This document shows positions 1 through 64,000 of a stretch of DNA of 64,000 nucleotides, piece by piece. Every line of letters begins with the position of its first letter. Position 1 is the first letter of the stretch. The translations under genes were made by a program, and so were the position numbers. The notes beneath the pieces were generated by a model that was not told where the DNA came from, made no database searches, and saw only the letters and a list, made by a program, of their open reading frames with translations. The DNA lies in the NCBI RefSeq assembly GCF_015240255.1, contig NZ_CP061205.1, positions 2,191,501 to 2,255,500 on the forward strand, written 5' to 3'. This stretch comes from Kordiimonas pumila. Lineage in GTDB: Bacteria > Pseudomonadota > Alphaproteobacteria > Sphingomonadales > Kordiimonadaceae.

Positions 1-963
1 AATGTGGGCCTTACCTCTTTAAGCGATGTGGGGCGTATTAACGAAGCGCCCAATACATACCATGCGGGCTTTATATTGGGGCCGCGCGTGAATGCTGGCG
101 GCCGTGTGGGAGAATCAGGCCTTGGGGCGGAACTTTTAACAACGGATGACCCTATAAAGGCGCGCCAGATTGCAGACAGGCTTGATAAATATAATGAAGA
201 ACGCCGTTATATTGAGGCAGAGGTGCTGGAAGCTGCCACAAGCCAGCTTGATGCCCGTTACGGCCCTGATGGCCACCCAGCGACGATTACAGTCGCTTGC
301 GGAGAGGGTTGGCATGCCGGTGTGATTGGTATTGTCGCAAGCAGGCTAAAAGACAAGTACGGCGTACCATCACTTGTGCTTGCACTTGAAAACGGCGAAG
401 CAAAAGGTTCTGGTCGCTCTGTCTCTGGGGTAGATTTTGGCGCAGCTGTAATAGAAGCAGTACAAAAGGGTCTGCTTTTAAAAGGTGGTGGCCATGCGAT
501 GGCGGCAGGCCTCAGTGTTGCAGAAGATAAAATTGATGCGCTCACAGCTTTTCTGGAGGTATTTTTAGAAAAGCAGGTCGCCCGCGCATCTGAAAACCGG
601 TCGCTGAAAATCGATGCGGTGATTGCGCTGTCTGGTGCTACGCCAGAACTTATTGATGAAATAGAGCAGGTTGGCCCGTTTGGGGCAGGTAACCCTGCGC
701 CCCGGTTTGTTATCCCTGAGGTTGATTTATTGAAGGCTGACCTCGTTGGAGAGAATCATCTGCGCTGTATTTTTAAGTCAAAAGACGGAAAATCAATAAA
801 GGCTATGGCTTTCAGGCAAGCAAATGAACCTTTTGGTCAGTTGCTACGGACAGCAACAGGCAGGCGCTTCCACATTGCAGGAAAGCTGAAAAAAGACACA
901 TGGGGCGGCACCCCAAAGGTGGAAATGATGCTGGATGATGCCGCGCTAATTGGCCCTGTATAA
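1..963 (+). CDS. recJ: Single-stranded-DNA-specific exonuclease RecJ, C-terminal part (5' end outside window)
   Basis: The reading frame is open from base 1, so the gene starts upstream of the window; only about the last 320 residues are present. RecJ is a cytoplasmic 5'-3' single-strand exonuclease used in recombinational and mismatch repair. The segment shows the DHHA1 nucleic-acid-binding domain with the signature GGGHAMAAG (nt 484-510), followed by the C-terminal OB-fold-like part (about nt 600-960) ending in a pattern of short beta strands. The DHH motifs with the metal ligands lie outside the window. It is followed by a promoter for two tRNA genes, not by a co-directed operon partner. 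Identification is by family recognition of the DHHA1 motif and overall sequence. Confidence 0.93.
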   Translation, partial: NVGLTSLSDVGRINEAPNTYHAGFILGPRVNAGGRVGESGLGAELLTTDDPIKARQIADRLDKYNEERRYIEAEVLEAATSQLDARYGPDGHPATITVACGEGWHAGVIGIVASRLKDKYGVPSLVLALENGEAKGSGRSVSGVDFGAAVIEAVQKGLLLKGGGHAMAAGLSVAEDKIDALTAFLEVFLEKQVARASENRSLKIDAVIALSGATPELIDEIEQVGPFGAGNPAPRFVIPEVDLLKADLVGENHLRCIFKSKDGKSIKAMAFRQANEPFGQLLRTATGRRFHIAGKLKKDTWGGTPKVEMMLDDAALIGPV

Positions 964-981
964 GAAAAATGTAAAAAGATG

Positions 982-1010
982 TTGACCGAAACGAGGCAGG
1001 TGGGTATCTA
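982..1010 (+). promoter_or_regulatory. Sigma70-type promoter for the tRNA-Glu pair
   Basis: TTGACC (982-987), a 17-bp spacer, and TATCTA (1005-1010). It lies 22 bp upstream of the first tRNA, which fits a start site a few bases before the mature 5' end. Near-consensus boxes and exact spacing make this one of the clearest promoters in the window. Confidence 0.7.
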
Positions 1011-1032
1011 GGCCCCCGGTCAACAGAGAGAT

Positions 1033-1108
1033 GGTCCCTTCGTCTAGTGGCCTAGGACGCTGCCCTTTCACGGCGGAAACACGGGTTCGAGTCCCGTAGG
1101 GATCACCA
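1033..1108 (+). tRNA. tRNA-Glu (anticodon UUC), copy 1
   Basis: A 76-nt cloverleaf: the acceptor GGTCCCT pairs with AGGGATC (one G-U pair), the T-arm contains GGTTCGAGTCC, and CCA is encoded at 1106-1108. The anticodon stem CTGCC/GGCGG encloses loop CTTTCAC, giving anticodon TTC at 1067-1069, which reads Glu GAA/GAG. The second copy 28 bp downstream is identical. Confidence 0.97.
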
Positions 1109-1136
1109 TTCTCTCTGTACCATTCAAGTTTTGGAT

Positions 1137-1212
1137 GGTCCCTTCGTCTAGTGGCCTAGGACGCTGCCCTTTCACGGCGGAAACACGGGTTCGAGTCCCG
1201 TAGGGATCACCA
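1137..1212 (+). tRNA. tRNA-Glu (anticodon UUC), copy 2
   Basis: Identical over all 76 nt to the copy at 1033-1108, including the encoded CCA. The identity extends two bases upstream and one base downstream. No separate promoter is visible in the 28-bp spacer, so both are probably cut from one precursor. No strong terminator is visible between this tRNA and the convergent kinase gene at 1249. Confidence 0.97.
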
Positions 1213-1248
1213 TACTTTCTTTTGATGCTATATCATACCAATACTGTA

Positions 1249-2544
1249 TCATACCAACGTGAGCTTGGCATCAAGCCCAACGGTTGCTGCACTTTCCTCT
1301 CTTTCATCAACCGGCTGATTGAGAAGTTTGACGATAAAAGTACTGCCTTCGCCTACCGTTGAGAAAACAGTAATGTTACCACCGTGTTTTTTAGCGATCG
1401 ACAGGCAAATAGCAAGGCCCAGGCCATTGCCTTCTGTTGAGATGGTTGGTTCTTCCACCCGGTGAAACAGGTCAAATATTTTAGTGAGTTCTCGTTCAGG
1501 TATACCAACACCTGTATCCTTCACTGAAACACTGACACCATCAGGTATTTCAGACAAAGAAACACAGACACTGCCTTTATTCGTGTATTTAACAGCATTT
1601 GAGACAATGTTTGATATCAGGCTGTGGCATAGAATTTTATCACCTTGGTAAAGGGTTGGTTGTAATTCTTCTGTGATGATACGAATGTTTTTTTGCCGTG
1701 CCAGAATCTGTGCTTCATCGACAACATTGTTGATCATCTCATCTATTTCAAAGGATGATGCAACAAGTGCATCGGCTTCACTGCCCATTTGGTACACAGC
1801 AACAAGGCGGTTGATATAATTGCGCATCATACTGCCTGACTTGTGAATAAGCCCAATATATTCAAGGTTTTTACCGTTTAGCTTATCTCCAAATATTTTA
1901 GTCATAACAGTTTCACTGAAACCGAGAATTGCGTTAAGCGGCGTTTTGAAGTCATGGCTGATCGAGGCTAAAAACTCTTCCCGCATTTTCATGGTGGAAC
2001 GTATTTCGGCTTGAATTTTCTTTTCGTTTTCAATGGCAATATTAAGTTGTAGGGTACGTTCAATCACGCGCTGTTCTAGCGTTTTGGTAAGTGTTTTTAG
2101 GTCTTCTTCAACTTTTTTGCGGTGTTCAGCCTCAGTGGTAAGGTCGTTAGTAACCTTCATCAACTGGTTAACTGATGGAATCTTGTTTGCTTGTGTGTGT
2201 TTAATGGCAAGTACAACGGCAGTGGTAACCGATATGAGAGCGCAAATAACCTTTGCTAGACCAGAAATGCCGTAAATTGGATAATACAATGTGATTAGGT
2301 TAAAAACATGGGTGATACCGCATGAAACGATGAAACCACAGAATAGATATGCCCATATAGCAGGGATAATATCAGGGTTTATTTTTCGAATTTTATAAAG
2401 AAAAGCAGGAATGGCAAAGTAGGATATGCTGATAAGTATATCTGATACTACATGCATAAAAATCAGGTCTTGTCGCCAAATCAGGCAATACCCATGCGGG
2501 GTTAGTCCCGAATCCCCAAATAACCAATCAATCATAACATTCAC
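1249..2544 (-). CDS. Sensor histidine kinase with ethylene-receptor-like transmembrane domain
   Basis: The 431-aa protein has three parts. Residues about 25-115 form three membrane helices that match the ethylene-binding domain of plant ETR1 and cyanobacterial Etr1. Asp35, Tyr42, Pro46, Cys75 and His79 sit at exactly the ETR1 spacing (D25, Y32, P36, C65, H69); in ETR1 the Cys and His hold the copper that binds ethylene. A coiled linker (about 130-185) follows. The HisKA domain has the H-box ISHDFKTPLN with phospho-acceptor His197, and the HATPase domain has an N-box near 308-320, VKDTGVGIP (341-349) and GNGLGLAI (372-379). There is no receiver domain and no adjacent response regulator, so it is an orphan kinase. 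An AGGTGA ribosome-binding site precedes the start. Kinase function is sure; the ligand is inference. Confidence 0.93.
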   Translation of the reverse strand: MNVMIDWLFGDSGLTPHGYCLIWRQDLIFMHVVSDILISISYFAIPAFLYKIRKINPDIIPAIWAYLFCGFIVSCGITHVFNLITLYYPIYGISGLAKVICALISVTTAVVLAIKHTQANKIPSVNQLMKVTNDLTTEAEHRKKVEEDLKTLTKTLEQRVIERTLQLNIAIENEKKIQAEIRSTMKMREEFLASISHDFKTPLNAILGFSETVMTKIFGDKLNGKNLEYIGLIHKSGSMMRNYINRLVAVYQMGSEADALVASSFEIDEMINNVVDEAQILARQKNIRIITEELQPTLYQGDKILCHSLISNIVSNAVKYTNKGSVCVSLSEIPDGVSVSVKDTGVGIPERELTKIFDLFHRVEEPTISTEGNGLGLAICLSIAKKHGGNITVFSTVGEGSTFIVKLLNQPVDEREESAATVGLDAKLTLV

Positions 2545-2653
2545 AGTTCATCACCTTTTAAAGAACGAATGATATGGGGGAACTTATTAAAAAATCATTG
2601 CGTTTATGACGAAACATGAGCGATTTTATCATATTTATGATGCGGCATGCATG

Positions 2654-2681
2654 TTTACCCTTTTTTTAAGCTTTTTATATA
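2654..2681 (+). promoter_or_regulatory. Probable sigma70-type promoter for the DUF3034/hemoglobin genes
   Basis: TTTACC (2654-2659), a 16-bp spacer, and TATATA (2676-2681), in the AT-rich gap between the divergent kinase gene and the DUF3034 gene. It lies about 40 bp upstream of the GTG start. Assigned by pattern only. Confidence 0.4.
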
Positions 2682-2721
2682 GGTACCTTAATTTAGATTA
2701 GAGTCTTTAGCGGGATCTGTT

Positions 2722-3603
2722 GTGCGAATTATAACATTAGTAGCTTTTGCCTGTATTTTGACAACGTCAGTATTGCGTGCTCAATCGACCCCGGAAAAGC
2801 TGTTTGACCAAGGGAAGCTGCTGGCAACGGGCGGCGTGAGCCAGATTGAGGGCGCGGGTGGTGCTGGCCTTAGCACATGGGCACTGATCTCTGGGTATGG
2901 ATCTGAGCGCGGTGTAGGGGTGAATGTCCATCACACATTCGTTAAGCTTGATGATTTTACCTTCAATAGTACAGGTGTGGCTATTGGCCTTTATGACCGG
3001 GTTGAGGTGTCTCTTGCTCGTCAATGGTTTGATACGGACGATGCTGGTGCGCGGCTTGGGCTAGGTGAAGATTTTACTTTTTCCCAAGATATTGTGGGCC
3101 TTAAGGTACGCCTGTTTGGTGATGCGCTTTATACGCAAGATAGCTGGTTACCACAGGTGGCTGTTGGTGTGCAGTATAAGAACGCCAGCAAGGCCCCAAT
3201 TTTGACAGCAGTGGGGGCCCAGCGTGATGATGATTTTGATTTTTACCTAACCGCCACAAAAGCAATTTTGAGCAAAAGCTTGATTGCAAGCGGAGCCGTG
3301 CGCTTTACTAGGGCAAACCAGTTTGGTTTGCTTGGATTTGGCGGCGTTGGGGCTGATAGTTATAAGCCTCAGTTTGAAGGTTCGCTAGTTTATATGTTGC
3401 AGCATAATTTAGTGCTGGGGGCGGATTATAGAACCAAACCCGATAACCTTGCTTTTGCCGAAGAAGGCGACAGCAAAGCGGTTTATTTGGCATGGTTCCC
3501 AAATAAGTTTTTCTCTGTAACAGTGGCAGCAGTTGATTTAGGACCTATTGCGCTGCAAGGTAGACAACAAGGCATGTATGTTTCACTTCAGACAGGTTTT
3601 TAG
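2722..3603 (+). CDS. DUF3034 family outer-membrane-like protein
   Basis: The 293-aa protein starts with GTG and has a cleavable signal peptide (about residues 1-20, ending in LRA-QS). It begins its mature part with the family signature LLATGGVSQIEGAGG (about 34-48). The rest is a run of amphipathic alternating beta strands ending in an aromatic Phe, as expected for a small outer-membrane barrel. DUF3034 proteins have no assigned function. The next gene, a periplasmic truncated hemoglobin, starts 3 bp after the stop, so the two are surely co-transcribed and may act together at the envelope. The family call is firm; the barrel topology is inferred from the strand pattern. Confidence 0.88.
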   Translation: MRIITLVAFACILTTSVLRAQSTPEKLFDQGKLLATGGVSQIEGAGGAGLSTWALISGYGSERGVGVNVHHTFVKLDDFTFNSTGVAIGLYDRVEVSLARQWFDTDDAGARLGLGEDFTFSQDIVGLKVRLFGDALYTQDSWLPQVAVGVQYKNASKAPILTAVGAQRDDDFDFYLTATKAILSKSLIASGAVRFTRANQFGLLGFGGVGADSYKPQFEGSLVYMLQHNLVLGADYRTKPDNLAFAEEGDSKAVYLAWFPNKFFSVTVAAVDLGPIALQGRQQGMYVSLQTGF

Positions 3604-3606
3604 GTA

Positions 3607-4029
3607 ATGAAAGTTCCGTCGCTTGTTTCAGCAGTTTTTGTTATGGCCAGCGTTTCTTTGCCCGCAAGTGCAGGAACACTTTTTGATGACTTGGGCGGCA
3701 TGGAAAAAATACAAAATGTTGCCAGCCGTACGCTCGACCTTGCTTTGAAAGATGAGTTAACCCGCGAAAATTTTCGCTTTGCCAATATGAAAAACATTAA
3801 GGAGAAGCTGTCGCTGATGCTATGCGAAGTTGCTGATGGTCCCTGTGTTTATGATGGGGCTCCGATGAAAGAACTTCACGACCCAATGGATATAACAACT
3901 AGTCAGTTTAATGCAGTGGTAGAATCACTGCAGCAAGCCATGCGGGAAGAAAAAATACCATTCAGTGTGCAGAACCGGTTGATTGCTCGTCTTGCGCCCT
4001 TGCATAGTGATATAGTCACTGTAAGATAA
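3607..4029 (+). CDS. Periplasmic group 1 truncated hemoglobin
   Basis: The 140-aa protein has a signal peptide (about 1-22, ending ASA-G) followed by a group 1 (N-type) 2-on-2 globin of about 118 aa. The start of the fold, LFDDLGGMEKI, and the F-helix stretch MKELHDPMDIT are visible; His91 in the latter aligns with the proximal heme ligand. Two cysteines (73 and 80) flank the ADGP turn before it. Truncated hemoglobins bind O2 or NO, and most are cytoplasmic, so the secretion signal is notable. It is translationally adjacent to the DUF3034 gene, suggesting an envelope NO/O2-handling pair. The family assignment is confident; the physiological ligand is unknown. Confidence 0.87.
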   Translation: MKVPSLVSAVFVMASVSLPASAGTLFDDLGGMEKIQNVASRTLDLALKDELTRENFRFANMKNIKEKLSLMLCEVADGPCVYDGAPMKELHDPMDITTSQFNAVVESLQQAMREEKIPFSVQNRLIARLAPLHSDIVTVR

Positions 4030-4162
4030 ATTATATAAATTGCCTGAATGTTAATAAACAGGTTACTCCTTTAAGCTATACTTGTTGTGTCGAATTGAGG
4101 TCATATTCGTGCCAGAGTTTGCATGAATATGTTGGGGGCACGAAGTGTGGGCGGGCCCTGAT

Positions 4163-5161
4163 ATGAAAAACTATTGTGTTATTAAAACTATTATTTCCCT
4201 TTTTCTTGTGGGGTTTGCTCTGCCTTTAAAGGCTAGTGAAACACGCGATGTACGTGTTCTTTCCTATAATATTAATGGATTGCCAGCGCCGCTTCAAACG
4301 GGCAGGGAGCCCTATTTTGAGCGGATTGCTGAACTGCTGCGCGAGCGTCGGCGCGCAGGTACTCAACCCGACATAGTGCTTATTCAGGAAGCTTTTGATA
4401 ACCATACCCGTGTTATAGCGGAAAAAACAGGCTACCCTTACGTACTGCGCGGCCCTGACCGGCGCGATACCAGCAAGCGCGGTGACGTGCACTGGGCTAT
4501 GAAAGCGCGTAAAACCTATTCAAGCTTTACCGACCCACAAAAGTTTATGGGCAGCGGATTGCTTATTTTAAGTGACTTTCCGATTATAGAGGCGCGGCAT
4601 AAGGCTTTTAATTCTGATGAATGTGCCGGTATTGACTGCCTTTCAAACAAGGCTATTTTGCTGGCACGGGTTCAGGTGCCCGGTATGGCAACCCCTCTTG
4701 ATATTATTACCACTCACTTTAATTCCTTGAATTCTGCCAAGGCACCATCAAGAATCGCCTTTAAGGCACACAAAAAACAAACGGATGTATTTGAATGGTT
4801 TTTAGGGCAAGTGAATAGCGGTAACCCGATCATTATTGGAGGTGACTTTAATACGAAAGCCAGAAAGCGCTATGACTATTTTCAAGCAACGGTTGAGCTT
4901 GATGATGTGGCGGAGGTTTGCCTGCAGGAAGTGCAGGATTGTAGGCTTCATACTGGCGTTACGCCAGCGTCTGTATGGCATGATACAAACGACAAGCAGT
5001 TTTACCGGGGCAGCAAGACTGTAACGATTTTCCCGCTGAGTATTGACCGGCCATTTGATGAAAAACTTCAGGGTAAACCGCTTTCCGATCACACTGGCTA
5101 TGAAGTGATATACAGGCTTTCGCAGACAGAGAAACATGTTGCCGTTAAAGGAATGAAGTGA
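4163..5161 (+). CDS. Exported endonuclease/exonuclease/phosphatase-family hydrolase (sphingomyelinase-like)
   Basis: The 332-aa protein (from ATG 4163) has a signal peptide (about 1-24) and the DNase I/phosphodiesterase fold. The catalytic landmarks appear in order: SYNINGLP, DIVLIQEAF (metal-binding Glu), TTHFNSLNS, GGDFNTK (Asp/Asn pair) and a C-terminal SDHTGYEV (catalytic His). The pattern fits Mg-dependent phosphodiesterases including bacterial sphingomyelinase C-like enzymes; the substrate (lipid head group, nucleic acid or inositol phosphate) cannot be told from sequence. A GTG at 4145 is an alternative start, but ATG 4163 places a standard signal peptide at the N-terminus. The stop codon overlaps the start of the next gene, so it is coupled to the MipA-like protein. 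Confidence 0.85.
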   Translation: MKNYCVIKTIISLFLVGFALPLKASETRDVRVLSYNINGLPAPLQTGREPYFERIAELLRERRRAGTQPDIVLIQEAFDNHTRVIAEKTGYPYVLRGPDRRDTSKRGDVHWAMKARKTYSSFTDPQKFMGSGLLILSDFPIIEARHKAFNSDECAGIDCLSNKAILLARVQVPGMATPLDIITTHFNSLNSAKAPSRIAFKAHKKQTDVFEWFLGQVNSGNPIIIGGDFNTKARKRYDYFQATVELDDVAEVCLQEVQDCRLHTGVTPASVWHDTNDKQFYRGSKTVTIFPLSIDRPFDEKLQGKPLSDHTGYEVIYRLSQTEKHVAVKGMK

Positions 5162-6003
5162 TGCTGCCGCGTTTCCATTCAGTTCTATGGGCAATGCTGG
5201 TTTCAACTGTTTTTCTACTGCCGGTTTATGCAAATGATGATGTCGACCTCAGTTTTTCAGGCAAGCCTATCTATATAGAATCAGAAGAAGTGGAGGGGTA
5301 CCGCAAGCGCGATAACTGGAATGGCCGTTTAGGCTTTGGTGTTTCTTATGCGCCAGACTTTCTAGGAGCAGATAATCACTCTGTTTATTCTGCTTTTGAT
5401 TTTAAAGCGAGCTTTCGGGACCGTATATTCATTGAAAATAGCAGGTTCGGGGCTGTCCTTTTAAAAGAAAGGTTTTTGAAGGCGGGCGTTCTTGGCCGGG
5501 TGAAAAGTGGTCGCAATGAAGACCTGTCAGAAACGGACCTTGCTGGTTTACCTAAAATTAAAAAGGCCTTTGAAGTTGGGGCTTTTGCGGGCACATCATT
5601 GTATAAGCTGTTTCTGACCGGCGAATTATACATGGATGTAAGCAATGTCAACAGGGGCGCTGCTATTGATCTGGAAGCAGGCTATACCTTTGAAATGAAT
5701 TCGAAGTTTTCCATTACCCCTATAATTGGTACAGGGTGGGGGTCAGCTAACTATGTTAAAACCTATTTTGGTGCACCAGATGAATTGATGGCACAGTATG
5801 AAGCCTATGAAGCTAAAAGTGGTTTCTTTCAATATTTTCTGGAAACTGCCCTAGAGTATAGGCTTGGCAAACGCTGGCTTGTGAAAGGCAGCCTGCGCTA
5901 TGCCAGACTTTCTGGCCCGGCTGTTGGCAGCCCGGTTTTGGAAAGCAGGGAAGGGTCTAAAAATCAGGCATCAGGTTTTATGGCGCTTGTCTGGCTGTTC
6001 TAA
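5161..6003 (+). CDS. MipA/OmpV family outer membrane protein
   Basis: The 280-aa protein has a signal peptide (about 1-22) and a beta-barrel pattern typical of the MipA/OmpV family: an early WNGRLGFGVSYAPDFLGADN stretch and a C-terminal strand ending in Phe. MipA was described as a scaffold for murein-synthesising machinery, OmpV as an outer membrane protein; the function here is not known. Its ATG overlaps the TGA of the phosphodiesterase gene by one base and is preceded by AAAGGA, so the two are translationally coupled. A GTG three bases earlier is an alternative start. It converges on the GntR gene 12 bp downstream with no obvious terminator between them. Confidence 0.88.
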   Translation: MLPRFHSVLWAMLVSTVFLLPVYANDDVDLSFSGKPIYIESEEVEGYRKRDNWNGRLGFGVSYAPDFLGADNHSVYSAFDFKASFRDRIFIENSRFGAVLLKERFLKAGVLGRVKSGRNEDLSETDLAGLPKIKKAFEVGAFAGTSLYKLFLTGELYMDVSNVNRGAAIDLEAGYTFEMNSKFSITPIIGTGWGSANYVKTYFGAPDELMAQYEAYEAKSGFFQYFLETALEYRLGKRWLVKGSLRYARLSGPAVGSPVLESREGSKNQASGFMALVWLF

Positions 6004-6015
6004 AGTATTAGTCAA

Positions 6016-6771
6016 TCAGCTTTTAACACCGAGCCGGTCAATATAATCATGTCCCGGGATACTGAGGTTATCTGTTTCTGCACGGTTATAGCGTTCGAGT
6101 AACTCGGTTTGTGTCATGTAGCCAGCGCCGTCACGAATATCCGCTTCAATCGCCGCTTTCAAACCAAACGAATTATGAGTTTTGAGAGCTTGCATAATTT
6201 CTATATGCCGGTCTTTGATATAATGTGTTTCAAAGTTTGCAAGCGCAAGCCTGTGCAAAGGGCCAAGTTGAAGCCAGATTTGCTCAATCATAGGAATACA
6301 GGCGGGGAAGGGGTGTGCAGAATAAAGGCATTTATGAAATGCTAGATTGTTCAGGATAATGCCTTCAGGGTCTGGGGCTTCAAACGCGTGGTTTTGCTCA
6401 TCGTTCAAGGCCTTTAGTTCATCAAGTTTTTTATCATTAACATAGGGCAAGGCACGTTCTGCGGCATGACATTCCAGCAGAATACGCATTTCTATCAGTT
6501 CAACAAGTTTTGCCGGTACAATATCAGGCACCATAATACGCCGGTTTGCTTTTAGCAGGAGTGCGCCCTCAGACGTTAAGCGACGAAGTGCCTCTCTAAC
6601 CGGCATCGAGCTAACATCAAGCATGTCAGCAATGCCGCGAATGGTCAGGGCAAGACCGGGTTGAACCTGCCCTGACATAACAGCAAAACGAAGCGCCCGA
6701 TAAACCCATTCCTGAGCTGTTTCATCTTCGGTGCGCGAAAGCTTGTCAAACCGTATTGCTGTTTTTTTCAT
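6016..6771 (-). CDS. GntR family transcriptional regulator, FCD subfamily
   Basis: The 251-aa protein has an N-terminal winged helix-turn-helix (about residues 15-80, with DMLDVSSMPVREALRRL as the recognition part) and a C-terminal all-helical FCD ligand domain (about 90-225) with the metal/ligand pattern including NLAFHKCLY. FCD regulators usually sense small carboxylates or amino-acid metabolites. The start at 6771 is chosen because the upstream extension would overlap the antiporter gene and has no homology to the family. It follows the NhaC-like gene by 8 bp, so it is the last gene of that unit. It is the only transcription factor in the polyamine region and is the best candidate to bind the paired elements at 12921-12950 and 13051-13080. 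Confidence 0.9.
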   Translation of the reverse strand: MKKTAIRFDKLSRTEDETAQEWVYRALRFAVMSGQVQPGLALTIRGIADMLDVSSMPVREALRRLTSEGALLLKANRRIMVPDIVPAKLVELIEMRILLECHAAERALPYVNDKKLDELKALNDEQNHAFEAPDPEGIILNNLAFHKCLYSAHPFPACIPMIEQIWLQLGPLHRLALANFETHYIKDRHIEIMQALKTHNSFGLKAAIEADIRDGAGYMTQTELLERYNRAETDNLSIPGHDYIDRLGVKS

Positions 6772-6779
6772 TCTCTGTC

Positions 6780-8156
6780 CTACGCGAGCAACGCAAACCC
6801 GATAAGGGAAATCGTTGCTGCAATCAAAGCGTATGGTAGCTGGGTTAACGCATGCTGCAAGGCGGTACAACCACTGCTCTGTGCTGTCAATACTGTTGCA
6901 TCTGCATAGAGACAGGCATGTGAACCAAATGTGCTTGCGGAAAGGGCTGCACCCACCACCAAGGCAATATTAGAGTCTGTTGCGGCGGTTAGTTCAGCGA
7001 TTACAGGCATGGCAATAACAAACATACCCCAGCTAGACCCGGTCGCAAAAGCAATAACACCCATAACAGCAAAGATAATGAAGGGTAGTGTATTTGCTGA
7101 CATAAAGGGTCGTGTAGCTTCCAGAATATAGGTCGTGAAGCCCAGCTGGTCGTTAATGTCTTTAAGGACATACGCTGCAAAAATGATGGCAAGCGCTTCT
7201 AGCATGCTTTTAAAACCCTCAACCGCCGTATGTAATGTGTCATGGTGGTCAAGTAATCGAGTGGCAATAATAATGATAATAGTAAGGGCAAGCGTCATAT
7301 AAATTGCTGGCAGGAAGTCCATGTCATACCAGACAGTGAAACCGACAAGCGCTATCATGGGGACAACAAACAAAGATGTGTAACGCTTGATATCCGGCTT
7401 TTCGACAACAAACTCGTTTGCAGCTTCAACGTGCTCTGCGCCTGGCGGAATACACTGGCCAGAGGCAGCCCGAAGTTCAGCTTTTTTCATAGGGCCAAAG
7501 AGCGGAATTTTACCATAAATAACCAGAGGCACCATAATTACGGCGATCCACGGATAGAGCATATAAGGAATGCCGCTAACATAGGTCATCCAGCCCTCAC
7601 CGTCAGCAGCAAGGCCTGCATCTTCAAGCTGTTTTGAAAAGAAAAACCCCCATGTTGAAAGCGGGATAAGCACACTCACCGGTGCAGCTGTAGAATCGAT
7701 AACATAAGCCAGCATCTCGCGGGAGATTTTATATTTATCTGCGAGCTTTCGCATGGCTGCACCAAGCGTGATGGAGTTAAGATAGTCATCAACAAACAGT
7801 GCAATGCCCAAAAACCATGTAGCGAGCAAGGTGCTGGATTTTGATTGTGCCCGCTTGGCTAGTAGTTCAGTAAAACTTGCCAAGCTGCCCGTTCTGATAA
7901 ATAGCCCGATAAGGCTACCCATTGCGCCGCATACCAGAATAACCCATACAAGGTCATCATCTTGCAGAACGCGCATTGTGGTTGCTGCGGTTACGGTTAC
8001 GAAGTCACTGCCATTAAGAATGATTATGCCAACGATTGCCCCAAGCAGCAGAGCTTCAATTGGGCGACGCAGGGTAACAGCCAGTACTAGAACAAGTACT
8101 GTTGGTAACAGGGTTATCAGCCCCTGATGAGCAACAACAGCATCAACAGCTTCCAC
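6780..8156 (-). CDS. NhaC-family Na+/H+ antiporter-like transporter
   Basis: The 458-aa inner membrane protein has about 11-12 hydrophobic segments, an FVDDYLNSITLGAAMRKLAD stretch and a C-terminal FGSHACLYADATVL stretch, which place it in the NhaC/antiporter superfamily. The start is GTG with AGGGAG upstream. Members of this family in catabolic loci often carry organic substrates (malate/lactate, amino acids, tyramine) in exchange with Na+ or H+. In this polyamine region a role in putrescine or amino-acid exchange is plausible, but that is inference. It is followed by a GntR gene and separated from the upstream aminotransferase by 229 bp with a hairpin, so it may have its own promoter. A short palindrome TGAAG-N3-CTTCA (8223-8235) lies upstream. 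Confidence 0.85.
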   Translation of the reverse strand: MEAVDAVVAHQGLITLLPTVLVLVLAVTLRRPIEALLLGAIVGIIILNGSDFVTVTAATTMRVLQDDDLVWVILVCGAMGSLIGLFIRTGSLASFTELLAKRAQSKSSTLLATWFLGIALFVDDYLNSITLGAAMRKLADKYKISREMLAYVIDSTAAPVSVLIPLSTWGFFFSKQLEDAGLAADGEGWMTYVSGIPYMLYPWIAVIMVPLVIYGKIPLFGPMKKAELRAASGQCIPPGAEHVEAANEFVVEKPDIKRYTSLFVVPMIALVGFTVWYDMDFLPAIYMTLALTIIIIIATRLLDHHDTLHTAVEGFKSMLEALAIIFAAYVLKDINDQLGFTTYILEATRPFMSANTLPFIIFAVMGVIAFATGSSWGMFVIAMPVIAELTAATDSNIALVVGAALSASTFGSHACLYADATVLTAQSSGCTALQHALTQLPYALIAATISLIGFALLA

Positions 8157-8315
8157 GTTTTTTCTCCCTAAAAGTTAAAGGCGCAGCCACCAGCCACGCC
8201 TTTTAGTTTTTATAATTGAACCTGAAGTGTCTTCAAGTGTGTATATTTGTCAGTAGTGCACTTTCGGGCAGCGGCTATGCGACCTGAAACATATTTTATT
8301 GCAGGCCATACAGCA

Positions 8316-8346
8316 CCAGTAACAGCCTTTGCAGCGCTGTTACTGG
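8316..8346 (-). terminator. Hairpin downstream of the aminotransferase gene (possible terminator)
   Basis: CCAGTAACAGC (8316-8326) and GCTGTTACTGG (8336-8346) form a perfect 11-bp stem with a 9-nt loop. It lies 40 nt after the stop of the minus-strand aminotransferase. There is no T tract on the minus strand, so it may be an mRNA-stabilising or processing hairpin instead of an intrinsic terminator. Confidence 0.5.
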
Positions 8347-8385
8347 GGGGGATTATGTATATGGCATGCAGCATGGTCATAAAGC

Positions 8386-9765
8386 CTACATATACCCTAC
8401 TTCTTTGGCGGTTAGGTCAAGTGCATAACGTGCTTTTGTAACCAACTCGTCAATTTGTTCCTTAGTAATAATAAGCGGAGGTGACAGAACCATTGAATCG
8501 CCCACAGCTCGCATCACAAGGCCGTTGTTAAAGCAGTTTTCGCGGCAGCGATATCCAATATCAACTTCGGAATCAAAGGCTTTACGTGTTTCTTTGTCAG
8601 CAACCATTTGCAAACCACCCAGAAAACCAAGACCACGCACTTGCCCAATCAGCGGGTGGTCTTCTAGCGTCCTGATCTGGCTTTGGAAATAATCAATGCG
8701 ATCTTGAGCGGCATCGCCCACAAGACCGTCACGTTCCATTATTTCAATGTTTTTAAGGGCAACTGCTGCTGCAACAGGGTGTCCTGCATAGGTAAAGCCG
8801 TGTGCCATTTCCTCATCATTACTCGCAATAGCATCGGCAATATCGCCGCCAAGAGCAACGGCAGATATTGGTTGGTAACCAGATGACATGCCTTTGGCCA
8901 TTGTCATAATGTCAGGCTGAAAACCATAATATTCAGACCCAAACCATTTGCCTGTGCGACCCCAGCCACAAATTACTTCATCGGCCCAAAGCAATATGCC
9001 GTATTTACGGCAAAGGGCTTCAATTTTGGCCCAATATCCTTTTGGAGGAGGCATCATGCCGCCAGCACCCATAACTGGTTCGCCGAGGAAGACAGCAACA
9101 TTTTCGGGGCCAAGTTCAAGGAACTTATCCTCTACAGCTTTCACGCAGACATCCGTGAATTCTTCTTCACTTAGGCCTTGGCCGTTTGCATACCAGTGCG
9201 GTGTAGGCCCAACATGATGAATGCCCTCTAAAGGCAGGTCAAACTGAGGGTGCATACCGGACAAGCCAGAAAGGGAAGCTGCAACGGTCGTAGAGCCATG
9301 ATAGGCACCAACACGTGCCACAAAATGTTTGCGCTTTGGCTGTCCTTTCATGTTCCAATAGTATTTCACCAGTTTATAGGCTGTATCAACAGCTTCAGAG
9401 CCTGAGCATGCAAAATGGACCTGAGAAATATCGCCCGGTGTTTTTTCGGCGATTTTTGCGGCCAGTTCCGTTGCATAGGGTGTGGATGTCATGAAGAACA
9501 GGTTATAATACGATAGCTCGCGCATGGCTGTTGCTGCAGCTTCCACGAGTTCTTCGTTCCCGTATCCTAATTGTGCACACCAGAGGCCGGCCATCCCGTC
9601 CAGCATTTGTTTGCCTTCAGAGTCTGTTATATAGATACCTTTAGCCCCCGTGATCATGCGCACGCCTTTTTTGCGTAGCTGACCATGGTTGGTGAAAGGG
9701 TGAAGATGATGCTCAGCGTCCTGGCTTTGCCAGAATTTTGTGCGGTTTGAAGTTGTCGTTGTCAT
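8386..9765 (-). CDS. Class III aminotransferase, putrescine/GABA-pyruvate type
   Basis: The 459-aa PLP enzyme is of fold type I, class III. PLP-binding features are SGSEAVDTAYK (about 121-131), ADEVICGWGR (261-270) and the Schiff-base Lys291 in MTMAKGMSSGY. The sequence style and length match the SpuC/YhxA group, which transfers an amino group from putrescine, GABA or related omega-amines to pyruvate. The gene starts 3 bp after the stop of the PuuA-like gene on the same strand, so it belongs to the leftward polyamine operon. It may convert GABA released by the PuuD-like hydrolase to succinic semialdehyde. The exact amine donor is not decidable from sequence. Confidence 0.88.
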   Translation of the reverse strand: MTTTTSNRTKFWQSQDAEHHLHPFTNHGQLRKKGVRMITGAKGIYITDSEGKQMLDGMAGLWCAQLGYGNEELVEAAATAMRELSYYNLFFMTSTPYATELAAKIAEKTPGDISQVHFACSGSEAVDTAYKLVKYYWNMKGQPKRKHFVARVGAYHGSTTVAASLSGLSGMHPQFDLPLEGIHHVGPTPHWYANGQGLSEEEFTDVCVKAVEDKFLELGPENVAVFLGEPVMGAGGMMPPPKGYWAKIEALCRKYGILLWADEVICGWGRTGKWFGSEYYGFQPDIMTMAKGMSSGYQPISAVALGGDIADAIASNDEEMAHGFTYAGHPVAAAVALKNIEIMERDGLVGDAAQDRIDYFQSQIRTLEDHPLIGQVRGLGFLGGLQMVADKETRKAFDSEVDIGYRCRENCFNNGLVMRAVGDSMVLSPPLIITKEQIDELVTKARYALDLTAKEVGYM

Positions 9766-9768
9766 GTT

Positions 9769-11160
9769 TTACACCGTTAACAGAAGATATTTTGTTTCCC
9801 AAGGGCTCAGGACTGAAGAATAGCTATCAAATTCCATTTCCTTGGCGTCCAAGTATGTTTCGACAAAGCCTTCACCGAGAACCTCTTTGAGAGGGTCGCA
9901 TTTACGCATATTTTTAAGACCGTCCAAATAATGGCGCGGTAAAGCTCTGCTGCTTGCCTCATATGCGGAACCTTTGAACTCAGGAGATGCTTTCAGCTTT
10001 TCTTTCATGCCGAGATAGCCACAAGCAAGAGAGGTTGCAATCGCAAGGTAGGGGTTCACATCAGAACCTGCTACACGATTTTCAATGCGCCGCGCAGCTG
10101 GCGGACCGCTTGGTACCCGAAGCCCAACAGAGCGGTTCTCATAGCCCCAATGTGTATTGGTAGGGGACGAAAGCCCGCTGGAAAAGCGTCTGTAACTGTT
10201 CACAAATGGCGCAATAAGGGGCATTGCCTGTGGCAGGTATTTTTGAATGCCTGCTATATGAGACAAAAATAGTGGCGTGCTTTCACCCGATTTATCGGCA
10301 AAAATATTCTCACCGTTTTTCAGGGAAACAACGGATTGGTGAATGTGCATGGCACTGCCAAAACTATCAGGGTATGGACTTGCCATAAAGCTCGCGAACA
10401 TATTATGGCGAAGGGCTACCTGCCGCAAAATACGTTTGAACAGGAATGCCTGATCAGCAACGCCTTGAGCTGGGCCGTGCTCAACGTTAAACTCAAACTG
10501 CCCTGGGCCAGCCTCGTGAATAAGCGTATCAACGTTAATGCGCTGCGCTTCGCAGGCGTCATAAACATCGTCAAAATACGGGGCAAATTCATCCAGACTA
10601 TCCACTGAGTAGGGTGCAGAACCTGAATCGCGGCGACCAGAAGTGCCAACGGGCGCTTGTGGCGGCGCTTCCACATCATCCTGTCTTTCAAGAAGATAAA
10701 ACTCAAACTCAGGGGCAACAATAGGCTGCCAGCCTTCATTTTCGTAAAGTTTCAAGACACGCTTTAAAACATTTCGGCTATCAAACTCAACCGGCTCGCC
10801 GTTTTCTAGGAACGTGTTGCATATAACCGTCGCTGTAGGTTCGGAGTGCCACGGTGTCATACAAATTGTGTCCAGATCAGGCATTAATATAACGTCCCGC
10901 TCTGTTTCACTCATATGATCATTTGTGGCGTAGTCTCCCGTGATAGTCAGCCCAAAGACTGATTCTGGAAACCGCAGGGCTTTTGCCGTAAGGCCATCGA
11001 TGAATTTACCGCGTGGCATGGATTTACCACGTGCAATTCCTGCAAAATCAGGGATCATGCATTCGATATCATCAATATTTTCAGACCTTAACCAATTGTC
11101 CAGCTCTTCGATGCGTTTGGCATCATACATGGAACACCATTCAGCTGCCATTGCTGGCAC
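9769..11160 (-). CDS. puuA: Glutamine synthetase-family gamma-glutamylpolyamine ligase (PuuA-like), copy 1
   Basis: The 463-aa enzyme has the glutamine synthetase fold: an N-terminal beta-grasp domain (about 20-115) and a catalytic domain. Metal/substrate segments visible are EFEFYLLER, GQFEFNVEHGP, GSAMHIHQS and the NRVAGSDVNPYLA stretch. It lacks the length and the adenylylation segment of GlnA. In the Puu pathway PuuA joins glutamate to putrescine using ATP. Neighbours (PuuD-like hydrolase just upstream, aminotransferase just downstream, PuuB-like oxidase across the divergent promoter) support that role. The start is GTG 11160 behind AAGGACA; ATG 11151 is an alternative. A second, more distant copy lies at 14630. 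Confidence 0.87.
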   Translation of the reverse strand: MPAMAAEWCSMYDAKRIEELDNWLRSENIDDIECMIPDFAGIARGKSMPRGKFIDGLTAKALRFPESVFGLTITGDYATNDHMSETERDVILMPDLDTICMTPWHSEPTATVICNTFLENGEPVEFDSRNVLKRVLKLYENEGWQPIVAPEFEFYLLERQDDVEAPPQAPVGTSGRRDSGSAPYSVDSLDEFAPYFDDVYDACEAQRINVDTLIHEAGPGQFEFNVEHGPAQGVADQAFLFKRILRQVALRHNMFASFMASPYPDSFGSAMHIHQSVVSLKNGENIFADKSGESTPLFLSHIAGIQKYLPQAMPLIAPFVNSYRRFSSGLSSPTNTHWGYENRSVGLRVPSGPPAARRIENRVAGSDVNPYLAIATSLACGYLGMKEKLKASPEFKGSAYEASSRALPRHYLDGLKNMRKCDPLKEVLGEGFVETYLDAKEMEFDSYSSVLSPWETKYLLLTV

Positions 11161-11171
11161 ACTGTCCTTTT

Positions 11172-11927
11172 CTAGTTTGTTTTACTAAGGTTGTACGCGC
11201 GCGCGGCATCACCGAACGCATTAAAAATCTTTACTGATTGAGGGTTTTCCCATGCCCGCCATTCCGGGTGCCACTGTACTGCAAGTGCAAAAGCTTTGGC
11301 ATCTTTTACAGAAACAGCCTCAATCGTTGTATCGTCTGCTAGGGCCTCTATTTTCAGAGTATCCGCCAGTTTGTTAATTCCTTGCCCGTGTACAGTGTTC
11401 ACCATAAAAACGTCATCACCAACAATTTTATGCAGTAGGCCACCTTTTGTGACAGTAACAGCATGTGCCGGGCCGTATTGAACCTCAATAGGGGCCTTTT
11501 TATCTTCGCGGTGGTCTATCCGGCCTTCTATATCATGGAGGCGTGGGTAAAGCGTTCCGCCTAAAGCGACATTAAGCTCTTGTAAGCCCCGACAGATTCC
11601 CAGCATTGGAATACCTGCTTTTAAAATAGCAGGCAGGGCAGACAGGGTGTTCATGTCACGGGCAGGGTCTTGGTGCTCCCCTTCTGGGGCGGGGGCGGCT
11701 CCGTAATGATGGCGTTCAATATTGCTATATCCACCTGTGAAAAGCATACCATCAGCAAACGCCATAATTTCAGCAACAGCAACAGGGCTTTCGCTTAGAG
11801 CAGGAACAAGAACGGGCGTAACATCACTGCACTTTCTAAGCGCTTGCACATATTTATCGCCAACCTGATGGTATATGTGAGGCCCTGACTGAGTGGTATC
11901 ACATATAACAGCGATAACCGGCTTCAT
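11172..11927 (-). CDS. puuD: Gamma-glutamyl-gamma-aminobutyrate hydrolase (PuuD-like)
   Basis: The 251-aa class I glutamine-amidotransferase-like peptidase (C26) has the nucleophile Cys112 in GICRGLQELN and His220/Glu222 in QWHPEW, completing the catalytic triad. The HGQGIN segment (180-185) is also typical of PuuD. The enzyme hydrolyses gamma-Glu-GABA to glutamate and GABA in the cytoplasm. Its start overlaps the stop of the upstream six-TM gene by 4 bp (ATGA), and the PuuA-like gene follows 11 bp downstream, so all three form one leftward operon. Confidence 0.9.
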   Translation of the reverse strand: MKPVIAVICDTTQSGPHIYHQVGDKYVQALRKCSDVTPVLVPALSESPVAVAEIMAFADGMLFTGGYSNIERHHYGAAPAPEGEHQDPARDMNTLSALPAILKAGIPMLGICRGLQELNVALGGTLYPRLHDIEGRIDHREDKKAPIEVQYGPAHAVTVTKGGLLHKIVGDDVFMVNTVHGQGINKLADTLKIEALADDTTIEAVSVKDAKAFALAVQWHPEWRAWENPQSVKIFNAFGDAARAYNLSKTN

Positions 11928-12796
11928 AATGCGTGCTCACTTTCTTGTTTGTGTTCTTCTTCAAGATGTTCCGCCTCTATTTCTTCGGACCATTTGAAAA
12001 TGTTCATTTCAATAAGGAAGAAAGCCACGATCCAGAGAAATGCATCCCAAAAGTCCATAAAGTTGCCTTCAAATCCCCAATAAACGCATACAATGATCAA
12101 TGTAGAATATAGCAGGAATTTGCATACTACATTAACCCGGTAAAGCCTGCCATGCTCCATGCCGCGCAGTTGAATGAACATGTCTATCCATAGAAACAGG
12201 ACAATAAGAATCCATGCCCCGGCATTTATCACCTCGGCAGTTGCAAGCCACTCAAGCTGCATGTGTGTATCCGCTGTGGTTATCATGCTTGCAGCAGGAT
12301 TGGCATAGAGGGTGCCTGTCAGTTCCATGCAATTTGCAGCGGTTAAGGCAATATATTCATCCAGATCAATGGCATATGATAAATATTGACCTACGGCAGC
12401 GCAGCCATCTGTAATAGAAAGTGGCTCAAACCCCATAGTGAGGTTAAATTTTTTCACGTACCCTAAAAAGGCTAAAACGATGAAAAGATAACAGATACCC
12501 GCAATGGCGTTTAAAACCCATTTCCAGCCTTTTTCGAGTTTTTCATCACTTAAAACGCTGGTCTCAAATTCAAAAGCTATTAAGAGAATAAGCCATGCAA
12601 AAGTATCAAGTGCTTGCGCAAAAACATCCCCCACTTGCTGCCAGCCAAAGCCTTCTCTAAATGTGTAAGCGGAAGCAATGTAATCTTCACGCAACCAATA
12701 GAATACATTCAGGAAGATCATGAAATATATCAGGTACTTAAACCACTGAAACAGCTTTTCGCGTGTGCTGTTATCTACTGTCACGAAGTTCGGCAT
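11924..12796 (-). CDS. Six-transmembrane protein of unknown family, first gene of leftward polyamine operon
   Basis: I do not recognise the family. The 290-aa protein shows six hydrophobic helices, roughly residues 17-37, 60-79, 93-114, 190-211, 225-246 and 252-272. Between helices 3 and 4 there is a polar loop of about 70 aa with two cysteines (in DGCAA and ANCMEL). The C-terminal tail after helix 6 is strongly acidic (EEIEAEHLEEEHKQESE). It is the first gene after the divergent control region and overlaps puuD by 4 bp, so it is tied to gamma-glutamyl/polyamine catabolism. It could be a permease, a permease partner or a membrane sensor, but nothing in the sequence decides. Confidence 0.75.
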   Translation of the reverse strand: MPNFVTVDNSTREKLFQWFKYLIYFMIFLNVFYWLREDYIASAYTFREGFGWQQVGDVFAQALDTFAWLILLIAFEFETSVLSDEKLEKGWKWVLNAIAGICYLFIVLAFLGYVKKFNLTMGFEPLSITDGCAAVGQYLSYAIDLDEYIALTAANCMELTGTLYANPAASMITTADTHMQLEWLATAEVINAGAWILIVLFLWIDMFIQLRGMEHGRLYRVNVVCKFLLYSTLIIVCVYWGFEGNFMDFWDAFLWIVAFFLIEMNIFKWSEEIEAEHLEEEHKQESEHAL

Positions 12797-12920
12797 AAAT
12801 AGATTCCATTTAATTCGATATGGTATTTGGTCTAATACTGTCGCTTATTATATTCATGAGGCGGTTAATTTCTCTTAAAAAAGCTTAGACAGTGCTTTAA
12901 AATACAGCACATTTTTTCTA

Positions 12921-12950
12921 AAAGTGATCACAAAAATGATAAAACGTCAA
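12921..12950 (-). promoter_or_regulatory. Putative operator/promoter element, leftward copy
   Basis: Read on the minus strand: TTGACG, 4 bp, ATCAT, 3 bp, then TGTGATCACTTT. The core GTGATCAC is a perfect 8-bp palindrome. TTGACG could be a -35 box. It points to the six-TM/puuD/puuA operon, whose first start codon is about 125 bp away. Confidence 0.6.
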
Positions 12951-13050
12951 GGGCGTTAATATTGTTACTAAATTGTTTGCCTCTGCAACAGCTATGGCTG
13001 GACTTGTTTCACTGTTGAATAAAGCGGCTTTAAAGAAAATAGCTTGTATA

Positions 13051-13080
13051 TTGACATGAAATCATAAATGTGATCACTTT
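13051..13080 (+). promoter_or_regulatory. Putative operator/promoter element, rightward copy
   Basis: TTGACA, 4 bp, ATCAT, 3 bp, then TGTGATCACTTT: the same parts at exactly the same spacing as the leftward copy at 12921-12950. It points to the GabD-like gene about 100 bp away. A GntR-type dimer binding the GTGATCAC palindrome would fit. Confidence 0.6.
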
Positions 13081-13179
13081 ACCGAATGAGATGTAAAAGC
13101 CGTTGTTGCAGAGGCTGAAAACTTGTATCTGATTCGGTAGTTAGGATTTGGCCGAACTGTTAAATTAAATGGATGTATT

Positions 13180-14628
13180 ATGATTTTGCAAGATCAGTCC
13201 TTGTTGAAGGATAAGGCTTATATTAATGGCGAGTGGGTAGGCGGCGACGCCCTGTTTGATGTTAAAAACCCAGCAACAGGCGAGGTAATTATTCAACTGC
13301 CTGATTTGGCCCGGGCAGCAACAAAAACAGCTATTGATGCAGCAGAGGCGGCGCAGGTAAAGTGGCGTTCTCTGGTTGCAAAGGAGCGATCAGCTATATT
13401 AAAGCGCTGGTATGACCTGATTATGGCTGCTCAGGACGATTTGGCAAAGATTTTGACGCTGGAAATGGGCAAGCCTTTGGCGGAAGCAAAAGGCGAAGTT
13501 GCTTATGGCGCCAGCTTTATCGAGTGGTTTGCTGAAGAAGGCAAGCGTGTTTACGGGGATGTCATTCCGCAGCAGCAGGGTGATAAACGGCTTTTGGTGC
13601 TGAAGCAGCCTATTGGTGTGGTTGCGGCTATTACGCCGTGGAATTTCCCTAATGCTATGATTACACGCAAAGTAGCGCCAGCGCTTGCTGTTGGTTGCAG
13701 TGTTGTTGTGAAACCTGCAGCAGAAACACCGCTTTCAGCACTTGCGCTGGCAGCTCTAGCGGAAAAGGCAGGTATTCCAGCGGGTGTGCTGAACGTGGTT
13801 GTGGGCACGAATTCGCGTGAAATAGGCGGCGAGCTATGCGAGAATCCGAAAGTACGCAAGTTGACTTTCACTGGGTCAACAGGCGTGGGCCGTATTCTTA
13901 TGCGCCAATGCTCTGATGATATTAAGAAAGTTTCGCTCGAGCTTGGTGGTAATGCGCCCTTTATCGTTTTTGATGATGCAGATATTGATGCGGCGGTTGA
14001 GGGTGCAATGGCTTCCAAATACCGCAACTCTGGGCAGACATGTGTATGCGCAAACCGGCTTTATGTGCAGGCTGGTGTCTACGAAGCTTTCCTCGAGAAA
14101 TTTACCGCAGCCGTTCGTAAGCTGAAGGTTGGTAATGGTATGGACGAAGGGGTGGTGCAAGGCCCGCTTATTAACGAAAAAGCCCTTGATAAGGTTGAAG
14201 AACATATTGCTGACGCGCTTGAAAAAGGTGGCACAATTATCGAAGGCGGCAAACGTCACAGCCTTGGGGGTAGTTTCTTTGAGCCAACTATTATTCGTGA
14301 TGTGACACAGAATATGAAAGTTTCAAAAGAAGAAACTTTTGGACCTCTTGCGCCGGTTTTCAAATTTGAAAATGAAGCTGATGTTGTCGCTATGGCAAAC
14401 GATACCGAATTTGGCTTGGCATCTTACTTTTATGCACGTGACCTGTCACGTGTGTGGCGTGTGGCCGAGGCGCTTGAATATGGCATGGTTGGTATCAATA
14501 CCGGTATTCTGTCAACCGAAGTTGCGCCGTTTGGTGGCGTTAAACAATCAGGCTTGGGGCGAGAAGGTTCCAAGTACGGGATAGATGATTATCTCGAAAT
14601 GAAATATTTGTGTATGGCTGGTATATAG
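13180..14628 (+). CDS. gabD: NAD(P)-dependent succinate-semialdehyde dehydrogenase (GabD-like)
   Basis: The 482-aa aldehyde dehydrogenase superfamily enzyme has catalytic Cys288 in GQTCVCANR, general-base Glu254 in LELGGNAPF, cofactor-binding FTGSTGVGR and the substrate-side TPWNFPNAMITRK stretch. The GQTCVCANR form with a second Cys two residues later is typical of GabD succinate-semialdehyde dehydrogenases. It opens the rightward polyamine operon. No separate PuuC is present in the window, so this enzyme may oxidise succinic semialdehyde, gamma-Glu-aminobutyraldehyde, or both. The next gene begins one base after its stop. Confidence 0.92.
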   Translation: MILQDQSLLKDKAYINGEWVGGDALFDVKNPATGEVIIQLPDLARAATKTAIDAAEAAQVKWRSLVAKERSAILKRWYDLIMAAQDDLAKILTLEMGKPLAEAKGEVAYGASFIEWFAEEGKRVYGDVIPQQQGDKRLLVLKQPIGVVAAITPWNFPNAMITRKVAPALAVGCSVVVKPAAETPLSALALAALAEKAGIPAGVLNVVVGTNSREIGGELCENPKVRKLTFTGSTGVGRILMRQCSDDIKKVSLELGGNAPFIVFDDADIDAAVEGAMASKYRNSGQTCVCANRLYVQAGVYEAFLEKFTAAVRKLKVGNGMDEGVVQGPLINEKALDKVEEHIADALEKGGTIIEGGKRHSLGGSFFEPTIIRDVTQNMKVSKEETFGPLAPVFKFENEADVVAMANDTEFGLASYFYARDLSRVWRVAEALEYGMVGINTGILSTEVAPFGGVKQSGLGREGSKYGIDDYLEMKYLCMAGI

Positions 14629-14629
14629 T

Positions 14630-15973
14630 ATGTCTTTTGATCGTGAAGTAGAGGTTTTTCTGGGTAATCACCCCGATCTGGAAATGATTGAGGTTTTCTT
14701 GACTGATGTTAATGGTGTTTGCCGTGGTAAACAGCTGCCTGCTGATGCTTTGAAAAAGGTTGCGAAGAACAGCATCTACTTCCCGATCACTATTCCTTTT
14801 CTGACAACGAATGGTACGAACCCGGAAGCTGTTGTTGAGGAATATTGTGCAGACCCTGACAGGGCCTGCCACCCGGTTGAGGGGTCTTTGCAGCTTATGC
14901 CGTGGGCAACTAAAAAAACGGCTCAGGTTTTGATCTCGATGAAAGACACTGACGGTGGACCTATGTTTTTTGATCCTCGTCATGTGCTCGATAAAATTTT
15001 GTCATATTACCGCGCTGACGAACTGCGGCCGGTTATTGCGCTTGAGTATGAGTTTTTTCTGTTTACGGCAGGCAGTGTGCCGCCAGTGGCTATTTCACCT
15101 GTGAATGGTATGGTGCAGGCCAACGGCGCAAATAGCTATAACATGGATACATTCTATGATTATGAGCTGTTGCTACAGGAAATAAACGAAGCCTGCTCTA
15201 GTCAAGGTATTGATATAACAGGGGTAATATCAGAGTATGGTGACGGCCAATTCGAGGTCAATTTAAACCATACCGAGAATGTTTTACAGGCATGTGATCA
15301 TGCCATGATGGTGAAACGTGCTGTGCGCGGTGTGGCCCGTAAGCACGGTATGCTTGCAAGCTTTATGGCAAAACCTTTCACGGGCGATGTTGGGAGCGGG
15401 TTGCATGCCCATGTTAGTATCCTGAATAAAGACGGCAAAAATATTTTTGGCCTTCCTGACGGCGAGCAAAAGTTACAGGACGCTATTGGGGGGCTTTTGG
15501 AAACAATGCCGGATTCAACAGCTTTTTTTGCGCCAAACGCCAATAGCTACCGCCGGTTTGATCCACTATCGTATGCGCCGATTGTACCTAATTGGGGTGA
15601 AAATAACCGCCGGCTTTCTGTCCGTATTCCTATGTCTGACGGTGAAAATAGACGCTTTGAGCACCGGGTTAGCGGCGCTGATGGGTGCCCGCACTTGGTT
15701 GCGGCCAGTATCTTGGCTGGTGCTCACTATGGGATGAAAAACAAGATTGACCCAGGCAAACCGCTCGGTGAATTTGATAATGTAAGCCACGTGAATGTTT
15801 TACCCAGCCGGTGGCGTATTGCGCTTGACCGCCTTGCGGCGAGCAACGTGATGAGGCAGTATCTGGGGAATGATTTTGTTGACCTTTATTTGAAAGTTAA
15901 AGGCAGCGAAGAAGAAGAGTTCCATAGGGCTGTAACCAGCGTGGACTATGAGCAATATTTGCGTATCCTTTAA
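14630..15973 (+). CDS. puuA: Glutamine synthetase-family gamma-glutamylpolyamine ligase (PuuA-like), copy 2
   Basis: The 447-aa glutamine synthetase-fold enzyme shows EYEFFLFTAG, DGQFEVNLNH, GSGLHAHVSI and EHRVSGADGCPHLVAAS, the last replacing the NRVAGSDVNPYL segment of the copy at 9769. It is clearly divergent from that copy, so the two may use different amines or one may act on another omega-amine. It begins one base after the gabD stop and is followed by the PuuB-like oxidase 27 bp later, so it belongs to the rightward operon. The gamma-glutamylation role is inferred from family and context. Confidence 0.86.
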   Translation: MSFDREVEVFLGNHPDLEMIEVFLTDVNGVCRGKQLPADALKKVAKNSIYFPITIPFLTTNGTNPEAVVEEYCADPDRACHPVEGSLQLMPWATKKTAQVLISMKDTDGGPMFFDPRHVLDKILSYYRADELRPVIALEYEFFLFTAGSVPPVAISPVNGMVQANGANSYNMDTFYDYELLLQEINEACSSQGIDITGVISEYGDGQFEVNLNHTENVLQACDHAMMVKRAVRGVARKHGMLASFMAKPFTGDVGSGLHAHVSILNKDGKNIFGLPDGEQKLQDAIGGLLETMPDSTAFFAPNANSYRRFDPLSYAPIVPNWGENNRRLSVRIPMSDGENRRFEHRVSGADGCPHLVAASILAGAHYGMKNKIDPGKPLGEFDNVSHVNVLPSRWRIALDRLAASNVMRQYLGNDFVDLYLKVKGSEEEEFHRAVTSVDYEQYLRIL

Positions 15974-16000
15974 TAATTTAACAGCGGTGGACTTACTATT

Positions 16001-17314
16001 ATGCGTATACGCGACAGAATTCATACGGACAGGTTACCGCCGTCATATTACACGGCATCCTGTAATGACCTCGCTCCGTTTCAGCGCCTTGAGGGGACTG
16101 AAAAAGCAGACGTGTGTATTATTGGCGGTGGCTTTACAGGTGTTGCAGCAGCAGTTGAACTGGCTGAGCGCGGTGTGGATGTTATATTGCTTGAACAAAA
16201 CCAGATTGGCTGGGGTGCAAGCGGTCGCAACGGCGGGCAAGTTCTTGGCGGGTATGGACCAGAGCTTGACGAATTTGACAAATATACAGCTGTTTACGGT
16301 CAGGATAATGCTCGTACTGCATGGGAAATGGCTAATGAAACTACGGATATAATCCGTGACCGCGTTGCTAAATATAAAATTAAATGTGATTTGGAATGGG
16401 GCTATTTTGATGCCGCGATGAAATCCAGTGAAATGAAAGAACTGGAAGAGAAGCAGCATGTTCTTTCCAAGCTTGGCTATAAACATGAGATGCAGTTTGT
16501 TGGTAAAGACCAAATTCACAATGTTGTTGGTTCAGAGCGTTTTATTGGTGGTTTGGTAAACATGGGGTGGGGGCAGTGCCATCCCTTGAACCTTGTGCGC
16601 GGTGAGGCGCGGGCTGCGCAAAAGCTGGGCGCAAAAATTTATGAAGACGCACGTGTTAGCAAGCTGGTTTATGGTGATAAGGTAACGGTTGATACGGATC
16701 AGGGTAAAGTTATTGCTAATAAGGTTATTCTGGCAGGCAACGCATATTTAGGCCAATTAGTACCTAAACTTGATGCCCGCATCTTGCCGTGTGGCAGTTA
16801 TGTTATTGCAACAGAACCTTTGGACAAAGCGCTAGCGGATAAAATTATGCCCAAACGCTATGCTGTCTGTGATCAACGTTGGGCGCTTGATTATTTTCGT
16901 ATGTCGGCAGACGACAGATTGTTGTTTGGTGGGCTTGCAACATATACAGGTATTCACCCACGTGATCTGGTGAAAGCTATTAGGCCTTTGATGCTACGGG
17001 TATTTCCTGAACTGAAAGATACTAAGATCGACTATACGTGGGGTGGGTACATTGGCATTGGCCTAAACCGGATACCACAAGTTGGTAAAGTGGATGATAA
17101 CGTTTATTTCGCTCAAGCCTATTCTGGACACGGCGTAGCCGCCACGCATTTATCTGCGCGGGTGATTGCGGAGGCAATTATGGGGGATACGTCACGGTTT
17201 GATATTATAGCTCATGTTAAACATCCACCATTCCCCGGTGGACGGTTGCTGCGCAAACCTGCGCAAGCAGTAGGGATGGCATACTATAGAATGTTAGATA
17301 CACTGAAACGATAA
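16001..17314 (+). CDS. puuB: FAD-dependent gamma-glutamylputrescine oxidase (PuuB-like)
   Basis: The 437-aa flavoenzyme of the D-amino-acid-oxidase (DAO) fold has the dinucleotide-binding motif IIGGGFTG (40-47) followed by ELAERG and the acidic end of beta-2 (LLEQN). The GASGRNGGQVLGGYG segment after it is characteristic of PuuB and related amine oxidases. PuuB oxidises gamma-Glu-putrescine to the aminoaldehyde with release of ammonia and H2O2. The position between the second PuuA-like gene and the TPR-sulfotransferase, and the shared operon with GabD, support the role. Confidence 0.9.
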   Translation: MRIRDRIHTDRLPPSYYTASCNDLAPFQRLEGTEKADVCIIGGGFTGVAAAVELAERGVDVILLEQNQIGWGASGRNGGQVLGGYGPELDEFDKYTAVYGQDNARTAWEMANETTDIIRDRVAKYKIKCDLEWGYFDAAMKSSEMKELEEKQHVLSKLGYKHEMQFVGKDQIHNVVGSERFIGGLVNMGWGQCHPLNLVRGEARAAQKLGAKIYEDARVSKLVYGDKVTVDTDQGKVIANKVILAGNAYLGQLVPKLDARILPCGSYVIATEPLDKALADKIMPKRYAVCDQRWALDYFRMSADDRLLFGGLATYTGIHPRDLVKAIRPLMLRVFPELKDTKIDYTWGGYIGIGLNRIPQVGKVDDNVYFAQAYSGHGVAATHLSARVIAEAIMGDTSRFDIIAHVKHPPFPGGRLLRKPAQAVGMAYYRMLDTLKR

Positions 17315-17323
17315 GGGCAAAGA

Positions 17324-18949
17324 ATGGCAGTTGTCAGGCAATCAAAAAGTAAGGGACGGGGCCCAGAGCCGCGAGCCTTTACTGACGCCGACGCCCAAAA
17401 GTTCCTGAAGCGCGGCTATGAAGCCATGCATGCTAAAAACTTTGAAGAAGCGGGAAACTGCTCTGTTTTGGTGCTAAAATATAGGCCCAAAGAGATTGGC
17501 GCACACTTCTTGATTGGCTTGGTGTCGGCTGAAATGGCCAAGTGGCCTATGGCGCGGCAAGCGTTTCAAAATGTGGTATCGCTCGATGAAAAGCATGCGG
17601 CGGGCTGGGCGCAGCTTGCCAGATCATTTGTTATTTTAGGCCAGTATGCTAACGCTGAAAAAGCTCTTTCATCTGTTGTTGAACTGAAACCGACAGACCC
17701 CTTGGTTCAGGATGTTATTGGCACTGTTTTTAGCTTGATAGGGGACCAGAATCAGGCGCTTTTCTGGTACGATAAGGCCTGTAATGTGTCGCAAAACCCA
17801 TTGTTTGAATTAAGCCGGGCCAAGGCATACACCTTTTTGGGGCGCTTGAAAGAAGCAGAAGCATCATTGCATATTGTGTTAAAGGCGAATGCGGATGCTG
17901 CACAAGCACACTGGATGTTGTCCCGTGTACAAAAAACTATTGATACAAACCATATTGCACAAATGGAAAAGCTATCTGCGGCTACCCCGGCTAATAGCCC
18001 TTCACAGCCCTTTTTGAAGTATGCAATTGCTAAAGAATATGAAGACTTGGGCGACTGGAAAAATGCTTTTCATGCTTATGAGGCGGGTGCTGCTGCGCGA
18101 AGGCGTGAAGTTACTTTTGATGAAGCCGCCGAGGAGCGCCTGTTTGCGGCGCTAAAAGAAACCTATACAAAAACCTGGTTCGAAAGCCTGCCTGAAGGCA
18201 GCGATGACAGATCGCCTATTTTTGTAATTGGTCAACCAAGGACGGGTACGACCCTTATAGAGCGCATTATGACCGCACATAGTGACGTGCATTCTGCGGG
18301 TGAATTGCAGCAATTTGGAATGGCAATCAAGCGTGTGACGGAAGTAGTCTCTCCGGGGCCTGTGCAGGCAGAGGCCATTATAAAATCGCAGAGCATTGAT
18401 TTAAAAAAGCTTGCTGCAATGTATTTGAATACCACAAAAAACATGCGCGGCGAAAGCCCTAGGTTTGTGGACAAGATGCCGGTTAACTACCTTTATGCAC
18501 CATTGATTGCGGCGGCATTTCCCAATGCAAAAATAATACATGTTGTGCGTGATCCGATGGATAGTTGTTTTGCGAGTTATAAACAGCTTTTTGCTGACGC
18601 TTATTATCACTCCTATGATCAGGAAGAGATGGCACGCCATCATGCCCGCTACCGAGACTTGATGCAGCACTGGCATGAAGTGTTGGGTGATAGAATTTTG
18701 GATGTGCATTATGAAGATGTTGTCCAGAATACAAAAGAAAATGCAGAGCGGATCATGCAGTATCTGGAGCTAGACTGGCAGGATGAAGTTTTGGATTTTC
18801 ATACCCAAAAAAGCGCAGTTACAACGGCGAGCGCGGCACAGGTGCGTGAAAAAGCGCACACAAGGTCAGTTGGGCGTTGGCGTGAATTTGATGTATTTTT
18901 GCAGCCAATGAAAAAAACCTTAAAGCAAAGAGGCTTATTTAACGAATAA
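17324..18949 (+). CDS. TPR-repeat sulfotransferase family protein
   Basis: The 541-aa protein has an N-terminal array of TPR-like helix pairs (about residues 20-270) and a C-terminal sulfotransferase domain (about 295-530). The 5'-phosphosulfate loop of PAPS binding is FVIGQPRTGTTLIERI, and the 3'-phosphate site is VVRDPMDSCFASYKQLF. Family members move sulfate from PAPS to hydroxyl or amine groups of small molecules, glycans or proteins; the TPR part probably binds the acceptor. It starts 9 bp after the PuuB-like gene and precedes a TonB receptor, an unexpected place in a catabolic operon. No target can be named from sequence. Confidence 0.87.
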   Translation: MAVVRQSKSKGRGPEPRAFTDADAQKFLKRGYEAMHAKNFEEAGNCSVLVLKYRPKEIGAHFLIGLVSAEMAKWPMARQAFQNVVSLDEKHAAGWAQLARSFVILGQYANAEKALSSVVELKPTDPLVQDVIGTVFSLIGDQNQALFWYDKACNVSQNPLFELSRAKAYTFLGRLKEAEASLHIVLKANADAAQAHWMLSRVQKTIDTNHIAQMEKLSAATPANSPSQPFLKYAIAKEYEDLGDWKNAFHAYEAGAAARRREVTFDEAAEERLFAALKETYTKTWFESLPEGSDDRSPIFVIGQPRTGTTLIERIMTAHSDVHSAGELQQFGMAIKRVTEVVSPGPVQAEAIIKSQSIDLKKLAAMYLNTTKNMRGESPRFVDKMPVNYLYAPLIAAAFPNAKIIHVVRDPMDSCFASYKQLFADAYYHSYDQEEMARHHARYRDLMQHWHEVLGDRILDVHYEDVVQNTKENAERIMQYLELDWQDEVLDFHTQKSAVTTASAAQVREKAHTRSVGRWREFDVFLQPMKKTLKQRGLFNE

Positions 18950-19065
18950 TCAATTCCGAGACTGAACGTAACGGCTATATTGTTCCTATAGTCACTATCT
19001 TTTTATATTGGATCAAATGATATCAAGGTGGATGAAAACTACCCAAATCAAGTGGAGGAAATAAA

Positions 19066-21366
19066 ATGGATACGATAAAATTACGTCGCCGCAGTCACCT
19101 CATTATGGGGGCATCACTAACAGCACTTGTAGCGGCAGGTGGAGTATCAGCACAGCAAAGCGCTGACACACGGGGTATAGAAGAAGTGGTTGTTACCGCG
19201 CAAAAACGGGTTCAGTCTGTACAGGACGTGCCAGTTTCCATGTCTGCATTTGATAGTAGCTTCACTAAACGCGTTAATCTTGATGATGTAAAAGACCTAG
19301 TAAAATTTACCCCAGGCTTCGCTGGTAACAGTAAAGACAGTTTTATTGATTATATTAACATCAGGGGTATCTCGACAAACGACTTTGGTGTTGGTGGTGA
19401 CCCATCAGTTGGTTTCTTTAAAAATGGTTTATATCAAGGCCGTAACGGTGTTGTAGTTTCTTCCATGTTTGATATGGAACGCGCTGAAGTGCTGCGTGGG
19501 CCACAAGGTTTTCTGTTTGGCCGTAATGCGATTAGCGGCGCTATCAGCCTTTATACTGCAAAGCCAGATTTTGAAAACGGCAAGGCCTATGTTGAAGTAG
19601 GGTTTGGCGAACGCGGTATTCTGGAAGCAGAGGCAATGGTTAATGTGCCTGTGAATGAGAATTTTGCACTGCGTATCGCTGGCTACCACAGTGAAGAAGA
19701 TGGTTATGTTTATAACTATGCCCGGCCGAATGATGATGACCTTGTTGCACACAATAAAGATGCCTTCCGGGTAACAGCAGCACTGCGCGGCGAAAGCTGG
19801 GATGCAAATCTGGTTGTAGAATATGAAGACAGGGACCAAAGCGGTTCTATTTACCGTGCTATTACAGGCAATGATCAGTATGATTTTCTTGTCGATAATG
19901 TTGACGGTGCTTCACAGCGCGGTGGCCTGCGTGATCTAGACAGCGATGCCAGCCTTGGCAACTTTGACAGGGGTGAGATTTTATCATTAATGGCCGAAAT
20001 TAACTGGGATCTGGGTTTTGCGACCTTAACATCTCTCACAGGTTATAAAGACCATAACTACCAGTATGCTGAAGATTTTGATGCGATGCCGTACGGCGCC
20101 AATGATTATGCGCAAGATCAGGAAGGCGATTATTTCGAGCAAGAGCTACGTCTTGTTAGCCAAGGCGATGGGCCGCTCAGTTGGTATGCCGGTGTTTCCT
20201 ATTATAAAGAGAACATCACAGCCCGTTTTGATGAGCGTGCTGACGAAGAGGTTATGTGTCAGTCCTATTATTATTATAGCTGTTCAGACCTGTTTGCTTA
20301 TTGGGGCTATGCAGACTTTACCCCTTCAGACGTCGGCCTGCTTGAAAGCAATATTGATACAGGCGAATACAAAGGCTGGGGTGCCTATGTTGATCTTACA
20401 TATGCCGTATCTGAGAAGTTCGAAATCGGTGTTGGTATGCGCTACACAAAAGACACCAAGAACTTTGGTATAAGCATTCTGCCTGTTGAAAGCGAGTTGG
20501 GGCCATTTTACATCTTTGGTGTCACAACGGACGGCTTTGATTACGGCAAGCAATCATGGGATGCCTTTACACCGCGTTTTGTGGCGCGCTATATGCCGAA
20601 TGATGACTGGACACTCTACGCCAGTGTTACAAAAGGTTATAAATCAGGCGGGTTTGGTAGTTTCGCCATCGAAGACCCTAATGACAGTGTGACGGATGAT
20701 CTGGTTGTGATCGACGGTGTGCCAAACGCTTTTGACCCCGAAACCGTATGGTCATATGAAGTTGGTGCGAAAACAGACCTGTTTGATAGCAGGCTACGCC
20801 TTGATATGAATGCTTATTACTACAAGTATAAAGACTTGCAGCTTTCATACTTTGATAACGGCGCTCGTGTTGGCAATATTGGTAAAGCCAAAGCCTTTGG
20901 TATTGAAACATCTGCTCAGGCTGTGTTGAGCCAAAACTTTGACCTCTATATCGTAGGTTCATACATCAATAACGAAGTGAATGATGCCAATGATATTGAA
21001 CCGGGCAGCGACGGTAATGAACTGCCGGGCACACCTAAATGGACTACAGCTGGCGTTCTGAGCTACCACCAAGAAGCAGGCAACGGTGAAATCAATGCAT
21101 CCGCTGAATATCGTACACAGTCTGGTACCTATGCGGGCCTCGGAAACCTTGTAGATTCTCGCAACCCGGGTTGGACAGATGTGTCCCTGCGGCTTGGTTA
21201 TGAAAGCTTTAATGGCTGGGCAGTGACGGCTTATGTGGAAAACTTGTTTGATGAAATCTATTTTGATGGTTCAAATGACGGCGCAGGCCCAATCCCTCAC
21301 AAATATTTCGGCGTTAGCCGCCCAAGAACATTTGGTGTGAAACTATCTTATCGTTTCGGCGATTAA
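19066..21366 (+). CDS. TonB-dependent outer membrane receptor
   Basis: The 766-aa protein has a signal peptide (about 1-30, ending VSA-QQ), a TonB-box-like segment EEVVVTAQK just after it, a plug domain (about 45-160, with the RGPQGFLFGRNAISGAI segment) and a 22-strand-type barrel ending in VKLSYRFGD. It transports a ligand across the outer membrane with TonB energy. The sequence style is that of the large alphaproteobacterial receptor family not limited to iron. Its position between the TPR-sulfotransferase and an omega-aminotransferase suggests an amine-containing substrate, but this is inference. A gap of 116 bp upstream suggests it may have its own promoter. The last residue is Asp, not the usual Phe. 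Confidence 0.92.
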   Translation: MDTIKLRRRSHLIMGASLTALVAAGGVSAQQSADTRGIEEVVVTAQKRVQSVQDVPVSMSAFDSSFTKRVNLDDVKDLVKFTPGFAGNSKDSFIDYINIRGISTNDFGVGGDPSVGFFKNGLYQGRNGVVVSSMFDMERAEVLRGPQGFLFGRNAISGAISLYTAKPDFENGKAYVEVGFGERGILEAEAMVNVPVNENFALRIAGYHSEEDGYVYNYARPNDDDLVAHNKDAFRVTAALRGESWDANLVVEYEDRDQSGSIYRAITGNDQYDFLVDNVDGASQRGGLRDLDSDASLGNFDRGEILSLMAEINWDLGFATLTSLTGYKDHNYQYAEDFDAMPYGANDYAQDQEGDYFEQELRLVSQGDGPLSWYAGVSYYKENITARFDERADEEVMCQSYYYYSCSDLFAYWGYADFTPSDVGLLESNIDTGEYKGWGAYVDLTYAVSEKFEIGVGMRYTKDTKNFGISILPVESELGPFYIFGVTTDGFDYGKQSWDAFTPRFVARYMPNDDWTLYASVTKGYKSGGFGSFAIEDPNDSVTDDLVVIDGVPNAFDPETVWSYEVGAKTDLFDSRLRLDMNAYYYKYKDLQLSYFDNGARVGNIGKAKAFGIETSAQAVLSQNFDLYIVGSYINNEVNDANDIEPGSDGNELPGTPKWTTAGVLSYHQEAGNGEINASAEYRTQSGTYAGLGNLVDSRNPGWTDVSLRLGYESFNGWAVTAYVENLFDEIYFDGSNDGAGPIPHKYFGVSRPRTFGVKLSYRFGD

Positions 21367-21403
21367 GAACTTCATCCCAGACTGAAGTGTAAATTAGTAA
21401 CAA

Positions 21404-21427
21404 AAGAGAGGTAGCAATACCTCTCTT
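21404..21427 (+). terminator. 10-bp perfect hairpin with GCAA tetraloop between TonB receptor and aminotransferase
   Basis: AAGAGAGGTA (21404-21413), loop GCAA, TACCTCTCTT (21418-21427). The stem is perfect and the GNRA tetraloop very stable. It lies 38 nt after the receptor stop and 17 nt before the next start codon, so it may be a partial terminator or a stabiliser that lowers or separates expression of the downstream gene. Confidence 0.6.
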
Positions 21428-21444
21428 AACATATGAGGTGTGCC

Positions 21445-22770
21445 ATGACAGATCGTGGCTTGAATAAAAACGACAAGATGGGCGCTTACTGGATGCCCTT
21501 TACACCAAACAAAGCTTTTAAGGCTGCTCCGCGCATGCTTGAAAGTGCAGATGGGCTGTATGTTACCACAACGGAAGGCCGCAAAATATTTGACGGGTCT
21601 TCAGGGCTGTGGTGTTCGGCCCTTGGGCATAACCACCCTAAGGTGACAGAAGCTATTCGCGCTCAGGCAGGCAAGCTTGACTATTCCACAGCTTTCCAGT
21701 TTGGCCATCCACAGGCTTTTGAACTGGCTGAAATACTGGCTGAAACATTGCCGGGTGGTTTGAACCATTTATTTTTCACGAATAGCGGCTCTGAATCAGT
21801 TGATACTGCGCTTAAAATTGCCCTTGGTTATCACCGTATTCGCGGTGAAGGGCAGCGTACGCGTTTTATTGGGCGCTTTAATGGGTATCACGGCGTTGGT
21901 TTTGGCGGTATCTCTGTTGGGGGTATGGTTAATAATCGCAAGTATTTTGGGGCTCAGTTGCCGGGCGTTGATCATATGCCGTTTCCCTATGATGCATCCA
22001 TGCATAACAGTTTTGGCCAGCCTGAGAGTGGCGCACAGTATGCTGATGAACTAGAAACGATAATTGCGCTCCATGATGCCAGCACAATTGCTGCCGTTAT
22101 TGTAGAGCCTGTTGTTGGTTCTGCTGGTGTTTATGTGCCACCAAAAGGCTATTTGAAGCGCCTGCGCGAAATTACTAAAAAGCACGGTATTTTGCTTATA
22201 TTTGATGAGGTAATTACGGCATTTGGCAGGCTTGGCTATGCTTCTGCTTCTGAACGGTTTGGCGTTGAGCCGGACCTGATGACAATGGCGAAAGCCCTAA
22301 CAAACGGTGCTGTGCCAATGGGGGCTGTTGCTGCTCAGTCTGCAATCTATAATACATATATGGATGGTGTTGAGGGTGTTGAGCTGTTCCACGGTTATAC
22401 TTACTCTGCACATCCGCTTGCTGTGGCTGCAGCACTCGCTGCGCAAAGGGCCTACAAGGAAGAGGGCATCTACGAAAATGTGCGCGAAAACGAGCAGTAT
22501 TTCGGTGAGGCCATTCATGCGCTAAAGGATGCACACAGCTCTATCACTGACGTCAGGAATATTGGCTATATGAGCGCTTTGACTCATAGCAGAATTAACG
22601 ATGTACCTATGTCGCGTTCTTCAAAAATATTCCAGCGTGCTTATGAAAATGGGCTTAAGGTTCGTGTGAGCGGTGATACAATCGCAATTGCACCGCCACT
22701 GATTACAAAGCGACGTGATATTGACTTAATCACTGATATGATGGTTAAAACCATTAAAGAGGTTGATTAA
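21445..22770 (+). CDS. Omega-amino acid--pyruvate aminotransferase (class III)
   Basis: The 441-aa PLP enzyme has NSGSESVDTALK, IFDEVITAFGR and the PLP-lysine segment MTMAKALTNGAVPMGAV. The MAKALTNG form is typical of beta-alanine/omega-amino acid--pyruvate transaminases. It differs strongly from the aminotransferase at 8386, so the locus has two omega-transaminases. The start at 21445 is preferred because GAGGTG lies 4 bp before it; an in-frame ATG at 21433 has no such site. It probably handles GABA, beta-alanine or a polyamine-derived omega-amino acid. Confidence 0.88.
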   Translation: MTDRGLNKNDKMGAYWMPFTPNKAFKAAPRMLESADGLYVTTTEGRKIFDGSSGLWCSALGHNHPKVTEAIRAQAGKLDYSTAFQFGHPQAFELAEILAETLPGGLNHLFFTNSGSESVDTALKIALGYHRIRGEGQRTRFIGRFNGYHGVGFGGISVGGMVNNRKYFGAQLPGVDHMPFPYDASMHNSFGQPESGAQYADELETIIALHDASTIAAVIVEPVVGSAGVYVPPKGYLKRLREITKKHGILLIFDEVITAFGRLGYASASERFGVEPDLMTMAKALTNGAVPMGAVAAQSAIYNTYMDGVEGVELFHGYTYSAHPLAVAAALAAQRAYKEEGIYENVRENEQYFGEAIHALKDAHSSITDVRNIGYMSALTHSRINDVPMSRSSKIFQRAYENGLKVRVSGDTIAIAPPLITKRRDIDLITDMMVKTIKEVD

Positions 22771-22795
22771 AGTATAGTGTTTAGAGTGAAGCATC

Positions 22796-23047
22796 TTGGT
22801 TAGAAAAAAAGTCAAAAAGCTGATGCCAGCGTCCCGAATTGGGCGCACTATTGCAGGCGTTTTACTGATAATAGGGGGTATATTTGGCTTTGTTCCTGTT
22901 TTAGGTTTCTGGATGCTTCCTCTTGGCGTGGTTGTTTTGTCTGTTGATTTTCCATCGGTGAGGCGGTTTCGCCGGAAATGTGAAATAAAGATTGGCCGTT
23001 GGTGGCAGGCGAGAAAAAAACAAAAGAACGCTAAAAATATCAGTTAA
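22796..23047 (+). CDS. Small membrane protein, PGPGW-like
   Basis: An 83-aa basic protein with one or two membrane helices (about 15-50) around the FVPVLGFWMLPLGVVVLS segment, then a basic tail (RRFRRK... ARKKQK). This resembles the PGPGW family of small putative transmembrane proteins, whose function is unknown. The start is probably TTG 22796; ATG 22823 would remove the lysine-rich N-terminus. It lies 25 bp after the aminotransferase stop. Confidence 0.6.
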   Translation: MVRKKVKKLMPASRIGRTIAGVLLIIGGIFGFVPVLGFWMLPLGVVVLSVDFPSVRRFRRKCEIKIGRWWQARKKQKNAKNIS

Positions 23048-23122
23048 AACTTGGCCAATAGCATCGGCTGAGGTATAGATTTTTCAAAATTGGTTTCAGT
23101 GTGTGAAGAAGGGAGCATTTTG

Positions 23123-23233
23123 ATGGATATTGATGATCAAAAGCAGACATATAGTGGGTTTATAAAGTACTCAACACGGTCTTTGGTTGCTATCGTTGTT
23201 GTTATGTTGCTGTTGGCCGCATTTGTTGCCTAA
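23123..23233 (+). CDS. aa3-type cytochrome c oxidase subunit IV-like small protein (36 aa)
   Basis: A 36-residue ORF with a strong ribosome-binding site (GGGAG, 7 nt before ATG). It starts MDIDDQKQTYSGFIKYSTRS and then has one hydrophobic helix to the end. This is the pattern of the small bacterial aa3 oxidase subunit IV: an acidic N-terminus, a TYxGFxK motif and a single membrane helix. That subunit sits at the edge of the oxidase and is not catalytic. No other oxidase genes are in the window, so it is an orphan here. It ends just before a strong bidirectional terminator. The call rests on a short motif. Confidence 0.65.
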   Translation: MDIDDQKQTYSGFIKYSTRSLVAIVVVMLLLAAFVA

Positions 23234-23258
23234 AACCTATATACTGTAGGATGCATAA

Positions 23259-23283
23259 AAAAAGCGGCTTTTAGCCGCTTTTT
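23259..23283. terminator. Bidirectional rho-independent terminator
   Basis: AAAAAGCGGC (23259-23268), loop TTTTA, GCCGCTTTTT (23274-23283). It is symmetrical, with A and T tracts on both sides, and sits between the rightward 36-aa gene and the convergent hspQ gene. Confidence 0.9.
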
Positions 23284-23304
23284 ACATTTAGGACGTAAAA
23301 TATC

Positions 23305-23649
23305 TTAGTGTTTTGCAAATGCTCTAAGCTGATATTGCCCGGCTTTTAGTTCTTCAAAGAGAGCTGGCACTTCAGGATGGTTCACGGGCTCGTCTGAATG
23401 GTCAGGCAGCAGGTTTTGCTGCGACACATAGGCCTCATAGCTAGAGTCGTCATTTTCTGCAAATAAATGATAAAAAGGCTGTTCCTTTGCAGGCCTTATT
23501 TCTGCGGGGATAGATTCCCACCATTCTTCAGAGTTGGCAAACTCGGCATCCACATCAAAGATTACACCTCTGAATGAAAAAAGTCGGTGTTTCACAACTT
23601 GCCCAATTGTAAAAAGCGGGCTTTTGCAAATGTTGGGTGAATCTGACAT
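23305..23649 (-). CDS. hspQ: Heat shock protein HspQ (YccV-like)
   Basis: The 114-aa protein matches the HspQ/hemimethylated-DNA-binding family: FTIGQVVKHRLFSFRGVIFDVDAEF at the N-terminus (a small beta-barrel), then the RPAKEQPFYHLF and SYEAYVSQQNLLPD segments. In enterobacteria HspQ is a heat-shock protein that acts as a specificity factor for Lon. The alphaproteobacterial homologues have the same length. Upstream on the minus strand is a candidate promoter at 23677-23705 with heat-shock-like features. The gene stands alone. Confidence 0.9.
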   Translation of the reverse strand: MSDSPNICKSPLFTIGQVVKHRLFSFRGVIFDVDAEFANSEEWWESIPAEIRPAKEQPFYHLFAENDDSSYEAYVSQQNLLPDHSDEPVNHPEVPALFEELKAGQYQLRAFAKH

Positions 23650-23676
23650 CTAAACTATACTCCTTAACACCTGCGT

Positions 23677-23705
23677 GAAATAGGCGTCCTCATGGCTTTT
23701 GTCAA
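23677..23705 (-). promoter_or_regulatory. Promoter of hspQ, resembling a sigma32 (RpoH) promoter
   Basis: On the minus strand: TTGACA (23700-23705), 17 bp, TATTTC (23677-23682). The -10 context reads CCTATTT, close to the alphaproteobacterial RpoH -10 (CYTATNT), and the -35 is GTTGAC against the expected CTTG. It could be read by sigma70, RpoH or both. Confidence 0.5.
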
Positions 23706-23881
23706 CTAAAGCAAAGAGGGGGGCATTTTTAAACTTGTATCTTTTAAGGCTGATTTGAGCTCATATTTTTCAACAAGTAGCTTTTACAAAGGTTTAGGGC
23801 GGGGCAGCAAATACAGCCGTGTTACAAAATGGTCATTAATTTGACACATGTTTGACCTGAGATGACTGTAAATAGGGAACT

Positions 23882-24106
23882 ATGACGCCTATAATGACAG
23901 AAATGGATAGAAAAAAGATGAGTCACGTAATCGATTCTGATGGCTTGCGCCGTCTTGTTAAGCTTGAGCTTTCCCGCCTACTACCCGGCACAAGAGAAGA
24001 AGCACAACGCCTAATGCGCGGCAGAGTTGGTGCTTACGACAGAGATGGTACTATCATTGAAGCTGGTATTAACAGCTACTTCTCTACACGCGCCACTCGC
24101 AACTAG
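23882..24106 (+). CDS. Small hypothetical protein (74 aa)
   Basis: I do not recognise this protein. It is mainly helical and basic, with a GLRRLVKLELSRLLPGTREEAQRL core and no membrane segment or cysteine. ATG 23882 or internal ATGs (23897, 23918) could be the start; no strong ribosome-binding site separates them. The upstream region contains TTGACA (23841-23846) but no well-spaced -10. It ends just before a long hairpin at 24111. Codon use resembles the neighbours, so it is probably real. Confidence 0.5.
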   Translation: MTPIMTEMDRKKMSHVIDSDGLRRLVKLELSRLLPGTREEAQRLMRGRVGAYDRDGTIIEAGINSYFSTRATRN

Positions 24107-24110
24107 CTTA

Positions 24111-24154
24111 CAATGCCAGTGTCGTATCCGAGGAACGGTTACGACAGGGCATTG
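24111..24154. repeat. Long interrupted hairpin between convergent genes
   Basis: Three stacked stems in 44 nt: CAATGCC (24111-24117) with GGCATTG (24148-24154); TGTCGTA (24120-24126) with TACGACA (24140-24146); CCG (24128-24130) with CGG (24136-24138) around an AGGAA loop. Only short internal loops interrupt it. It lies between the stop of the 74-aa gene and the convergent DUF4170 gene. It has no T tract, so it is either an unusual bidirectional terminator or a repetitive extragenic palindrome. Confidence 0.6.
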
Positions 24155-24162
24155 AGGTGCCT

Positions 24163-24390
24163 TTAGTGCTTGTGGTCGGGTTCCAGCAACCGGTGCAAGT
24201 GAACCACCACATACTTGGTCATAGCATCATCAACATTGGCCTGACTAACACTGCGCCATGCGCTTTGTGCTTCAGCATAGCTGGGGTATATCCCAACAAT
24301 ATCAAGCTTTTTCAGATCACTAAACTCAAGGGTTTGTGGGTCTGTTACTTGTCCGCCAAACACAAGATGAAGAAGCTGTTCTTCCGCCAT
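24163..24390 (-). CDS. DUF4170 family protein
   Basis: The 75-aa protein matches DUF4170: a QLLHLVFGGQV start, a DIVGIYPSYAEAQSAW core and a VVVHLHRLLEPD end. The family is found in alphaproteobacteria and is uncharacterised. The start at 24390 is chosen because AGGGGC lies upstream and the family begins there; the open frame further upstream is not conserved sequence. It is divergent from the ACT-domain gene, with an inverted repeat between them at 24429-24450. Confidence 0.88.
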   Translation of the reverse strand: MAEEQLLHLVFGGQVTDPQTLEFSDLKKLDIVGIYPSYAEAQSAWRSVSQANVDDAMTKYVVVHLHRLLEPDHKH

Positions 24391-24428
24391 ATAAATAGCC
24401 CCTTTGAAAAATGTAAATGTTTGAATAG

Positions 24429-24450
24429 TGTTACTATATATATCGTAACA
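24429..24450. promoter_or_regulatory. Inverted repeat TGTTAC-N10-GTAACA between divergent genes
   Basis: TGTTAC (24429-24434) and GTAACA (24445-24450) flank a TATATATATC spacer. The position between two divergent genes suggests an operator overlapping AT-rich promoters. The same arms with the same N10 spacing occur at 56196-56217. Confidence 0.4.
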
Positions 24451-24470
24451 ATAACACCCCGGAGTATACA

Positions 24471-25007
24471 ATGAATCAGCAAATGGGCGATACATTTCTT
24501 ATATCTATCATTGGCCGCGACAAGGTTGGCGTCGTTTCTGCCGTATCGAATTATTTGTTTGAGGCAGGTGCGAATCTGGCTGACTGTGCGTTTGCAGTAT
24601 TAGGTGAAGGGTTTGAGTTTTCCTGTGTGGCTGAATTTACGGCAGAAATGGAACAGGAAGAACTGGAGACCGGGCTTAATGATCTTGAGCTGCTAGACGG
24701 CGCCCGTATTACTGTAAGCAAGTTTCCTTTTAAATTGCTGCGGGGGGACAGCGGGACGATAACACATGTGGTTGAAATTTCTGGTGGTGACAGGCCCGGC
24801 CTTGTTGCCCGTATGAGCGAGGTTCTGGTCGATTACGGCGCTAACATCGTAAGGATGAGCAGTCGGCGTGTCACATCTGTTGGTGGTGGTTTTGATTACA
24901 GAACCCGTTTTGCCATTAATGTTGCTGAGCCTATTACGGGTATTGAAGCTGCCCTCTATAATACAGCGGGCAGCCTCAGGCTTGAATGTAGTTTTGAAAA
25001 GGTCTGA
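24471..25007 (+). CDS. ACT-domain protein, glycine cleavage repressor (GcvR)-like
   Basis: The 178-aa protein consists of two ACT domains (about 6-80 and 93-172). The first has the typical SIIGRDKVGVVSAVSNYLFEAGANL start and the second the THVVEISGGDRPGLVARMSEVL start, with the conserved G-D-x-x-G-x-V ligand loops. Such tandem-ACT proteins bind amino acids and regulate through protein contacts; GcvR of E. coli controls GcvA. No GcvA or gcv genes are present in the window, so the regulated target is unknown. CCGGAG lies before the start. Confidence 0.8.
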   Translation: MNQQMGDTFLISIIGRDKVGVVSAVSNYLFEAGANLADCAFAVLGEGFEFSCVAEFTAEMEQEELETGLNDLELLDGARITVSKFPFKLLRGDSGTITHVVEISGGDRPGLVARMSEVLVDYGANIVRMSSRRVTSVGGGFDYRTRFAINVAEPITGIEAALYNTAGSLRLECSFEKV

Positions 25008-25019
25008 TATAATCAGGGT

Positions 25020-25622
25020 TTAAGAGGATTGCTCTTTTAGCCAGCTTATTAAACCCTCAATACCCACTTCAGAAATTTTTGAAGAAAACACATCACGGTT
25101 TGTGATCATCAGGTTAATGCCTTCAAACTCAAGGTTCACCACTTGAAACTTACCGGCAGATTTGCGAACGCGCCAGTCTGCAAGGATTGGCTGGCCTTCT
25201 TCACGCTTTACTTCAGTACGCACAAATATATGACCATTTTTGCCGGAAGCCGCTTTTGTTCCAGTAATATCCAGCGTTTTGAAGCCAACTTGTTGCATAC
25301 GTTTGTCAAACTCAGCCACAATGAAATCACGCATGGCAGCCATATAGCGGGTACGCTGTTCAGTTGTAATTGTGCGGTAATGACGCCCAAGCATACCTCT
25401 TGCCAGCAGGTCTATATCAGTTGCTTCTTCAAATATGTGGCGGAAAGAAGCTTTTCTCTCGTCTTCAGTAAGCTTGCTATCACTCCAGACATTAACAGTT
25501 TCATCTGCAATCTGGCGGATAAAGTCCATTGCCCCACGCGGGTCATCAACAGCTTGGTCTTGTGCAGAAGCTGGCACCGCGGTCCAAAATGCCAGTAGCA
25601 GAATTGTCAGTATCTTTTTCAT
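25020..25622 (-). CDS. mlaC: MlaC/Ttg2D-family phospholipid-binding periplasmic protein
   Basis: The 200-aa protein has a signal peptide (about 1-20, ending ASA-Q) and the MlaC family pattern: DFIRQIADETVNVW near the start, LARGMLGRHYRT in the middle and a beta-rich C-terminal half with ADWRVRKSAGKFQVVNLEFEGINLM. MlaC carries phospholipids between the outer membrane MlaA complex and the inner membrane MlaFEDB transporter. The mlaFED genes are not in the window. The start at 25622 is chosen for the signal peptide and GAGGA upstream. It lies 22 bp after the cytochrome c stop, on the same strand. Confidence 0.88.
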   Translation of the reverse strand: MKKILTILLLAFWTAVPASAQDQAVDDPRGAMDFIRQIADETVNVWSDSKLTEDERKASFRHIFEEATDIDLLARGMLGRHYRTITTEQRTRYMAAMRDFIVAEFDKRMQQVGFKTLDITGTKAASGKNGHIFVRTEVKREEGQPILADWRVRKSAGKFQVVNLEFEGINLMITNRDVFSSKISEVGIEGLISWLKEQSS

Positions 25623-25644
25623 AGCTATCCTCGTGAAGATTAAT

Positions 25645-26076
25645 TTATTCTTCTTCGTCCTTTGATACAGTGGCCATACGTAAATATGCAATCAAATCCT
25701 TGCGATTTTGTTCACTGCGCATACCAGCATATGGCATTTTGTTGCCGGGCAGAAAGGCATTTGGCTTTGTGAGCCACTCGTTAAGGTGTTCTTCTGTCCA
25801 CTTAAAATCCGCATCTTGCAGGGCTTTTGAGTAGGTGAAGCCAGATTTTGCACCAGCCTGGCGGCCAAAAATATTATTAAGATCTGGGCCAAGCCGAGGC
25901 CGGTCAGTTTCTGTCAGGCTATGACAGGCCTTGCATTGGTTATAAAGCCGTTTTCCAGTCTCTGCATTGCCAGTTCCGGTTGATGCAGCATGAGACATCT
26001 GGAAAGTAACCGGTGCTGCTAATATGGCAATGGCAGCTAGATAAACATATTTTTTCAAAGGCATAAAAATCTTCAT
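25645..26076 (-). CDS. Class I c-type cytochrome (cytochrome c2/c550-like)
   Basis: The 143-aa protein has a signal peptide (about 1-31) and one heme-binding motif CKACH (Cys48, Cys51, His52). Typical class I features follow: RLGPDLNNIFGRQAG and, near the C-terminus, GNKMPYAGM providing the methionine sixth ligand, then a closing helix RKDLIAYLRM. It is a periplasmic or membrane-attached electron carrier. ATG 26076 or ATG 26064 (residue 5) could be the start. The mlaC-like gene follows on the same strand. Confidence 0.9.
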   Translation of the reverse strand: MKIFMPLKKYVYLAAIAILAAPVTFQMSHAASTGTGNAETGKRLYNQCKACHSLTETDRPRLGPDLNNIFGRQAGAKSGFTYSKALQDADFKWTEEHLNEWLTKPNAFLPGNKMPYAGMRSEQNRKDLIAYLRMATVSKDEEE

Positions 26077-26182
26077 ACTTAGTATTTAAACAAAAGGCCA
26101 ATAGTGCGGTGACTATAAAACCACCCAACTATTGGCCAATGTTACTTAATGACGCATGAACAAAATACAAGTGCGTGTTTTG

Positions 26183-27733
26183 TTATGACCCTTTGTAGGG
26201 TTTTATTTCGCCAGACTTTATCCGGCTGAAATAGCTGTCGAGCATGCCGCGCACTTCTTTCCGCAGAAGGAAAAGCCCAATAATGTTAGGGAAACCCATT
26301 GCGAGCAGTAAGGCGTCGGCCAAGTCCATTACAGACCCAAGAGACATTGCCGAACCAATAACAAGAATGCTTAAGTACGACATTTTAAACAGGAAGTCTG
26401 CCTTGGCATTATTACCAAACAGCCAGAGGAAAGAGCGCTGGCCATAATAAAACCACGTGATCGATGTTGAAAAGGCAAACAGGATCACGGCTATTGTCAA
26501 CACATACGGGAACCAGTCGATAACCGTTGAGAAGGCTTTTGACGTTAGGGCAATACCTGCTGCTGTACCTGCTGCACTTGGGTCGATTGAGCCAGTTAAG
26601 ATAATAACAAGGGCTGTAATCGTGCAGATAACAACCGTATCAATGAAAGGCTCGAGCAGGGCAACAAGGCCTTCTGAAACCGGCTCTTTTGTTTTTGCGG
26701 CTGAGTGTGCGATAGACGCTGAACCAAGGCCCGCTTCATTTGAAAAGGTTGCCCGACGAAGCCCTTGAATGAGAACACCGATAACGCCGCCTTGTGCGCC
26801 TTCTGCTGTGAACGCGCCAGAAATAATATGACCAAATGCAGATGGCAGCATATCAATGTGGCTAATAATAATAACCATGGATGCTGCAATATAAATGAAC
26901 GCCATAATAGGGACGAGGAACTCGGTAACGTGGGTGATCTTACGGATGCCACCAACAATAACAAGGCCAACTATTAAGGCAAACACTACACCAAAAAGCC
27001 AGCTTTTACCTAGAAAGAAACTGGCATCGCCGCCAGTTAAGGCAACAATTTCGTTTGTGAACTGTGTGGCGGACTGGTTAACCTGAAACATAGCGCCAGC
27101 ACCGTAAGCACCGCCAATGCAGAATACAGCAGCTATAACGGCCAGCACTTTGCCGAGGTTAGGTAAGCCTATGTTAGCAAGCCCTTTTGATAAATAGTGC
27201 ATTGGCCCGCCAGAAACGACACCGTTTTCGTCAATCTCGCGGTATTTAAGGCCAAGGGTGCATTCAACAAATTTGCTTGTCATGCCAAATAGGCCGGCCA
27301 AAATCATCCAGAAAGTGGCGCCGGGGCCACCTACAGAAACCGCAATAGCAACACCTGCGATATTTCCTAGGCCAACAGTACCAGAGACCGCAGCAGTCAA
27401 GGCTTGGAAGTGGGTCACTTCACCTGGGTCGTTCGGGTCATCATATGTGCCTTTTACAATGCGGATGGACTGCATAAAACCGCGAATGTTTGGAAAGCCC
27501 ATATAAAAACTGAAAAATACAGCGCCGCCAAATAACCAAATAACAATTAGGGGCAGGTCAGGGGCACCAGCAAAGAGCCAGTCCATTGGGATGCCCACAA
27601 ATATAATGGTAGAGATCAGGTTACTAATAGGTAACATGAAGTTGTTTACAGTTTCAGCAACACTGCCATCGGCAGCATATAAAGACTGAGAAAATAACAT
27701 TAATGGCGCGATGAATGCCCATAGGCGCTTCAT
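26183..27733 (-). CDS. AGCS-family sodium:alanine/glycine symporter
   Basis: The 516-aa inner membrane protein has about 10-11 hydrophobic segments and the AGCS family stretch GLGNIAGVAIAVSVGGPGATFW followed by GMTSKFVECTLGLKYRE. It also shows the RRATFSNEAGLGSASIAHSAA segment, another AGCS hallmark. The family imports alanine or glycine with Na+. The N-terminal segment may act as a signal anchor. A 240-bp leader region upstream contains two hairpins (27765-27785 and 27793-27808). Confidence 0.92.
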   Translation of the reverse strand: MKRLWAFIAPLMLFSQSLYAADGSVAETVNNFMLPISNLISTIIFVGIPMDWLFAGAPDLPLIVIWLFGGAVFFSFYMGFPNIRGFMQSIRIVKGTYDDPNDPGEVTHFQALTAAVSGTVGLGNIAGVAIAVSVGGPGATFWMILAGLFGMTSKFVECTLGLKYREIDENGVVSGGPMHYLSKGLANIGLPNLGKVLAVIAAVFCIGGAYGAGAMFQVNQSATQFTNEIVALTGGDASFFLGKSWLFGVVFALIVGLVIVGGIRKITHVTEFLVPIMAFIYIAASMVIIISHIDMLPSAFGHIISGAFTAEGAQGGVIGVLIQGLRRATFSNEAGLGSASIAHSAAKTKEPVSEGLVALLEPFIDTVVICTITALVIILTGSIDPSAAGTAAGIALTSKAFSTVIDWFPYVLTIAVILFAFSTSITWFYYGQRSFLWLFGNNAKADFLFKMSYLSILVIGSAMSLGSVMDLADALLLAMGFPNIIGLFLLRKEVRGMLDSYFSRIKSGEIKPYKGS

Positions 27734-27764
27734 AAGACGGCCCCCCTTTTTTATTTATACCAGT

Positions 27765-27808
27765 GCATAGAATCTTATTCTATGCGTGATTACATATGCC
27801 CCCATATG
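27765..27808 (-). promoter_or_regulatory. Two hairpins in the symporter leader
   Basis: GCATAGAAT (27765-27773) pairs with ATTCTATGC (27777-27785), a perfect 9-bp stem with a 3-nt loop. Just upstream of it on the minus strand, CATATG (27793-27798) pairs with CATATG (27803-27808). Both lie 32-75 bp before the symporter start. I see no known riboswitch class. Confidence 0.4.
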
Positions 27809-27974
27809 CTCTTTGCTCGTTGATGCTATCTATTAATAGTCTTGTTCTCAACGAAAACATAATCTGCTATATAGAAGGTGTAAGCGATATATAAAAAGCG
27901 TTTTTTCTTTTAACGCGTAATTAACCTGTTTAAAATATGGTTTAGATGGTAATTTTTTGTTTTGGGGAAGGGCG

Positions 27975-29099
27975 TTGTCAGAAGATATGACACTTTCAAG
28001 TGCAGATGTAGCAAAGTTGCTTCAGGATCCGAGCGGTGCGAACCGTGCGACGGCTGCAAAGAAAATTGCGGCTAACTTCGATAGCAGCAAGCTAACAGAT
28101 GCAGAACGCGATATTGCCGAGAGTATCTTTCGCCATATGCTGAAGGATGCTGAAGTAAGGGTGCGTCATGCACTTGCGGATAGCCTGAAAGATAACCCGG
28201 ATGTTCCCCATGATGTTGCGGCGACATTAGCACGCGATGTTGATGAGGTTGCCATTCCCCTTATCGAGCGTTCGATTGTCCTGACCGATGAGGATTTGGT
28301 CGACATTATCCAAACACGAGGAACAGAAGCGCAAAAAGCTGTTGCTGGGCGCGCAACTGTTTCTGCGAAGCTCGCTGATGTTCTCGTTGAAAAAGGCGAT
28401 GAGCAGGTTGTTGCTAAGCTGGTTAGCAATGAAGGCGCAGACATTAGCGATGGAACATTTTCAAAAGTTCTGGATAAATTCGGCGACAGTGAAATTGTAC
28501 AGACGCCTTTAGCGCACAGAGACCATATACCGATCGGTGTTGCCGAGCGTTTGGTAACGCTGGTTTCAGAACAACTGCGTGACCACATTATGATGCATCA
28601 TGAAGTTTCACCTGCAACAGCAAGCGATCTATTGCTTGAAAGCCGTGAAAAAGCAACGGTTTCTCTTGTTGAGGGTGAAAGCCGCAAAACTGTAGAAGAC
28701 CTTGTTGACCAACTCTATGCCAGTAAGCGTCTGACACCAACCCTTATGCTGCGTGCCCTTTGCATGGGGGATACAACATTCTTTGAAGTTGCTCTGGCCA
28801 AGAAAGTTGGCATACCCGTTTTGAACGCTTACATGCTTGTTCATGATAAAGGTGACCTGGGCCTAAAGCGGCTGTTCGATGCCGCTAAAATACCGCCGCA
28901 GTTTTTGGGCATGGCCCGTGCCGCCCTGCAAGTGGCAGATGAAATGGTGCTAACCGGCGGTGATGACCGCGAACTGTTCAAGCAGCTTATGATCGAGCGG
29001 GTTTTAACCACCATCGAAGATGATGTTGATACGGATAATCTTAATTATCTCATTGGAAAATTGCAAAAAGTTGATGTGGCAGAAAGTGTGCCTGCCTAG
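27975..29099 (+). CDS. DUF2336 domain-containing protein
   Basis: The 374-aa soluble protein consists of repeated helical segments. The DUF2336 part includes RHALADSLKDNPDVPHDVAATLARDVDEVAIPLIERS, then a C-terminal all-helical region. DUF2336 is frequent in alphaproteobacteria and uncharacterised; its repeats resemble HEAT-like repeats and suggest a scaffold or regulatory role. The start is taken as TTG 27975 (MSEDMTLSS) with GGGGA upstream; TTG 27957 and ATG 27987 are alternatives. A strong terminator follows 35 bp after its stop. Confidence 0.82.
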   Translation: MSEDMTLSSADVAKLLQDPSGANRATAAKKIAANFDSSKLTDAERDIAESIFRHMLKDAEVRVRHALADSLKDNPDVPHDVAATLARDVDEVAIPLIERSIVLTDEDLVDIIQTRGTEAQKAVAGRATVSAKLADVLVEKGDEQVVAKLVSNEGADISDGTFSKVLDKFGDSEIVQTPLAHRDHIPIGVAERLVTLVSEQLRDHIMMHHEVSPATASDLLLESREKATVSLVEGESRKTVEDLVDQLYASKRLTPTLMLRALCMGDTTFFEVALAKKVGIPVLNAYMLVHDKGDLGLKRLFDAAKIPPQFLGMARAALQVADEMVLTGGDDRELFKQLMIERVLTTIEDDVDTDNLNYLIGKLQKVDVAESVPA

Positions 29100-29133
29100 T
29101 AGCGTATTGTTGCCGAGTATCACGACAGTAAAG

Positions 29134-29160
29134 AAAAAGGGGCAGCATAAGCCCCTTTTT
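29134..29160. terminator. Bidirectional rho-independent terminator
   Basis: AAAAAGGGGC (29134-29143), loop AGCATAA, GCCCCTTTTT (29151-29160), followed by more T on the plus strand. It separates the DUF2336 gene from the convergent TRAP transporter operon. Confidence 0.9.
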
Positions 29161-30527
29161 TATTGGCTAAGTTTTGCGGGTAACCATAAAGCAAGATCAG
29201 GCCAGATAAGTAATATCACAAGCGCTGTGATCTGAATCAGAACAAACGGGATAATACCCTTATATATAGCCTGTATTTTTACGGTGTTTGGTGCAGCGCC
29301 TTTCAGGTAAAAAAGCGCAAAACCAAAGGGTGGTGTAAGAAAGCTGGTTTGCAGATTAACAGCCATTAAAATGGCAAACCATGTAACGGTTGCCTGCGTG
29401 TTGGGTAGATGAGACCCAAAATCAAGGGCAGCTATAATCGGTGCGAACACTGGTAAAATTATCAGGGTTATTTCGATCCAATCGAAAAAGAAACCGAGAA
29501 TAAATACAAGCACCATCAGGAGGCATAACACTGCCCAAGGGCCGGTGCCTGTTGTATCCATCACATGCAAAATAGCTTCATGGCCGCCAAGAAGGGCAAA
29601 TACATAGGAAAAAGCGGTCGCACCTACAAACAAGCCAAATAGCATGGCTGTGGTTAGGGCTGACTGCTCCAGAACATCTTGGAAAACGGGAAATGTTAGC
29701 TTGCGCCGAACAAGCGCGAGAATAACCGCGCCAAAAGCCCCAATACCACTAGCCTCTGTTGGCGTTGCAATGCCGCCAAAAATAGACCCTAAAACAGCCG
29801 CTATTAATAAAGCAGGTGGGACAAAGCTTTTGATAAAAAGCCACAGGCTATATTTTGCCTCTTGGGGGTCAGCTTCATAAGGTGGTGCAAGGGCAGGGTT
29901 TATCCATGTTCTAATAAGAATATAGAGTATATAAAATGCCGCAAGCAGTAGGCTTGGCCCGATAGCTGCCATAAAAAGCCCACCGGCCGATGTGGATAAC
30001 AGGTCGGCCATAACAACAAGCATAATAGAGGGCGGTAACAGGATACCAAGGGTGCCTGATGCCGCTATTGTACCTGTTGCAAGCTCGGGGCTGTACCCAC
30101 GTGAGAGCATTACAGGTAGGGCCATAACGGTCATCATAACCACACTTGCACCAATAATACCGGTGGTGGCGGCCAGAATAACACCAATAACGGTAACAGA
30201 AATGGCAAGCCCGCCGGGAATGCGGCGGGTGGCGACCTGCATGGCGTTTAAGAGGTCGCGTGCTATGCCACTGCGCTCCAGAACGGTACCCATGAAAATG
30301 AACATGGGTACAGCAACAAGCAAGGGCTTGCTAACCACACTGCCAAAAATACGACTTACAACAAGAAAGAAGCTCTGCGGGTTTTCTGCGCCTAAAAGAA
30401 CAGCAAGGCCCCAGAACAAAAGCCCAACCCCACCAAGGATAAACGCAACAGGGTAACCAGAAAATAAAAGCGGGATAAGGGCTGCAAACATTAAAAAGGG
30501 TAAAATGTCGATGAACATATCAACCAT
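29160..30527 (-). CDS. dctM: TRAP transporter large permease (DctM-like)
   Basis: The 455-aa inner membrane protein has about 12 hydrophobic segments with the DctM hallmarks VPMFIFMGTVLERSG, GTLGILLPPSIMLVV and GGIATPTEASGIGAFGA. It is the main transport subunit of a tripartite ATP-independent periplasmic transporter driven by Na+ or H+. It begins 1 bp after the stop of the small permease and 584 bp from the binding-protein gene, so the three form one operon (P-Q-M). Confidence 0.92.
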   Translation of the reverse strand: MVDMFIDILPFLMFAALIPLLFSGYPVAFILGGVGLLFWGLAVLLGAENPQSFFLVVSRIFGSVVSKPLLVAVPMFIFMGTVLERSGIARDLLNAMQVATRRIPGGLAISVTVIGVILAATTGIIGASVVMMTVMALPVMLSRGYSPELATGTIAASGTLGILLPPSIMLVVMADLLSTSAGGLFMAAIGPSLLLAAFYILYILIRTWINPALAPPYEADPQEAKYSLWLFIKSFVPPALLIAAVLGSIFGGIATPTEASGIGAFGAVILALVRRKLTFPVFQDVLEQSALTTAMLFGLFVGATAFSYVFALLGGHEAILHVMDTTGTGPWAVLCLLMVLVFILGFFFDWIEITLIILPVFAPIIAALDFGSHLPNTQATVTWFAILMAVNLQTSFLTPPFGFALFYLKGAAPNTVKIQAIYKGIIPFVLIQITALVILLIWPDLALWLPAKLSQ

Positions 30528-30528
30528 G

Positions 30529-31107
30529 TTATGACCGCCCCACTGGTGTGCCGCTCATGTGCACAGGCTTTGTGCCATAGAATGTGAGATGTGCGAGTGA
30601 TGTAGGGCCGTATAAATAGATAATAGCTTCAAGGCTGCGGGTAAGGCCCGCACATAGTAAAAGGCTGAATCCTGCCAATATGCCAGACTTCATAATCCAG
30701 CGGTAAGGCAGGCCGGTGGCGGAGGCAGAAGATTCGCCGTAAGCAAAACTGTAGGCGATATAATCAATGCCAAAATAGAGGATAGCAAGGCAGTAAGGCA
30801 TTAAAAACAACAAGCAGCCCAACAATTCAATGCGGGCAGAAGTGCGAGCGGAAAATTTTTCTGCAAAAAGCTCAATCCGTACATGCGCATTTTTTATATA
30901 AGCCCACCCAAGACAAAACAGAAACAGGGCACCGTGCAGATGCCATTCAAGTTCCTGCAGTTTGGTAGAACCAATAACAAACCAGTGTCGTAAGGTAATA
31001 TCTGTCATAATGACCAGCACTAAAAGGGGGATAATCCAAACAGCGACTTTTGCAATTCGCGTGTTTAGAAAATCAAGAAACTGCATGATTTTAAACACTT
31101 TTTCCAA
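30529..31107 (-). CDS. dctQ: TRAP transporter small permease (DctQ-like)
   Basis: The 192-aa inner membrane protein has four hydrophobic segments, in the usual DctQ arrangement, with the ITLRHWFVIGSTKLQELEW and AYIKNAHVRIELF segments of the family. It pairs with DctM to form the membrane part of the transporter. The gene lies 4 bp after the stop of the binding-protein gene. Confidence 0.88.
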   Translation of the reverse strand: MEKVFKIMQFLDFLNTRIAKVAVWIIPLLVLVIMTDITLRHWFVIGSTKLQELEWHLHGALFLFCLGWAYIKNAHVRIELFAEKFSARTSARIELLGCLLFLMPYCLAILYFGIDYIAYSFAYGESSASATGLPYRWIMKSGILAGFSLLLCAGLTRSLEAIIYLYGPTSLAHLTFYGTKPVHMSGTPVGRS

Positions 31108-31111
31108 TGGA

Positions 31112-32182
31112 TTATTCCTTCAGGTAGCCACGAGATGCCCAGCCTTGATAGGTTTCGCGGAAGGTCTGAAGGGATACCCATGCTCGTTTGAAATCTGGGT
31201 TGTTTTCTGCAAGCTCAGTTGCCACCTTGTCCCATGCAGTTCTAAGCTCGCTTAGTATTTCAGGTGACCATGTGTGAATTTGAACGCCAGCTTTTTCAAT
31301 GTTAACAATCGCTTCTGCTTGCAGGGCTTCCCCCTCAGAGATGCCGTATCTAACATTAGCCGCACACACTGTGTTGATTTGGTGTTGCTGTGTTTCGCTA
31401 AGGCTGTTCCACTTGTCCAAGTTTATCATAAGCTCAAAAAAGGTAGATTGCTGGTGCCAGCCGGGAAAATAATAGTGGTTTGCCACTTCATAAAAGCCCA
31501 TTTTATAGTCAACAGCAGGCATGGCATATTCTGTGGCATCAATGGTACCAAGCTCCAGCGCCTGATATATTTCGCCGCCTGCAATAAGCTGCGGCGCAGC
31601 CCCGACTTCTTCAAGCACTTTGGCGCCCAGCCCAAAAAAACGTATTTTAAGGCCTTTAAAATCATCAATGGTTTTAATTTCTTTTTTAAACCAGCCAGAG
31701 GCCTCAGGCGGTGTCATGCCGCAGATAATGCTATGAATATTGTGCTTGTGGTATATTTCTTCAAACAGTTCTTTCCCGCCGCCGAAATCAAACCAGCCGA
31801 GGTACTCAGGGGCGGATGGCCCAAAGGGTACAGATGAGAAAAGCTGCAAGGCCGGTTCTTTGCCCGCCCAGTAGCCGGGGGTAGACCATCCGGCTTCAAT
31901 CGCGCCGTAACTGATAGCATCAAATATTTCAAAGGGCGGTGCCAGCACACCGGGTTCCACAAACTCAAGGGTTACAGTACCGCCTGATACGTGTGCAATT
32001 TCGCTCTCTAGCCGTTTTCCCAATGTGCCCAACTGGATTAAGGAAGAAGGGTAGGTGCTCGACATACGCCAGTGCGTTTCTGGCGCAGTTTCTTGTGTTG
32101 TTGTGTTTGCTAGTTTGTTGCAGGCTGTCGTTAGGCACAGTAGACCACCTAAAAAAACTGTAACTGACTTTTTAATATCCAC
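31112..32182 (-). CDS. dctP: TRAP transporter substrate-binding protein (DctP-like), probable lipoprotein
   Basis: The 356-aa protein has a short hydrophobic leader with the lipobox LTTAC, so Cys21 is probably lipid-modified. The DctP-family fold follows: RMSSTYPSS near the start, the ligand-region FKGLKIRFFGLGAKVLEEVG and the ALELGTIDATEYAMPAVDYK segment. Binding-protein sequences with the FFGLGAKV segment are common in transporters of monocarboxylates and 2-keto acids, but the ligand here cannot be told. It is the first gene of the dctPQM operon. Confidence 0.88.
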   Translation of the reverse strand: MDIKKSVTVFLGGLLCLTTACNKLANTTTQETAPETHWRMSSTYPSSLIQLGTLGKRLESEIAHVSGGTVTLEFVEPGVLAPPFEIFDAISYGAIEAGWSTPGYWAGKEPALQLFSSVPFGPSAPEYLGWFDFGGGKELFEEIYHKHNIHSIICGMTPPEASGWFKKEIKTIDDFKGLKIRFFGLGAKVLEEVGAAPQLIAGGEIYQALELGTIDATEYAMPAVDYKMGFYEVANHYYFPGWHQQSTFFELMINLDKWNSLSETQQHQINTVCAANVRYGISEGEALQAEAIVNIEKAGVQIHTWSPEILSELRTAWDKVATELAENNPDFKRAWVSLQTFRETYQGWASRGYLKE

Positions 32183-32312
32183 CCACTATTCCCCCCGGTA
32201 TATGATGGTCTGCTTATAAAGCTGATTTTTTCCCCATGTCTATATCATATTGCATACTGGAATATATTGATATCGTTGAAACGATTATATTCTATAAAGC
32301 TTTTTGTACGTA

Positions 32313-33770
32313 TCAGCGATATTCAGCTAAAACCATTTCAGCTTGCGTATCAGCGTTCATATCATTCTGTCTTTTACGGTAATAATAAAAAGCCAAACCA
32401 AGGACCATCCATAGGATAACGGTTAAAAACTCAGCACTGCCAAGCTGACCGGGGCTGCCGGGGAATGTCATTAGCCCCGCCAGCAGAGCCGACATAATAA
32501 TACCTAGCCAAATGGTATAGGGCTGAATTTTGTAGGGCCGTTTTAGTTCAGGTGCAGTTTTGCGGAGCCGCAGTGCTGCTGTGGCAGTAATAAGAATAGC
32601 CGCTGTAAACATGAAGGAACCGCTGTTTACAATAAGGCCAAGGCCCGCTTTGCCAACAAATGGCCCAGCAAGGGATAGGGCGCCTACAAATATAATTGCA
32701 TTTCTGGGTGTGTGATGTGTTTTATGCAGAACTGCAAACCAGTGCGGTACCATACCGCCGCGCCCTAGAGCAAAAAGCAGGCGTGTTGCTGCCATAAACA
32801 TGCCGTTTAGGGTGGATACAATACCTAGAAACGCCGCAATTAACACCAGCTTGGCGGCCCATTCATTACCAAAACTGGCATGAAAAACCTGAGCCATGGC
32901 AAGCTGGTCAGGCTGCGCCAAAATAGCTTCCATCTGCTCTTCTGACACGCTGTACCCAAGGGCTGCAATAATAAGCACGTAGAAGGCCGTGCCTATGATG
33001 ATAGAGGTAACAATCGCTACACCTAATTGCCGTGGCTCAACCTTTTTACCAGCTTCTTCCGCCGCTTGGGGAATAACATCAAAGCCTGTCATGAAAAACG
33101 GAACGATAACCAGAACAGAAATGATCGAGGCAGGGGCAACTGCCCACCATGCACCGTCTCCTGCAAAAAAGGGCGTCATGTTTTTATAGTCACCGTTCAA
33201 GAAAGCAACAGCGCAAAAAAGGAAAGTGCACAGCAGCAGGCCTGCGGTTGCAAGTGTTTGGAATCGCGCTGTGTTCTTTGCGCCGCGCCAGTTAAGCCAT
33301 ATAATCCAGTATCCGGCGACAAGACCGGGAATAATGGTTGATAGGCTAATTCTATAACCGCCAATTTCATAGAGTGCGGCAGATTTTATCGCGGGGAATG
33401 TTGCTTCAGCAATCGCCCCTATTGCTATGGTTTCAAAGGGGGGTAAGGCTACATAATTCAGGGCCAGTGCCCATGCTGTTAGAAAGCTCCATAGCGGGCC
33501 AAAGGCTTTATAGGCAAAAGCCACCTCGCCGCCGGTTAGCGGTAGGGCGGATGTTAGCTCCGCATAACATTTTCCAATGGGGATAAGGCAGAGGCCGCCA
33601 ATTAAAAAAGCGAGAATAGCACCGAACGTGCCACCCGTTTTGATCCATTGGCCAGCATAAACTACCCAGCCAACACCAATGATCACACCAAAGCCAATGG
33701 CCACATAGTCCCGAAAGCCAATTACTTTTTCGAGTGTGTCCCGTTGGGGACTAGTATCTGATTTATTCAT
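32313..33770 (-). CDS. APC-family amino acid/polyamine permease
   Basis: The 485-aa inner membrane protein has 12 hydrophobic segments and the APC-family consensus near the N-terminus (YVAIGFGVIIGVGWVVYAGQWIK), a PLTGGEVAFAYKAFGPLWSFLTAW segment and the middle FFMTGFDVIPQAAEEAGKK segment. The closest general match is the amino acid permease group, including putrescine or ethanolamine importers. The substrate is unknown; it is 130 bp upstream of the TRAP operon on the same strand and probably separately transcribed. Confidence 0.88.
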   Translation of the reverse strand: MNKSDTSPQRDTLEKVIGFRDYVAIGFGVIIGVGWVVYAGQWIKTGGTFGAILAFLIGGLCLIPIGKCYAELTSALPLTGGEVAFAYKAFGPLWSFLTAWALALNYVALPPFETIAIGAIAEATFPAIKSAALYEIGGYRISLSTIIPGLVAGYWIIWLNWRGAKNTARFQTLATAGLLLCTFLFCAVAFLNGDYKNMTPFFAGDGAWWAVAPASIISVLVIVPFFMTGFDVIPQAAEEAGKKVEPRQLGVAIVTSIIIGTAFYVLIIAALGYSVSEEQMEAILAQPDQLAMAQVFHASFGNEWAAKLVLIAAFLGIVSTLNGMFMAATRLLFALGRGGMVPHWFAVLHKTHHTPRNAIIFVGALSLAGPFVGKAGLGLIVNSGSFMFTAAILITATAALRLRKTAPELKRPYKIQPYTIWLGIIMSALLAGLMTFPGSPGQLGSAEFLTVILWMVLGLAFYYYRKRQNDMNADTQAEMVLAEYR

Positions 33771-33792
33771 AAGGCCCCAACAATGTTTTTAC

Positions 33793-36564
33793 TTAGCTAA
33801 ACTTTTTAAGGGATTGCCCAAGCAGAATATAAAGCTTGCCCATATCAGATGAAATAAGTGTGACCGACATGGCACTGCCTTTGTCGCCCATCATTGCACG
33901 CTCCATCAGGCCTTCAAAGTCGCGGCAGTAGCGCGCCACAGCTTCCCTGAACTCTGGTTCAAGCTTGAATTTGTCGGCAATGGCCTTGCGGGTTTGGCGC
34001 GTCCCAATTTTAAGAGTACGCCGCATAAAGACGGATTTATCGCCTGACAAGTAGGCTTCCCATGTTGTGTCGGGCAGGTCGTTTGATAGTGCTTTGTTAA
34101 TGTCGATAGATGTAGATTGCAGGCTTTCCATTAAAAGCTGTGATGTGCGGGCAAAATCATTTTTGGTGGCGGATGCGATCCGTTTTTCAATATCTGCCGT
34201 TTTCTCGATGAAGTGTTCGGCCTGCCGCGCAATTTTATCAGCCTCATTACCCAGCCTCGAGGCAAGCAGGGCGCTTTCTTTTTCTGCCTGATCAGCGGTG
34301 TCCTGATAATTATGTAACACGCGGGCAAGGGTGGCTTGCATTTCTTCCTGCAGGAAGGTGATGCGCTCATTTGCTTTGTTGCTGATTTCATCCATGCTGG
34401 CAGAAAGCTCATTCCTGATGCTTTCGACAGATTTTTCCATATCGCTTTGTGCGCGCTGGGTTTGGTCCATGAGGGCCTGACTTGCGGAATCCAGCCTGTT
34501 AGCTGCATCCATAGAGCTTTCGGTAAATCTTGCCACTTCTGCGCCCATAGCGTCAGATGCCCGGTTTAGGTCGTTCACAACACTATCGGTTTCGCCGCGA
34601 ATACGGTGTCGCTCGCCCGCAAAGGCCTCTGCTGCACTGCCTAGGGCTTCACTTGAATCTTTCAGTTCCTCCCGAAGTTCGGATGCTTTGTTTCCAAGGC
34701 CAGTAATAGATGTTTCAAGCTGGTTTTTAGAGGCTGTTGATGATCTGTTGATCTGGTCTATCAGCTTAACAAGTTCACCGCCTTTGGCATCAAGATTTTC
34801 TTCAACGGAGGTTGCCGTGCTTTGCAGCATTTGGCTATTGTTTGCAAAACGCTCTGCTGCTTCAATGACTTTGCTGGCTGCATCATGAGAGGCTGCATTT
34901 AAAATCTCGCGCTGGTTTGTCAGGTCCTCTTCAAGTCGCGCCAGCTTCATGCGGGTTTCGTTCAATACTTCGGCTATCACATCGCTTTGTATAGTCATTT
35001 GGGCGCGAACAGCGGTTAATTCTGTCACGGTTTCTGATGATTGCTGCTTCAGGTTTTCTGTTTTTTCTGCAATGGCACCAGCGGAAGAAGCCATTGTTTC
35101 TTCTGTGTTTTTGCTTGCTTGTGCAAGTTCTGCTAACTGGTCTTCAACGCCAGAGCGAAGTTGTCGAATATGTTGCAGTGTCCTGTTGGCAGCTTCCTCT
35201 GCCTCACGCACTGTGGAAGCGCCGTGCTCTTCAATAGATTGCATGGCGCTATTGAGGGCTGTTTGCGCACGCTCTAAACTATCCATCAAAATTTGATCTG
35301 CTTTTTCTGCGTGTGCAATTACCGCAGCGCCAGTCGCTTCTGTTGTTTCCAGCGTTGTTTTGTTCACGCGCTCGCTGGTGGAAAGTACTTGGTCGCAGTG
35401 TTCTGCAAGGCTGTAGCCTGCTTCATCAAGCAGTGCTTTGGCACGGTCAACTGTTGCCAGCACTTGCTCTGACATGGCCTGTGAACGCTCTGAAACAGTT
35501 GCGCTAACATCATTGGTACGGGACAGCGCTTCTGTTGCTGCAGCGTGCACTTCACCAACATGGGTTTTCAGGCTTTCTTCAATTTTGGCTGATTCAATAG
35601 CTGCAAGTTCGGCCAGGTCTTTCAGCACATTTGCCTGCGTTTTCATATGGTCTGCAAGTTCGGCTGACCGGCCCTCTAAGCCCTCAACATCGTGGCGGAA
35701 GCGTTCCATGCCCGCGAGCGTGCTTTCGGTTACAGTATGCAGGCGCAGTTCCACATCTTCTGCAATGGCGTGTACTTTTTCCGCTCTGCCTTCAACCGTT
35801 TGGCTGGCTTTTTCCAGTCTGGTTTCAAAGTTTTCTGTCGCATGACTGAAATTGCTAAGGCTTACATCCAGTTTCTCTTTTGCAGTATCGGCTGTAGAGG
35901 CGGCTGTTGTGCCTGCGCTTTCCATACGGTCCGCTATTGTTTGCACCATCTGCTCAAGGCTGTTAAAGCGTTCCTCAACTTCGTGTGTAATAGTGCTTAT
36001 GGCAGTGCGCTCGCGCTCCAGAATGTCGCGAATGCTGGCTGTGCGCGCTTCGGTGTCTGCCGTTGCCGAAAACAGATTACTAATTTGTTTCTGAAAGCTA
36101 TTCTCCAAGTTGGCAATTCTGTCTGCAGCTAGGTCTGCAACAGCGTCAATATTTTGGAGTTCTTTGCGCAGTGTTCGGTTAAGGGTTGCCAGACGCTGTT
36201 CGGCCACTTCAACGGGCGCAATGGCACGGTGAAGGTTTTGTGCCATGGCAAGGCGCCGTTCAAGCATGGGATCCGTACGCTGGAAAGCAAGCGCTATGAG
36301 CCAAAAGATCGCAACCGGGGTCGCATAGCCTGCAATAAGTGATGTAATCTCAGTAAGCTTGAGCTCTGATAGGGCGGTGATGTCGGTGTGGAGAAAATAA
36401 AAGGCAGCCAGCCCTGTCCATGCTAGACTAAGTGCGCCAGCCGTTATGACCGGCACCAAACGCCTGATGTTGCGCGCAGTTGTACGCGCAGTCACGGCTT
36501 CGGTATCTTCTATTTCTGTTTTTTGATCCTCCGTCACAGGAAAATCCATTTCGGCTTTCGACAT
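33793..36564 (-). CDS. Large membrane-anchored coiled-coil protein (TipN-like architecture)
   Basis: The 923-aa protein has two transmembrane helices near the N-terminus (about residues 36-58 and 72-96), then about 650 residues of continuous, mostly acidic coiled coil rich in A, E, S and T, and a conserved C-terminal domain of about 110 aa. The latter includes WEAYLSGDKSVFMRRTLK and SVTLISSDMGKLYILLGQ and is shared by alphaproteobacterial homologues. The layout (two N-terminal helices, a long coiled coil, about 900 aa) is like TipN, the Caulobacter cell-pole marker. Orthology is not shown by the sequence. It is divergent from a signalling group (36726-38516) with an Hpt and a receiver-like protein. 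Confidence 0.78.
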   Translation of the reverse strand: MSKAEMDFPVTEDQKTEIEDTEAVTARTTARNIRRLVPVITAGALSLAWTGLAAFYFLHTDITALSELKLTEITSLIAGYATPVAIFWLIALAFQRTDPMLERRLAMAQNLHRAIAPVEVAEQRLATLNRTLRKELQNIDAVADLAADRIANLENSFQKQISNLFSATADTEARTASIRDILERERTAISTITHEVEERFNSLEQMVQTIADRMESAGTTAASTADTAKEKLDVSLSNFSHATENFETRLEKASQTVEGRAEKVHAIAEDVELRLHTVTESTLAGMERFRHDVEGLEGRSAELADHMKTQANVLKDLAELAAIESAKIEESLKTHVGEVHAAATEALSRTNDVSATVSERSQAMSEQVLATVDRAKALLDEAGYSLAEHCDQVLSTSERVNKTTLETTEATGAAVIAHAEKADQILMDSLERAQTALNSAMQSIEEHGASTVREAEEAANRTLQHIRQLRSGVEDQLAELAQASKNTEETMASSAGAIAEKTENLKQQSSETVTELTAVRAQMTIQSDVIAEVLNETRMKLARLEEDLTNQREILNAASHDAASKVIEAAERFANNSQMLQSTATSVEENLDAKGGELVKLIDQINRSSTASKNQLETSITGLGNKASELREELKDSSEALGSAAEAFAGERHRIRGETDSVVNDLNRASDAMGAEVARFTESSMDAANRLDSASQALMDQTQRAQSDMEKSVESIRNELSASMDEISNKANERITFLQEEMQATLARVLHNYQDTADQAEKESALLASRLGNEADKIARQAEHFIEKTADIEKRIASATKNDFARTSQLLMESLQSTSIDINKALSNDLPDTTWEAYLSGDKSVFMRRTLKIGTRQTRKAIADKFKLEPEFREAVARYCRDFEGLMERAMMGDKGSAMSVTLISSDMGKLYILLGQSLKKFS

Positions 36565-36725
36565 CCAGCCCCCTTGGTCAGCAATGCTGACAGTCTCCCT
36601 TTAGATGCATAATAGTTTACCTTGAAACGGCTATCGTCAACAGTTTTGCCGTAAATTTCTGTTTGTCAGAAGTTTATGGCATAATGAAGATTACCGCACA
36701 TGAGAGTATTAGGGGCAGGTTAGGC

Positions 36726-36998
36726 ATGAATGAGCAGGTAAAAGAAAGCAAAACTGCGAATACAAAGACCGTTCTTCCAACAAGCGCACAAATACGCTAT
36801 TTGATGTGCGGTAAAGATCAGCCCGGCGGTAAATTACCCTTATTTGACAAGGATGGCCAGCGAATCAACCCTAAAACGATTCGCGCCTGCTTAAAGAATG
36901 GCTGGTGTGAAGCGTGGTATAGAAACCCGATAAAGCCTGATTGGCTAGTTTGCAAACTAACGCAGCAAGGCGTGCGATTGCTAAACAAGAGAAAATAA
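36726..36998 (+). CDS. Small basic hypothetical protein (90 aa)
   Basis: I do not recognise the family with certainty. The 90-aa protein is basic and has a compact C-terminal half, TIRACLKNGWCEAWYRNPIKPDWLVCKLTQQG, that looks like a winged-helix or similar small fold. The start at 36726 follows an AGGTTAGGC stretch; the longer open frame from 36663 has no ribosome-binding site. The Hpt gene starts 2 bp after its stop, so the two are co-transcribed and probably functionally linked. Confidence 0.6.
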   Translation: MNEQVKESKTANTKTVLPTSAQIRYLMCGKDQPGGKLPLFDKDGQRINPKTIRACLKNGWCEAWYRNPIKPDWLVCKLTQQGVRLLNKRK

Positions 36999-37000
36999 CG

Positions 37001-37345
37001 ATGCCAAACTCAAGGTGGGATGAAACAATAATTCTGGATATCAGCCATCTTGCTTCCTTTACCGGCGGTGATGAAGAGCTTGTAAATGCGGTGCTTGATA
37101 CTTTTTGTAACAATGCCCCTAAATATTTAGTGGCTTTAATTGAGGCGCCCGCATCTGACTGGAAGGCTTCTGCCCACAAACTTAAAGGCGCAGCGCGCAG
37201 TATTGGTGCATGGCGCTTGGCAGCAGAGGCCGAGCGGGCCGAGCATATGGTGGTGCCTGCTGATGATAACCCAAAAAGAGCTGTGGTTTTAAAAGAATTG
37301 GCCAAACGGCTTGAGGCATTACTGCGCCATATTCGGCAAAAATAG
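37001..37345 (+). CDS. Histidine phosphotransfer (Hpt) domain protein
   Basis: The 114-aa single-domain protein has the Hpt phosphorylation motif AHKLKGAARSIGA, whose His accepts phosphate. The whole protein is one four-helix domain preceded by a short extension. It is a relay between a histidine kinase and a response regulator. It begins 2 bp after the preceding small gene and is 123 bp upstream of the receiver-like gene. No kinase is adjacent. The start at 37001 is the first ATG after the previous stop. Confidence 0.88.
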   Translation: MPNSRWDETIILDISHLASFTGGDEELVNAVLDTFCNNAPKYLVALIEAPASDWKASAHKLKGAARSIGAWRLAAEAERAEHMVVPADDNPKRAVVLKELAKRLEALLRHIRQK

Positions 37346-37468
37346 CGCCGCAAATTTTTGTTGCTGCCTTTTATCCGTTACAAAGGAGTATGAAAATATT
37401 AGCGTTTTTTGAAACTGCAGGGTAAAACATTTATGACACAAGACATAATAGTGAGCCGGGGCTGCTAA

Positions 37469-38020
37469 ATGAGTGATTATGATTTTGACAGGGTTAGTGT
37501 TTTACTTGCAGAAGATAGCCCGTTTATTCGCTCCCTCCTTGTAAATTCACTCAAGGTGTTAGGCGTTGGTAATGTTTATGCTGTTGAACACGGCGGTGAT
37601 GCCATTCATTTTTTGCAGCGTGTTAAAAATGAACCCATGAAAATTGGCGTTCAGCAGATCGATATTGTTATCTCTAACTGGGATATGCACCCGATTGACG
37701 GCATGATGTTCCTGCGCTGGGTTCGCAGGCATAAGGATAGCCCTGACAGGTTTGTGCCTTTTGTCATGATCACAAGCTATACAGAGCCAGACCGTATTAT
37801 GCAGGCCCGCGAAATGGGGGTCAGCGAAATTTTGGCAAAGCCATTCACGATTAAAAATATTGGTGAAAAGCTGATCTCTATTATAGAGCGCCCCAGACAA
37901 TTTGTTCACACAAAAGACTTTTTTGGGCCAGACCGACGCCGCCAGAAGCTAGAGATAGCAGGGCCAGAGCGCAGGCTGCTAACTGATAAGAGTGAAGGCG
38001 TGGAGATTATCCGTGGCTAG
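37469..38020 (+). CDS. Receiver-domain protein with Asn in place of the phospho-acceptor Asp
   Basis: The 183-aa protein has a CheY-like receiver (about 8-130) and a C-terminal tail containing FFGPDRRR and GPERR motifs, as seen in an alphaproteobacterial family of single-domain regulators. The acidic pocket (Glu15, Asp16) and the active-site Lys in ILAKPF are kept. The phospho-acceptor position in the ISNWDMHPIDG segment is Asn70 in place of Asp; an Asp sits two residues later at 72. The codon is AAC, so this is not a misread. The protein may be non-phosphorylatable or use a shifted residue. The next gene overlaps by 8 bp. Confidence 0.86.
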   Translation: MSDYDFDRVSVLLAEDSPFIRSLLVNSLKVLGVGNVYAVEHGGDAIHFLQRVKNEPMKIGVQQIDIVISNWDMHPIDGMMFLRWVRRHKDSPDRFVPFVMITSYTEPDRIMQAREMGVSEILAKPFTIKNIGEKLISIIERPRQFVHTKDFFGPDRRRQKLEIAGPERRLLTDKSEGVEIIRG

Positions 38021-38516
38021 TAGCAAACCTGTTATTGTTCGATTTTATCGTTTTAAAAACCGCCTGCGCGAAAAAACGGCAGGCTTGGCACCGGGATCCG
38101 CCGGAATTTCGCCGGAGGCACTTGCGGCTGCGGAACAGGCGCTCAGTAAAATGGCTGAGGACTACCCTGACTGGGTGTCAGGTCTTGTGGGCAAGCTGCA
38201 AGAGCAACATGGGCGCTGTGTTGACAGCCCTGAAAAAAGAAATGAGTATTTTGAGGCAATTAATCACATTGCCCATGATATGAAGGGGCAGGGCGGCACC
38301 TTTGGCTATCCTCTGATTACAACATTTGCAGACTCGCTTTATGGTTTTACAACAAAGCGAGCCGGCGATATTTCTGATAATCAGGTGGAATTGGTTAAAA
38401 GCCACGTAGATGCCATGCGGGCAGTTATTCGGGGCCGTGTAAGTGGTGATGGCGGTGATATAGGCATTAAGCTTACAGATGTTCTTAACGCTGCAATCGC
38501 GAAGTATCAGGAATAA
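38013..38516 (+). CDS. Hpt-like phosphotransfer protein
   Basis: The 167-aa protein starts with GTG 38013 (GGAG 7 bp upstream), overlapping the receiver gene by 8 bp. A basic N-terminal part (VRFYRFKNRLREK) precedes a helical domain with the Hpt-like motif INHIAHDMKGQGGTFGYPL, in which the His of AHDMKG would be the phospho site. It is therefore a second, longer phosphotransfer-like protein translationally coupled to the degenerate receiver. The function is inferred from the motif and context. Confidence 0.72.
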   Translation: MASSKPVIVRFYRFKNRLREKTAGLAPGSAGISPEALAAAEQALSKMAEDYPDWVSGLVGKLQEQHGRCVDSPEKRNEYFEAINHIAHDMKGQGGTFGYPLITTFADSLYGFTTKRAGDISDNQVELVKSHVDAMRAVIRGRVSGDGGDIGIKLTDVLNAAIAKYQE

Positions 38517-38649
38517 GCCTTTTACAATAATATGTCAGTTGTAGTGAGCGGGCTTGTTACAGATATTTGTTGGCAGGTTCCACACGATCAAGCCATATTG
38601 GGGTGATGATAGGTTTCATCGACGTAAATTTGCTTTTTTATTTCTGGCA

Positions 38650-38680
38650 CAAAAAGAAAGAGCCCAATAAGGGCCCTTTC
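38650..38680 (-). terminator. Rho-independent terminator of the alkaline phosphatase gene
   Basis: On the minus strand GAAAGGGCCC, loop TTATT, GGGCTCTTTC (one mismatch), followed by TTTTTG. It lies 21 bp after the alkaline phosphatase stop. Confidence 0.8.
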
Positions 38681-38700
38681 AAGTGCTAAGTTGTTATGGG

Positions 38701-40203
38701 TTATTTGGCACGATTACGCAGATCAAGTGCATGATCCATAATGTGGAAAATGACATTCTGTTCAATTGTACCCGTTGCTAGGTGGCTCCACGGGCCAATG
38801 GCAAACAGGCCCACGTCTTCGCCGCCATGTGTTTCTGAATGTAAGGGCATAAGACTTTGTTGTTTGAAATCTTTATTCTGTGTTTCAGCGTCCGTAAGTT
38901 CAGAGCGTTCACCCTTTACCGCACCAGGGCCGTTTGCATATCCAAGCGTGGTATAAGGCTTGCCGTCCAGTGCCTTTTGCAACTCGCCTTCTGGAAGTGC
39001 AGCTGGTGAAACAAGGCCGAATATAGGGTTGCCGCGCCGTGCATACCCTGCAATCGTGAAGGTGTGGCTATGGTCAGCGGTTACCAGAATAAGGGTTTCT
39101 TCTGTGTCCACCAATTCAAGGGTGCGGCGCACTGCTTTAGATAGGGCAACAGTATCATAAAGTGCCTTATGGGCATTGCCTTCATGATGACCGTGGTCAA
39201 TGCGCCCAGCTTCAACCATCAAGAAATAGCCATTCTCGTTTTTGGATAGCATTTTAATGGCTGATTCTGCCATTTCAGCCAGTTCTGGCTGGTCAGCGCT
39301 ACGCCGGTCATCATAGTCCATATGGGAAGGGCTAAAAAGGCCAAGCAGATGCTGTGTTTTTGTATAATCAATATTTTCAAGTTCGGCTTTGTTGGTCACA
39401 AACGCTGAGCCAGCGAATGCTGACTGCCAGTCTTTGACAATGTTTTTGCCGTCTGCCCGCTTGCCGTCCATTGTGCCTTTAGGCAGGAAATTTGCCCGGC
39501 CACCACCAAGGGCAACTTCAAGTCCGTTGCCACCCATGGTTTCAATGATTTGGCTGGCAATATCTGTGCAGCCCGCTGTTTTGGCCTCTGCCGGTACATC
39601 TGTGTCTGCTTCCCAGTCGCGGTCTGGGCTGTTGGCATAAACAGCTGCTGGGGTAGCGTGCGTGAGGCGCGCTGTACTGACAACGCCAGTGCTAAGGCCT
39701 GCGCGTTCGGCATAGGCGGCAATAGGGGTGAGTTTATTATGCTCTATATCGTCGCAGTGGCTACGATCCAGTGTTGGTACAGTATTGATAACGCCGAGCC
39801 GGGTTTTGGCCCCGGTGTTGAAAGCAGTTGCTGTGCCTGCTGAATCGGCAACCTGCGAATCTACATTGTATGTTTTCACCAAAGCTGAGTAGGGAAACTT
39901 TTCAAAACTAAGATAGTTTTCTTCCCCAGGGTTGCCTGCTAGCTGGCCTTCCAGAATACGGCCTGCGGTGAGTGTGGAAATCCCCATGCCATCACCAATA
40001 AAGAGGATGACATTTTTAGCGCGTTTCGTGTTGATTTTCTGGGCAACTTTTTGGTCCACAGTTGCTTTGCCAGCTTCCAGCCAGCTTTCTTCTGTGCCAA
40101 TCCAGTCTTTCATATCGGTATTGGTTTCGGCTATAACTGCGAATGAGCATATGCTTGCCAGTCCTGAGAACAAAACGGCCTTCAAGGTATGTGTATGTTT
40201 CAT
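38701..40203 (-). CDS. Alkaline phosphatase
   Basis: The 500-aa protein has a signal peptide (about 1-25) and the alkaline phosphatase fold. The nucleophile is Ser121 in VADSAGTATAF. Metal ligands include Asp71 in FIGDGMG, the MVEAGRIDHGHH segment, TADHSHTF and a C-terminal ETHGGEDV. It is a periplasmic Zn/Mg phosphomonoesterase that releases phosphate. Length and motifs are full. A phosphate-regulated promoter is not obvious upstream. A terminator lies after it at 38650-38680. Confidence 0.93.
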   Translation of the reverse strand: MKHTHTLKAVLFSGLASICSFAVIAETNTDMKDWIGTEESWLEAGKATVDQKVAQKINTKRAKNVILFIGDGMGISTLTAGRILEGQLAGNPGEENYLSFEKFPYSALVKTYNVDSQVADSAGTATAFNTGAKTRLGVINTVPTLDRSHCDDIEHNKLTPIAAYAERAGLSTGVVSTARLTHATPAAVYANSPDRDWEADTDVPAEAKTAGCTDIASQIIETMGGNGLEVALGGGRANFLPKGTMDGKRADGKNIVKDWQSAFAGSAFVTNKAELENIDYTKTQHLLGLFSPSHMDYDDRRSADQPELAEMAESAIKMLSKNENGYFLMVEAGRIDHGHHEGNAHKALYDTVALSKAVRRTLELVDTEETLILVTADHSHTFTIAGYARRGNPIFGLVSPAALPEGELQKALDGKPYTTLGYANGPGAVKGERSELTDAETQNKDFKQQSLMPLHSETHGGEDVGLFAIGPWSHLATGTIEQNVIFHIMDHALDLRNRAK

Positions 40204-40302
40204 ATAGTCCTCGATAAGAGTTGTCTAAAGTTTGGTTACAGGGCGTGACAACCTGCGCAGTATTACGCTAATCGAGCTGTATGTCAAAAAGATGAAACTA
40301 AA

Positions 40303-41475
40303 TTACCGGAGCTTTGAAACCGCTTCGTCTATTCCCCTTAACGACAGGGGAAACATTCTGTTGTCCATCAAGCCTTTTATCATTTGAATTGAGTGGCCGT
40401 AGTCCCAGTGTTGCTCTGGAATCGGGTTCAACCATACAGATTTTTGGTAAATATTTGTTACGCGCTTGAGCCAGGTTTCGCCAGATTCCTCATTCCAGTG
40501 CTCCACAGAGCCACCAGCGTATGAAATTTCATAAGGGCTCATAGAGGCGTCACCCACAAAAATAACTTTATAGTCATGAGGGTAGGTGTGCAAAACGTCC
40601 ATGGTTGGTATGGTTTCGCTCATACGGCGGCTGTTATCTTTCCAGACGCGTTCATACATGCAATTATGGAAATAGAAAAATTCTAGATGCTTGAATTCAG
40701 ATCTGGCGGCAGAAAACAATTCCTCGCAGACACGAATATGTGAATCCATCGACCCGCCAACATCTAAAAATAACAGAACTTTAACCGCATTATGGCGTTC
40801 TGGTACCATCTTGATATCCAAAAAGCCCTTATGTGCGGTTGACCGTATTGTATCGTCTAGGTCAAGCTCTGTTGCTTCACCTTGCCGCGCAAATTGGCGC
40901 AGTTTCCTGAGGGCAACCTTGATGTTGCGGGTACCAAGTTCCAAAGTGTCGTCAAGGTTCTTGAACTCGCGTTTGTCCCACACTTTTACAGCTTTACCGT
41001 GGCGGCCTTCCTTTTGGCCAATGCGAACGCCTTCAGGGTTGTAACCGTATGCGCCAAAAGGGCTTCTGCCTGCGGTGCCAATCCATTTATTGCCACCTTG
41101 GTGGCGCTCTTTTTGTTCTTCCAAGCGCTTTTGAAGTGTCTCCATCAGTTTATTCCAGTCACCGATGGATTGCACTTTTTCCATTTCTTCAGGGCTTAGA
41201 TAAAGTTCGGCCATTTTTTTAAGCCAATCTTCAGGTATATCAACGCCTTCGTCTTCTCCTATGAACTCTATGCCATCAAAAACTTTACCAAATACACGGT
41301 CAAACTTATCAAGCTTTGTTTCATCTTTTACAAATGTCGCGCGAGATAAATAGTAGAAATCATCTATGCTATAGCTTGCGCAGCCCTGTTTTAGGGCTTC
41401 CATTAGCGTCATATATTCCTTGATGCTAACAGGTAAGCCATTGTTCTTGAGCTCGTAAAAGAAATTAACAAACAT
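40303..41475 (-). CDS. VWA domain protein, CoxE-like
   Basis: The 390-aa protein has an N-terminal helical part (about 1-130), a basic middle and a C-terminal von Willebrand A domain (from about 225). The metal site reads LLFLDVGGSMDSHI; the first Ser of the usual DxSxS is Gly, as in other CoxE-like proteins. Such proteins act with MoxR ATPases in metal insertion or chaperoning. The MoxR gene lies 21 bp upstream on the same strand, so they form a pair. Target unknown. Confidence 0.87.
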   Translation of the reverse strand: MFVNFFYELKNNGLPVSIKEYMTLMEALKQGCASYSIDDFYYLSRATFVKDETKLDKFDRVFGKVFDGIEFIGEDEGVDIPEDWLKKMAELYLSPEEMEKVQSIGDWNKLMETLQKRLEEQKERHQGGNKWIGTAGRSPFGAYGYNPEGVRIGQKEGRHGKAVKVWDKREFKNLDDTLELGTRNIKVALRKLRQFARQGEATELDLDDTIRSTAHKGFLDIKMVPERHNAVKVLLFLDVGGSMDSHIRVCEELFSAARSEFKHLEFFYFHNCMYERVWKDNSRRMSETIPTMDVLHTYPHDYKVIFVGDASMSPYEISYAGGSVEHWNEESGETWLKRVTNIYQKSVWLNPIPEQHWDYGHSIQMIKGLMDNRMFPLSLRGIDEAVSKLR

Positions 41476-41496
41476 ACAAAGCCTCTCTGACCAGTT

Positions 41497-42342
41497 CTAG
41501 CCCTGTTGCCGTCTGTTCATAAAGGCAAGACGTTCAAATAGATGCACATCTTGCTCGTTTTTGAGCAGGGCACCATGAAGCGGCGGGATTAGCTTGGATG
41601 GGTCTTTTGATTTAAGAACTTCAAGAGGCAGTTCTTCAGCCATCAGAAGCTTCAGCCAATCAAGTAATTCACTTGTAGACGGTTTTTTCTTTAGCCCCGG
41701 TACGTCCCTTATATCAAAGAATATAGACAGGGCATCTTTGACCAGTTCCTTTTGGATGTCAGGGTAATGAACTGCAATAATCTCTTTCATGGTTCCAGCG
41801 TCAGGAAACTTGATGAAGTGGAAAAAGCAACGCCGCAGAAAAGCATCCGGCAGTTCTTTTTCATTGTTTGATGTGATGATAATAATAGGGCGATTTTTTG
41901 CCTTTATGGTCTCGCCCGTTTCATAAACATAAAACTCCATCCGGTCCAGTTCCAGCAGTAAGTCATTGGGGAACTCTATATCAGCTTTGTCAATTTCGTC
42001 GATTAACAGAACCGGGGTTGTTTCACTTTCAAAAGCTTCCCAAAGCTTGCCTTTTCTAATGTAGTTTTTAATGTCTTTTACTTTTTCGTCACCCAATTGG
42101 CTGTCACGTAGCCGGGAAACCGCGTCATATTCATAAAGCCCTTGGTGTGCTTTGGTTGTAGATTTGATATGCCATTCAATCAGGTCTGTGCCAAATGCTT
42201 GTGCAACTTCTTGGGCCAGTACAGTTTTTCCGGTTCCCGGTTCCCCTTTAATAAGGAGAGGCCGCTTTAATGTAGCCGCAGCATTAACGGCCACCTTCAA
42301 GTCATCCGTTGCTACATAGTGTTCTGTACCTGTGAATTTCAT
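41497..42342 (-). CDS. MoxR-family AAA+ ATPase
   Basis: The 281-aa protein has Walker A GEPGTGKTVLA (33-43), Walker B VLLIDEIDKAD, the sensor-1 IIITSNNEKELPDAFLRRCF segment with the arginine finger, and a C-terminal helical lid. MoxR ATPases with VWA partners act as chaperones for metal-enzyme maturation or stress response. It is the first gene of the pair with the CoxE-like protein. No obvious client enzyme lies beside it. Confidence 0.92.
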   Translation of the reverse strand: MKFTGTEHYVATDDLKVAVNAAATLKRPLLIKGEPGTGKTVLAQEVAQAFGTDLIEWHIKSTTKAHQGLYEYDAVSRLRDSQLGDEKVKDIKNYIRKGKLWEAFESETTPVLLIDEIDKADIEFPNDLLLELDRMEFYVYETGETIKAKNRPIIIITSNNEKELPDAFLRRCFFHFIKFPDAGTMKEIIAVHYPDIQKELVKDALSIFFDIRDVPGLKKKPSTSELLDWLKLLMAEELPLEVLKSKDPSKLIPPLHGALLKNEQDVHLFERLAFMNRRQQG

Positions 42343-42574
42343 GAATACTCTCCGTGCGAAATCTTACGCTTTTACAGTTTTATTCAAGATAGGGCATTGC
42401 AGGATAATGACAAGAATGGATGTTATTAATGGGTGTATTAGGTTTTCAGGGATTGATGAACTACCTATAAACGCAAAAAATCCCTTACCGCACACCAGAA
42501 GGTGGCCATAAAGGTTTATCAGAATAAGTTTTATATACTCTAAACTACGCGGCTTTAACGGCGGACCGCGTAGT

Positions 42575-42973
42575 TTAAGCTTTGTCGTCTACAACTAGGC
42601 CTTCAAGGCTTCTGTAGTGTGCAATGATTTCCAAGATGGTTTCAGGGGGGAACTGGCTCACCACTTCACCGGAATCATTATCGACATTTTGGTATACAAA
42701 ACGACCTGTATCATCATCTTTATTAATGCGAAGCCGTGTATTTTCGCCGTTTTCAGGTACTAGTTGTTCAATCGCTCTGGCTGCTTTTTCTAGCGGATCC
42801 TGACCTGACTCTAGAAAAGTCTTGGTATTGGAAACCGCTGTGACTTGAGCAGTTGAAGTAATTGAAGAAGCACTAGAAAAGCGAGCGCTACTAGCCACGG
42901 ATGGCTGGCTTGCATTGGTGGCACGAAGACTTGCGACCTCTCCACTGTTCTTAATGTTATTTATGTCCGTCAT
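42575..42973 (-). CDS. flaG: FlaG family flagellar protein
   Basis: The 132-aa protein has a low-complexity N-terminal half (Ser/Ala-rich) and a FlaG domain at the C-terminus: TGRFVYQNVDNDSGEVVSQFPPETILEIIAHYRSLEGLVVD. FlaG is linked to filament length and flagellin export or assembly in several bacteria. It lies 113 bp downstream of flagellin 1 on the same strand, with a strong palindrome between, so it may be co-transcribed weakly or from its own promoter. I see no sigma54 element in front of it. Confidence 0.85.
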   Translation of the reverse strand: MTDINNIKNSGEVASLRATNASQPSVASSARFSSASSITSTAQVTAVSNTKTFLESGQDPLEKAARAIEQLVPENGENTRLRINKDDDTGRFVYQNVDNDSGEVVSQFPPETILEIIAHYRSLEGLVVDDKA

Positions 42974-43052
42974 TGTTCCACTCCAAGCGATAAATCATGC
43001 TTGTTTATGATTGTATCCCTACGTACTGGAGCCTCTTTATATAGTACCTGTA

Positions 43053-43076
43053 GGTGAGCCGGCTTGCCGGCTCACC
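43053..43076 (-). terminator. 24-bp near-perfect palindrome after flagellin 1
   Basis: GGTGAGCCGGC (43053-43063), TT, GCCGGCTCACC (43066-43076). The 11-bp GC-rich stem lies 11 bp after the flagellin 1 stop. No T tract follows on the minus strand; it could terminate, or stabilise the flagellin mRNA 3' end. Confidence 0.65.
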
Positions 43077-43086
43077 CAAATAGGTA

Positions 43087-43914
43087 TTAACGGAAGAGAC
43101 CAAGTACTGTCGATGGCGCCTGATTGGCGATCGACAAGGCCTGTAGACCAAGTTGCTGTTTCACCTGCAAGGCCTGCAAGTTTGCAGATTCTTTGGCAAG
43201 GTCAGCATCAACAAGGTTACCAACACCGATTTCGATAGAATCAGACAGCTTGTCCACAAAGCTGCGCTGTAGATCAAGGCGTTTTGCGCCTGAACCAAGA
43301 GCAGACAGAGCCGTGTTCACATTGGCGATAGAAGATTCAATGTTTGCAACAGCTGTGGATGCAAGATCCTGCGTACTGATAGAGCTACCCGCAGTGAGGG
43401 TAACTGTAGTACCAGCAAGAGACAGATCCTGCGCTGCGATTGTGATAGAGTTACTGCCGTCATCACTTGTAATAGCAACAACTGCATCACCACTGTTTTC
43501 AACAACGTTTGTGCCGTTGAAAGCAGCGTTATCGACGATCGATGTAATCTGATCGCGGAGCTGTTTGAAGTCATCGTTGAGAGATGTACGGCTGGCAGTG
43601 TCAAGACCACTGTCTTTAGCAGCAACCGCTTTTTCTTTCAGTTCGATGAGCAGGTCAGACACAGCTTCACCGGCAGCAATTGCTACGTCGATAGTAGATT
43701 GTGCACGGTCAAGAGATGATTTAACCGCATTCAAACCAGATACGTCAGCACGCAGTTTTTGCGCAATGGCAAAAGTTGCAGCATTGTCTTTGGCAGATGC
43801 GATTTTAAGGCCAGTGTTGATAGAGCTTTGAGTTTTCTCTAACGAAGAGTTGGTTTTATTAAGGTTTTGCAGGGCTGCAAAAGCACCCGCATTGGTGTTT
43901 ACCGAGAAAGCCAT
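43087..43914 (-). CDS. Flagellin 1
   Basis: The 275-aa flagellin has the conserved N-terminal D0/D1 domain (SVNTNAGAFAALQNLNKTN) and C-terminal domain (DADLAKESANLQALQVKQQLGLQALSIANQAP, ending in LFR) with only a short central region, typical of alphaproteobacterial flagellins. It is the external filament subunit, exported by the flagellar type III system. Ser/Thr-rich central segments (about 140-190) are possible glycosylation sites. It is transcribed from a sigma54 element at 43985-44000. Over 292 bp it is identical to flagellin 3. Confidence 0.95.
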   Translation of the reverse strand: MAFSVNTNAGAFAALQNLNKTNSSLEKTQSSINTGLKIASAKDNAATFAIAQKLRADVSGLNAVKSSLDRAQSTIDVAIAAGEAVSDLLIELKEKAVAAKDSGLDTASRTSLNDDFKQLRDQITSIVDNAAFNGTNVVENSGDAVVAITSDDGSNSITIAAQDLSLAGTTVTLTAGSSISTQDLASTAVANIESSIANVNTALSALGSGAKRLDLQRSFVDKLSDSIEIGVGNLVDADLAKESANLQALQVKQQLGLQALSIANQAPSTVLGLFR

Positions 43915-43944
43915 TTTGCTTCTCCTTTTTGGAGTTGTTATACA

Positions 43945-43974
43945 GGCATTTTGCCCACGGGACTTTTTGTCCCG
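43945..43974 (-). promoter_or_regulatory. Flagellin 1 leader hairpins
   Basis: GGCATTTTGCC (43945-43955) and CGGGAC-TTTTT-GTCCCG (43958-43974) form two small stems; the second is at about the predicted 5' end of the mRNA. The GGC-AAAA-GCC type stem recurs in the leaders of flagellins 2 and 3. Confidence 0.5.
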
Positions 43975-43984
43975 AACCTATATT

Positions 43985-44000
43985 TGCAAGAATGGGGCCA
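43985..44000 (-). promoter_or_regulatory. Sigma54 promoter of flagellin 1
   Basis: On the minus strand TGGCCC, 5 bp, TTGCA: the -24 GG and -12 GC are at the correct spacing. About 70 bp upstream of the start. Confidence 0.75.
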
Positions 44001-44087
44001 AATAACGAAATTTTATCAACATGGCTAAGGTATTATTTTTAAATGATTTTTTATGATGGTCGTGTTTTTTGATGTATCTCGGGCATG

Positions 44088-44157
44088 GGAAATTTTTGCC
44101 GGGTGGTGATATTTGCCGACATGAAAGGGGTGTTATGAGGAAATTTTTGCCGGGTGG
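44088..44157. repeat. 19-bp direct repeat downstream of flagellin 2
   Basis: The sequence GGAAATTTTTGCCGGGTGG occurs at 44088-44106 and again at 44139-44157, 51 bp apart. The second copy forms part of a GC-rich stem (GCCGGGTGGG with CCCGCCCGGC) after the flagellin 2 stop. Confidence 0.7.
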
Positions 44158-44183
44158 GCGAACCCGCCCGGCGTGCCAAATGG

Positions 44184-45011
44184 CTATTGGAACAGACTGA
44201 GCACCGACTGTGGTGCCTGATTGGCAATGCCCAAGGCCTGCAAACCGAGCTGCTGTTTTACTTGCAGCGCTTGCAGGTTAGCTGAGGCTTTTGCCATATC
44301 AGCATCAACAAGGTTGCCAATGCCTACTTCAATAGTGTCGCGAAGTTGTGAAACAAATGTTCTTTGCAGATCCAGTCTGCGAGCCCCAGCGCCAAGTGCA
44401 GATAGCGAGGAGTTTACATTCTGGATAGAGCTTTCGATATTTGCAACAGCTGTAGATGCGAGATCCTGTGTGCTGATAGAACTACCCGCCGTCAGTGAAA
44501 CTATACTGCCGGTCAGCGACAGGTCTTGCGCCTGAACGGTAATGGTGTTGCTGGCATCGTCATTCGTAATAGCAACAATATCATCGCCGCCGTTTTCAAC
44601 TACGTTTGTACCATTAAATTCGGCATTTGAGACAATGGATGTGATTTGGTCGCGAAGCTGCTTGAAATCATTATTCAAGGAAGTTCGACTAGCCGTATCA
44701 AGCCCTTGGTCTTTTGCGGCAACTGCTTTCTCTTTCATTTCGATGAGCAAGTCTGAAACTGCTTCGCCCGCAGCAATAGCAACATCAATTGTTGATAATG
44801 CACGGTCCATTGATGCTGTTGCCGCATTAATGCCAGACACATCAGCCCGTAGGGACTGTGCTATAGCAAAAACGGCGCCGTTATCTTTAGATGAAGCCAC
44901 TTTCATTCCTGTGTTAATAGCAGTCTGTACTTTTCCGAGACTGGTAGCCGTTTTATTAAGGTTTTGTAGTGCTGATAAAGCGGCTGCGTTTGTGTTTACG
45001 GAAAATGTCAT
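44184..45011 (-). CDS. Flagellin 2
   Basis: The 275-aa flagellin has the same layout as flagellins 1 and 3 but is clearly more divergent (MTFSVNTNAAALSALQNLNKT start, LSLFQ end). The central variable region is short. It is preceded by a sigma54 element with a consensus -24 box (45067-45082) and a leader hairpin. As a separate subtype it may form a different zone of the filament, as known for multi-flagellin alphaproteobacteria. Confidence 0.95.
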   Translation of the reverse strand: MTFSVNTNAAALSALQNLNKTATSLGKVQTAINTGMKVASSKDNGAVFAIAQSLRADVSGINAATASMDRALSTIDVAIAAGEAVSDLLIEMKEKAVAAKDQGLDTASRTSLNNDFKQLRDQITSIVSNAEFNGTNVVENGGDDIVAITNDDASNTITVQAQDLSLTGSIVSLTAGSSISTQDLASTAVANIESSIQNVNSSLSALGAGARRLDLQRTFVSQLRDTIEVGIGNLVDADMAKASANLQALQVKQQLGLQALGIANQAPQSVLSLFQ

Positions 45012-45040
45012 TAGTCGTCTCCTTTTGAGAAAATAAATCT

Positions 45041-45053
45041 GAGCCTTTTGCTC
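45041..45053 (-). promoter_or_regulatory. Flagellin 2 leader hairpin
   Basis: On the minus strand GAGCAAAAGGCTC forms a 4-bp stem with an AAAAG loop about 30 bp before the start. The identical 13-mer is in the flagellin 3 leader. Confidence 0.5.
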
Positions 45054-45066
45054 TTGCTCTCATAAT

Positions 45067-45082
45067 GGCAAGGGACGTGCCA
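45067..45082 (-). promoter_or_regulatory. Sigma54 promoter of flagellin 2
   Basis: On the minus strand TGGCAC, 5 bp, TTGCC. The -24 box matches the consensus exactly. Confidence 0.85.
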
Positions 45083-45202
45083 ATTATAAGTCTTTGTTAT
45101 ATAATGATATAATGTGATTTATTTTACATTGAGGGAGGGCGAGGCAATATCTAGTCGGCAAGAATTGCCACTAAATTGACCTTGTGGCAGCGGCGCACGC
45201 AT

Positions 45203-45228
45203 AGAAAAAGGGGCCCAAAGGCCCCTTT
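45203..45228 (-). terminator. Terminator of flagellin 3
   Basis: AAAGGGGCC (45207-45215), loop CAAA, GGCCCCTTT (45220-45228); on the minus strand the stem is followed by TT before a C. It lies 28 bp after the flagellin 3 stop. Confidence 0.85.
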
Positions 45229-45255
45229 AGACGTTTGCGGTTTTCTAAGAACCAC

Positions 45256-46083
45256 TTACCGGAATAGAGAGAGAACTGTTCCTGGTGCCTGATTGGCGAT
45301 CGACAAGGCTTGCAATCCAAGTTGCTGTTTAACCTGCAACGACTGCAAGTTCGCGCTTGTTTTGGCAAGGTCAGCATCAACAAGGTTACCAACACCGATT
45401 TCGATAGAATCAGACAGTTTGTCCACAAAGCTGCGCTGTAGATCAAGGCGTTTTGCGCCTGAACCAAGAGCAGACAGAGCCGTGTTCACATTGGAAATAG
45501 AAGATTCAATGTTTGCAACAGCTGTGGATGCAAGATCCTGCGTGCTGATAGAGCTACCTGCAGTGAGGGTAACAGTAGAACCCGCAAGAGACAGATCCTG
45601 CGCTGCGATTGTGATAGAGTTACTACCGTCATCACTTGTGATCGCGATGATAGCGTCACCACCGTTTTCAACTGCGTTTGTGCCGTTGAAAGCAGCGTTA
45701 TCGACGATCGATGTAATCTGATCGCGGAGCTGTTTGAAGTCATCGTTGAGAGATGTACGGCTGGCAGTGTCAAGACCACTGTCTTTAGCAGCAACCGCTT
45801 TTTCTTTCAGTTCGATGAGCAGGTCAGACACAGCTTCACCGGCAGCAATTGCTACGTCGATAGTAGATTGTGCACGGTCAAGAGATGATTTAACCGCATT
45901 CAAACCAGATACGTCAGCACGCAGTTTTTGCGCAATGGCAAAAGTTGCAGCATTGTCTTTGGCAGACGCTACTTTTAAGCCAGTGTTGATCTGGGTTTGA
46001 GTTGTGGTGAGAGATGCATTTGTTTTATTGAGGTTTTGCAGGGCTGCAAACGCACCTGCATTGGTGTTTACTGAAAACGCCAT
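45256..46083 (-). CDS. Flagellin 3
   Basis: The 275-aa flagellin starts at ATG 46083 (GGAGAAAC upstream), as in its paralogues. It is a near-twin of flagellin 1: they differ mainly at the N-terminal 25 residues and a few central positions and share a 292-bp identical tract (43506-43797 and 45675-45966). It has its own sigma54 promoter and terminator. The adjacent upstream genes are flaF and flbT. Confidence 0.95.
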   Translation of the reverse strand: MAFSVNTNAGAFAALQNLNKTNASLTTTQTQINTGLKVASAKDNAATFAIAQKLRADVSGLNAVKSSLDRAQSTIDVAIAAGEAVSDLLIELKEKAVAAKDSGLDTASRTSLNDDFKQLRDQITSIVDNAAFNGTNAVENGGDAIIAITSDDGSNSITIAAQDLSLAGSTVTLTAGSSISTQDLASTAVANIESSISNVNTALSALGSGAKRLDLQRSFVDKLSDSIEIGVGNLVDADLAKTSANLQSLQVKQQLGLQALSIANQAPGTVLSLFR

Positions 46084-46109
46084 GTTGTTTCTCCGTTCTG
46101 AGAGTTCAT

Positions 46110-46143
46110 TGAGCCTTTTGCTCACGAACGCATTTTACGTTCG
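46110..46143 (-). promoter_or_regulatory. Flagellin 3 leader hairpins
   Basis: TGAGCCTTTTGCTCA (46110-46124) repeats the 13-mer of the flagellin 2 leader, and CGAACG-N7-CGTTCG (46125-46143) forms a 6-bp stem near the predicted mRNA 5' end. Confidence 0.5.
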
Positions 46144-46153
46144 GAGTGATACA

Positions 46154-46169
46154 AGCATCTAGTGTGCCA
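46154..46169 (-). promoter_or_regulatory. Sigma54 promoter of flagellin 3
   Basis: On the minus strand TGGCAC, 5 bp, ATGCT: -24 consensus, -12 with one deviation, spacing correct. Confidence 0.75.
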
Positions 46170-46338
46170 AATTTTAATATAATTGAACGATTTTTATTAA
46201 TGTATTGATAATAAATGAATATTTTTGATTTTGATGTGCTGACGATGATTTAATGCTACTGTTTTTATCTGGGCATTTTTTGCCTATGTAGAATTTTTTG
46301 CAGTGTTGAGTGGGTAAAAAATGCCTAATGAGGCAAGT

Positions 46339-46361
46339 GTTGCCGCATGTTTTACGGCAAC
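46339..46361 (-). terminator. Hairpin after flaF
   Basis: GTTGCCG (46339-46345), 9-nt loop, CGGCAAC (46355-46361), 11 bp after the flaF stop. No T tract on the minus strand; a probable 3' end structure of the flbT-flaF mRNA. Confidence 0.5.
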
Positions 46362-46371
46362 CGAAGACTGT

Positions 46372-46794
46372 TTATAAAATGGAATTGATCGGCGTGGGGG
46401 CGGTCTGGTCTGTATTTGACGCTTGAGCAGCTTGTTTTTGTAGCTGGCTTTGGGCGGCAAGCCCTTCCATAATGGTGCGGTTGATGCTGATCAGGTCATC
46501 AACAGATTCCTGCCCGCGTATAACAAGGGAAGAATGTTTCGAGACCCATATGGCTAAGGATATTATGCTTGCACGCAGTTGGTCGGGCAGGGAATTACCT
46601 TTAGCGCCGCAGTCACTAGACAGTGTCGACCACATCCGCCGATTCCAGTCCACTGCATCAATAAGTTTCATATCGCGAACACCGCTGTCTTTGGCTTTCA
46701 TCAGGGCATTGGTAACCTGAGCAAAGAGCCTGTACTCCACTTGACTTGGAGTTTCTGCGGTGTTCTGAGCTTTCTGATACGCTTGATACGACAT
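46372..46794 (-). CDS. flaF: Flagellar biosynthesis regulator FlaF
   Basis: The 140-aa protein matches FlaF (SYQAYQKAQ start, DWNRRMWSTLSSDC, ASIISLAIWVSKHSSLVIRG). In Caulobacter FlaF is needed for flagellin secretion and synthesis and works against FlbT. A Gln/Ala/Thr-rich tail follows the domain. The gene is 29 bp after the flbT stop on the same strand; together they form an operon upstream of the flagellins. Confidence 0.93.
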   Translation of the reverse strand: MSYQAYQKAQNTAETPSQVEYRLFAQVTNALMKAKDSGVRDMKLIDAVDWNRRMWSTLSSDCGAKGNSLPDQLRASIISLAIWVSKHSSLVIRGQESVDDLISINRTIMEGLAAQSQLQKQAAQASNTDQTAPTPINSIL

Positions 46795-46823
46795 TCGTAT
46801 TCCTGCTTTGTTGTTTTAAACTG

Positions 46824-47222
46824 TTACTCGCTGGAGGGCGCCAGCCGCGCATTTTCAAAAGCGATCAACTTTTTACAGTTCATCAAGGCCCTGTAATAGT
46901 TCCTATCCATAACATCCCGGCTAATTCCAACGCAGTTTTCCACTGCTTCGGGGGTGCTAATCGCGTGCATGAATTCTGTCATTCTGACAACAAATTCATC
47001 GTAATATTTTGGCGTGGGAGCATTATCCATATACATCAGCATAATCGGGAAGTAGATCCGTTTAGCTGGTGTATCGACTTGCTCTTCCTGCAAAATATCC
47101 TTTTCTCGCAGTATTGATGCCTTGTTATGGACAATCAATGTTGCACGCCTGTCAGCATTTGCAATTACTGCGCCATTTATCACCAGTTTCTCATCTGGTT
47201 TTAAGGAAAGTTTTAAAGCCAT
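46824..47222 (-). CDS. flbT: Flagellin mRNA regulator FlbT
   Basis: The 132-aa protein matches FlbT: MALKLSLKPDEKLVINGAVI start, KASILREKDIL and YFPIMLMYMD segments. In Caulobacter FlbT binds the 5' leader of flagellin mRNA and lowers its translation or stability when the hook is unfinished. Here the four flagellins have hairpin-containing leaders that could be its targets. GGGGGAG lies before the start, within reach of a perfect 12-bp palindrome CCGAAATTTCGG (47233-47244). Confidence 0.94.
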   Translation of the reverse strand: MALKLSLKPDEKLVINGAVIANADRRATLIVHNKASILREKDILQEEQVDTPAKRIYFPIMLMYMDNAPTPKYYDEFVVRMTEFMHAISTPEAVENCVGISRDVMDRNYYRALMNCKKLIAFENARLAPSSE

Positions 47223-47232
47223 ACGTTTCTCC

Positions 47233-47244
47233 CCCGAAATTTCG
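47233..47244 (-). promoter_or_regulatory. 12-bp palindrome before flbT
   Basis: CCGAAATTTCGG is self-complementary and overlaps the region just upstream of the flbT ribosome-binding site. It could be an operator or mRNA hairpin controlling flbT. Confidence 0.35.
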
Positions 47245-47344
47245 GTCAGCTAGCTTCTATATAATTACGCAATCAGTATAATCCTGTTCTTTTAGAGCCT
47301 TATACTATATGAATAAAGTTAAAGACAGGTTTATCCTTTCTTGT

Positions 47345-47360
47345 TGGCATCAGCTTTGCA
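47345..47360 (+). promoter_or_regulatory. Sigma54 promoter of the FlmG-like glycosyltransferase operon
   Basis: TGGCAT (47345-47350), 5 bp, TTGCA (47356-47360): -24/-12 elements at correct spacing, about 75 bp before the ATG. This is the same class as the promoters of all four flagellins. Confidence 0.75.
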
Positions 47361-47434
47361 AATATAAGGCCGGTATGCAAATTTATATGCGCAATCTGCA
47401 ATTTTTGCCGCATAAATAAAGGCAGGGGGCAATA

Positions 47435-49183
47435 ATGGCAACAGCAAGAAAGCGCAAGACACAGCAAAAAGCTGCAGCGCCCAAGAAAAAAACCAAACTG
47501 GAAAAGCTTGGTTTTCAAGATGTCGATATGTCCATCAAGGAATTGCGGCAGTCTTTAAACAAAGGCATAAAGTATGCTGAAGCGGAAGATTGGGAAAATG
47601 CCCTGCCACCGCTTCTGAAGGCATGGGATGCAATGCCGGATGATATTGGCGTTCTAACCCTTATCGCACAGGGCCTCTCGCGCCTTGGTGTTAGAGAATA
47701 TGCCATTAAGGTTCTTGAGCGGGCTCTTAGCCAACACGAGCCAACGATTGATCTTTGCACCATTATGCAAACACTTGCACTTGATATGGGTATGTATGAA
47801 GTAGCATCAAAGCTTGGTTTGCAATTGATCGCAATGGAACCAAATGCGCCGAGGCACTATGTAAATTTGGCCACCGCCTATACGGGCATGAATGCTTTTG
47901 ATGAAAGTATTGAAATGTTACAGGCGATACTGCCAGTATTTCCTGATACAGCTGATTTGTGGAATGTGCTGGCGACGCAAGTGCGGGCACGTGACGGGGC
48001 CGCTGCTGCAGATGTCTTTTTTGATGAAGCCTTAAGGCTGAACCCGGATGACTTTAAGGTTATCAGTAATTATGCCCAGTCTTTCACGGCGCGACTTGAG
48101 TATGACAAGGCGCTGGCTATGAATCTTAGGGCTGTTGAGGTTAACCCGAGTAACCCAGAGCCGCGTATGGGTGTTGCCCAGATATCTTTCATGAAAGGTG
48201 ACATGAAAACAGGCTGGGAAAATTATAAGCATAGATTAAGCCCGCGCCGTAAAATTACGCAGACTCAGATATATACTCACGGGCTAGAAGAATGGCAGGG
48301 TGAGAACCTGGAAGGAAAAGCTGTGCTTGTGGCCGCAGAGCAGGGCATTGGCGACGAGGTTATGTTTGGAAACTACCTGCCTTATTTGTACGAGCGTGCG
48401 GCAAAGCTGGCGATTGGGTGTGACCGGCGTTTGGTATCTATCTACCAAAGGCGCTTTCCAGATGCAATTGTAAGCGCCTATGTTGATCAGATTAAAGCAG
48501 GGTACAGGTACCGTACATTTCCGTTTATTCAAGGCCCCATGCAAAAGGGTGAGTTGCATATGGATTATGCCATACCTCTTGCAAGTGCCCCTATGTATGA
48601 TTGGCTTACAAAAGACGATGTTAAATGTCACCCAGATACCTTTCTAGTGGCAGACCCGGTAAGGGCAGCGGACTTTAAAAGCCGGTTGCAGGCACTGGGG
48701 GATAAACCAAAAGTTGGTCTTGCGTGGCGAAGTGGCCTGATGGCTGCAGACAGGGTTGGTATTTACGCGGGTATTGATGAGCTTGCCCCCTTGTTTGCCT
48801 ATAAAGATCAGGTGGACTTTGTTAACCTTCAATACGGTGACTGCACCCATGAACTGCTAGAAATGAAAGAGCGTTACGGCGTAACTGTTCATAATTTTGA
48901 AGATGTTAATCTTAAAGCGGATATTGAGGCTAACTTGGCAATCATGGAAAACTGCGACATCATGATTGGTGCTTGTTCTGCGCCGGGTATCTTTTCCATG
49001 TCTCTTGGACGGCCAACAATGCTGATGCATAAAGTACCGCCGTGGTATTGTTATGGTCAGCAGAATTCCATTCCTTTTGTAAAAGATTGCCATTTTAGCT
49101 CTGGTCTGCAAGGTCATGACTGGGCTGAAATTATGGAAGAAGTCAGAAAGTGGATGGTATCGCGTCTGAATTTGAAGGGGTAA
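47435..49183 (+). CDS. TPR-domain glycosyltransferase, FlmG-like (putative flagellin glycosyltransferase)
   Basis: The 582-aa protein has a basic N-terminus, TPR-like repeats (about 50-270) and a C-terminal GT-B-type glycosyltransferase part (about 290-580) with GENLEGKAVLVAAEQGIGDEVMF and KPKVGLAWRSG. This is the layout of Caulobacter FlmG, which binds flagellins through its TPRs and adds pseudaminic acid. Neighbours (flbT-flaF-flagellins on one side, a NeuB-like synthase 6 bp downstream on the other) and the sigma54 promoter support the same role. Orthology to FlmG is inferred, and the donor sugar here may differ. Confidence 0.82.
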   Translation: MATARKRKTQQKAAAPKKKTKLEKLGFQDVDMSIKELRQSLNKGIKYAEAEDWENALPPLLKAWDAMPDDIGVLTLIAQGLSRLGVREYAIKVLERALSQHEPTIDLCTIMQTLALDMGMYEVASKLGLQLIAMEPNAPRHYVNLATAYTGMNAFDESIEMLQAILPVFPDTADLWNVLATQVRARDGAAAADVFFDEALRLNPDDFKVISNYAQSFTARLEYDKALAMNLRAVEVNPSNPEPRMGVAQISFMKGDMKTGWENYKHRLSPRRKITQTQIYTHGLEEWQGENLEGKAVLVAAEQGIGDEVMFGNYLPYLYERAAKLAIGCDRRLVSIYQRRFPDAIVSAYVDQIKAGYRYRTFPFIQGPMQKGELHMDYAIPLASAPMYDWLTKDDVKCHPDTFLVADPVRAADFKSRLQALGDKPKVGLAWRSGLMAADRVGIYAGIDELAPLFAYKDQVDFVNLQYGDCTHELLEMKERYGVTVHNFEDVNLKADIEANLAIMENCDIMIGACSAPGIFSMSLGRPTMLMHKVPPWYCYGQQNSIPFVKDCHFSSGLQGHDWAEIMEEVRKWMVSRLNLKG

Positions 49184-49188
49184 TTTCT

Positions 49189-50058
49189 GTGACTATGAAC
49201 TCTCCGTATTTTATAGCAGAAGTATCAAGCAATCATGCGCGCGATTTAGGGCGCTGTATTGATTTTATAAAAGCATCAGCTGAGATTGGCTGTGATGCTG
49301 TCAAGTTTCAGCTTTTTAAAATTGACGAGCTTTTTGCCCCTGAAATTCTTAGTAAAAGCGAGGAGCACCGCAGGCGCAGGCAGTGGGAACTGCCGCTTGA
49401 GTTTTTACCAGACCTTGCCAAAGCTAGCGCGGACCACGGCCTTGCTTTTACCTGCACGCCTTTTTATCTAAAGGCAGTTGAAGAGCTGGACCCCCATGTA
49501 AGCTTTTTTAAAATTGCCTCGTATGAACTGCCTTGGGATGCCTTGATTAAAGCCTGCGCTGCGACGGGAAAACCACTGATTTTATCAACCGGTATGGCTA
49601 CAATAGACGAGATTGAGCATGCTGTGGCTGTTTTTCATGATGCAGGCGGCAAGGGCTTAACGCTCCTTCACTGCGTATCTGGGTATCCAACGCCAATTGA
49701 GTTTTGCAATCTCGCTGCTATTAAAACATTACGGGAAACATTTGATGTACCGGTTGGGTGGTCAGACCATAGTCGTAATCCGGTTATTGTTAGTCAGGCT
49801 TTGAACCATTGGGGTGCTTCTGTCGTTGAGTTTCACCTTGATCTTGATGAACAGGGCGCTGAGTATGCCTCAGGGCATTGTTGGCTTCCAAAAGAGATAG
49901 CACCGGTAATTGCGGCTTGTCGCCAGCTTGAGGCTGCTAACGGCACCGGTATAAAAGAGCCAACCCCTGCGGAAATATCAGATAGAATCTGGCGTGCGGA
50001 CCCATCAGATGGCCTTAGGCCATTCCTTGAAATGAGGCGGGAATGGGCGAAAAAATAA
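49189..50058 (+). CDS. NeuB/PseI-family nonulosonic acid synthase lacking the SAF domain
   Basis: The 289-aa protein has the sialic acid synthase TIM barrel: AEVSSNHARDLGRCIDFIKASAEIGCDAVKFQ, TCTPFY, KIASYEL, LSTGMA and the LLHCVSGYPTP segment. The enzyme condenses a hexosamine with phosphoenolpyruvate. The C-terminal antifreeze-like (SAF) domain of usual NeuB/PseI (about 345 aa) is absent; the protein ends in a short RADPSDGLRPFLEMRREWAKK tail. GTG 49189 is taken as start with GGGG 8 bp upstream; ATG 49195 is an alternative. The next gene overlaps by 16 bp. Confidence 0.88.
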   Translation: MTMNSPYFIAEVSSNHARDLGRCIDFIKASAEIGCDAVKFQLFKIDELFAPEILSKSEEHRRRRQWELPLEFLPDLAKASADHGLAFTCTPFYLKAVEELDPHVSFFKIASYELPWDALIKACAATGKPLILSTGMATIDEIEHAVAVFHDAGGKGLTLLHCVSGYPTPIEFCNLAAIKTLRETFDVPVGWSDHSRNPVIVSQALNHWGASVVEFHLDLDEQGAEYASGHCWLPKEIAPVIAACRQLEAANGTGIKEPTPAEISDRIWRADPSDGLRPFLEMRREWAKK

Positions 50059-51797
50059 TTGCAGTTATTGGGGCACGGCTGAACAGTAGCCGGCTCCCCC
50101 GGAAGCAGCTTTTACCCCTTGCCGGCAAGCCGCTTATTGCGCGTCTTGTCGACCGGCTGCGTACGGTAAAGTCCCTTGATGATATTATTCTCGCCACGAC
50201 AGGCGATGATTACAATGGCGACCTCGTGAACTGGGCAGAGGAATACGGTATTACCGTTGAAGCATATAACGGTGATGTTAATGATCTTGTGGGAAGGGTA
50301 GACAGCGTTGTGCAGAAACATAACGCTGATATGCTTCTTTATGTGTGCGGCGATTGTCCTCTTGTTGAACCGGCTAGTATTGAAAAATGGGTGGATGCCA
50401 TGTTGGCCGACCCCGCATGTGAAATGGCCGCCTTTATGCCCCGCAACGATAGCAAAAAATATATTCATGAAGGTTTTGATCTTTTCCGCCGATCATTTTG
50501 GGATCGGATGGAAAAAGTTGCTCTTGAGCCTTTTGAGCGCGAGCATATTGGCGCAGTGTACCACCATCTGCATAAGGTTAGCCCGAATAAAATAGCCAAC
50601 GTAATCGACGATGATATTTATGCAAGCTGTGACCACAGACTATCGGTTGATACATCGTCAGACTATTTTTTTATGCGGCGTATCTATGAGGATTGGTACA
50701 AAGATAATGGGCCTGAAAGTTTGGTGGATTTGAAAACTGTTATTCAACGGATTTTAGCAGACCCGGATCTTACAAAAACCAATAAGGAAGTTCGGCAACG
50801 CAAGGTGGGTGAAGAATGCCCGCGTGTTGTGATTTTCTGTGAAGCAGGCCCCACCGTGGGGCTAGGGCATCTTTCCAGAGTGTTAGTGGTGATACAGGCA
50901 CTGCAAGACCATCTGTCTGCATCTGTTATGCTCTGTATTAAAGGGCAAGCGCTTAGGCACAGTGCGCTGGCACTTGTGCCACACTGCTGGGTTGATAGTT
51001 TTTCAAATTTTACAACTAAAGGTAAGGTTTGGGATGCCGCTGTTGTTGATGTAAAGACACTTGATCAGCCCCTGTTTGATGTGTTGGAACAACTCCCTGA
51101 TGGCACCTTGAAAATAGCTGTTGATCAGGACTTAAAGCTGCATGATACATTTGATTTCATGTGGCAGCCCTGTATGTATCTTGACGAGGAAGCCATTAAG
51201 CCGTGTGCTGATAAAGTTGAATATGGCTGGCATACATTTTTGTTAAGGGCAGGCAATAATACAAAAAAGCCTGATCATGATCAGAACCGTGTGGTGGTTT
51301 TAACCGGTGGTAGTGATGCCGCTGGGTTGGGTGCTGTATGGCCAGAAAAGCTGCTGGCTGTCATGAACACTGCCGCTGAAATTGACTGGGTGCAAGGGCC
51401 ATTTGCAGCACCGCCAGTTATGCTCGCTGGAGCGGGTATGAATATTCTGCATGCCCCTGACAATCTAACAGACTTGCTGCCTTCTTATACGGCGGCGCTT
51501 GTCGTTTTTGGTGTTTCTTATTTTGAGTGTTTACTGGCTGGTGTTCCTGCTGTTGTCTCAAATGCGGCAGGGGCGGCCAAGCCAAAAGAGTGGGCGTATC
51601 TCAAAACGTTATTCCCAGAGTTTACGGCTGATACAGACGAGGAAGCGTTCGATAAACTGCTGAAGGCGGTTAGGAGCGCGGACACCAACAAGCTGCAAGC
51701 CTTGCAAGATCAAATGCGTCAAGGGCCTGCCAATTTTGCAAACAGAATTGGCGCGTTGCTGGCTGCAAGAAAAGTGGAATATGCCGATGCCTCCTGA
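50043..51797 (+). CDS. Fused cytidylyltransferase (NeuA/PseF/SpsF-like) and PseG-like nucleotide-sugar hydrolase
   Basis: The 584-aa protein has two domains. Residues 1 to about 240 form a nucleotidyltransferase of the SpsF/NeuA type, with IAVIGARLNSSRLPRKQLLPL and YVCGDCPLVEP. Residues about 260-580 form a GT-B-like domain with the PseG/SpsG signature EAGPTVGLGHLSRV. In pseudaminic acid synthesis PseG removes UDP and PseF loads CMP. Here both steps are in one chain, surrounding the NeuB step encoded just upstream. The start overlaps neuB by 16 bp. The fusion could channel the intermediate. Confidence 0.86.
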   Translation: MGEKIIAVIGARLNSSRLPRKQLLPLAGKPLIARLVDRLRTVKSLDDIILATTGDDYNGDLVNWAEEYGITVEAYNGDVNDLVGRVDSVVQKHNADMLLYVCGDCPLVEPASIEKWVDAMLADPACEMAAFMPRNDSKKYIHEGFDLFRRSFWDRMEKVALEPFEREHIGAVYHHLHKVSPNKIANVIDDDIYASCDHRLSVDTSSDYFFMRRIYEDWYKDNGPESLVDLKTVIQRILADPDLTKTNKEVRQRKVGEECPRVVIFCEAGPTVGLGHLSRVLVVIQALQDHLSASVMLCIKGQALRHSALALVPHCWVDSFSNFTTKGKVWDAAVVDVKTLDQPLFDVLEQLPDGTLKIAVDQDLKLHDTFDFMWQPCMYLDEEAIKPCADKVEYGWHTFLLRAGNNTKKPDHDQNRVVVLTGGSDAAGLGAVWPEKLLAVMNTAAEIDWVQGPFAAPPVMLAGAGMNILHAPDNLTDLLPSYTAALVVFGVSYFECLLAGVPAVVSNAAGAAKPKEWAYLKTLFPEFTADTDEEAFDKLLKAVRSADTNKLQALQDQMRQGPANFANRIGALLAARKVEYADAS

Positions 51798-52719
51798 ATA
51801 TGAATGGAAGGATGCCAGATACGGCGCCCATAAAGGGGCTGTTTTGTGGCAAAAGGGTGCTGATACGCTGATTGAGTGTGCATGCTGCGGGTTTAGGCAC
51901 ATTGTGCCACTCCCAAGCGAAACTGTGCAAAAGGCATTCTATGAAGAGAGCTTTTACCAGTCAGAGAAAGCTAAGTATCTGGCTGAAGCAGAAGAAGATT
52001 TTGCATGGAAAGCAGTGGAGTGCGGCCTAAGAATTGATATTGCGGTTGAGCTGTCAGGTATTAAAGCCGGACGTGTTCTGGATATTGGCAGTGGACCCGG
52101 AGACTTTTTAAAAGTGGCACAGTCAAGGGGCTGGGATGCTGTTGGTATTGAGCCTTCACCTGTTGCTGCTCGCTATGCGGCTTCACGTGGGCTGAATGTC
52201 ATTAATGGTTTCTTCAATGCAGACACAGCAAAAGATCTTGGACGATTTGATTTCATTCATTTGAGTGAGGTGTTAGAGCATATCGCTGAACCAGAGTCTT
52301 TGTTAAAGTTGGCAAGAAGCCTTTTGAAAAAAAACGGTGTTCTGTGTGTATCAGTTCCTAATGATTTCAATCCATTACAGGGTGTTTCTGTTAAAAAACT
52401 TGAGAAAGAAAAGTGGTGGATCGTGCCTGATCACCATCTGAATTACTTCGATTTTGATAGCTTAACAGGGCTTATTGAAAAAAATAGTTTGAGGGTTAAG
52501 AAGGAACTCACAAACTTCCCGATGGAGCTATTTTTACTTATGGGGCAAGACTATGCAGGAAACCCGGCTTTGGGCCGACAAATGCATGGCTGGCGTAAAA
52601 CGATGGACACAAATATAGCCGAAGTATCGCCAGAACTTTTGCGCACTTTCTATGAAAAGCTTGCAGAAGCCCGCATGGGTAGGCTCGCTATTGTATTTGC
52701 TGTTCTGGGTGATGAATAA
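51781..52719 (+). CDS. Class I SAM-dependent methyltransferase
   Basis: The 312-aa protein (from ATG 51781; ATG 51787 possible) has a short N-terminal part with CACCG (a possible metal site) and a Rossmann methyltransferase core: GRVLDIGSGPGDFLKVA, the acidic motif II EPSPVAARYAA and the SEVLEHI segment. It overlaps the upstream fusion gene by 17 bp and belongs to the sugar operon, so it probably methylates the nonulosonic acid or another glycan precursor. Substrate unknown. Confidence 0.85.
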   Translation: MPMPPEYEWKDARYGAHKGAVLWQKGADTLIECACCGFRHIVPLPSETVQKAFYEESFYQSEKAKYLAEAEEDFAWKAVECGLRIDIAVELSGIKAGRVLDIGSGPGDFLKVAQSRGWDAVGIEPSPVAARYAASRGLNVINGFFNADTAKDLGRFDFIHLSEVLEHIAEPESLLKLARSLLKKNGVLCVSVPNDFNPLQGVSVKKLEKEKWWIVPDHHLNYFDFDSLTGLIEKNSLRVKKELTNFPMELFLLMGQDYAGNPALGRQMHGWRKTMDTNIAEVSPELLRTFYEKLAEARMGRLAIVFAVLGDE

Positions 52720-52720
52720 G

Positions 52721-53812
52721 ATGGGCATAGCTGATATAAATATGTTCAAAGAACGCTATGATCAGTTTGACAGCTTTTTTCTGTACGGCGCAACACCGGC
52801 AGCGGTTGAGACGGTTGCTTTACTCAAGAAGCACGGCAAAAAGATAGCAGCTTTTGTAGACCGTGATCCTTTGAAGCAATCGGTGGATTTTTTAGGCTAT
52901 CCTGTAATTGCACCAGCAACTTTTTTACAGGCTTCCACTGAGGCAGCCGGTGTTATTATTGTGTCTGCTTATCAGCTTGAAATTTATCAATACCTCATTG
53001 AGGAAGGTATTGATAATAAAAGAATTTTCCCGCACCTTGATGGTATGTTTTTCCCCACGTATGGGGCAGGTTATGTTGAGAACCCGGTGCTGCAAAAAGT
53101 GCTGGAAGGCCTGAAAACTTTGGAAGAAAAAAGCTATTTTGAAACATGGCTTTCTTTTAAAGAAACTGGGAATTATTCAACCTTAAAAGCGATGGCTTCT
53201 ATTGGGCGGCAATATGAACACAAGGCGTGGCAAGCGACTATTAGGCCGGGCGGTGTTTGCTGTGATGTTGGTGCCTATGACGGCGTTTCCTCAATAGACT
53301 TTTTAGCGACAGGACTATTTGATAAGGTCGTTGCCCTTGAGCCTTTTGCAAAAAATTATGATAAGCTCTTATATAATATTAAAAAAAATAAGTTAGGCGA
53401 GAAACTGGAACCTCGGCAAATAGCGCTTGGTAGCTGCAGGGAAACCCTGTGGCAGAATACAGAAGATGTATCAAGCCGAGCACGTATTGTTGAAACTGAC
53501 GGGCAGGATCAGGCGGGGCAGGAAAAAATAGAAGTTTTTCCGCTTGATAGCTTGGGTTTGAAAAACCTGACTGCTCTCAAGGTTGATATTGAAGGCTTTG
53601 AGCTCGCCTTTCTGGAAGGGGCGAAAAAGACTTTGGCTGATTATAGACCCCATATTGCTATAAGTGCGTATCATGTTAAGTCCCACTGCATTGATATAAT
53701 TAAGTTTTTTCAGGAAAACTTCACTGGCTTTGATGTGCGAATTGGTCATCACCCACAGGCTGTATATGAGCTGGAATATTATATTTCTTTTACGGGTGCG
53801 AAGGCTCTATGA
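52721..53812 (+). CDS. FkbM-family methyltransferase with N-terminal nucleotide-binding-like domain
   Basis: The 363-aa protein has an N-terminal Rossmann-like part (about 15-120: FFLYGATPAAVETVALLKKHGKKIAAFVDRDP) often found in glycan loci, and a C-terminal FkbM methyltransferase (about 175-350: VCCDVGAYDGVSSIDFL, LEPFAKNYDKL, ALKVDIEGFELAFLEGA). FkbM enzymes O-methylate sugars and polyketides. Start ATG 52721 is 2 bp after the previous stop; the next gene overlaps by 4 bp. It is the second methyltransferase of the operon. Confidence 0.87.
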   Translation: MGIADINMFKERYDQFDSFFLYGATPAAVETVALLKKHGKKIAAFVDRDPLKQSVDFLGYPVIAPATFLQASTEAAGVIIVSAYQLEIYQYLIEEGIDNKRIFPHLDGMFFPTYGAGYVENPVLQKVLEGLKTLEEKSYFETWLSFKETGNYSTLKAMASIGRQYEHKAWQATIRPGGVCCDVGAYDGVSSIDFLATGLFDKVVALEPFAKNYDKLLYNIKKNKLGEKLEPRQIALGSCRETLWQNTEDVSSRARIVETDGQDQAGQEKIEVFPLDSLGLKNLTALKVDIEGFELAFLEGAKKTLADYRPHIAISAYHVKSHCIDIIKFFQENFTGFDVRIGHHPQAVYELEYYISFTGAKAL

Positions 53813-55044
53813 AAAAAAGGCTATTATTACTCGGTGGTGGTTTTGAGCAACTGAACGCGCTTCGTATTGCTCAGGAATTAGGCGCCGAGGTTATTGTTTT
53901 TGATGGGCACGAAACAGCGGCTTGCGCCTTTGAGGCATGCGAATTTTACCAAGTGAATATTAAAGACCATGCCGCACTTATAGCGAAGGCAAAAGAACTC
54001 AGGCTCGATGCCGTTTTTGTTCATGCGGCTGAGCTTGCTATTGAATGCGCGCTGGTTGCTGAGGCTGTTGGGCTACCTGGTATTTCGGTGGAATCTGCCA
54101 AGCTTGGAACAGATAAAACCTTGAGAGCAGCGTGCCTCTTGAGGGCAGGTGTACGGATACCAAAGTATCAGCCACTGACTGCTGCATCTGATTGGAGCGC
54201 ATGGAGAAACGCTGGTGATGCCCTTGGCTATCCGATTATAGCAAAACCCACCAAGCTTGCAGGCGCGCAAGGGGTGGAGTTTATACCAGATGAAATAGCC
54301 TTGCAGCGATATTTCGAGGGTAAACAAAGCTTTAAAGCGCAAGACTTTTTACTTGAAGAGTTTTTGCAAGGTACCCAGCTTAGTACAGAAAGTGTTGCTC
54401 TTGACGGTGCGCTTGTGTGCACGAGTATTGCACTTAGACACTATGATACGACGCAGCATCTCTGGCCACACCAGATCGAAGATGGTCACTCAATGCCCTA
54501 TGACGCCTCTCTTGAGCTGCAAAATTCTATTGATGATGTGACTGAAAAATGTCGTGCAGCATTTGGTATTGAAACGGGCGTGTTAAAGGGAGATTTAATT
54601 ATTTCCCCATCAGGTGAGATTATCGTACTGGAAATGGCGGTGCGCACATCAGGTGGCCGTTTCTGTGATACTGTTGTGCCTGTTAGTACAGGGGTAAATA
54701 TCCTGTATCCGCTCATTCAGTATGCATTAGGGCAAACGCCTGATCCTGCATACCTGAAAGCGGACAGACATGTTGGTGTGTCACAGCGTTTTGTCTTAAT
54801 TCCTGAGGGTAACCGGTTAAAGGAATACAAAACAATTCAGCATATTCTTTTGCAGGAAGATGTTATTGGATGGTGGTTTAGAGATGACCTTCAAGACTTG
54901 GCTCAAGCGCCCAAAATTATGTCGCACAGGGACAGGATTGGCTATGTTATCTGTAGTGCTGATACCAGAGATAATGCTGACAAAAGAGCACAGACAATTG
55001 TTGAACAACTGGTGAAAGCTATAACACTGGAGACACTAACATGA
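53809..55044 (+). CDS. ATP-grasp enzyme (carboxylate-amine ligase-like)
   Basis: The 411-aa protein has an N-terminal Rossmann-like domain (LLLLGGGFEQLNALRIAQELG), a central ATP-grasp with AKPTKLAGAQGVEF and LLEEFLQGTQLSTES, and the Mg-binding IIVLEMAVRTSGGRFCDTV segment. Such enzymes join a carboxylate to an amine or thiol via an acyl phosphate. It overlaps genes on both sides by 4 bp (ATGA). In this sugar operon it could attach an amino acid or acyl group to the free amine of a 4-amino sugar, in place of the missing PseH acetyltransferase. This role is speculative. Confidence 0.86.
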   Translation: MKKRLLLLGGGFEQLNALRIAQELGAEVIVFDGHETAACAFEACEFYQVNIKDHAALIAKAKELRLDAVFVHAAELAIECALVAEAVGLPGISVESAKLGTDKTLRAACLLRAGVRIPKYQPLTAASDWSAWRNAGDALGYPIIAKPTKLAGAQGVEFIPDEIALQRYFEGKQSFKAQDFLLEEFLQGTQLSTESVALDGALVCTSIALRHYDTTQHLWPHQIEDGHSMPYDASLELQNSIDDVTEKCRAAFGIETGVLKGDLIISPSGEIIVLEMAVRTSGGRFCDTVVPVSTGVNILYPLIQYALGQTPDPAYLKADRHVGVSQRFVLIPEGNRLKEYKTIQHILLQEDVIGWWFRDDLQDLAQAPKIMSHRDRIGYVICSADTRDNADKRAQTIVEQLVKAITLETLT

Positions 55045-56189
55045 ACATTTTGATCATTGGCTCTGGGTCTTATGTTCTGAGTGACCCGTTCGGACCCGGT
55101 GTTGTTTTGCGGTCTGTCTTGCAGTGGACCAAAGATAGCAGGGTAGCTGAGCAGCAGGCTGTTACCATTACGCTTACATATCAGAGCGAAAAAAAACTAC
55201 CTGAAAAGCAGAGTGAAGTTGAAGCTATTATTAATTATTTCAATGGAATAAATGATAAAGTTAAAGTTAAGTTTGAAGCAGCTTCCGCTGTAAAAAACAT
55301 TCTTGCCGCTGGTGATGTTGCAGCCTGCTTTATTGCAGTTCCTGATGTACATCATGCGGAATACTGCAAACTTGCTATAGAACATGGCTGCCCAGTATGG
55401 CTTGTGAAGCCTCTGACCGGAAACTATGGCGCTGCGAAAGATTTAAGCAGGATATGTGGCGAATTAAGTGGAAATGTTTGGGTTGATTATCACAAGCGTT
55501 TTGACCCCTCTAATGCTTATCTGAAGCTTAAAGGCCAAGCTGGTGACTATGGCAGAATGCTTGTGTATTCAGTTGACTATCATCAGCCCTATACACTGCC
55601 AACACAGGTCTTTGACTGGACCAGTGATGTGGATGTTTTCACCTATATTGGCTGTCATTATGTTGATCAGGTTTTTTATCTGTACCCAGGTGCGCGCCCT
55701 GTTTCTGCCTCTGCATATCCCGTAAAAGGCAAGGTTTATGAAAAAACGGGCCAGTTTGACGGTGTGATTGCAACACTGCGTTTTGATGTGGAGGGCAATG
55801 AGCTATTGGTGCCCATGAATATTGGCTGGTTTAACCCTGCTGGTTCGCCGACAAAAAGCCTGCAGGTATTGAAAGTGCAATTTGAGAAAGGGCTGGTGAA
55901 CCTTGATCAAACGCGGCGTGGTATTGAAATATGGCACGAAGAAGGGGTCTCTGAAATTAACCCTTACTTTTTCGGTGAGGCATTGGATGCTATGGGGAAT
56001 AGCTATTACACTGGATACGGTTATAAAAGCGTTCAGGCGTTTCTCGACCTTGTGCAGTCTGGTCAAAAATGGCCATCTTCTGGAATTTTGCCAACGCTTG
56101 AGGAAGCCCTCAAAACAGAAAAGGTTTTATTCGGTGTTCAGGAAGCGCTTAAAACCGGCAAAGAATTTGATTACAGAACATTAGATTAA
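55041..56189 (+). CDS. Gfo/Idh/MocA-family oxidoreductase
   Basis: The 382-aa protein begins with a Rossmann NAD(P) site (NILIIGSGSYVLSDPFGPGVV), has the Gfo/Idh AVPDVHHAEYCKLAIEHGCPVWLVKPLTG segment with the conserved Lys-Pro, and a C-terminal mixed-sheet domain with the DYHKRFDPSN and IGCHYVDQVFYL segments containing the usual His. It probably oxidises or reduces a sugar hydroxyl/keto group. The start overlaps the ATP-grasp gene by 4 bp. It is a part of the tailoring block. Confidence 0.87.
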   Translation: MNILIIGSGSYVLSDPFGPGVVLRSVLQWTKDSRVAEQQAVTITLTYQSEKKLPEKQSEVEAIINYFNGINDKVKVKFEAASAVKNILAAGDVAACFIAVPDVHHAEYCKLAIEHGCPVWLVKPLTGNYGAAKDLSRICGELSGNVWVDYHKRFDPSNAYLKLKGQAGDYGRMLVYSVDYHQPYTLPTQVFDWTSDVDVFTYIGCHYVDQVFYLYPGARPVSASAYPVKGKVYEKTGQFDGVIATLRFDVEGNELLVPMNIGWFNPAGSPTKSLQVLKVQFEKGLVNLDQTRRGIEIWHEEGVSEINPYFFGEALDAMGNSYYTGYGYKSVQAFLDLVQSGQKWPSSGILPTLEEALKTEKVLFGVQEALKTGKEFDYRTLD

Positions 56190-56195
56190 CGCTAG

Positions 56196-56217
56196 TGTTA
56201 CCTGTGAAAATGTAACA
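56196..56217. promoter_or_regulatory. Inverted repeat TGTTAC-N10-GTAACA before the GH57-like gene
   Basis: TGTTAC (56196-56201) and GTAACA (56212-56217), in the 40-bp gap after the oxidoreductase gene. The same arms and spacing are at 24429-24450. It may be a hairpin or an operator. Confidence 0.35.
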
Positions 56218-56229
56218 GGGGCTTTGTAC

Positions 56230-58218
56230 GTGCCGCTACCGCTAGTATATACAGCGTTTCATATCAATATGGCCTTCTCTTCAATTGAGGAGGAGGACAG
56301 ATCTGCTGTTATAAAGCAGTGTTATTGGCCTCTTTTAGAGCTTGCTGAGGCAGGCTTTCCTATCGGGATCGAAGCAACCAGCTATAGTTTGAAAGCTATT
56401 CAGGCACTTGATCCAGAATGGATTGTTAAACTGAAAGCTTTAATCAAGGCTGGAAGTGTTGAGTTTATAGGCAGTGGTTTTACGCAAATGATTGCGCCGC
56501 TGGTGCCACCCGAGGTAACCGAATGGAACCTGAAGCTTGGCCTGCTGGACTATGAAGAAATTTTAGGCATTAAGCCTTCTATTGCGCTCATTAATGAACA
56601 GGCATATGCGCCAGGACTGGTGCCTTTATACTGCGCCGCCGGGTTTAAGGCAATTATGATGGATTGGTCAGAACCAGCCAGTCATAATACATCGTGGAAA
56701 AATAAGTTTGCACATTATCCACAGTGTATTGCAGGCGCGGGCGATAGTGTTATTCCTGTGGTGTGGTCTGATGCAATTTCATTTCAAAAATTTCAACGTT
56801 ATGCCCAAGGCGAAATTGACGCAGATGAATATTTGGAATTTTTAAGTTTGCAGTTGGGCGAGGGGGCCAAAACATTCCCGCTCTACACAAGTGACGCTGA
56901 AATATTTGATTACCGCCCCGGCAGGTTTCAGAGTGAGGCGTTACAAGGTGCTATTTCTGAGTATGAACGTATTCGGCTGCTGCTGGTGGCTTTGAAAAAC
57001 AGTGGATATGTAAAACTTGGTTTACCGTCAGATGCGCTTTCTTTGTTGGCAACTGATACAAAGCCTGTACGGTTGGAGACAGCAACGGCACCAGTGCCTG
57101 TTAAAAAGCAAAGAAAATACAATATTACCAGATGGGCAGTTTCAGGTAGAAATGACCTTCTTTTAAATACGCATTGCTGGCGTGTTTTTGAAGGTCTTAA
57201 AGGTGATGCCAAAGCAGGCAGTAATGAATGGCGTGCGCTTTGCGCCTTGTGGGCCAGCGATTACCGGACACATATTACAGAAAAGCGCTGGAAAACCATG
57301 GTTTCCAGTTTGCCTGAAATCAATCGTGCCTCTGCTGTAGTACAGCAAAAACGAGAGACCGTGTCTGATGATGTGCATATCAGCAATGATAGACGTTTTT
57401 TGGTGATAAATGCTGATAAGGCTCATCTGATTTTAAACCTTTACCGGGGGATGGCTATTCAGTCTTACGGGCCGGGAAAAGCGCAGGTGGAAAATGCAGG
57501 TGCTCCGGCGCGCAATGGTTTTATTGGCACTTTGTCGCATGGTTTTTATCAAGATATTGCCATGGGGGCTGACTTTTATACCGGGCATTTTACGTTCGAG
57601 CCAGCTGCTAGCCATAAAGTGACAGACTTGGTGCGTGTTGGCCATGCTTTATCCTGGTTGCCTGAGATAGAAGCGCTTGAAATTACGGCGCCTATTAAAA
57701 CGTCTCTGGGCACAATAACCAAACGCCTTTTATTCTATCCGTACCAACGCAAGCTAAAAATAGAATATAAGGGCATACCGTTGCCGCAAGTTGGTAGTCT
57801 GCGGTTGTTCAATATAACACTGAACCCACGGGCCTTTAAAAAGAAACATCTGTATTACGCAGCCCATAATGGCGGTAAAAACCCAGATAGGCATGCTTTA
57901 TGGGGTAAAGGCCTGATCGAGATTGACCACGGTGCACCTGTTTCGCGGCTTGTATCAGCAACAACAGGCCTTGGCATGACTGGGGGCTATCTGGAATTTG
58001 GGGATGATAAAAACTATGTCCGATTGGAAGTTGATCGTACAGCAGCGGCAGGCATCGGAATGATAACCAGTAAGGCCGTGAGCAAAAGCTTTTTTGTTAG
58101 AGCAGCTGTTTCATTGCAGGAACTGGATGAAACTGCCGGGCGGGATCATTTTACACTTCAGGATATGGTGTCGCCGCTTTGTGTGGCGGCCACCTTGTCT
58201 TTTGGCTCGCATACATAA
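56230..58218 (+). CDS. Glycoside hydrolase family 57-like protein
   Basis: The 662-aa protein has an N-terminal GH57-like catalytic part: YTAFHINMAFSSIEEED, a GSGFTQMIAPLVPPEV segment, ALINEQAYAPGLVPLY with a candidate nucleophile Glu, and SDAEIFDYRPGRF with a candidate acid Asp. A large C-terminal beta-rich part (about 390-660) follows, as in other GH57 proteins. No signal peptide, so it acts in the cytoplasm. GTG 56230 fits the GGGG upstream (8 bp). A hydrolase in a sugar-biosynthesis operon is unusual; it may trim, transfer or edit an intermediate. Family call by pattern. Confidence 0.72.
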   Translation: MPLPLVYTAFHINMAFSSIEEEDRSAVIKQCYWPLLELAEAGFPIGIEATSYSLKAIQALDPEWIVKLKALIKAGSVEFIGSGFTQMIAPLVPPEVTEWNLKLGLLDYEEILGIKPSIALINEQAYAPGLVPLYCAAGFKAIMMDWSEPASHNTSWKNKFAHYPQCIAGAGDSVIPVVWSDAISFQKFQRYAQGEIDADEYLEFLSLQLGEGAKTFPLYTSDAEIFDYRPGRFQSEALQGAISEYERIRLLLVALKNSGYVKLGLPSDALSLLATDTKPVRLETATAPVPVKKQRKYNITRWAVSGRNDLLLNTHCWRVFEGLKGDAKAGSNEWRALCALWASDYRTHITEKRWKTMVSSLPEINRASAVVQQKRETVSDDVHISNDRRFLVINADKAHLILNLYRGMAIQSYGPGKAQVENAGAPARNGFIGTLSHGFYQDIAMGADFYTGHFTFEPAASHKVTDLVRVGHALSWLPEIEALEITAPIKTSLGTITKRLLFYPYQRKLKIEYKGIPLPQVGSLRLFNITLNPRAFKKKHLYYAAHNGGKNPDRHALWGKGLIEIDHGAPVSRLVSATTGLGMTGGYLEFGDDKNYVRLEVDRTAAAGIGMITSKAVSKSFFVRAAVSLQELDETAGRDHFTLQDMVSPLCVAATLSFGSHT

Positions 58219-58271
58219 ATGATTTGTTTTCTAAACGGTTAGAAATAAAGAAGTTCTTTCACCTTATAGTA

Positions 58272-58294
58272 TTGAATGATAGGCTTCCATTCAA
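58272..58294. promoter_or_regulatory. Inverted repeat before pseB
   Basis: TTGAATG (58272-58278) and CATTCAA (58288-58294), 27 bp before the pseB start. It may be an operator or a hairpin separating the GH57-like gene from pseB-pseC. No sigma54 element is seen here. Confidence 0.35.
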
Positions 58295-58321
58295 CGGTGC
58301 AGATATTATGGGAGGGCCTCT

Positions 58322-59359
58322 ATGGCACTGACAGGTTTTGACAGTTCCACGGCTGATCTTAAAGGTAAGTCAATTTTAATAACCGGGGGTACTGGTTCTT
58401 TTGGCTCAACGCTGCTTAAGCAGTTGTTAAGGGACCATGAGCCGCGCCGGGTGATTATTTTTGCGCGAGGTGAGTATAACCATTTTCTGCTGCAGAATAG
58501 CCTGACAGAGGACCAGCAATCCAGAGTGCGCTTCTTTATTGGGGACGTACGCGACCGTGACCGCCTTGTTATGGCGATGCGGAATGTTGACCTTGTTGTG
58601 CATGCTGCGGCTCAAAAACAGGTGCCGCTCGCTGAATATAACCCTTTTGAGTGTATCAGAACAAACGTGATTGGTGCAGAGAATGTGGTGCAAGCGGCTA
58701 TTCAGGCCGGTGTTAAACAGGTTTTGGCTTTGTCAACAGACAAGGCTGTAAACCCTATTAACCTTTACGGTGCCAGTAAGCTTGCATCTGATAAAATTTT
58801 TGTGGCGGCCAATGCATTGGCCTCAGGAACTGGTACACGATTTTCTGTTGTAAGATACGGTAATGTTCTTGGATCACGGGGGAGTGTTATTCCATTTTTC
58901 CGGTCGCTTTTGAATGAAGGTGCAACAGAGCTTCCTATCACGGATGCACGGATGACACGTTTCTGGATAACCCTCGAACAGGCTGTTGCTTTTACGCTTT
59001 CATGTATTTCTATCATGCGGGGCGGTGAAATTTTTGTTCCCAAAATACCGTCCATGCGTATAACAGACTTGGTTGAAGCACTTGCACCTAATGTTGGGCA
59101 AAAACATGTGGGTATTCGGCCCGGTGAAAAGCTGCATGAAATCATGATTACTGAACATAATGCATTAAACACGGTTGACTATGGTGACCGGTATATCATT
59201 CAACCTGAATGGAACTTTTGGGATAAGGATGCTCATACAAAAGGCGGGCATTCTATAATGGATGAGGGTTTTGAGTACTCTAGCGACAAAAATGATAGCT
59301 GGCTGGATGTTGAATCGTTAAGGACGATTTTAAAAACGATCCCAGATAGTGGGTCATAA
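58322..59359 (+). CDS. pseB: UDP-GlcNAc 4,6-dehydratase/5-epimerase (PseB/FlmA-like)
   Basis: The 345-aa short-chain dehydrogenase/reductase has NAD motif TGGTGSFGS (21-29) and the PseB active site STDKAVNPINLYGASK with Asp140, Lys141, Tyr149 and Lys153, at the same spacing as the FlaA1/PseB catalytic residues. PseB makes UDP-2-acetamido-2,6-dideoxy-beta-L-arabino-hexos-4-ulose, the first step of pseudaminic acid synthesis. GGGAGG lies 7 bp before the start. The pseC gene follows 11 bp later, making a two-gene module. Confidence 0.9.
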   Translation: MALTGFDSSTADLKGKSILITGGTGSFGSTLLKQLLRDHEPRRVIIFARGEYNHFLLQNSLTEDQQSRVRFFIGDVRDRDRLVMAMRNVDLVVHAAAQKQVPLAEYNPFECIRTNVIGAENVVQAAIQAGVKQVLALSTDKAVNPINLYGASKLASDKIFVAANALASGTGTRFSVVRYGNVLGSRGSVIPFFRSLLNEGATELPITDARMTRFWITLEQAVAFTLSCISIMRGGEIFVPKIPSMRITDLVEALAPNVGQKHVGIRPGEKLHEIMITEHNALNTVDYGDRYIIQPEWNFWDKDAHTKGGHSIMDEGFEYSSDKNDSWLDVESLRTILKTIPDSGS

Positions 59360-59370
59360 CGGGGTTAATC

Positions 59371-60564
59371 ATGCCACAGCATTTTCTACCGTATGGGCGG
59401 CACACACTTGATAGCGATGATATTGCTGCTGTTGTTGATGTCTTAAAGCACGGTGCCCTTACCTGTGGCCCCAAAGTGGATGAATTTGAGGCAGAATTTG
59501 CTCGTAAAATTGGTGCTGTGGAGGCTGTTGTTGTGTCCAATGGTACAACAGCTCTTCATTTAGCTTTATTGGCGGCAAACTTTCGTCCTGGTGATATTGC
59601 CATTGTTCCGACACTGACGTTTTTATCTACAGCGAATGCTGTTCATATGGCAGGTGGCAGGGTTGTTTTTGCAGATGTTTGTCCTAAAACTGGTTTAATG
59701 ACACCAGATACACTGAAGGCGGCCTTTAAAAAATCAAACTACAAAGCAAAAGCTGTTTTACCAGTGCACCTGACAGGTCAGTCCGAGCACATGGCAGAAA
59801 TTCATGACTATGCCAGAGATAAAGGCATGGTTATTATTTCTGACTGTTGCCACGCGATTGGAGCAAGCTATAAGGCAGGCGGCTCGCCGGGAGACGGGCA
59901 ATTCGAAGATTTCGGTTGCTATAGCCTGCATCCAGTTAAAAGTATTGCTATGGGTGAAGGCGGGGTTGTAACGACAAAAACACCGGAACTGGCACGGTAT
60001 ATACGGCAACTTCGTAGCCACGATATGAGACGCCTTCCAGAAGAGTTTGTACGCCCAGAGCTCGGTTTTGATGATAGCGGCGAACCTAACCCGTGGTATT
60101 ATGAAATGCACGAACTGGGGTATAATTACCGCGCGACGGATATACAGTGTGCGCTAGGTCTTAGTCAGCTTGGTAAACTCGATAAATTTTTGGCGCGACG
60201 CCTTAAACTTGCTGATATGTACGATACGCTTTTAGAGCCTCTTGCTCCTGTGGTAACATCAAACCCTCGTTCTATTGACTGTAACTCTGCTTGGCATCTG
60301 TATGCTGTCAAAATTGATTTTGCTTCTATGGGCAAGAGCAGAGGCCATATTATGCGTAGCTTTGCAGAGAAGGGGGTTGGCACTCAGGTGCATTATATCC
60401 CTGTGCACGAACAGCCTTATTATCAAAAACATTATGGGGTGCAAGATTTGCCGGGTGCCGCAGATTATTATGCAGGCACACTAACGCTTCCTTTGTTCCC
60501 ATCAATGTTTGATACAGACCCTGGTTTTGTTGTAAAAACCCTTAAGGCGGTACTCAACAACTAA
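59371..60564 (+). CDS. pseC: UDP-4-amino-4,6-dideoxy-N-acetyl-beta-L-altrosamine transaminase (PseC/FlmB-like)
   Basis: The 397-aa enzyme is a DegT/DnrJ/EryC1-family PLP aminotransferase: SNGTTALHLALLAANFRPGD (57-76), ISDCCHAIGASY (156-167) and the PLP Lys190 in SLHPVKSIAMGEGG. PseC aminates the PseB product at C4. This start and length match the family, and the position directly after pseB supports the assignment over other sugar transaminases. A terminator for the convergent flagellin 4 lies downstream. Confidence 0.9.
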   Translation: MPQHFLPYGRHTLDSDDIAAVVDVLKHGALTCGPKVDEFEAEFARKIGAVEAVVVSNGTTALHLALLAANFRPGDIAIVPTLTFLSTANAVHMAGGRVVFADVCPKTGLMTPDTLKAAFKKSNYKAKAVLPVHLTGQSEHMAEIHDYARDKGMVIISDCCHAIGASYKAGGSPGDGQFEDFGCYSLHPVKSIAMGEGGVVTTKTPELARYIRQLRSHDMRRLPEEFVRPELGFDDSGEPNPWYYEMHELGYNYRATDIQCALGLSQLGKLDKFLARRLKLADMYDTLLEPLAPVVTSNPRSIDCNSAWHLYAVKIDFASMGKSRGHIMRSFAEKGVGTQVHYIPVHEQPYYQKHYGVQDLPGAADYYAGTLTLPLFPSMFDTDPGFVVKTLKAVLNN

Positions 60565-60589
60565 AATATTCCTGCTACCCTTTGAATTG

Positions 60590-60625
60590 CAAAAAAAAGC
60601 CCCATGCCAGTATAGGCATAGGGCT
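60590..60625 (-). terminator. Rho-independent terminator of flagellin 4
   Basis: On the minus strand AGCCCTATGCC, loop TATACT, GGCATGGGGCT (one mismatch) followed by a run of eight T. It lies about 50 bp after the flagellin 4 stop and 34 bp beyond the convergent pseC stop. Confidence 0.88.
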
Positions 60626-60677
60626 AAATGGAAACGTCATAATCAATGCAAGGTAGGCTGTCCTACCTGTGCGGTTA

Positions 60678-61508
60678 TTAGCTCTGGAACAGAGACAGGA
60701 TAGACTGAGGTGACTGGTTGGCAATCGAGAGTGCCTGAATACCAAGTTGTTGCTTCACTTGGAGGGCCTGTAAGTTTGCACTTTCTTTTGCCATGTCAGC
60801 ATCAACAAGGTTACCAATGCCGACTTCTATCACATCAGCAAGTTTACCGGAAAAACTACGGTTTTGCTCTAGTGACGTTGAGCCAGAGCCGAGCCTTGTC
60901 AATACAGCATTCAAGCGAATAATAGATTCGCCAATATCAGTTACCGCAGCCGAGGCTGTATCTTGTGTCGCAATACTTTGTGTCGAGGTGATAGAGATGT
61001 TTCCGCCGCCAAGAGTAAGGTCTTGGTGGGAAACTGTAAGGGTCTGTGTGGCATCTGCATTCGTGATTGCCACGATAGCGTCAGTGCCGTCGTCAATCAG
61101 GTTTGTGCCATTGAATGCCGCGTTATTAATAATAGTGTTTATCTGGTCACGCAGCGATGTGAAATCTTGTGAAAGGGCCGCCCGGCTTGTGGTATCCAAG
61201 CCTTGGTCAGCGGCGGCAACGGCTTTCTCTTTCATTTCAAGGAGAAGGTCTGAAATGGCTGTTGCTGCAGCGAGTGCCACGTCTACAGTAGATACACCAC
61301 GATCAAGTGATTGCTGAACGGCGTTTAGCCCGCGTAGGTCACCGCGCAACTTTTGCGCGATTGAATATACTGCAGCATTATCTTTTGCAGATGAAATTTT
61401 CAAGCCCGTGTTAATTTTTGTCTGCGTATTTTCCAGCTCTTTACCGGTAATATTCAGATTACGTAAAGCGTTTAGAGCGCTTGCATTAACATTAATTGAA
61501 AAGGTCAT
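60678..61508 (-). CDS. Flagellin 4
   Basis: The 276-aa flagellin is the most divergent of the four: NVNASALNALRNLNITGKELENTQTK at the N-terminus and DADMAKESANLQALQVKQQLGIQALSIANQSP near the C-terminus, ending LFQS. It is separated from the others by the glycosylation operon. It has a consensus sigma54 promoter (61568-61583), a leader hairpin and a strong terminator, so it is a self-contained unit. Confidence 0.95.
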   Translation of the reverse strand: MTFSINVNASALNALRNLNITGKELENTQTKINTGLKISSAKDNAAVYSIAQKLRGDLRGLNAVQQSLDRGVSTVDVALAAATAISDLLLEMKEKAVAAADQGLDTTSRAALSQDFTSLRDQINTIINNAAFNGTNLIDDGTDAIVAITNADATQTLTVSHQDLTLGGGNISITSTQSIATQDTASAAVTDIGESIIRLNAVLTRLGSGSTSLEQNRSFSGKLADVIEVGIGNLVDADMAKESANLQALQVKQQLGIQALSIANQSPQSILSLFQS

Positions 61509-61540
61509 TTAACCTCTCCTCATTATGACGTTTTTCCATT

Positions 61541-61554
61541 GCCGATTATTCGGC
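61541..61554 (-). promoter_or_regulatory. Flagellin 4 leader hairpin
   Basis: GCCGA-TTAT-TCGGC: a perfect 5-bp stem at about the predicted mRNA 5' end, 32 bp before the start codon. Confidence 0.45.
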
Positions 61555-61567
61555 CTGCATTGAATAA

Positions 61568-61583
61568 AGCAATGAGTGTGCCA
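61568..61583 (-). promoter_or_regulatory. Sigma54 promoter of flagellin 4
   Basis: On the minus strand TGGCAC, 5 bp, TTGCT: exact match to the -24/-12 consensus. Confidence 0.88.
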
Positions 61584-61761
61584 GTTTTTTATTTTTTTTA
61601 AGTCATTGAAATTAAATAATAAATTAAAATATTTTGAATTTTCGCGAAAATGTTGACCGGGCGTTAAATTGTGAAGGAGGAATCTTTTGTCGGTTTGTGC
61701 AACATCTGCCGGGAGAAATTGACATGCGGATTTCTTAAGGTAGGTAAAAAACAGTTGTGTG

Positions 61762-62076
61762 TTATTTTTTGCCTAGATTAAACAAGGGTGTGTTTGTTGA
61801 GTTTCGCAGTGTTTTGCGTGATTTTTGATTTCGCTTATCAGTTGATTTTTGGGGTACGCATGCAGCACCCATTTCAAACATTTGTGTTGGAATGAAAATG
61901 ACAGGTCTGCCCATTAAGGTATGTATTTGGAATTGCTGAGGGGCCGGGTTGTTGCCTGATAGCTGATCACGCAAGACTGCAACAAAAAGATTAGTGGCTG
62001 GCTTTTGGGAGAAAGGTTTAGCGATACTAAGAAGGTGTTGGAGAACCGCGCCAGCTCTAACTGGTTGGACAGCCAT
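61762..62076 (-). CDS. Small hypothetical protein after the flgN-like gene
   Basis: I do not recognise this 104-aa basic protein (MAVQPVRAGAVLQHLLSIAKPF start, lysine/asparagine-rich tail). It starts 4 bp after the stop of the flgN-like gene on the same strand, so it may be the last gene of the flgI-flgJ-flgN operon. The ribosome-binding site is weak. The C-terminal third is low in information, so coding status is uncertain. Confidence 0.45.
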   Translation of the reverse strand: MAVQPVRAGAVLQHLLSIAKPFSQKPATNLFVAVLRDQLSGNNPAPQQFQIHTLMGRPVIFIPTQMFEMGAACVPQKSTDKRNQKSRKTLRNSTNTPLFNLGKK

Positions 62077-62080
62077 TTAA

Positions 62081-62557
62081 TTAAATAACCTGATTAATTT
62101 GAAGCGACGTTGGCCGTGCACCTTTCAGGGGTTGATAAGATGCATTTCGTCCATAAGCCATTACAGGGCGATTTTTTTTCACAACCTCTTCACCAACACT
62201 TTTAATAATGCCTTCGGCAACGGCTTTTAAACGCAGGATAATGCGAGCATGATCCCTTAGTGTTTCCCGTAAGAGATCTGTAAGTTTTCTCAAATATTTG
62301 CGGGCAGGGGAATCGCTTGGACCCAAGAGCTTTTCGTTCACTTTTAAATTATTCAGTGTAGCGGTGTATTCAGCCATCAAGCGGCTTTTGGCGGCATGTA
62401 AGCTTTGTGCTTCACGCGGTAGCCGTTTTTTGAGTAAGTCTGTTTCTCGGGCAATAATATCTGTTAACTCAATCGTTAATTTAGCCAGTTTGGCGCCGTG
62501 GCCAGATAGAACCGGAGCACTTTCTTCTATGTCATGAGGGATTGGATCAAGGGGCAT
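62081..62557 (-). CDS. FlgN-like flagellar export chaperone
   Basis: The 158-aa protein is almost fully helical: a LTIELTDIIARETDLLKKRLPREAQSLHAAKSRLMAEYTATLNNL core, then LLRETLRDHARIILRLKAVAEGIIKSV, and a disordered tail. This resembles FlgN, the chaperone of hook-filament junction proteins. Start ATG 62557 has AGGAG 7 bp upstream and abuts the flgJ-like stop, so they are translationally coupled. Position after flgI-flgJ supports the call. Confidence 0.7.
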   Translation of the reverse strand: MPLDPIPHDIEESAPVLSGHGAKLAKLTIELTDIIARETDLLKKRLPREAQSLHAAKSRLMAEYTATLNNLKVNEKLLGPSDSPARKYLRKLTDLLRETLRDHARIILRLKAVAEGIIKSVGEEVVKKNRPVMAYGRNASYQPLKGARPTSLQINQVI

Positions 62558-62558
62558 T

Positions 62559-62900
62559 TTAGTGCTCCTGTAGCTTAAGAAGTTCACGGTAAACATTGTC
62601 GGCAATACCTATGCCGCCACTCTTAGCGATAGATTTGCCAACTTCTTCAACCATCATGGACTGATATATTTCTTCTGCTGAACCGCCTGACATAGAGCCA
62701 CCCTCGCGGTTAATTGTGTCAAACATTGGTTTCATCATTTGCGCAATAAAAACGGCTTCAAAATCTTCAGCTGCTTCTCTAAGAGAGTCTTTATTAGCGT
62801 TTTTTAGAGCAGATGAACTGCTGTCCACCCTTGCTTTTGCCGCAAGGGACTGGGCGTCCATAAGCTGTGATTGCGCTACATTGAATATCTGGGTTTGCAT
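62559..62900 (-). CDS. Rod-binding protein (FlgJ N-terminal/CheL-like)
   Basis: The 113-aa protein carries only the rod-binding half of FlgJ: AAEDFEAVFIAQMMKPMFDTI, then the SGGSAEEIYQSMMVEEVGKSIAKSGGIGIADNVYREL segment. It has no muramidase domain, as is usual in alphaproteobacteria. It supports rod assembly in the periplasm. It starts directly after the flgI stop, with a start codon overlapping that of the P-ring gene's end region, so they are one operon. Confidence 0.88.
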   Translation of the reverse strand: MQTQIFNVAQSQLMDAQSLAAKARVDSSSSALKNANKDSLREAAEDFEAVFIAQMMKPMFDTINREGGSMSGGSAEEIYQSMMVEEVGKSIAKSGGIGIADNVYRELLKLQEH

Positions 62901-64000
62901 TTACATCACCTGCAATTCAGCTTGCATGGCCCCTGCGGCTTTTAAAGCCTGCAGAATAGCGATCATGTCACGGGGACCAATTTTGAGTGAGTTTAGGCCA
63001 TCCACCAGTTCTTGCAGTGTAACGGAGGGTGGCAGAACCGCGATATGCTCTGTGCCTGTTTCCTCAACATCAACGGCTGAACGTTGTACGACTTCGGTTT
63101 GGCCGCCTTGTGAAAAGGCGCCAGGCTGGGATACTTGGGGTTGCTCGGAAATACGAATGACAAGGTTGCCCTGTGCAATGGCGACTGAATTAATGCGTAC
63201 TTCATTGCCCATAACAATAATGCCGGTACGTTCATCAATAATAACCCGTGCTTTATTTTCAGGTTGAACGCTTAATTTTTCAATGTCTGTTAGCAGATCT
63301 ACCATAGATAGGCGGTACCCAATTGGGCGCGTTAGCAGCACAGTTGCAGGATCAAGCGACCGAGCAATATCATTTTGTAAATACCCGTTAATGGCGGTTG
63401 CAATACGGCGTGCTGTCGTCAGGTCTGGGTTATGAAGAGATAGTTTGAGCGATGACATATCACGTAGTTCAAAAGGGATTTCCCGCTCAACAATACCACC
63501 GTTTGCAATGCGACCGTTTGTTGGTACACCTTGAACAACAGAGCCCGCTTCACCTGCGGCCGCAAAACCAGCTGTTGCAACCGCGCCTTGGGCAACCGCA
63601 TACACTTCGCCGTCTGCACCCATTAATGGCGTGGCAATCAGTGTGCCGCCAGAGAGATTGCTCGCATCACCCATTGAGCTAACAGAAACATCTATACGTG
63701 TGCCTTGGCGTGAAAATGCAGGGAGGTTTGCTGTTACCATAACAGCGGCAATATTTTCCGGGCGCATTGTTGTGCCTTTGGCGTTTACGCCGAGCCGTTC
63801 CAGCATGGCTGTTAGGCTTTGCTCGGTATATGGCGCATTACGGAGTGTATCACCTGTACCGTTAAGGCCCACAACCAGACCGTAACCGATCAATTGGTTT
63901 TCGCGGATTCCCTCAATTGCAACAATATCCTTAATGCGAGAAGTCGCTGCTTGCACTGATGTTCCAGCCATGAATGCCAGAGCAATAAGAGCAGAGAATA
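62901..64000 (-). CDS. flgI: Flagellar P-ring protein FlgI (N-terminus outside window)
   Basis: The P-ring subunit of the basal body, with RIKDIVAIEGIRENQLIGYGLVVGLNGTGD at the start of the mature protein and the C-terminal VTLQELVDGLNSLKIGPRDMIAILQALKAAGAM stretch. The frame stays open to the window end; residues before the ATG at 63971 (FSALIALAF) make up the hydrophobic core of a Sec signal peptide that continues through MAGTSVQA. The real start therefore lies beyond base 64000, and the gene is cut by only a few residues. Confidence 0.95.
   Translation of the reverse strand, partial: FSALIALAFMAGTSVQAATSRIKDIVAIEGIRENQLIGYGLVVGLNGTGDTLRNAPYTEQSLTAMLERLGVNAKGTTMRPENIAAVMVTANLPAFSRQGTRIDVSVSSMGDASNLSGGTLIATPLMGADGEVYAVAQGAVATAGFAAAGEAGSVVQGVPTNGRIANGGIVEREIPFELRDMSSLKLSLHNPDLTTARRIATAINGYLQNDIARSLDPATVLLTRPIGYRLSMVDLLTDIEKLSVQPENKARVIIDERTGIIVMGNEVRINSVAIAQGNLVIRISEQPQVSQPGAFSQGGQTEVVQRSAVDVEETGTEHIAVLPPSVTLQELVDGLNSLKIGPRDMIAILQALKAAGAMQAELQVM

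Follow-up and report, generated by a model that had tools for sequence, protein, structure and literature searches.

In Shewanella oneidensis MR-1, the sfmABCDE cluster encodes a 290-aa NeuB, an IlvB-like TPP enzyme, an SDR, a SAM methyltransferase and an ATP-grasp protein, and the genome contains PseB and PseC homologues, with no clear PseH ortholog (PMC3765264). The flagellin glycan of this organism comprises a mono-N-acetyl pseudaminic-type sugar of 274 Da and a methylated residue of 236-264 Da, with the formulas C9H16O7/C10H18O7/C11H20O7 (PMC3765264). Deletion of the ATP-grasp gene SO_3265 left filaments and swimming in liquid in place, reduced spreading and made the flagellin mass shift slightly smaller; almost all cells of the NeuB, TPP or methyltransferase gene mutants lacked a filament, and the SDR mutant was non-motile on soft agar with a visible flagellum (PMC3765264).

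In the present study, an island of ten genes from Kordiimonas pumila was analyzed within a stretch of 64,000 nucleotides (the window). Compared by published description and protein lengths, the island resembles the Sfm cluster in combining a NeuB of approximately 290 aa, a SAM methyltransferase and an ATP-grasp protein in one cluster and in having no clear PseH, and SfmA, judging from its length, probably also lacks a SAF domain (PMC3765264). Whereas Shewanella has an IlvB-like TPP enzyme and an SDR, both absent from the ten genes of the window, the window has Gfo/Idh and FkbM proteins; Maf proteins have been suggested for transfer in Shewanella, whereas the window encodes an FlmG-like protein; and, unlike the sfm cluster as described, the window contains an SpsF-PseG fusion and a GH57-like protein, the term "GH57" being absent from the main text of that report (PMC3765264). 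The Maf transferase family PF01973 (now MptE-like) had no match in the Kordiimonas genome, and among 14 control genomes it matched in just four archaea, which makes this a weak test.

By domain layout, the island can also be likened to the system of Caulobacter crescentus, with a TPR protein that has a putative glycosyltransferase half, a PseB/PseC pair, cytidylyltransferase and PseG-like functions and a presumed flagellin target (PMC7591256). However, according to the published description, the FlmG, NeuB and FlmABCDH genes of Caulobacter are scattered, whereas those of the window form one operon; the Caulobacter NeuB carries a C-terminal antifreeze-like (SAF) domain, with Arg322 needed for function, whereas the window NeuB is SAF-less; CtrA binds the Caulobacter promoters, whereas a sigma-54 site and no full CtrA site lie upstream in the window; and Caulobacter has the acetyltransferase FlmH, a divergent PseH; mutants lacking it, even together with two paralogues, did not show the phenotype of other pathway mutants (PMC7591256). 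The 2,3-di-O-methylglyceroyl pseudaminic acid of Campylobacter jejuni flagellin is a chemical likeness, as an O-methylated hydroxy acyl amide replaces one N-acetyl group; there, the replacement is at N5 and is hypothesized to occur once Cj1295 has cleaved the acetamido group, and the description of this system mentions neither ATP-grasp nor GH57 in the sections concerned (PMC3068675). A flagellin glycan of 450.2 Da is also present in Treponema denticola, where it is needed for filament assembly (PMC9481697).

Herein, we propose with moderate confidence that the island makes a pseudaminic-type core on which a methylated sugar-acid amide, attached by the ATP-grasp protein, replaces one N-acetyl group, and that FlmG moves this sugar to flagellin. 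The initial annotation had inferred a modified flagellin nonulosonic acid made by a combination of genes not familiar as a described pathway. Comparative evidence agrees with a pseudaminic-type route without a recognized PseH, with an amide formed via ATP-grasp and with methylation, but the claim of novelty has to be narrowed: because Shewanella sfmABCDE shares much of the kit and its glycan fits, a pathway of this general kind has been described in part, and it is the variant parts that are new.

Results

The ten plus-strand genes (47435-60564) overlap or are separated by short gaps and lie between flbT, flaF and three flagellin genes on one side and a fourth flagellin gene on the other (Table 1). 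The order, the overlaps and the minus-strand flagellar neighbors were as annotated initially, and the family scans agreed with the gene names given then; the four flagellins, FlaF and FlbT each scored above their Pfam cut-offs. The identical ten-gene order recurs in three further loci (L036, L038 and L040), so the island is more than a chance arrangement; Kordiimonas aquimaris has this order.

Table 1. Features of the island and its flagellar neighbors in the window.
Feature	Position	Strand	Basis or remark
Sigma-54 (-24/-12) promoter-like site TGGCATCAGCTTTGC	47345..47359	+	exact match; 75 bases 5' of FlmG start
FlmG-like: N-terminal TPR, C-terminal putative glycosyltransferase	47435..49183	+	ORF list, TPR families, PDB matches
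SAF-less NeuB, C-terminal WRADPSDGLRP	49195..50058	+	NeuB Pfam, motif, model
SpsF-like cytidylyltransferase and PseG-like domain fusion, GLGHLSR motif	50043..51797	+	family scans, motif
Class I SAM methyltransferase	51781..52719	+	start uncertain: 51736, 51781 or 51787
FkbM-type methyltransferase, extra N-terminal stretch	52652..53812	+	family match; start may be 52712
ATP-grasp carboxylate-amine ligase, proposed acyl ligase	53809..55044	+	family scans, residues, co-variation
Gfo/Idh/MocA oxidoreductase, proposed acid-building enzyme	55041..56189	+	family scans, synteny
GH57-like protein with the fold of retaining glycosidases; conserved E125 and D224	56224..58218	+	family match, model, Foldseek
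PseB, UDP-GlcNAc 4,6-dehydratase (inverting)	58322..59359	+	499 bits, cut-off 407.75
PseC aminotransferase	59371..60564	+	424.9 bits, cut-off 423.5
Three flagellins, FlaF, FlbT	43087..47222	-	probable acceptors and regulators
Fourth flagellin	60678..61508	-	exact sigma-54 site at 61569-61583 (-)

The N-terminal half of the FlmG-like protein matches TPR families and, through its TPR part, O-GlcNAc transferases in the PDB, and its C-terminal half had no match in the family scans; FlmG accompanies flagellins in relatives as well. The island NeuB matches the NeuB domain of Pfam with 209.7 bits and the PseI family with 172.6 bits (cut-off, 340.25), and the family scans gave no match to a SAF domain. 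Its model (pLDDT 94.9) is nearest to the structure 6ncs, followed by C. jejuni PseI (8h2c). The motif WR[AR]DPxDGxRP forms the C-terminal end of the SAF-less NeuB in 38 of the 41 NeuB ORFs of clustered loci, suggesting a new SAF-less NeuB subfamily for which this tail appears to be diagnostic. The fusion protein combines a CTP_transf_3 match with a match to PseG that is weak, at 29.1 bits against a cut-off of 153.55. The PseF family reaches 25.7 bits in the island (cut-off, 205.7), the cytidylyltransferase being KdsB/SpsF-like instead. The pattern GxGHxxR is kept in all 36 homologues of at least 520 aa, and GLGHLSR in the window protein is what we take to be the PseG motif.

PseB is the sole PseB above the cut-off in the genome, and the PseC match is barely above its own. 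None of the ten island proteins is a PseH, as annotated. Genome-wide, where the initial annotation had called for a search, none was found above the cut-off of 93.1 bits and two matches lie below it (43 and 23.6 bits); the better one fits PRK10140, a general N-acetyltransferase, better than PseH (67.9 versus 42.9 bits), though below the PRK10140 cut-off too. In 10 genomes with related loci, no PseH exceeded the cut-off either; here as in the Kordiimonas genome, the cut-off is a weak test, since only one of the 13 genomes with matches in a 14-genome control exceeded it and Caulobacter FlmH is a divergent PseH. Outside the island, a canonical PseI (C1:1004435; 451.4 bits, above the cut-off) overlaps an ATP-grasp gene of the PRK12767 type; 11 kb away and separate from it lies an orphan PseG-like gene. 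Thus, plain pseudaminic acid might be made in the same cell. No second PseB above the cut-off, as a second complete pseudaminic pathway would need, was found in the genome. A cytidylyltransferase-like gene at C1:484195 adjoins heptose-type and LPS-export genes.

These genes bear on an alternative in which the core is ordinary di-N-acetyl pseudaminic acid, acetylated as in Caulobacter by a PseH-like GNAT encoded away from the other pathway genes, and the ATP-grasp, Gfo/Idh, GH57 and methyltransferase proteins decorate the molecule later or elsewhere. The GNAT matches below the cut-off, the canonical PseI with the orphan PseG-like gene and the published precedent of FlmH as a divergent PseH in a dispersed pathway (PMC7591256) are consistent with this explanation. 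We nevertheless consider it unlikely, as the island owns a different, SAF-less NeuB in the same operon as PseB and PseC, the ATP-grasp gene recurs in most comparable loci (see below) and the best GNAT match suits another family better.

The proposed acyl amide would depend on the ATP-grasp and Gfo/Idh proteins and on one or both methyltransferases. The first methyltransferase belongs to Methyltransf_23, with a sugar 3-C-methyltransferase as the best solved match, and the second matches FkbM with 70.5 bits (cut-off, 37.7). Among ATP-grasp homologues of 370-480 aa, K103, K146 and E183 are conserved in 68/68 and E275 in 66/68. The Gfo/Idh protein, with a weak match in NCBIfam, is encoded between ATP-grasp and GH57 in L036, L038, L040, L066 and L083 as well. 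Of the 15 nearest loci, three have Gfo/Idh, and their ATP-grasp proteins share 59-61% identity with that of the window, compared with 26-31% for the remaining 12, whereas the identities of NeuB, GH57, PseB and PseC do not split by the presence of Gfo/Idh. FkbM is present in the three Gfo/Idh loci, which have the same ten-gene order, and in none of the other 12; ATP-grasp, Gfo/Idh and FkbM thus move as a set among these loci. In trees built from 22 selected loci, a single change accounts for the Gfo/Idh label on ATP-grasp, versus four (at least three forced) on GH57, and the Gfo group on the ATP-grasp tree has 100/100 support with an acidobacterial locus inside. On a wider ATP-grasp tree of 52 rows, the label needs two changes because the Chloroflexi Gfo locus L066 stands apart. 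A TPP-enzyme cluster occurs in 46 and an SDR cluster in 42 of the 67 comparable GH57 loci, and the islands of relatives contain genes for TPP enzymes, SDRs and methyltransferases belonging to the families described for the Shewanella sfm cluster. In these sequence comparisons, the ATP-grasp protein changes along with the presumed acid-building genes and the sugar core does not, a pattern that is new here; relatives appear to keep the sugar-making core and swap the side-chain genes.

The GH57-like protein matches Glyco_hydro_57 with 51.4 bits (cut-off, 21.2), and E125 and D224 are conserved in all 89 GH57-like proteins (83 without repeated contigs); E125 falls within one of the two scan patterns used, and 18 of the 89 lack a match to that pattern; D224 falls within neither. 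The two residues align with E123 and D214 of 1k1w and are presumably the nucleophile Glu and the acid/base Asp of GH57. The best sequence match is a 4-alpha-glucanotransferase, and the best Foldseek match of the model (pLDDT 92.6) is a GH57 4-alpha-glucanotransferase (E 1e-21, TMq 0.42), followed by GH38 mannosidases with TMq up to about 0.6. ATP-grasp was found in 56 of the 67 comparable GH57 loci, spread over several phyla, and was not seen in 11; in 37 of the 67, it is the closest upstream gene of GH57. The GH57-like gene, with its conserved catalytic pair, regularly accompanies the ATP-grasp gene, which is new here; the initial annotation had assigned GH57 no role. A search of openly licensed literature gave no occurrence of GH57 among the matches listed.

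The GH57-like protein might be an intracellular transglycosidase adding a second sugar to the glycan on flagellin, the product being at least a disaccharide and the ATP-grasp protein acting on a side product. The retained fold and catalytic pair, the 4-alpha-glucanotransferase as best match in both sequence and fold and the retention of GH57 whichever acid builder is present would all suit such an enzyme. We regard this explanation as quite improbable, because the frequent position of ATP-grasp immediately upstream suggests a common substrate and the Shewanella moiety formulas, in our interpretation of the published data, read without a hexose (PMC3765264).

Three exact sigma-54 sites occur in the window, one before FlmG and two before flagellins. 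As 2.05 would be expected by chance, the signal is in the positions of the sites and not in their number. Across loci (with the window included and one genome entered twice), an exact site was found near FlmG in 5/7 and near flagellins in 17/23, versus 0/11 for NeuB, 0/17 for PseB and 24/1600 random stretches; we take the -24/-12 motif used here as the sigma-54 promoter consensus. CtrA control as in Caulobacter was considered and rejected: the full motif, which we take to be TTAA-N7-TTAA, occurs twice in the window versus 2.38 expected, with none upstream of FlmG. That the operon serves a surface polysaccharide, its location among flagellins being secondary, is very improbable, since here and in loci of the same order it begins with FlmG, lies between flagellins and has a sigma-54 site in common with them, although 33 of the 67 comparable loci have no flagellin, FliD, FlaF or FlbT cluster members in the examined stretch (a count that underestimates flagellar genes) and some of those have other sugar-nucleotide genes.

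Discussion

From gene content, synteny, motif conservation, folds, the co-variation of ATP-grasp with the acid builder and the promoter-like site, all directly observed, we infer each chemical step, the stage at which acylation takes place and flagellin as the target. A sigma-54-driven operon of the Shewanella Sfm type would make and attach a flagellin sugar. First, PseB and PseC would convert UDP-GlcNAc into UDP-4-amino-4,6-dideoxy-L-AltNAc. Second, replacing acetylation by PseH, the ATP-grasp protein would form an amide between a carboxylic acid and the free amine that becomes N7 in the finished sugar; the probable substrate is a sugar acid, polyhydroxylated and O-methylated, produced by Gfo/Idh and one or both methyltransferases. 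Third, the PseG domain would take off UDP, the SAF-less NeuB would catalyze the condensation with phosphoenolpyruvate, the SpsF domain would form the CMP sugar and FlmG would move it onto Ser/Thr of flagellin ahead of export. The GH57-like protein has an apparently intact catalytic pair and is kept with every acid builder; its probable substrate is the shared sugar and not the side chain. The glycan of Treponema denticola, reportedly described by Kurniyati in 2017 as a NulO that bears one acetyl group and, at N7, a methoxy-trihydroxyhexanoyl group, would resemble the proposed product in joining a mono-acetyl NulO to a methoxy acyl group. The published Shewanella mutants, in our analysis, do not fit a simple order in which the ATP-grasp protein merely attaches the product of the others (PMC3765264).

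We tentatively hypothesize that the island represents a widespread, undescribed plug-in class of nonulosonic acid pathway, with an invariant core (SAF-less NeuB with the WR[AR]DPxDGxRP tail, SpsF/PseG and GH57) and an exchangeable acid-building cassette with a matching ATP-grasp ligase, the cassettes being traded among species and even phyla and altering flagellar surface chemistry. The chemically studied Shewanella glycan is linked by this comparison to a gene kit in several phyla; the ATP-grasp protein is named as the likely specificity element, and such pathways gain a GH57 enzyme that is conserved and a subfamily of NeuB that lacks SAF. If the hypothesis is true, GH57 would be a glycosidase-fold enzyme inside a nucleotide-sugar/NulO pathway, of which we know no other, the cassette might allow prediction of the flagellar side chain and the enzymes might be used for new sialic-acid analogues. 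Flagellar surface chemistry affects phage adsorption and host recognition. Within the class, 289 genomes were sampled and 9 carried islands of this kind, mostly with flagellin-locus genes in view.

Organization and probable expression of the island

The ten-gene plus-strand run amid flagellin genes described in the initial annotation was borne out by the ORFs and by the Pfam and NCBIfam scans. The ORFs, separated by short gaps or overlapping, encode in order a TPR protein (FlmG-like), NeuB, a cytidylyltransferase/PseG protein (with a weak PseG match), Methyltransf_23 (MT23), FkbM, ATP-grasp, Gfo/Idh, GH57, PseB and PseC, and no antifreeze-like SAF domain was matched in NeuB by these scans. The run is flanked on its upstream side by three flagellins, FlaF and FlbT and on its downstream side by a single flagellin, all of them minus-strand genes scoring above their Pfam cut-offs. 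Its GC content is inside the range of the window, and the genome is a single contig of 4.04 Mb. The island is very likely a flagellin nonulosonic acid operon.

Exact sites of the sigma-54 consensus TGGCA-N6-TTGC occur three times in the 64 kb, once before FlmG and twice before flagellins; with 2.05 expected by chance, the signal lies in the places and not in the number. Across the window and the nearest loci, an exact site was observed near FlmG in 5/7 cases (both misses, L029 and L041, come from one genome) and near flagellins in 17/23, and near none of 11 NeuB or 17 PseB genes, the background rate being 24/1600 random stretches. Given this placement before FlmG, as near flagellins, 47345 is probably the start of the operon, which would be co-expressed with the flagellin genes.

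The proposed ligase and the presumed acid-building genes

The order FlmG-NeuB-SpsF/PseG-MT23-FkbM-ATPgrasp-Gfo/Idh-GH57-PseB-PseC is common to the window and three related loci, L036 (Kordiimonas aquimaris), L038 and L040. The nearest set also includes 12 loci of other types (L028, L031-L035, L037, L039 and L041-L044), some of which carry no title more specific than Alphaproteobacteria or Sphingomonadales; among their clustered ORFs, Gfo/Idh and FkbM were observed in none, and transketolase-type genes in 10. First, the ATP-grasp proteins of the three Gfo loci share 59-61% identity with that of the window and those of the other 12 share 26-31%, whereas NeuB (63-69%), GH57 (48-63%), PseB (73-82%) and PseC (56-63%) lack this split across the 15 nearest loci; FlmG (51-57 versus 35-53%) and MT23 (54-63 versus 29-55%) are slightly closer in Gfo loci. 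Second, in trees of 22 chosen loci (the window, its 15 nearest, L083, L017, L018, L030, L059 and L073), the Gfo label changes once on the ATP-grasp tree (support 100/100), with the acidobacterial Gfo locus L083 inside the Gfo group, and four times, at least three of them forced, on the GH57 tree. A 52-row ATP-grasp tree, with rows picked by length and L038 and L083 dropped by that filter, gave two changes, with L066 (Chloroflexi), the Gfo/Idh of which is only 29% identical to that of the window, placed apart. Thus, ATP-grasp co-varies with the presumed acid-building genes; GH57 shows no such co-variation. We read this pattern as an ATP-grasp ligase that would be fitted to the acid and a GH57-like protein that would be fitted to the shared sugar.

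In the window, the acid would be built by the Gfo/Idh enzyme, for which inositol 2-dehydrogenase was the top NCBIfam hit (43.5 bits versus 355). A non-acetyl N-acyl side chain, attached via ATP-grasp, is likely. In Treponema flagellin, one N-acetyl of pseudaminic acid is reportedly replaced by a methylated hydroxy acid. The same replacement is described for Campylobacter flagellin (PMC3068675); together, these cases show that such replacement is real chemistry.

The closest known system is Shewanella sfmABCDE, which comprises NeuB (290 aa), IlvB-like (581 aa), SDR (255 aa), methyltransferase (395 aa) and ATP-grasp (412 aa) proteins and for which no clear ortholog of PseH, PseG, PseI or PseF is reported (PMC3765264). 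In that study, the ATP-grasp mutant retained filaments and still swam, in contrast to mutants lacking the NeuB, TPP or methyltransferase gene; its flagellin mass shift was slightly smaller, and the flagellum was still visible in the SDR mutant (PMC3765264). These phenotypes count against a simple transfer of the Sfm model to the island: acylation may come late in the route or be dispensable in part, or its loss may be covered by a second ligase.

The extra moiety of Shewanella flagellin is given there as C9H16O7, also with one or two more CH2 (PMC3765264). By our arithmetic, not that of the Shewanella authors, this formula, read as an acyl increment, equals C8H16O8 bearing one O-methyl ether. 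A 3-deoxyoctonic acid (reduced KDO) has that composition, as do other structures. A KduI/IolB-type cluster gene (one member scanned) lies beside ATP-grasp or GH57 in six other loci, and in L028 and L075, islands of different groups, a NeuB with SAF (22.2 and 28.2 bits; cut-off 21) directly precedes ATP-grasp, as if its product might be the acid for ligation. The formula and both gene arrangements fit a sugar acid, possibly a 3-deoxy sugar acid.

A formyltransferase-cluster gene (one member scanned) directly before GH57 in L045, L047, L055, L077 and L095 is a possible N-formyl variant. Sulfotransferase-family genes (two members scanned) inside islands of 13 clustered loci may sulfate some flagellar sugars.

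NeuB and GH57

The motif WR[AR]DPxDGxRP was observed near the C-terminus of 38/41 NeuB ORFs of clustered loci (34/37 without repeated contigs), 31 of the 38 (27 without repeats) having the stricter WRADPxDGLRP; it was not in L028:7749, L059:15110 or L075:345. At most 20 residues follow it, and therefore there is no room for SAF. W266, R267, D269, P270, D272, G273, R275 and P276 are invariant in 31/31 rows, chosen by length and, once, by hand. Canonical NeuB requires a C-terminal-domain arginine, Arg322 in the relevant part of the Caulobacter study (PMC7591256), which we infer this tail may replace. In structure comparison, the NeuB model (pLDDT 94.9) came closest to 6ncs, a 290-residue Leptospira enzyme, with C. 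jejuni PseI second.

In GH57, the counterparts of E123 and D214, the catalytic residues of Thermococcus 4-alpha-glucanotransferase, are by alignment E125 and D224. Both are conserved in 89/89 members; E125 falls within one of two scan patterns, but 18 of these members do not match that pattern. The model (pLDDT 92.6) matched the Thermococcus enzyme best (E 1e-21) but with a TM-score of only 0.42, followed by GH38 mannosidases (to about 0.6); the fold therefore belongs to this superfamily, with domain shifts.

Distribution and related genes

Within the class, 9/289 sampled genomes, counting that of the window, encode the GH57-like protein; the other eight loci each hold at least three more island families, seven of them with FlmG, flagellin, FlbT or FlaF (BLAST) and the eighth, L016, with FlgI/FlgJ-cluster genes. 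The SAF-less NeuB profile (E <= 1e-60) was found in 4/398 sampled phylum genomes, including this one, all with GH57 in the same locus, and G567, of the same genus, carries an island of the same kind. A contig scan confirmed 267 GH57 relatives; the best 80 of 267, which were used, include Kordiimonadaceae (most of the closest titled ones), other Alphaproteobacteria, Pelobacter/Desulfuromonas/Geobacter and Syntrophomonas, and records under titles such as Chloroflexi, Acidobacteria and Verrucomicrobia, for the most part metagenome-assembled genomes.

ORF clustering covered 91 loci and the window, with cluster names based on scans of one or few members and six contigs present twice (L016/L061, L017/L082, L018/L085, L019/L099, L020/L102, L029/L041). 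GH57 was a member in 89/92, and was missing from L094, L098 and L101 apparently because an overlapping opposite-strand ORF was picked. In the 67 non-duplicate GH57 loci with at least 6 kb upstream, window excluded, the families observed were ATP-grasp (56), SpsF/PseG (52), methyltransferase (56), NeuB (30), PseB (30), TPP enzyme (46), SDR (42), Gfo/Idh (5) and KduI-like (5); flagellin/FliD/FlaF/FlbT occurred in 34, FlmG in 21 and formyltransferase in 5, and ATP-grasp was the nearest same-strand gene upstream of GH57 in 37.

Coordinates of features in the window, elsewhere in the genome (contig C1) and in related loci
Feature	Location	Strand	Remark
Ten-gene island	window 47435-60564	+	
Exact sigma-54 site	window 47345		before FlmG
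Two tRNA-Glu (ttc) genes	window 1033-1212		in tandem
NeuB with SAF	L028:7749-8831	-	
NeuB with SAF	L075:345-1409	+	
Sulfotransferase family	L017:9560-10408	-	
Sulfotransferase family	L049:3731-4606	+	
Canonical pseudaminic acid synthase PseI	C1:1004435-1005151 (L014:10186-11262)	- (L014)	451 bits, over cut-off; 4-base overlap with PRK12767-kind ATP-grasp gene
Orphan PseG-like gene	C1:1015883 (L121:10814-11779)	+ (L121)	92.9 bits, under cut-off; no adjoining cytidylyltransferase
Second FlmG-like protein	C1:466256-467563 (L133)		29% identity over residues 93-532

No pse genes were found among the scanned neighbours of the canonical PseI gene. In the stretches examined of L063, L064, L066, L067, L080 and L097, no flagellin cluster members were found; these loci carry ATP-grasp/GH57 sets alongside genes for a class III aminotransferase, an aldo/keto reductase or a KduI-like protein, and perhaps serve other surface glycans.
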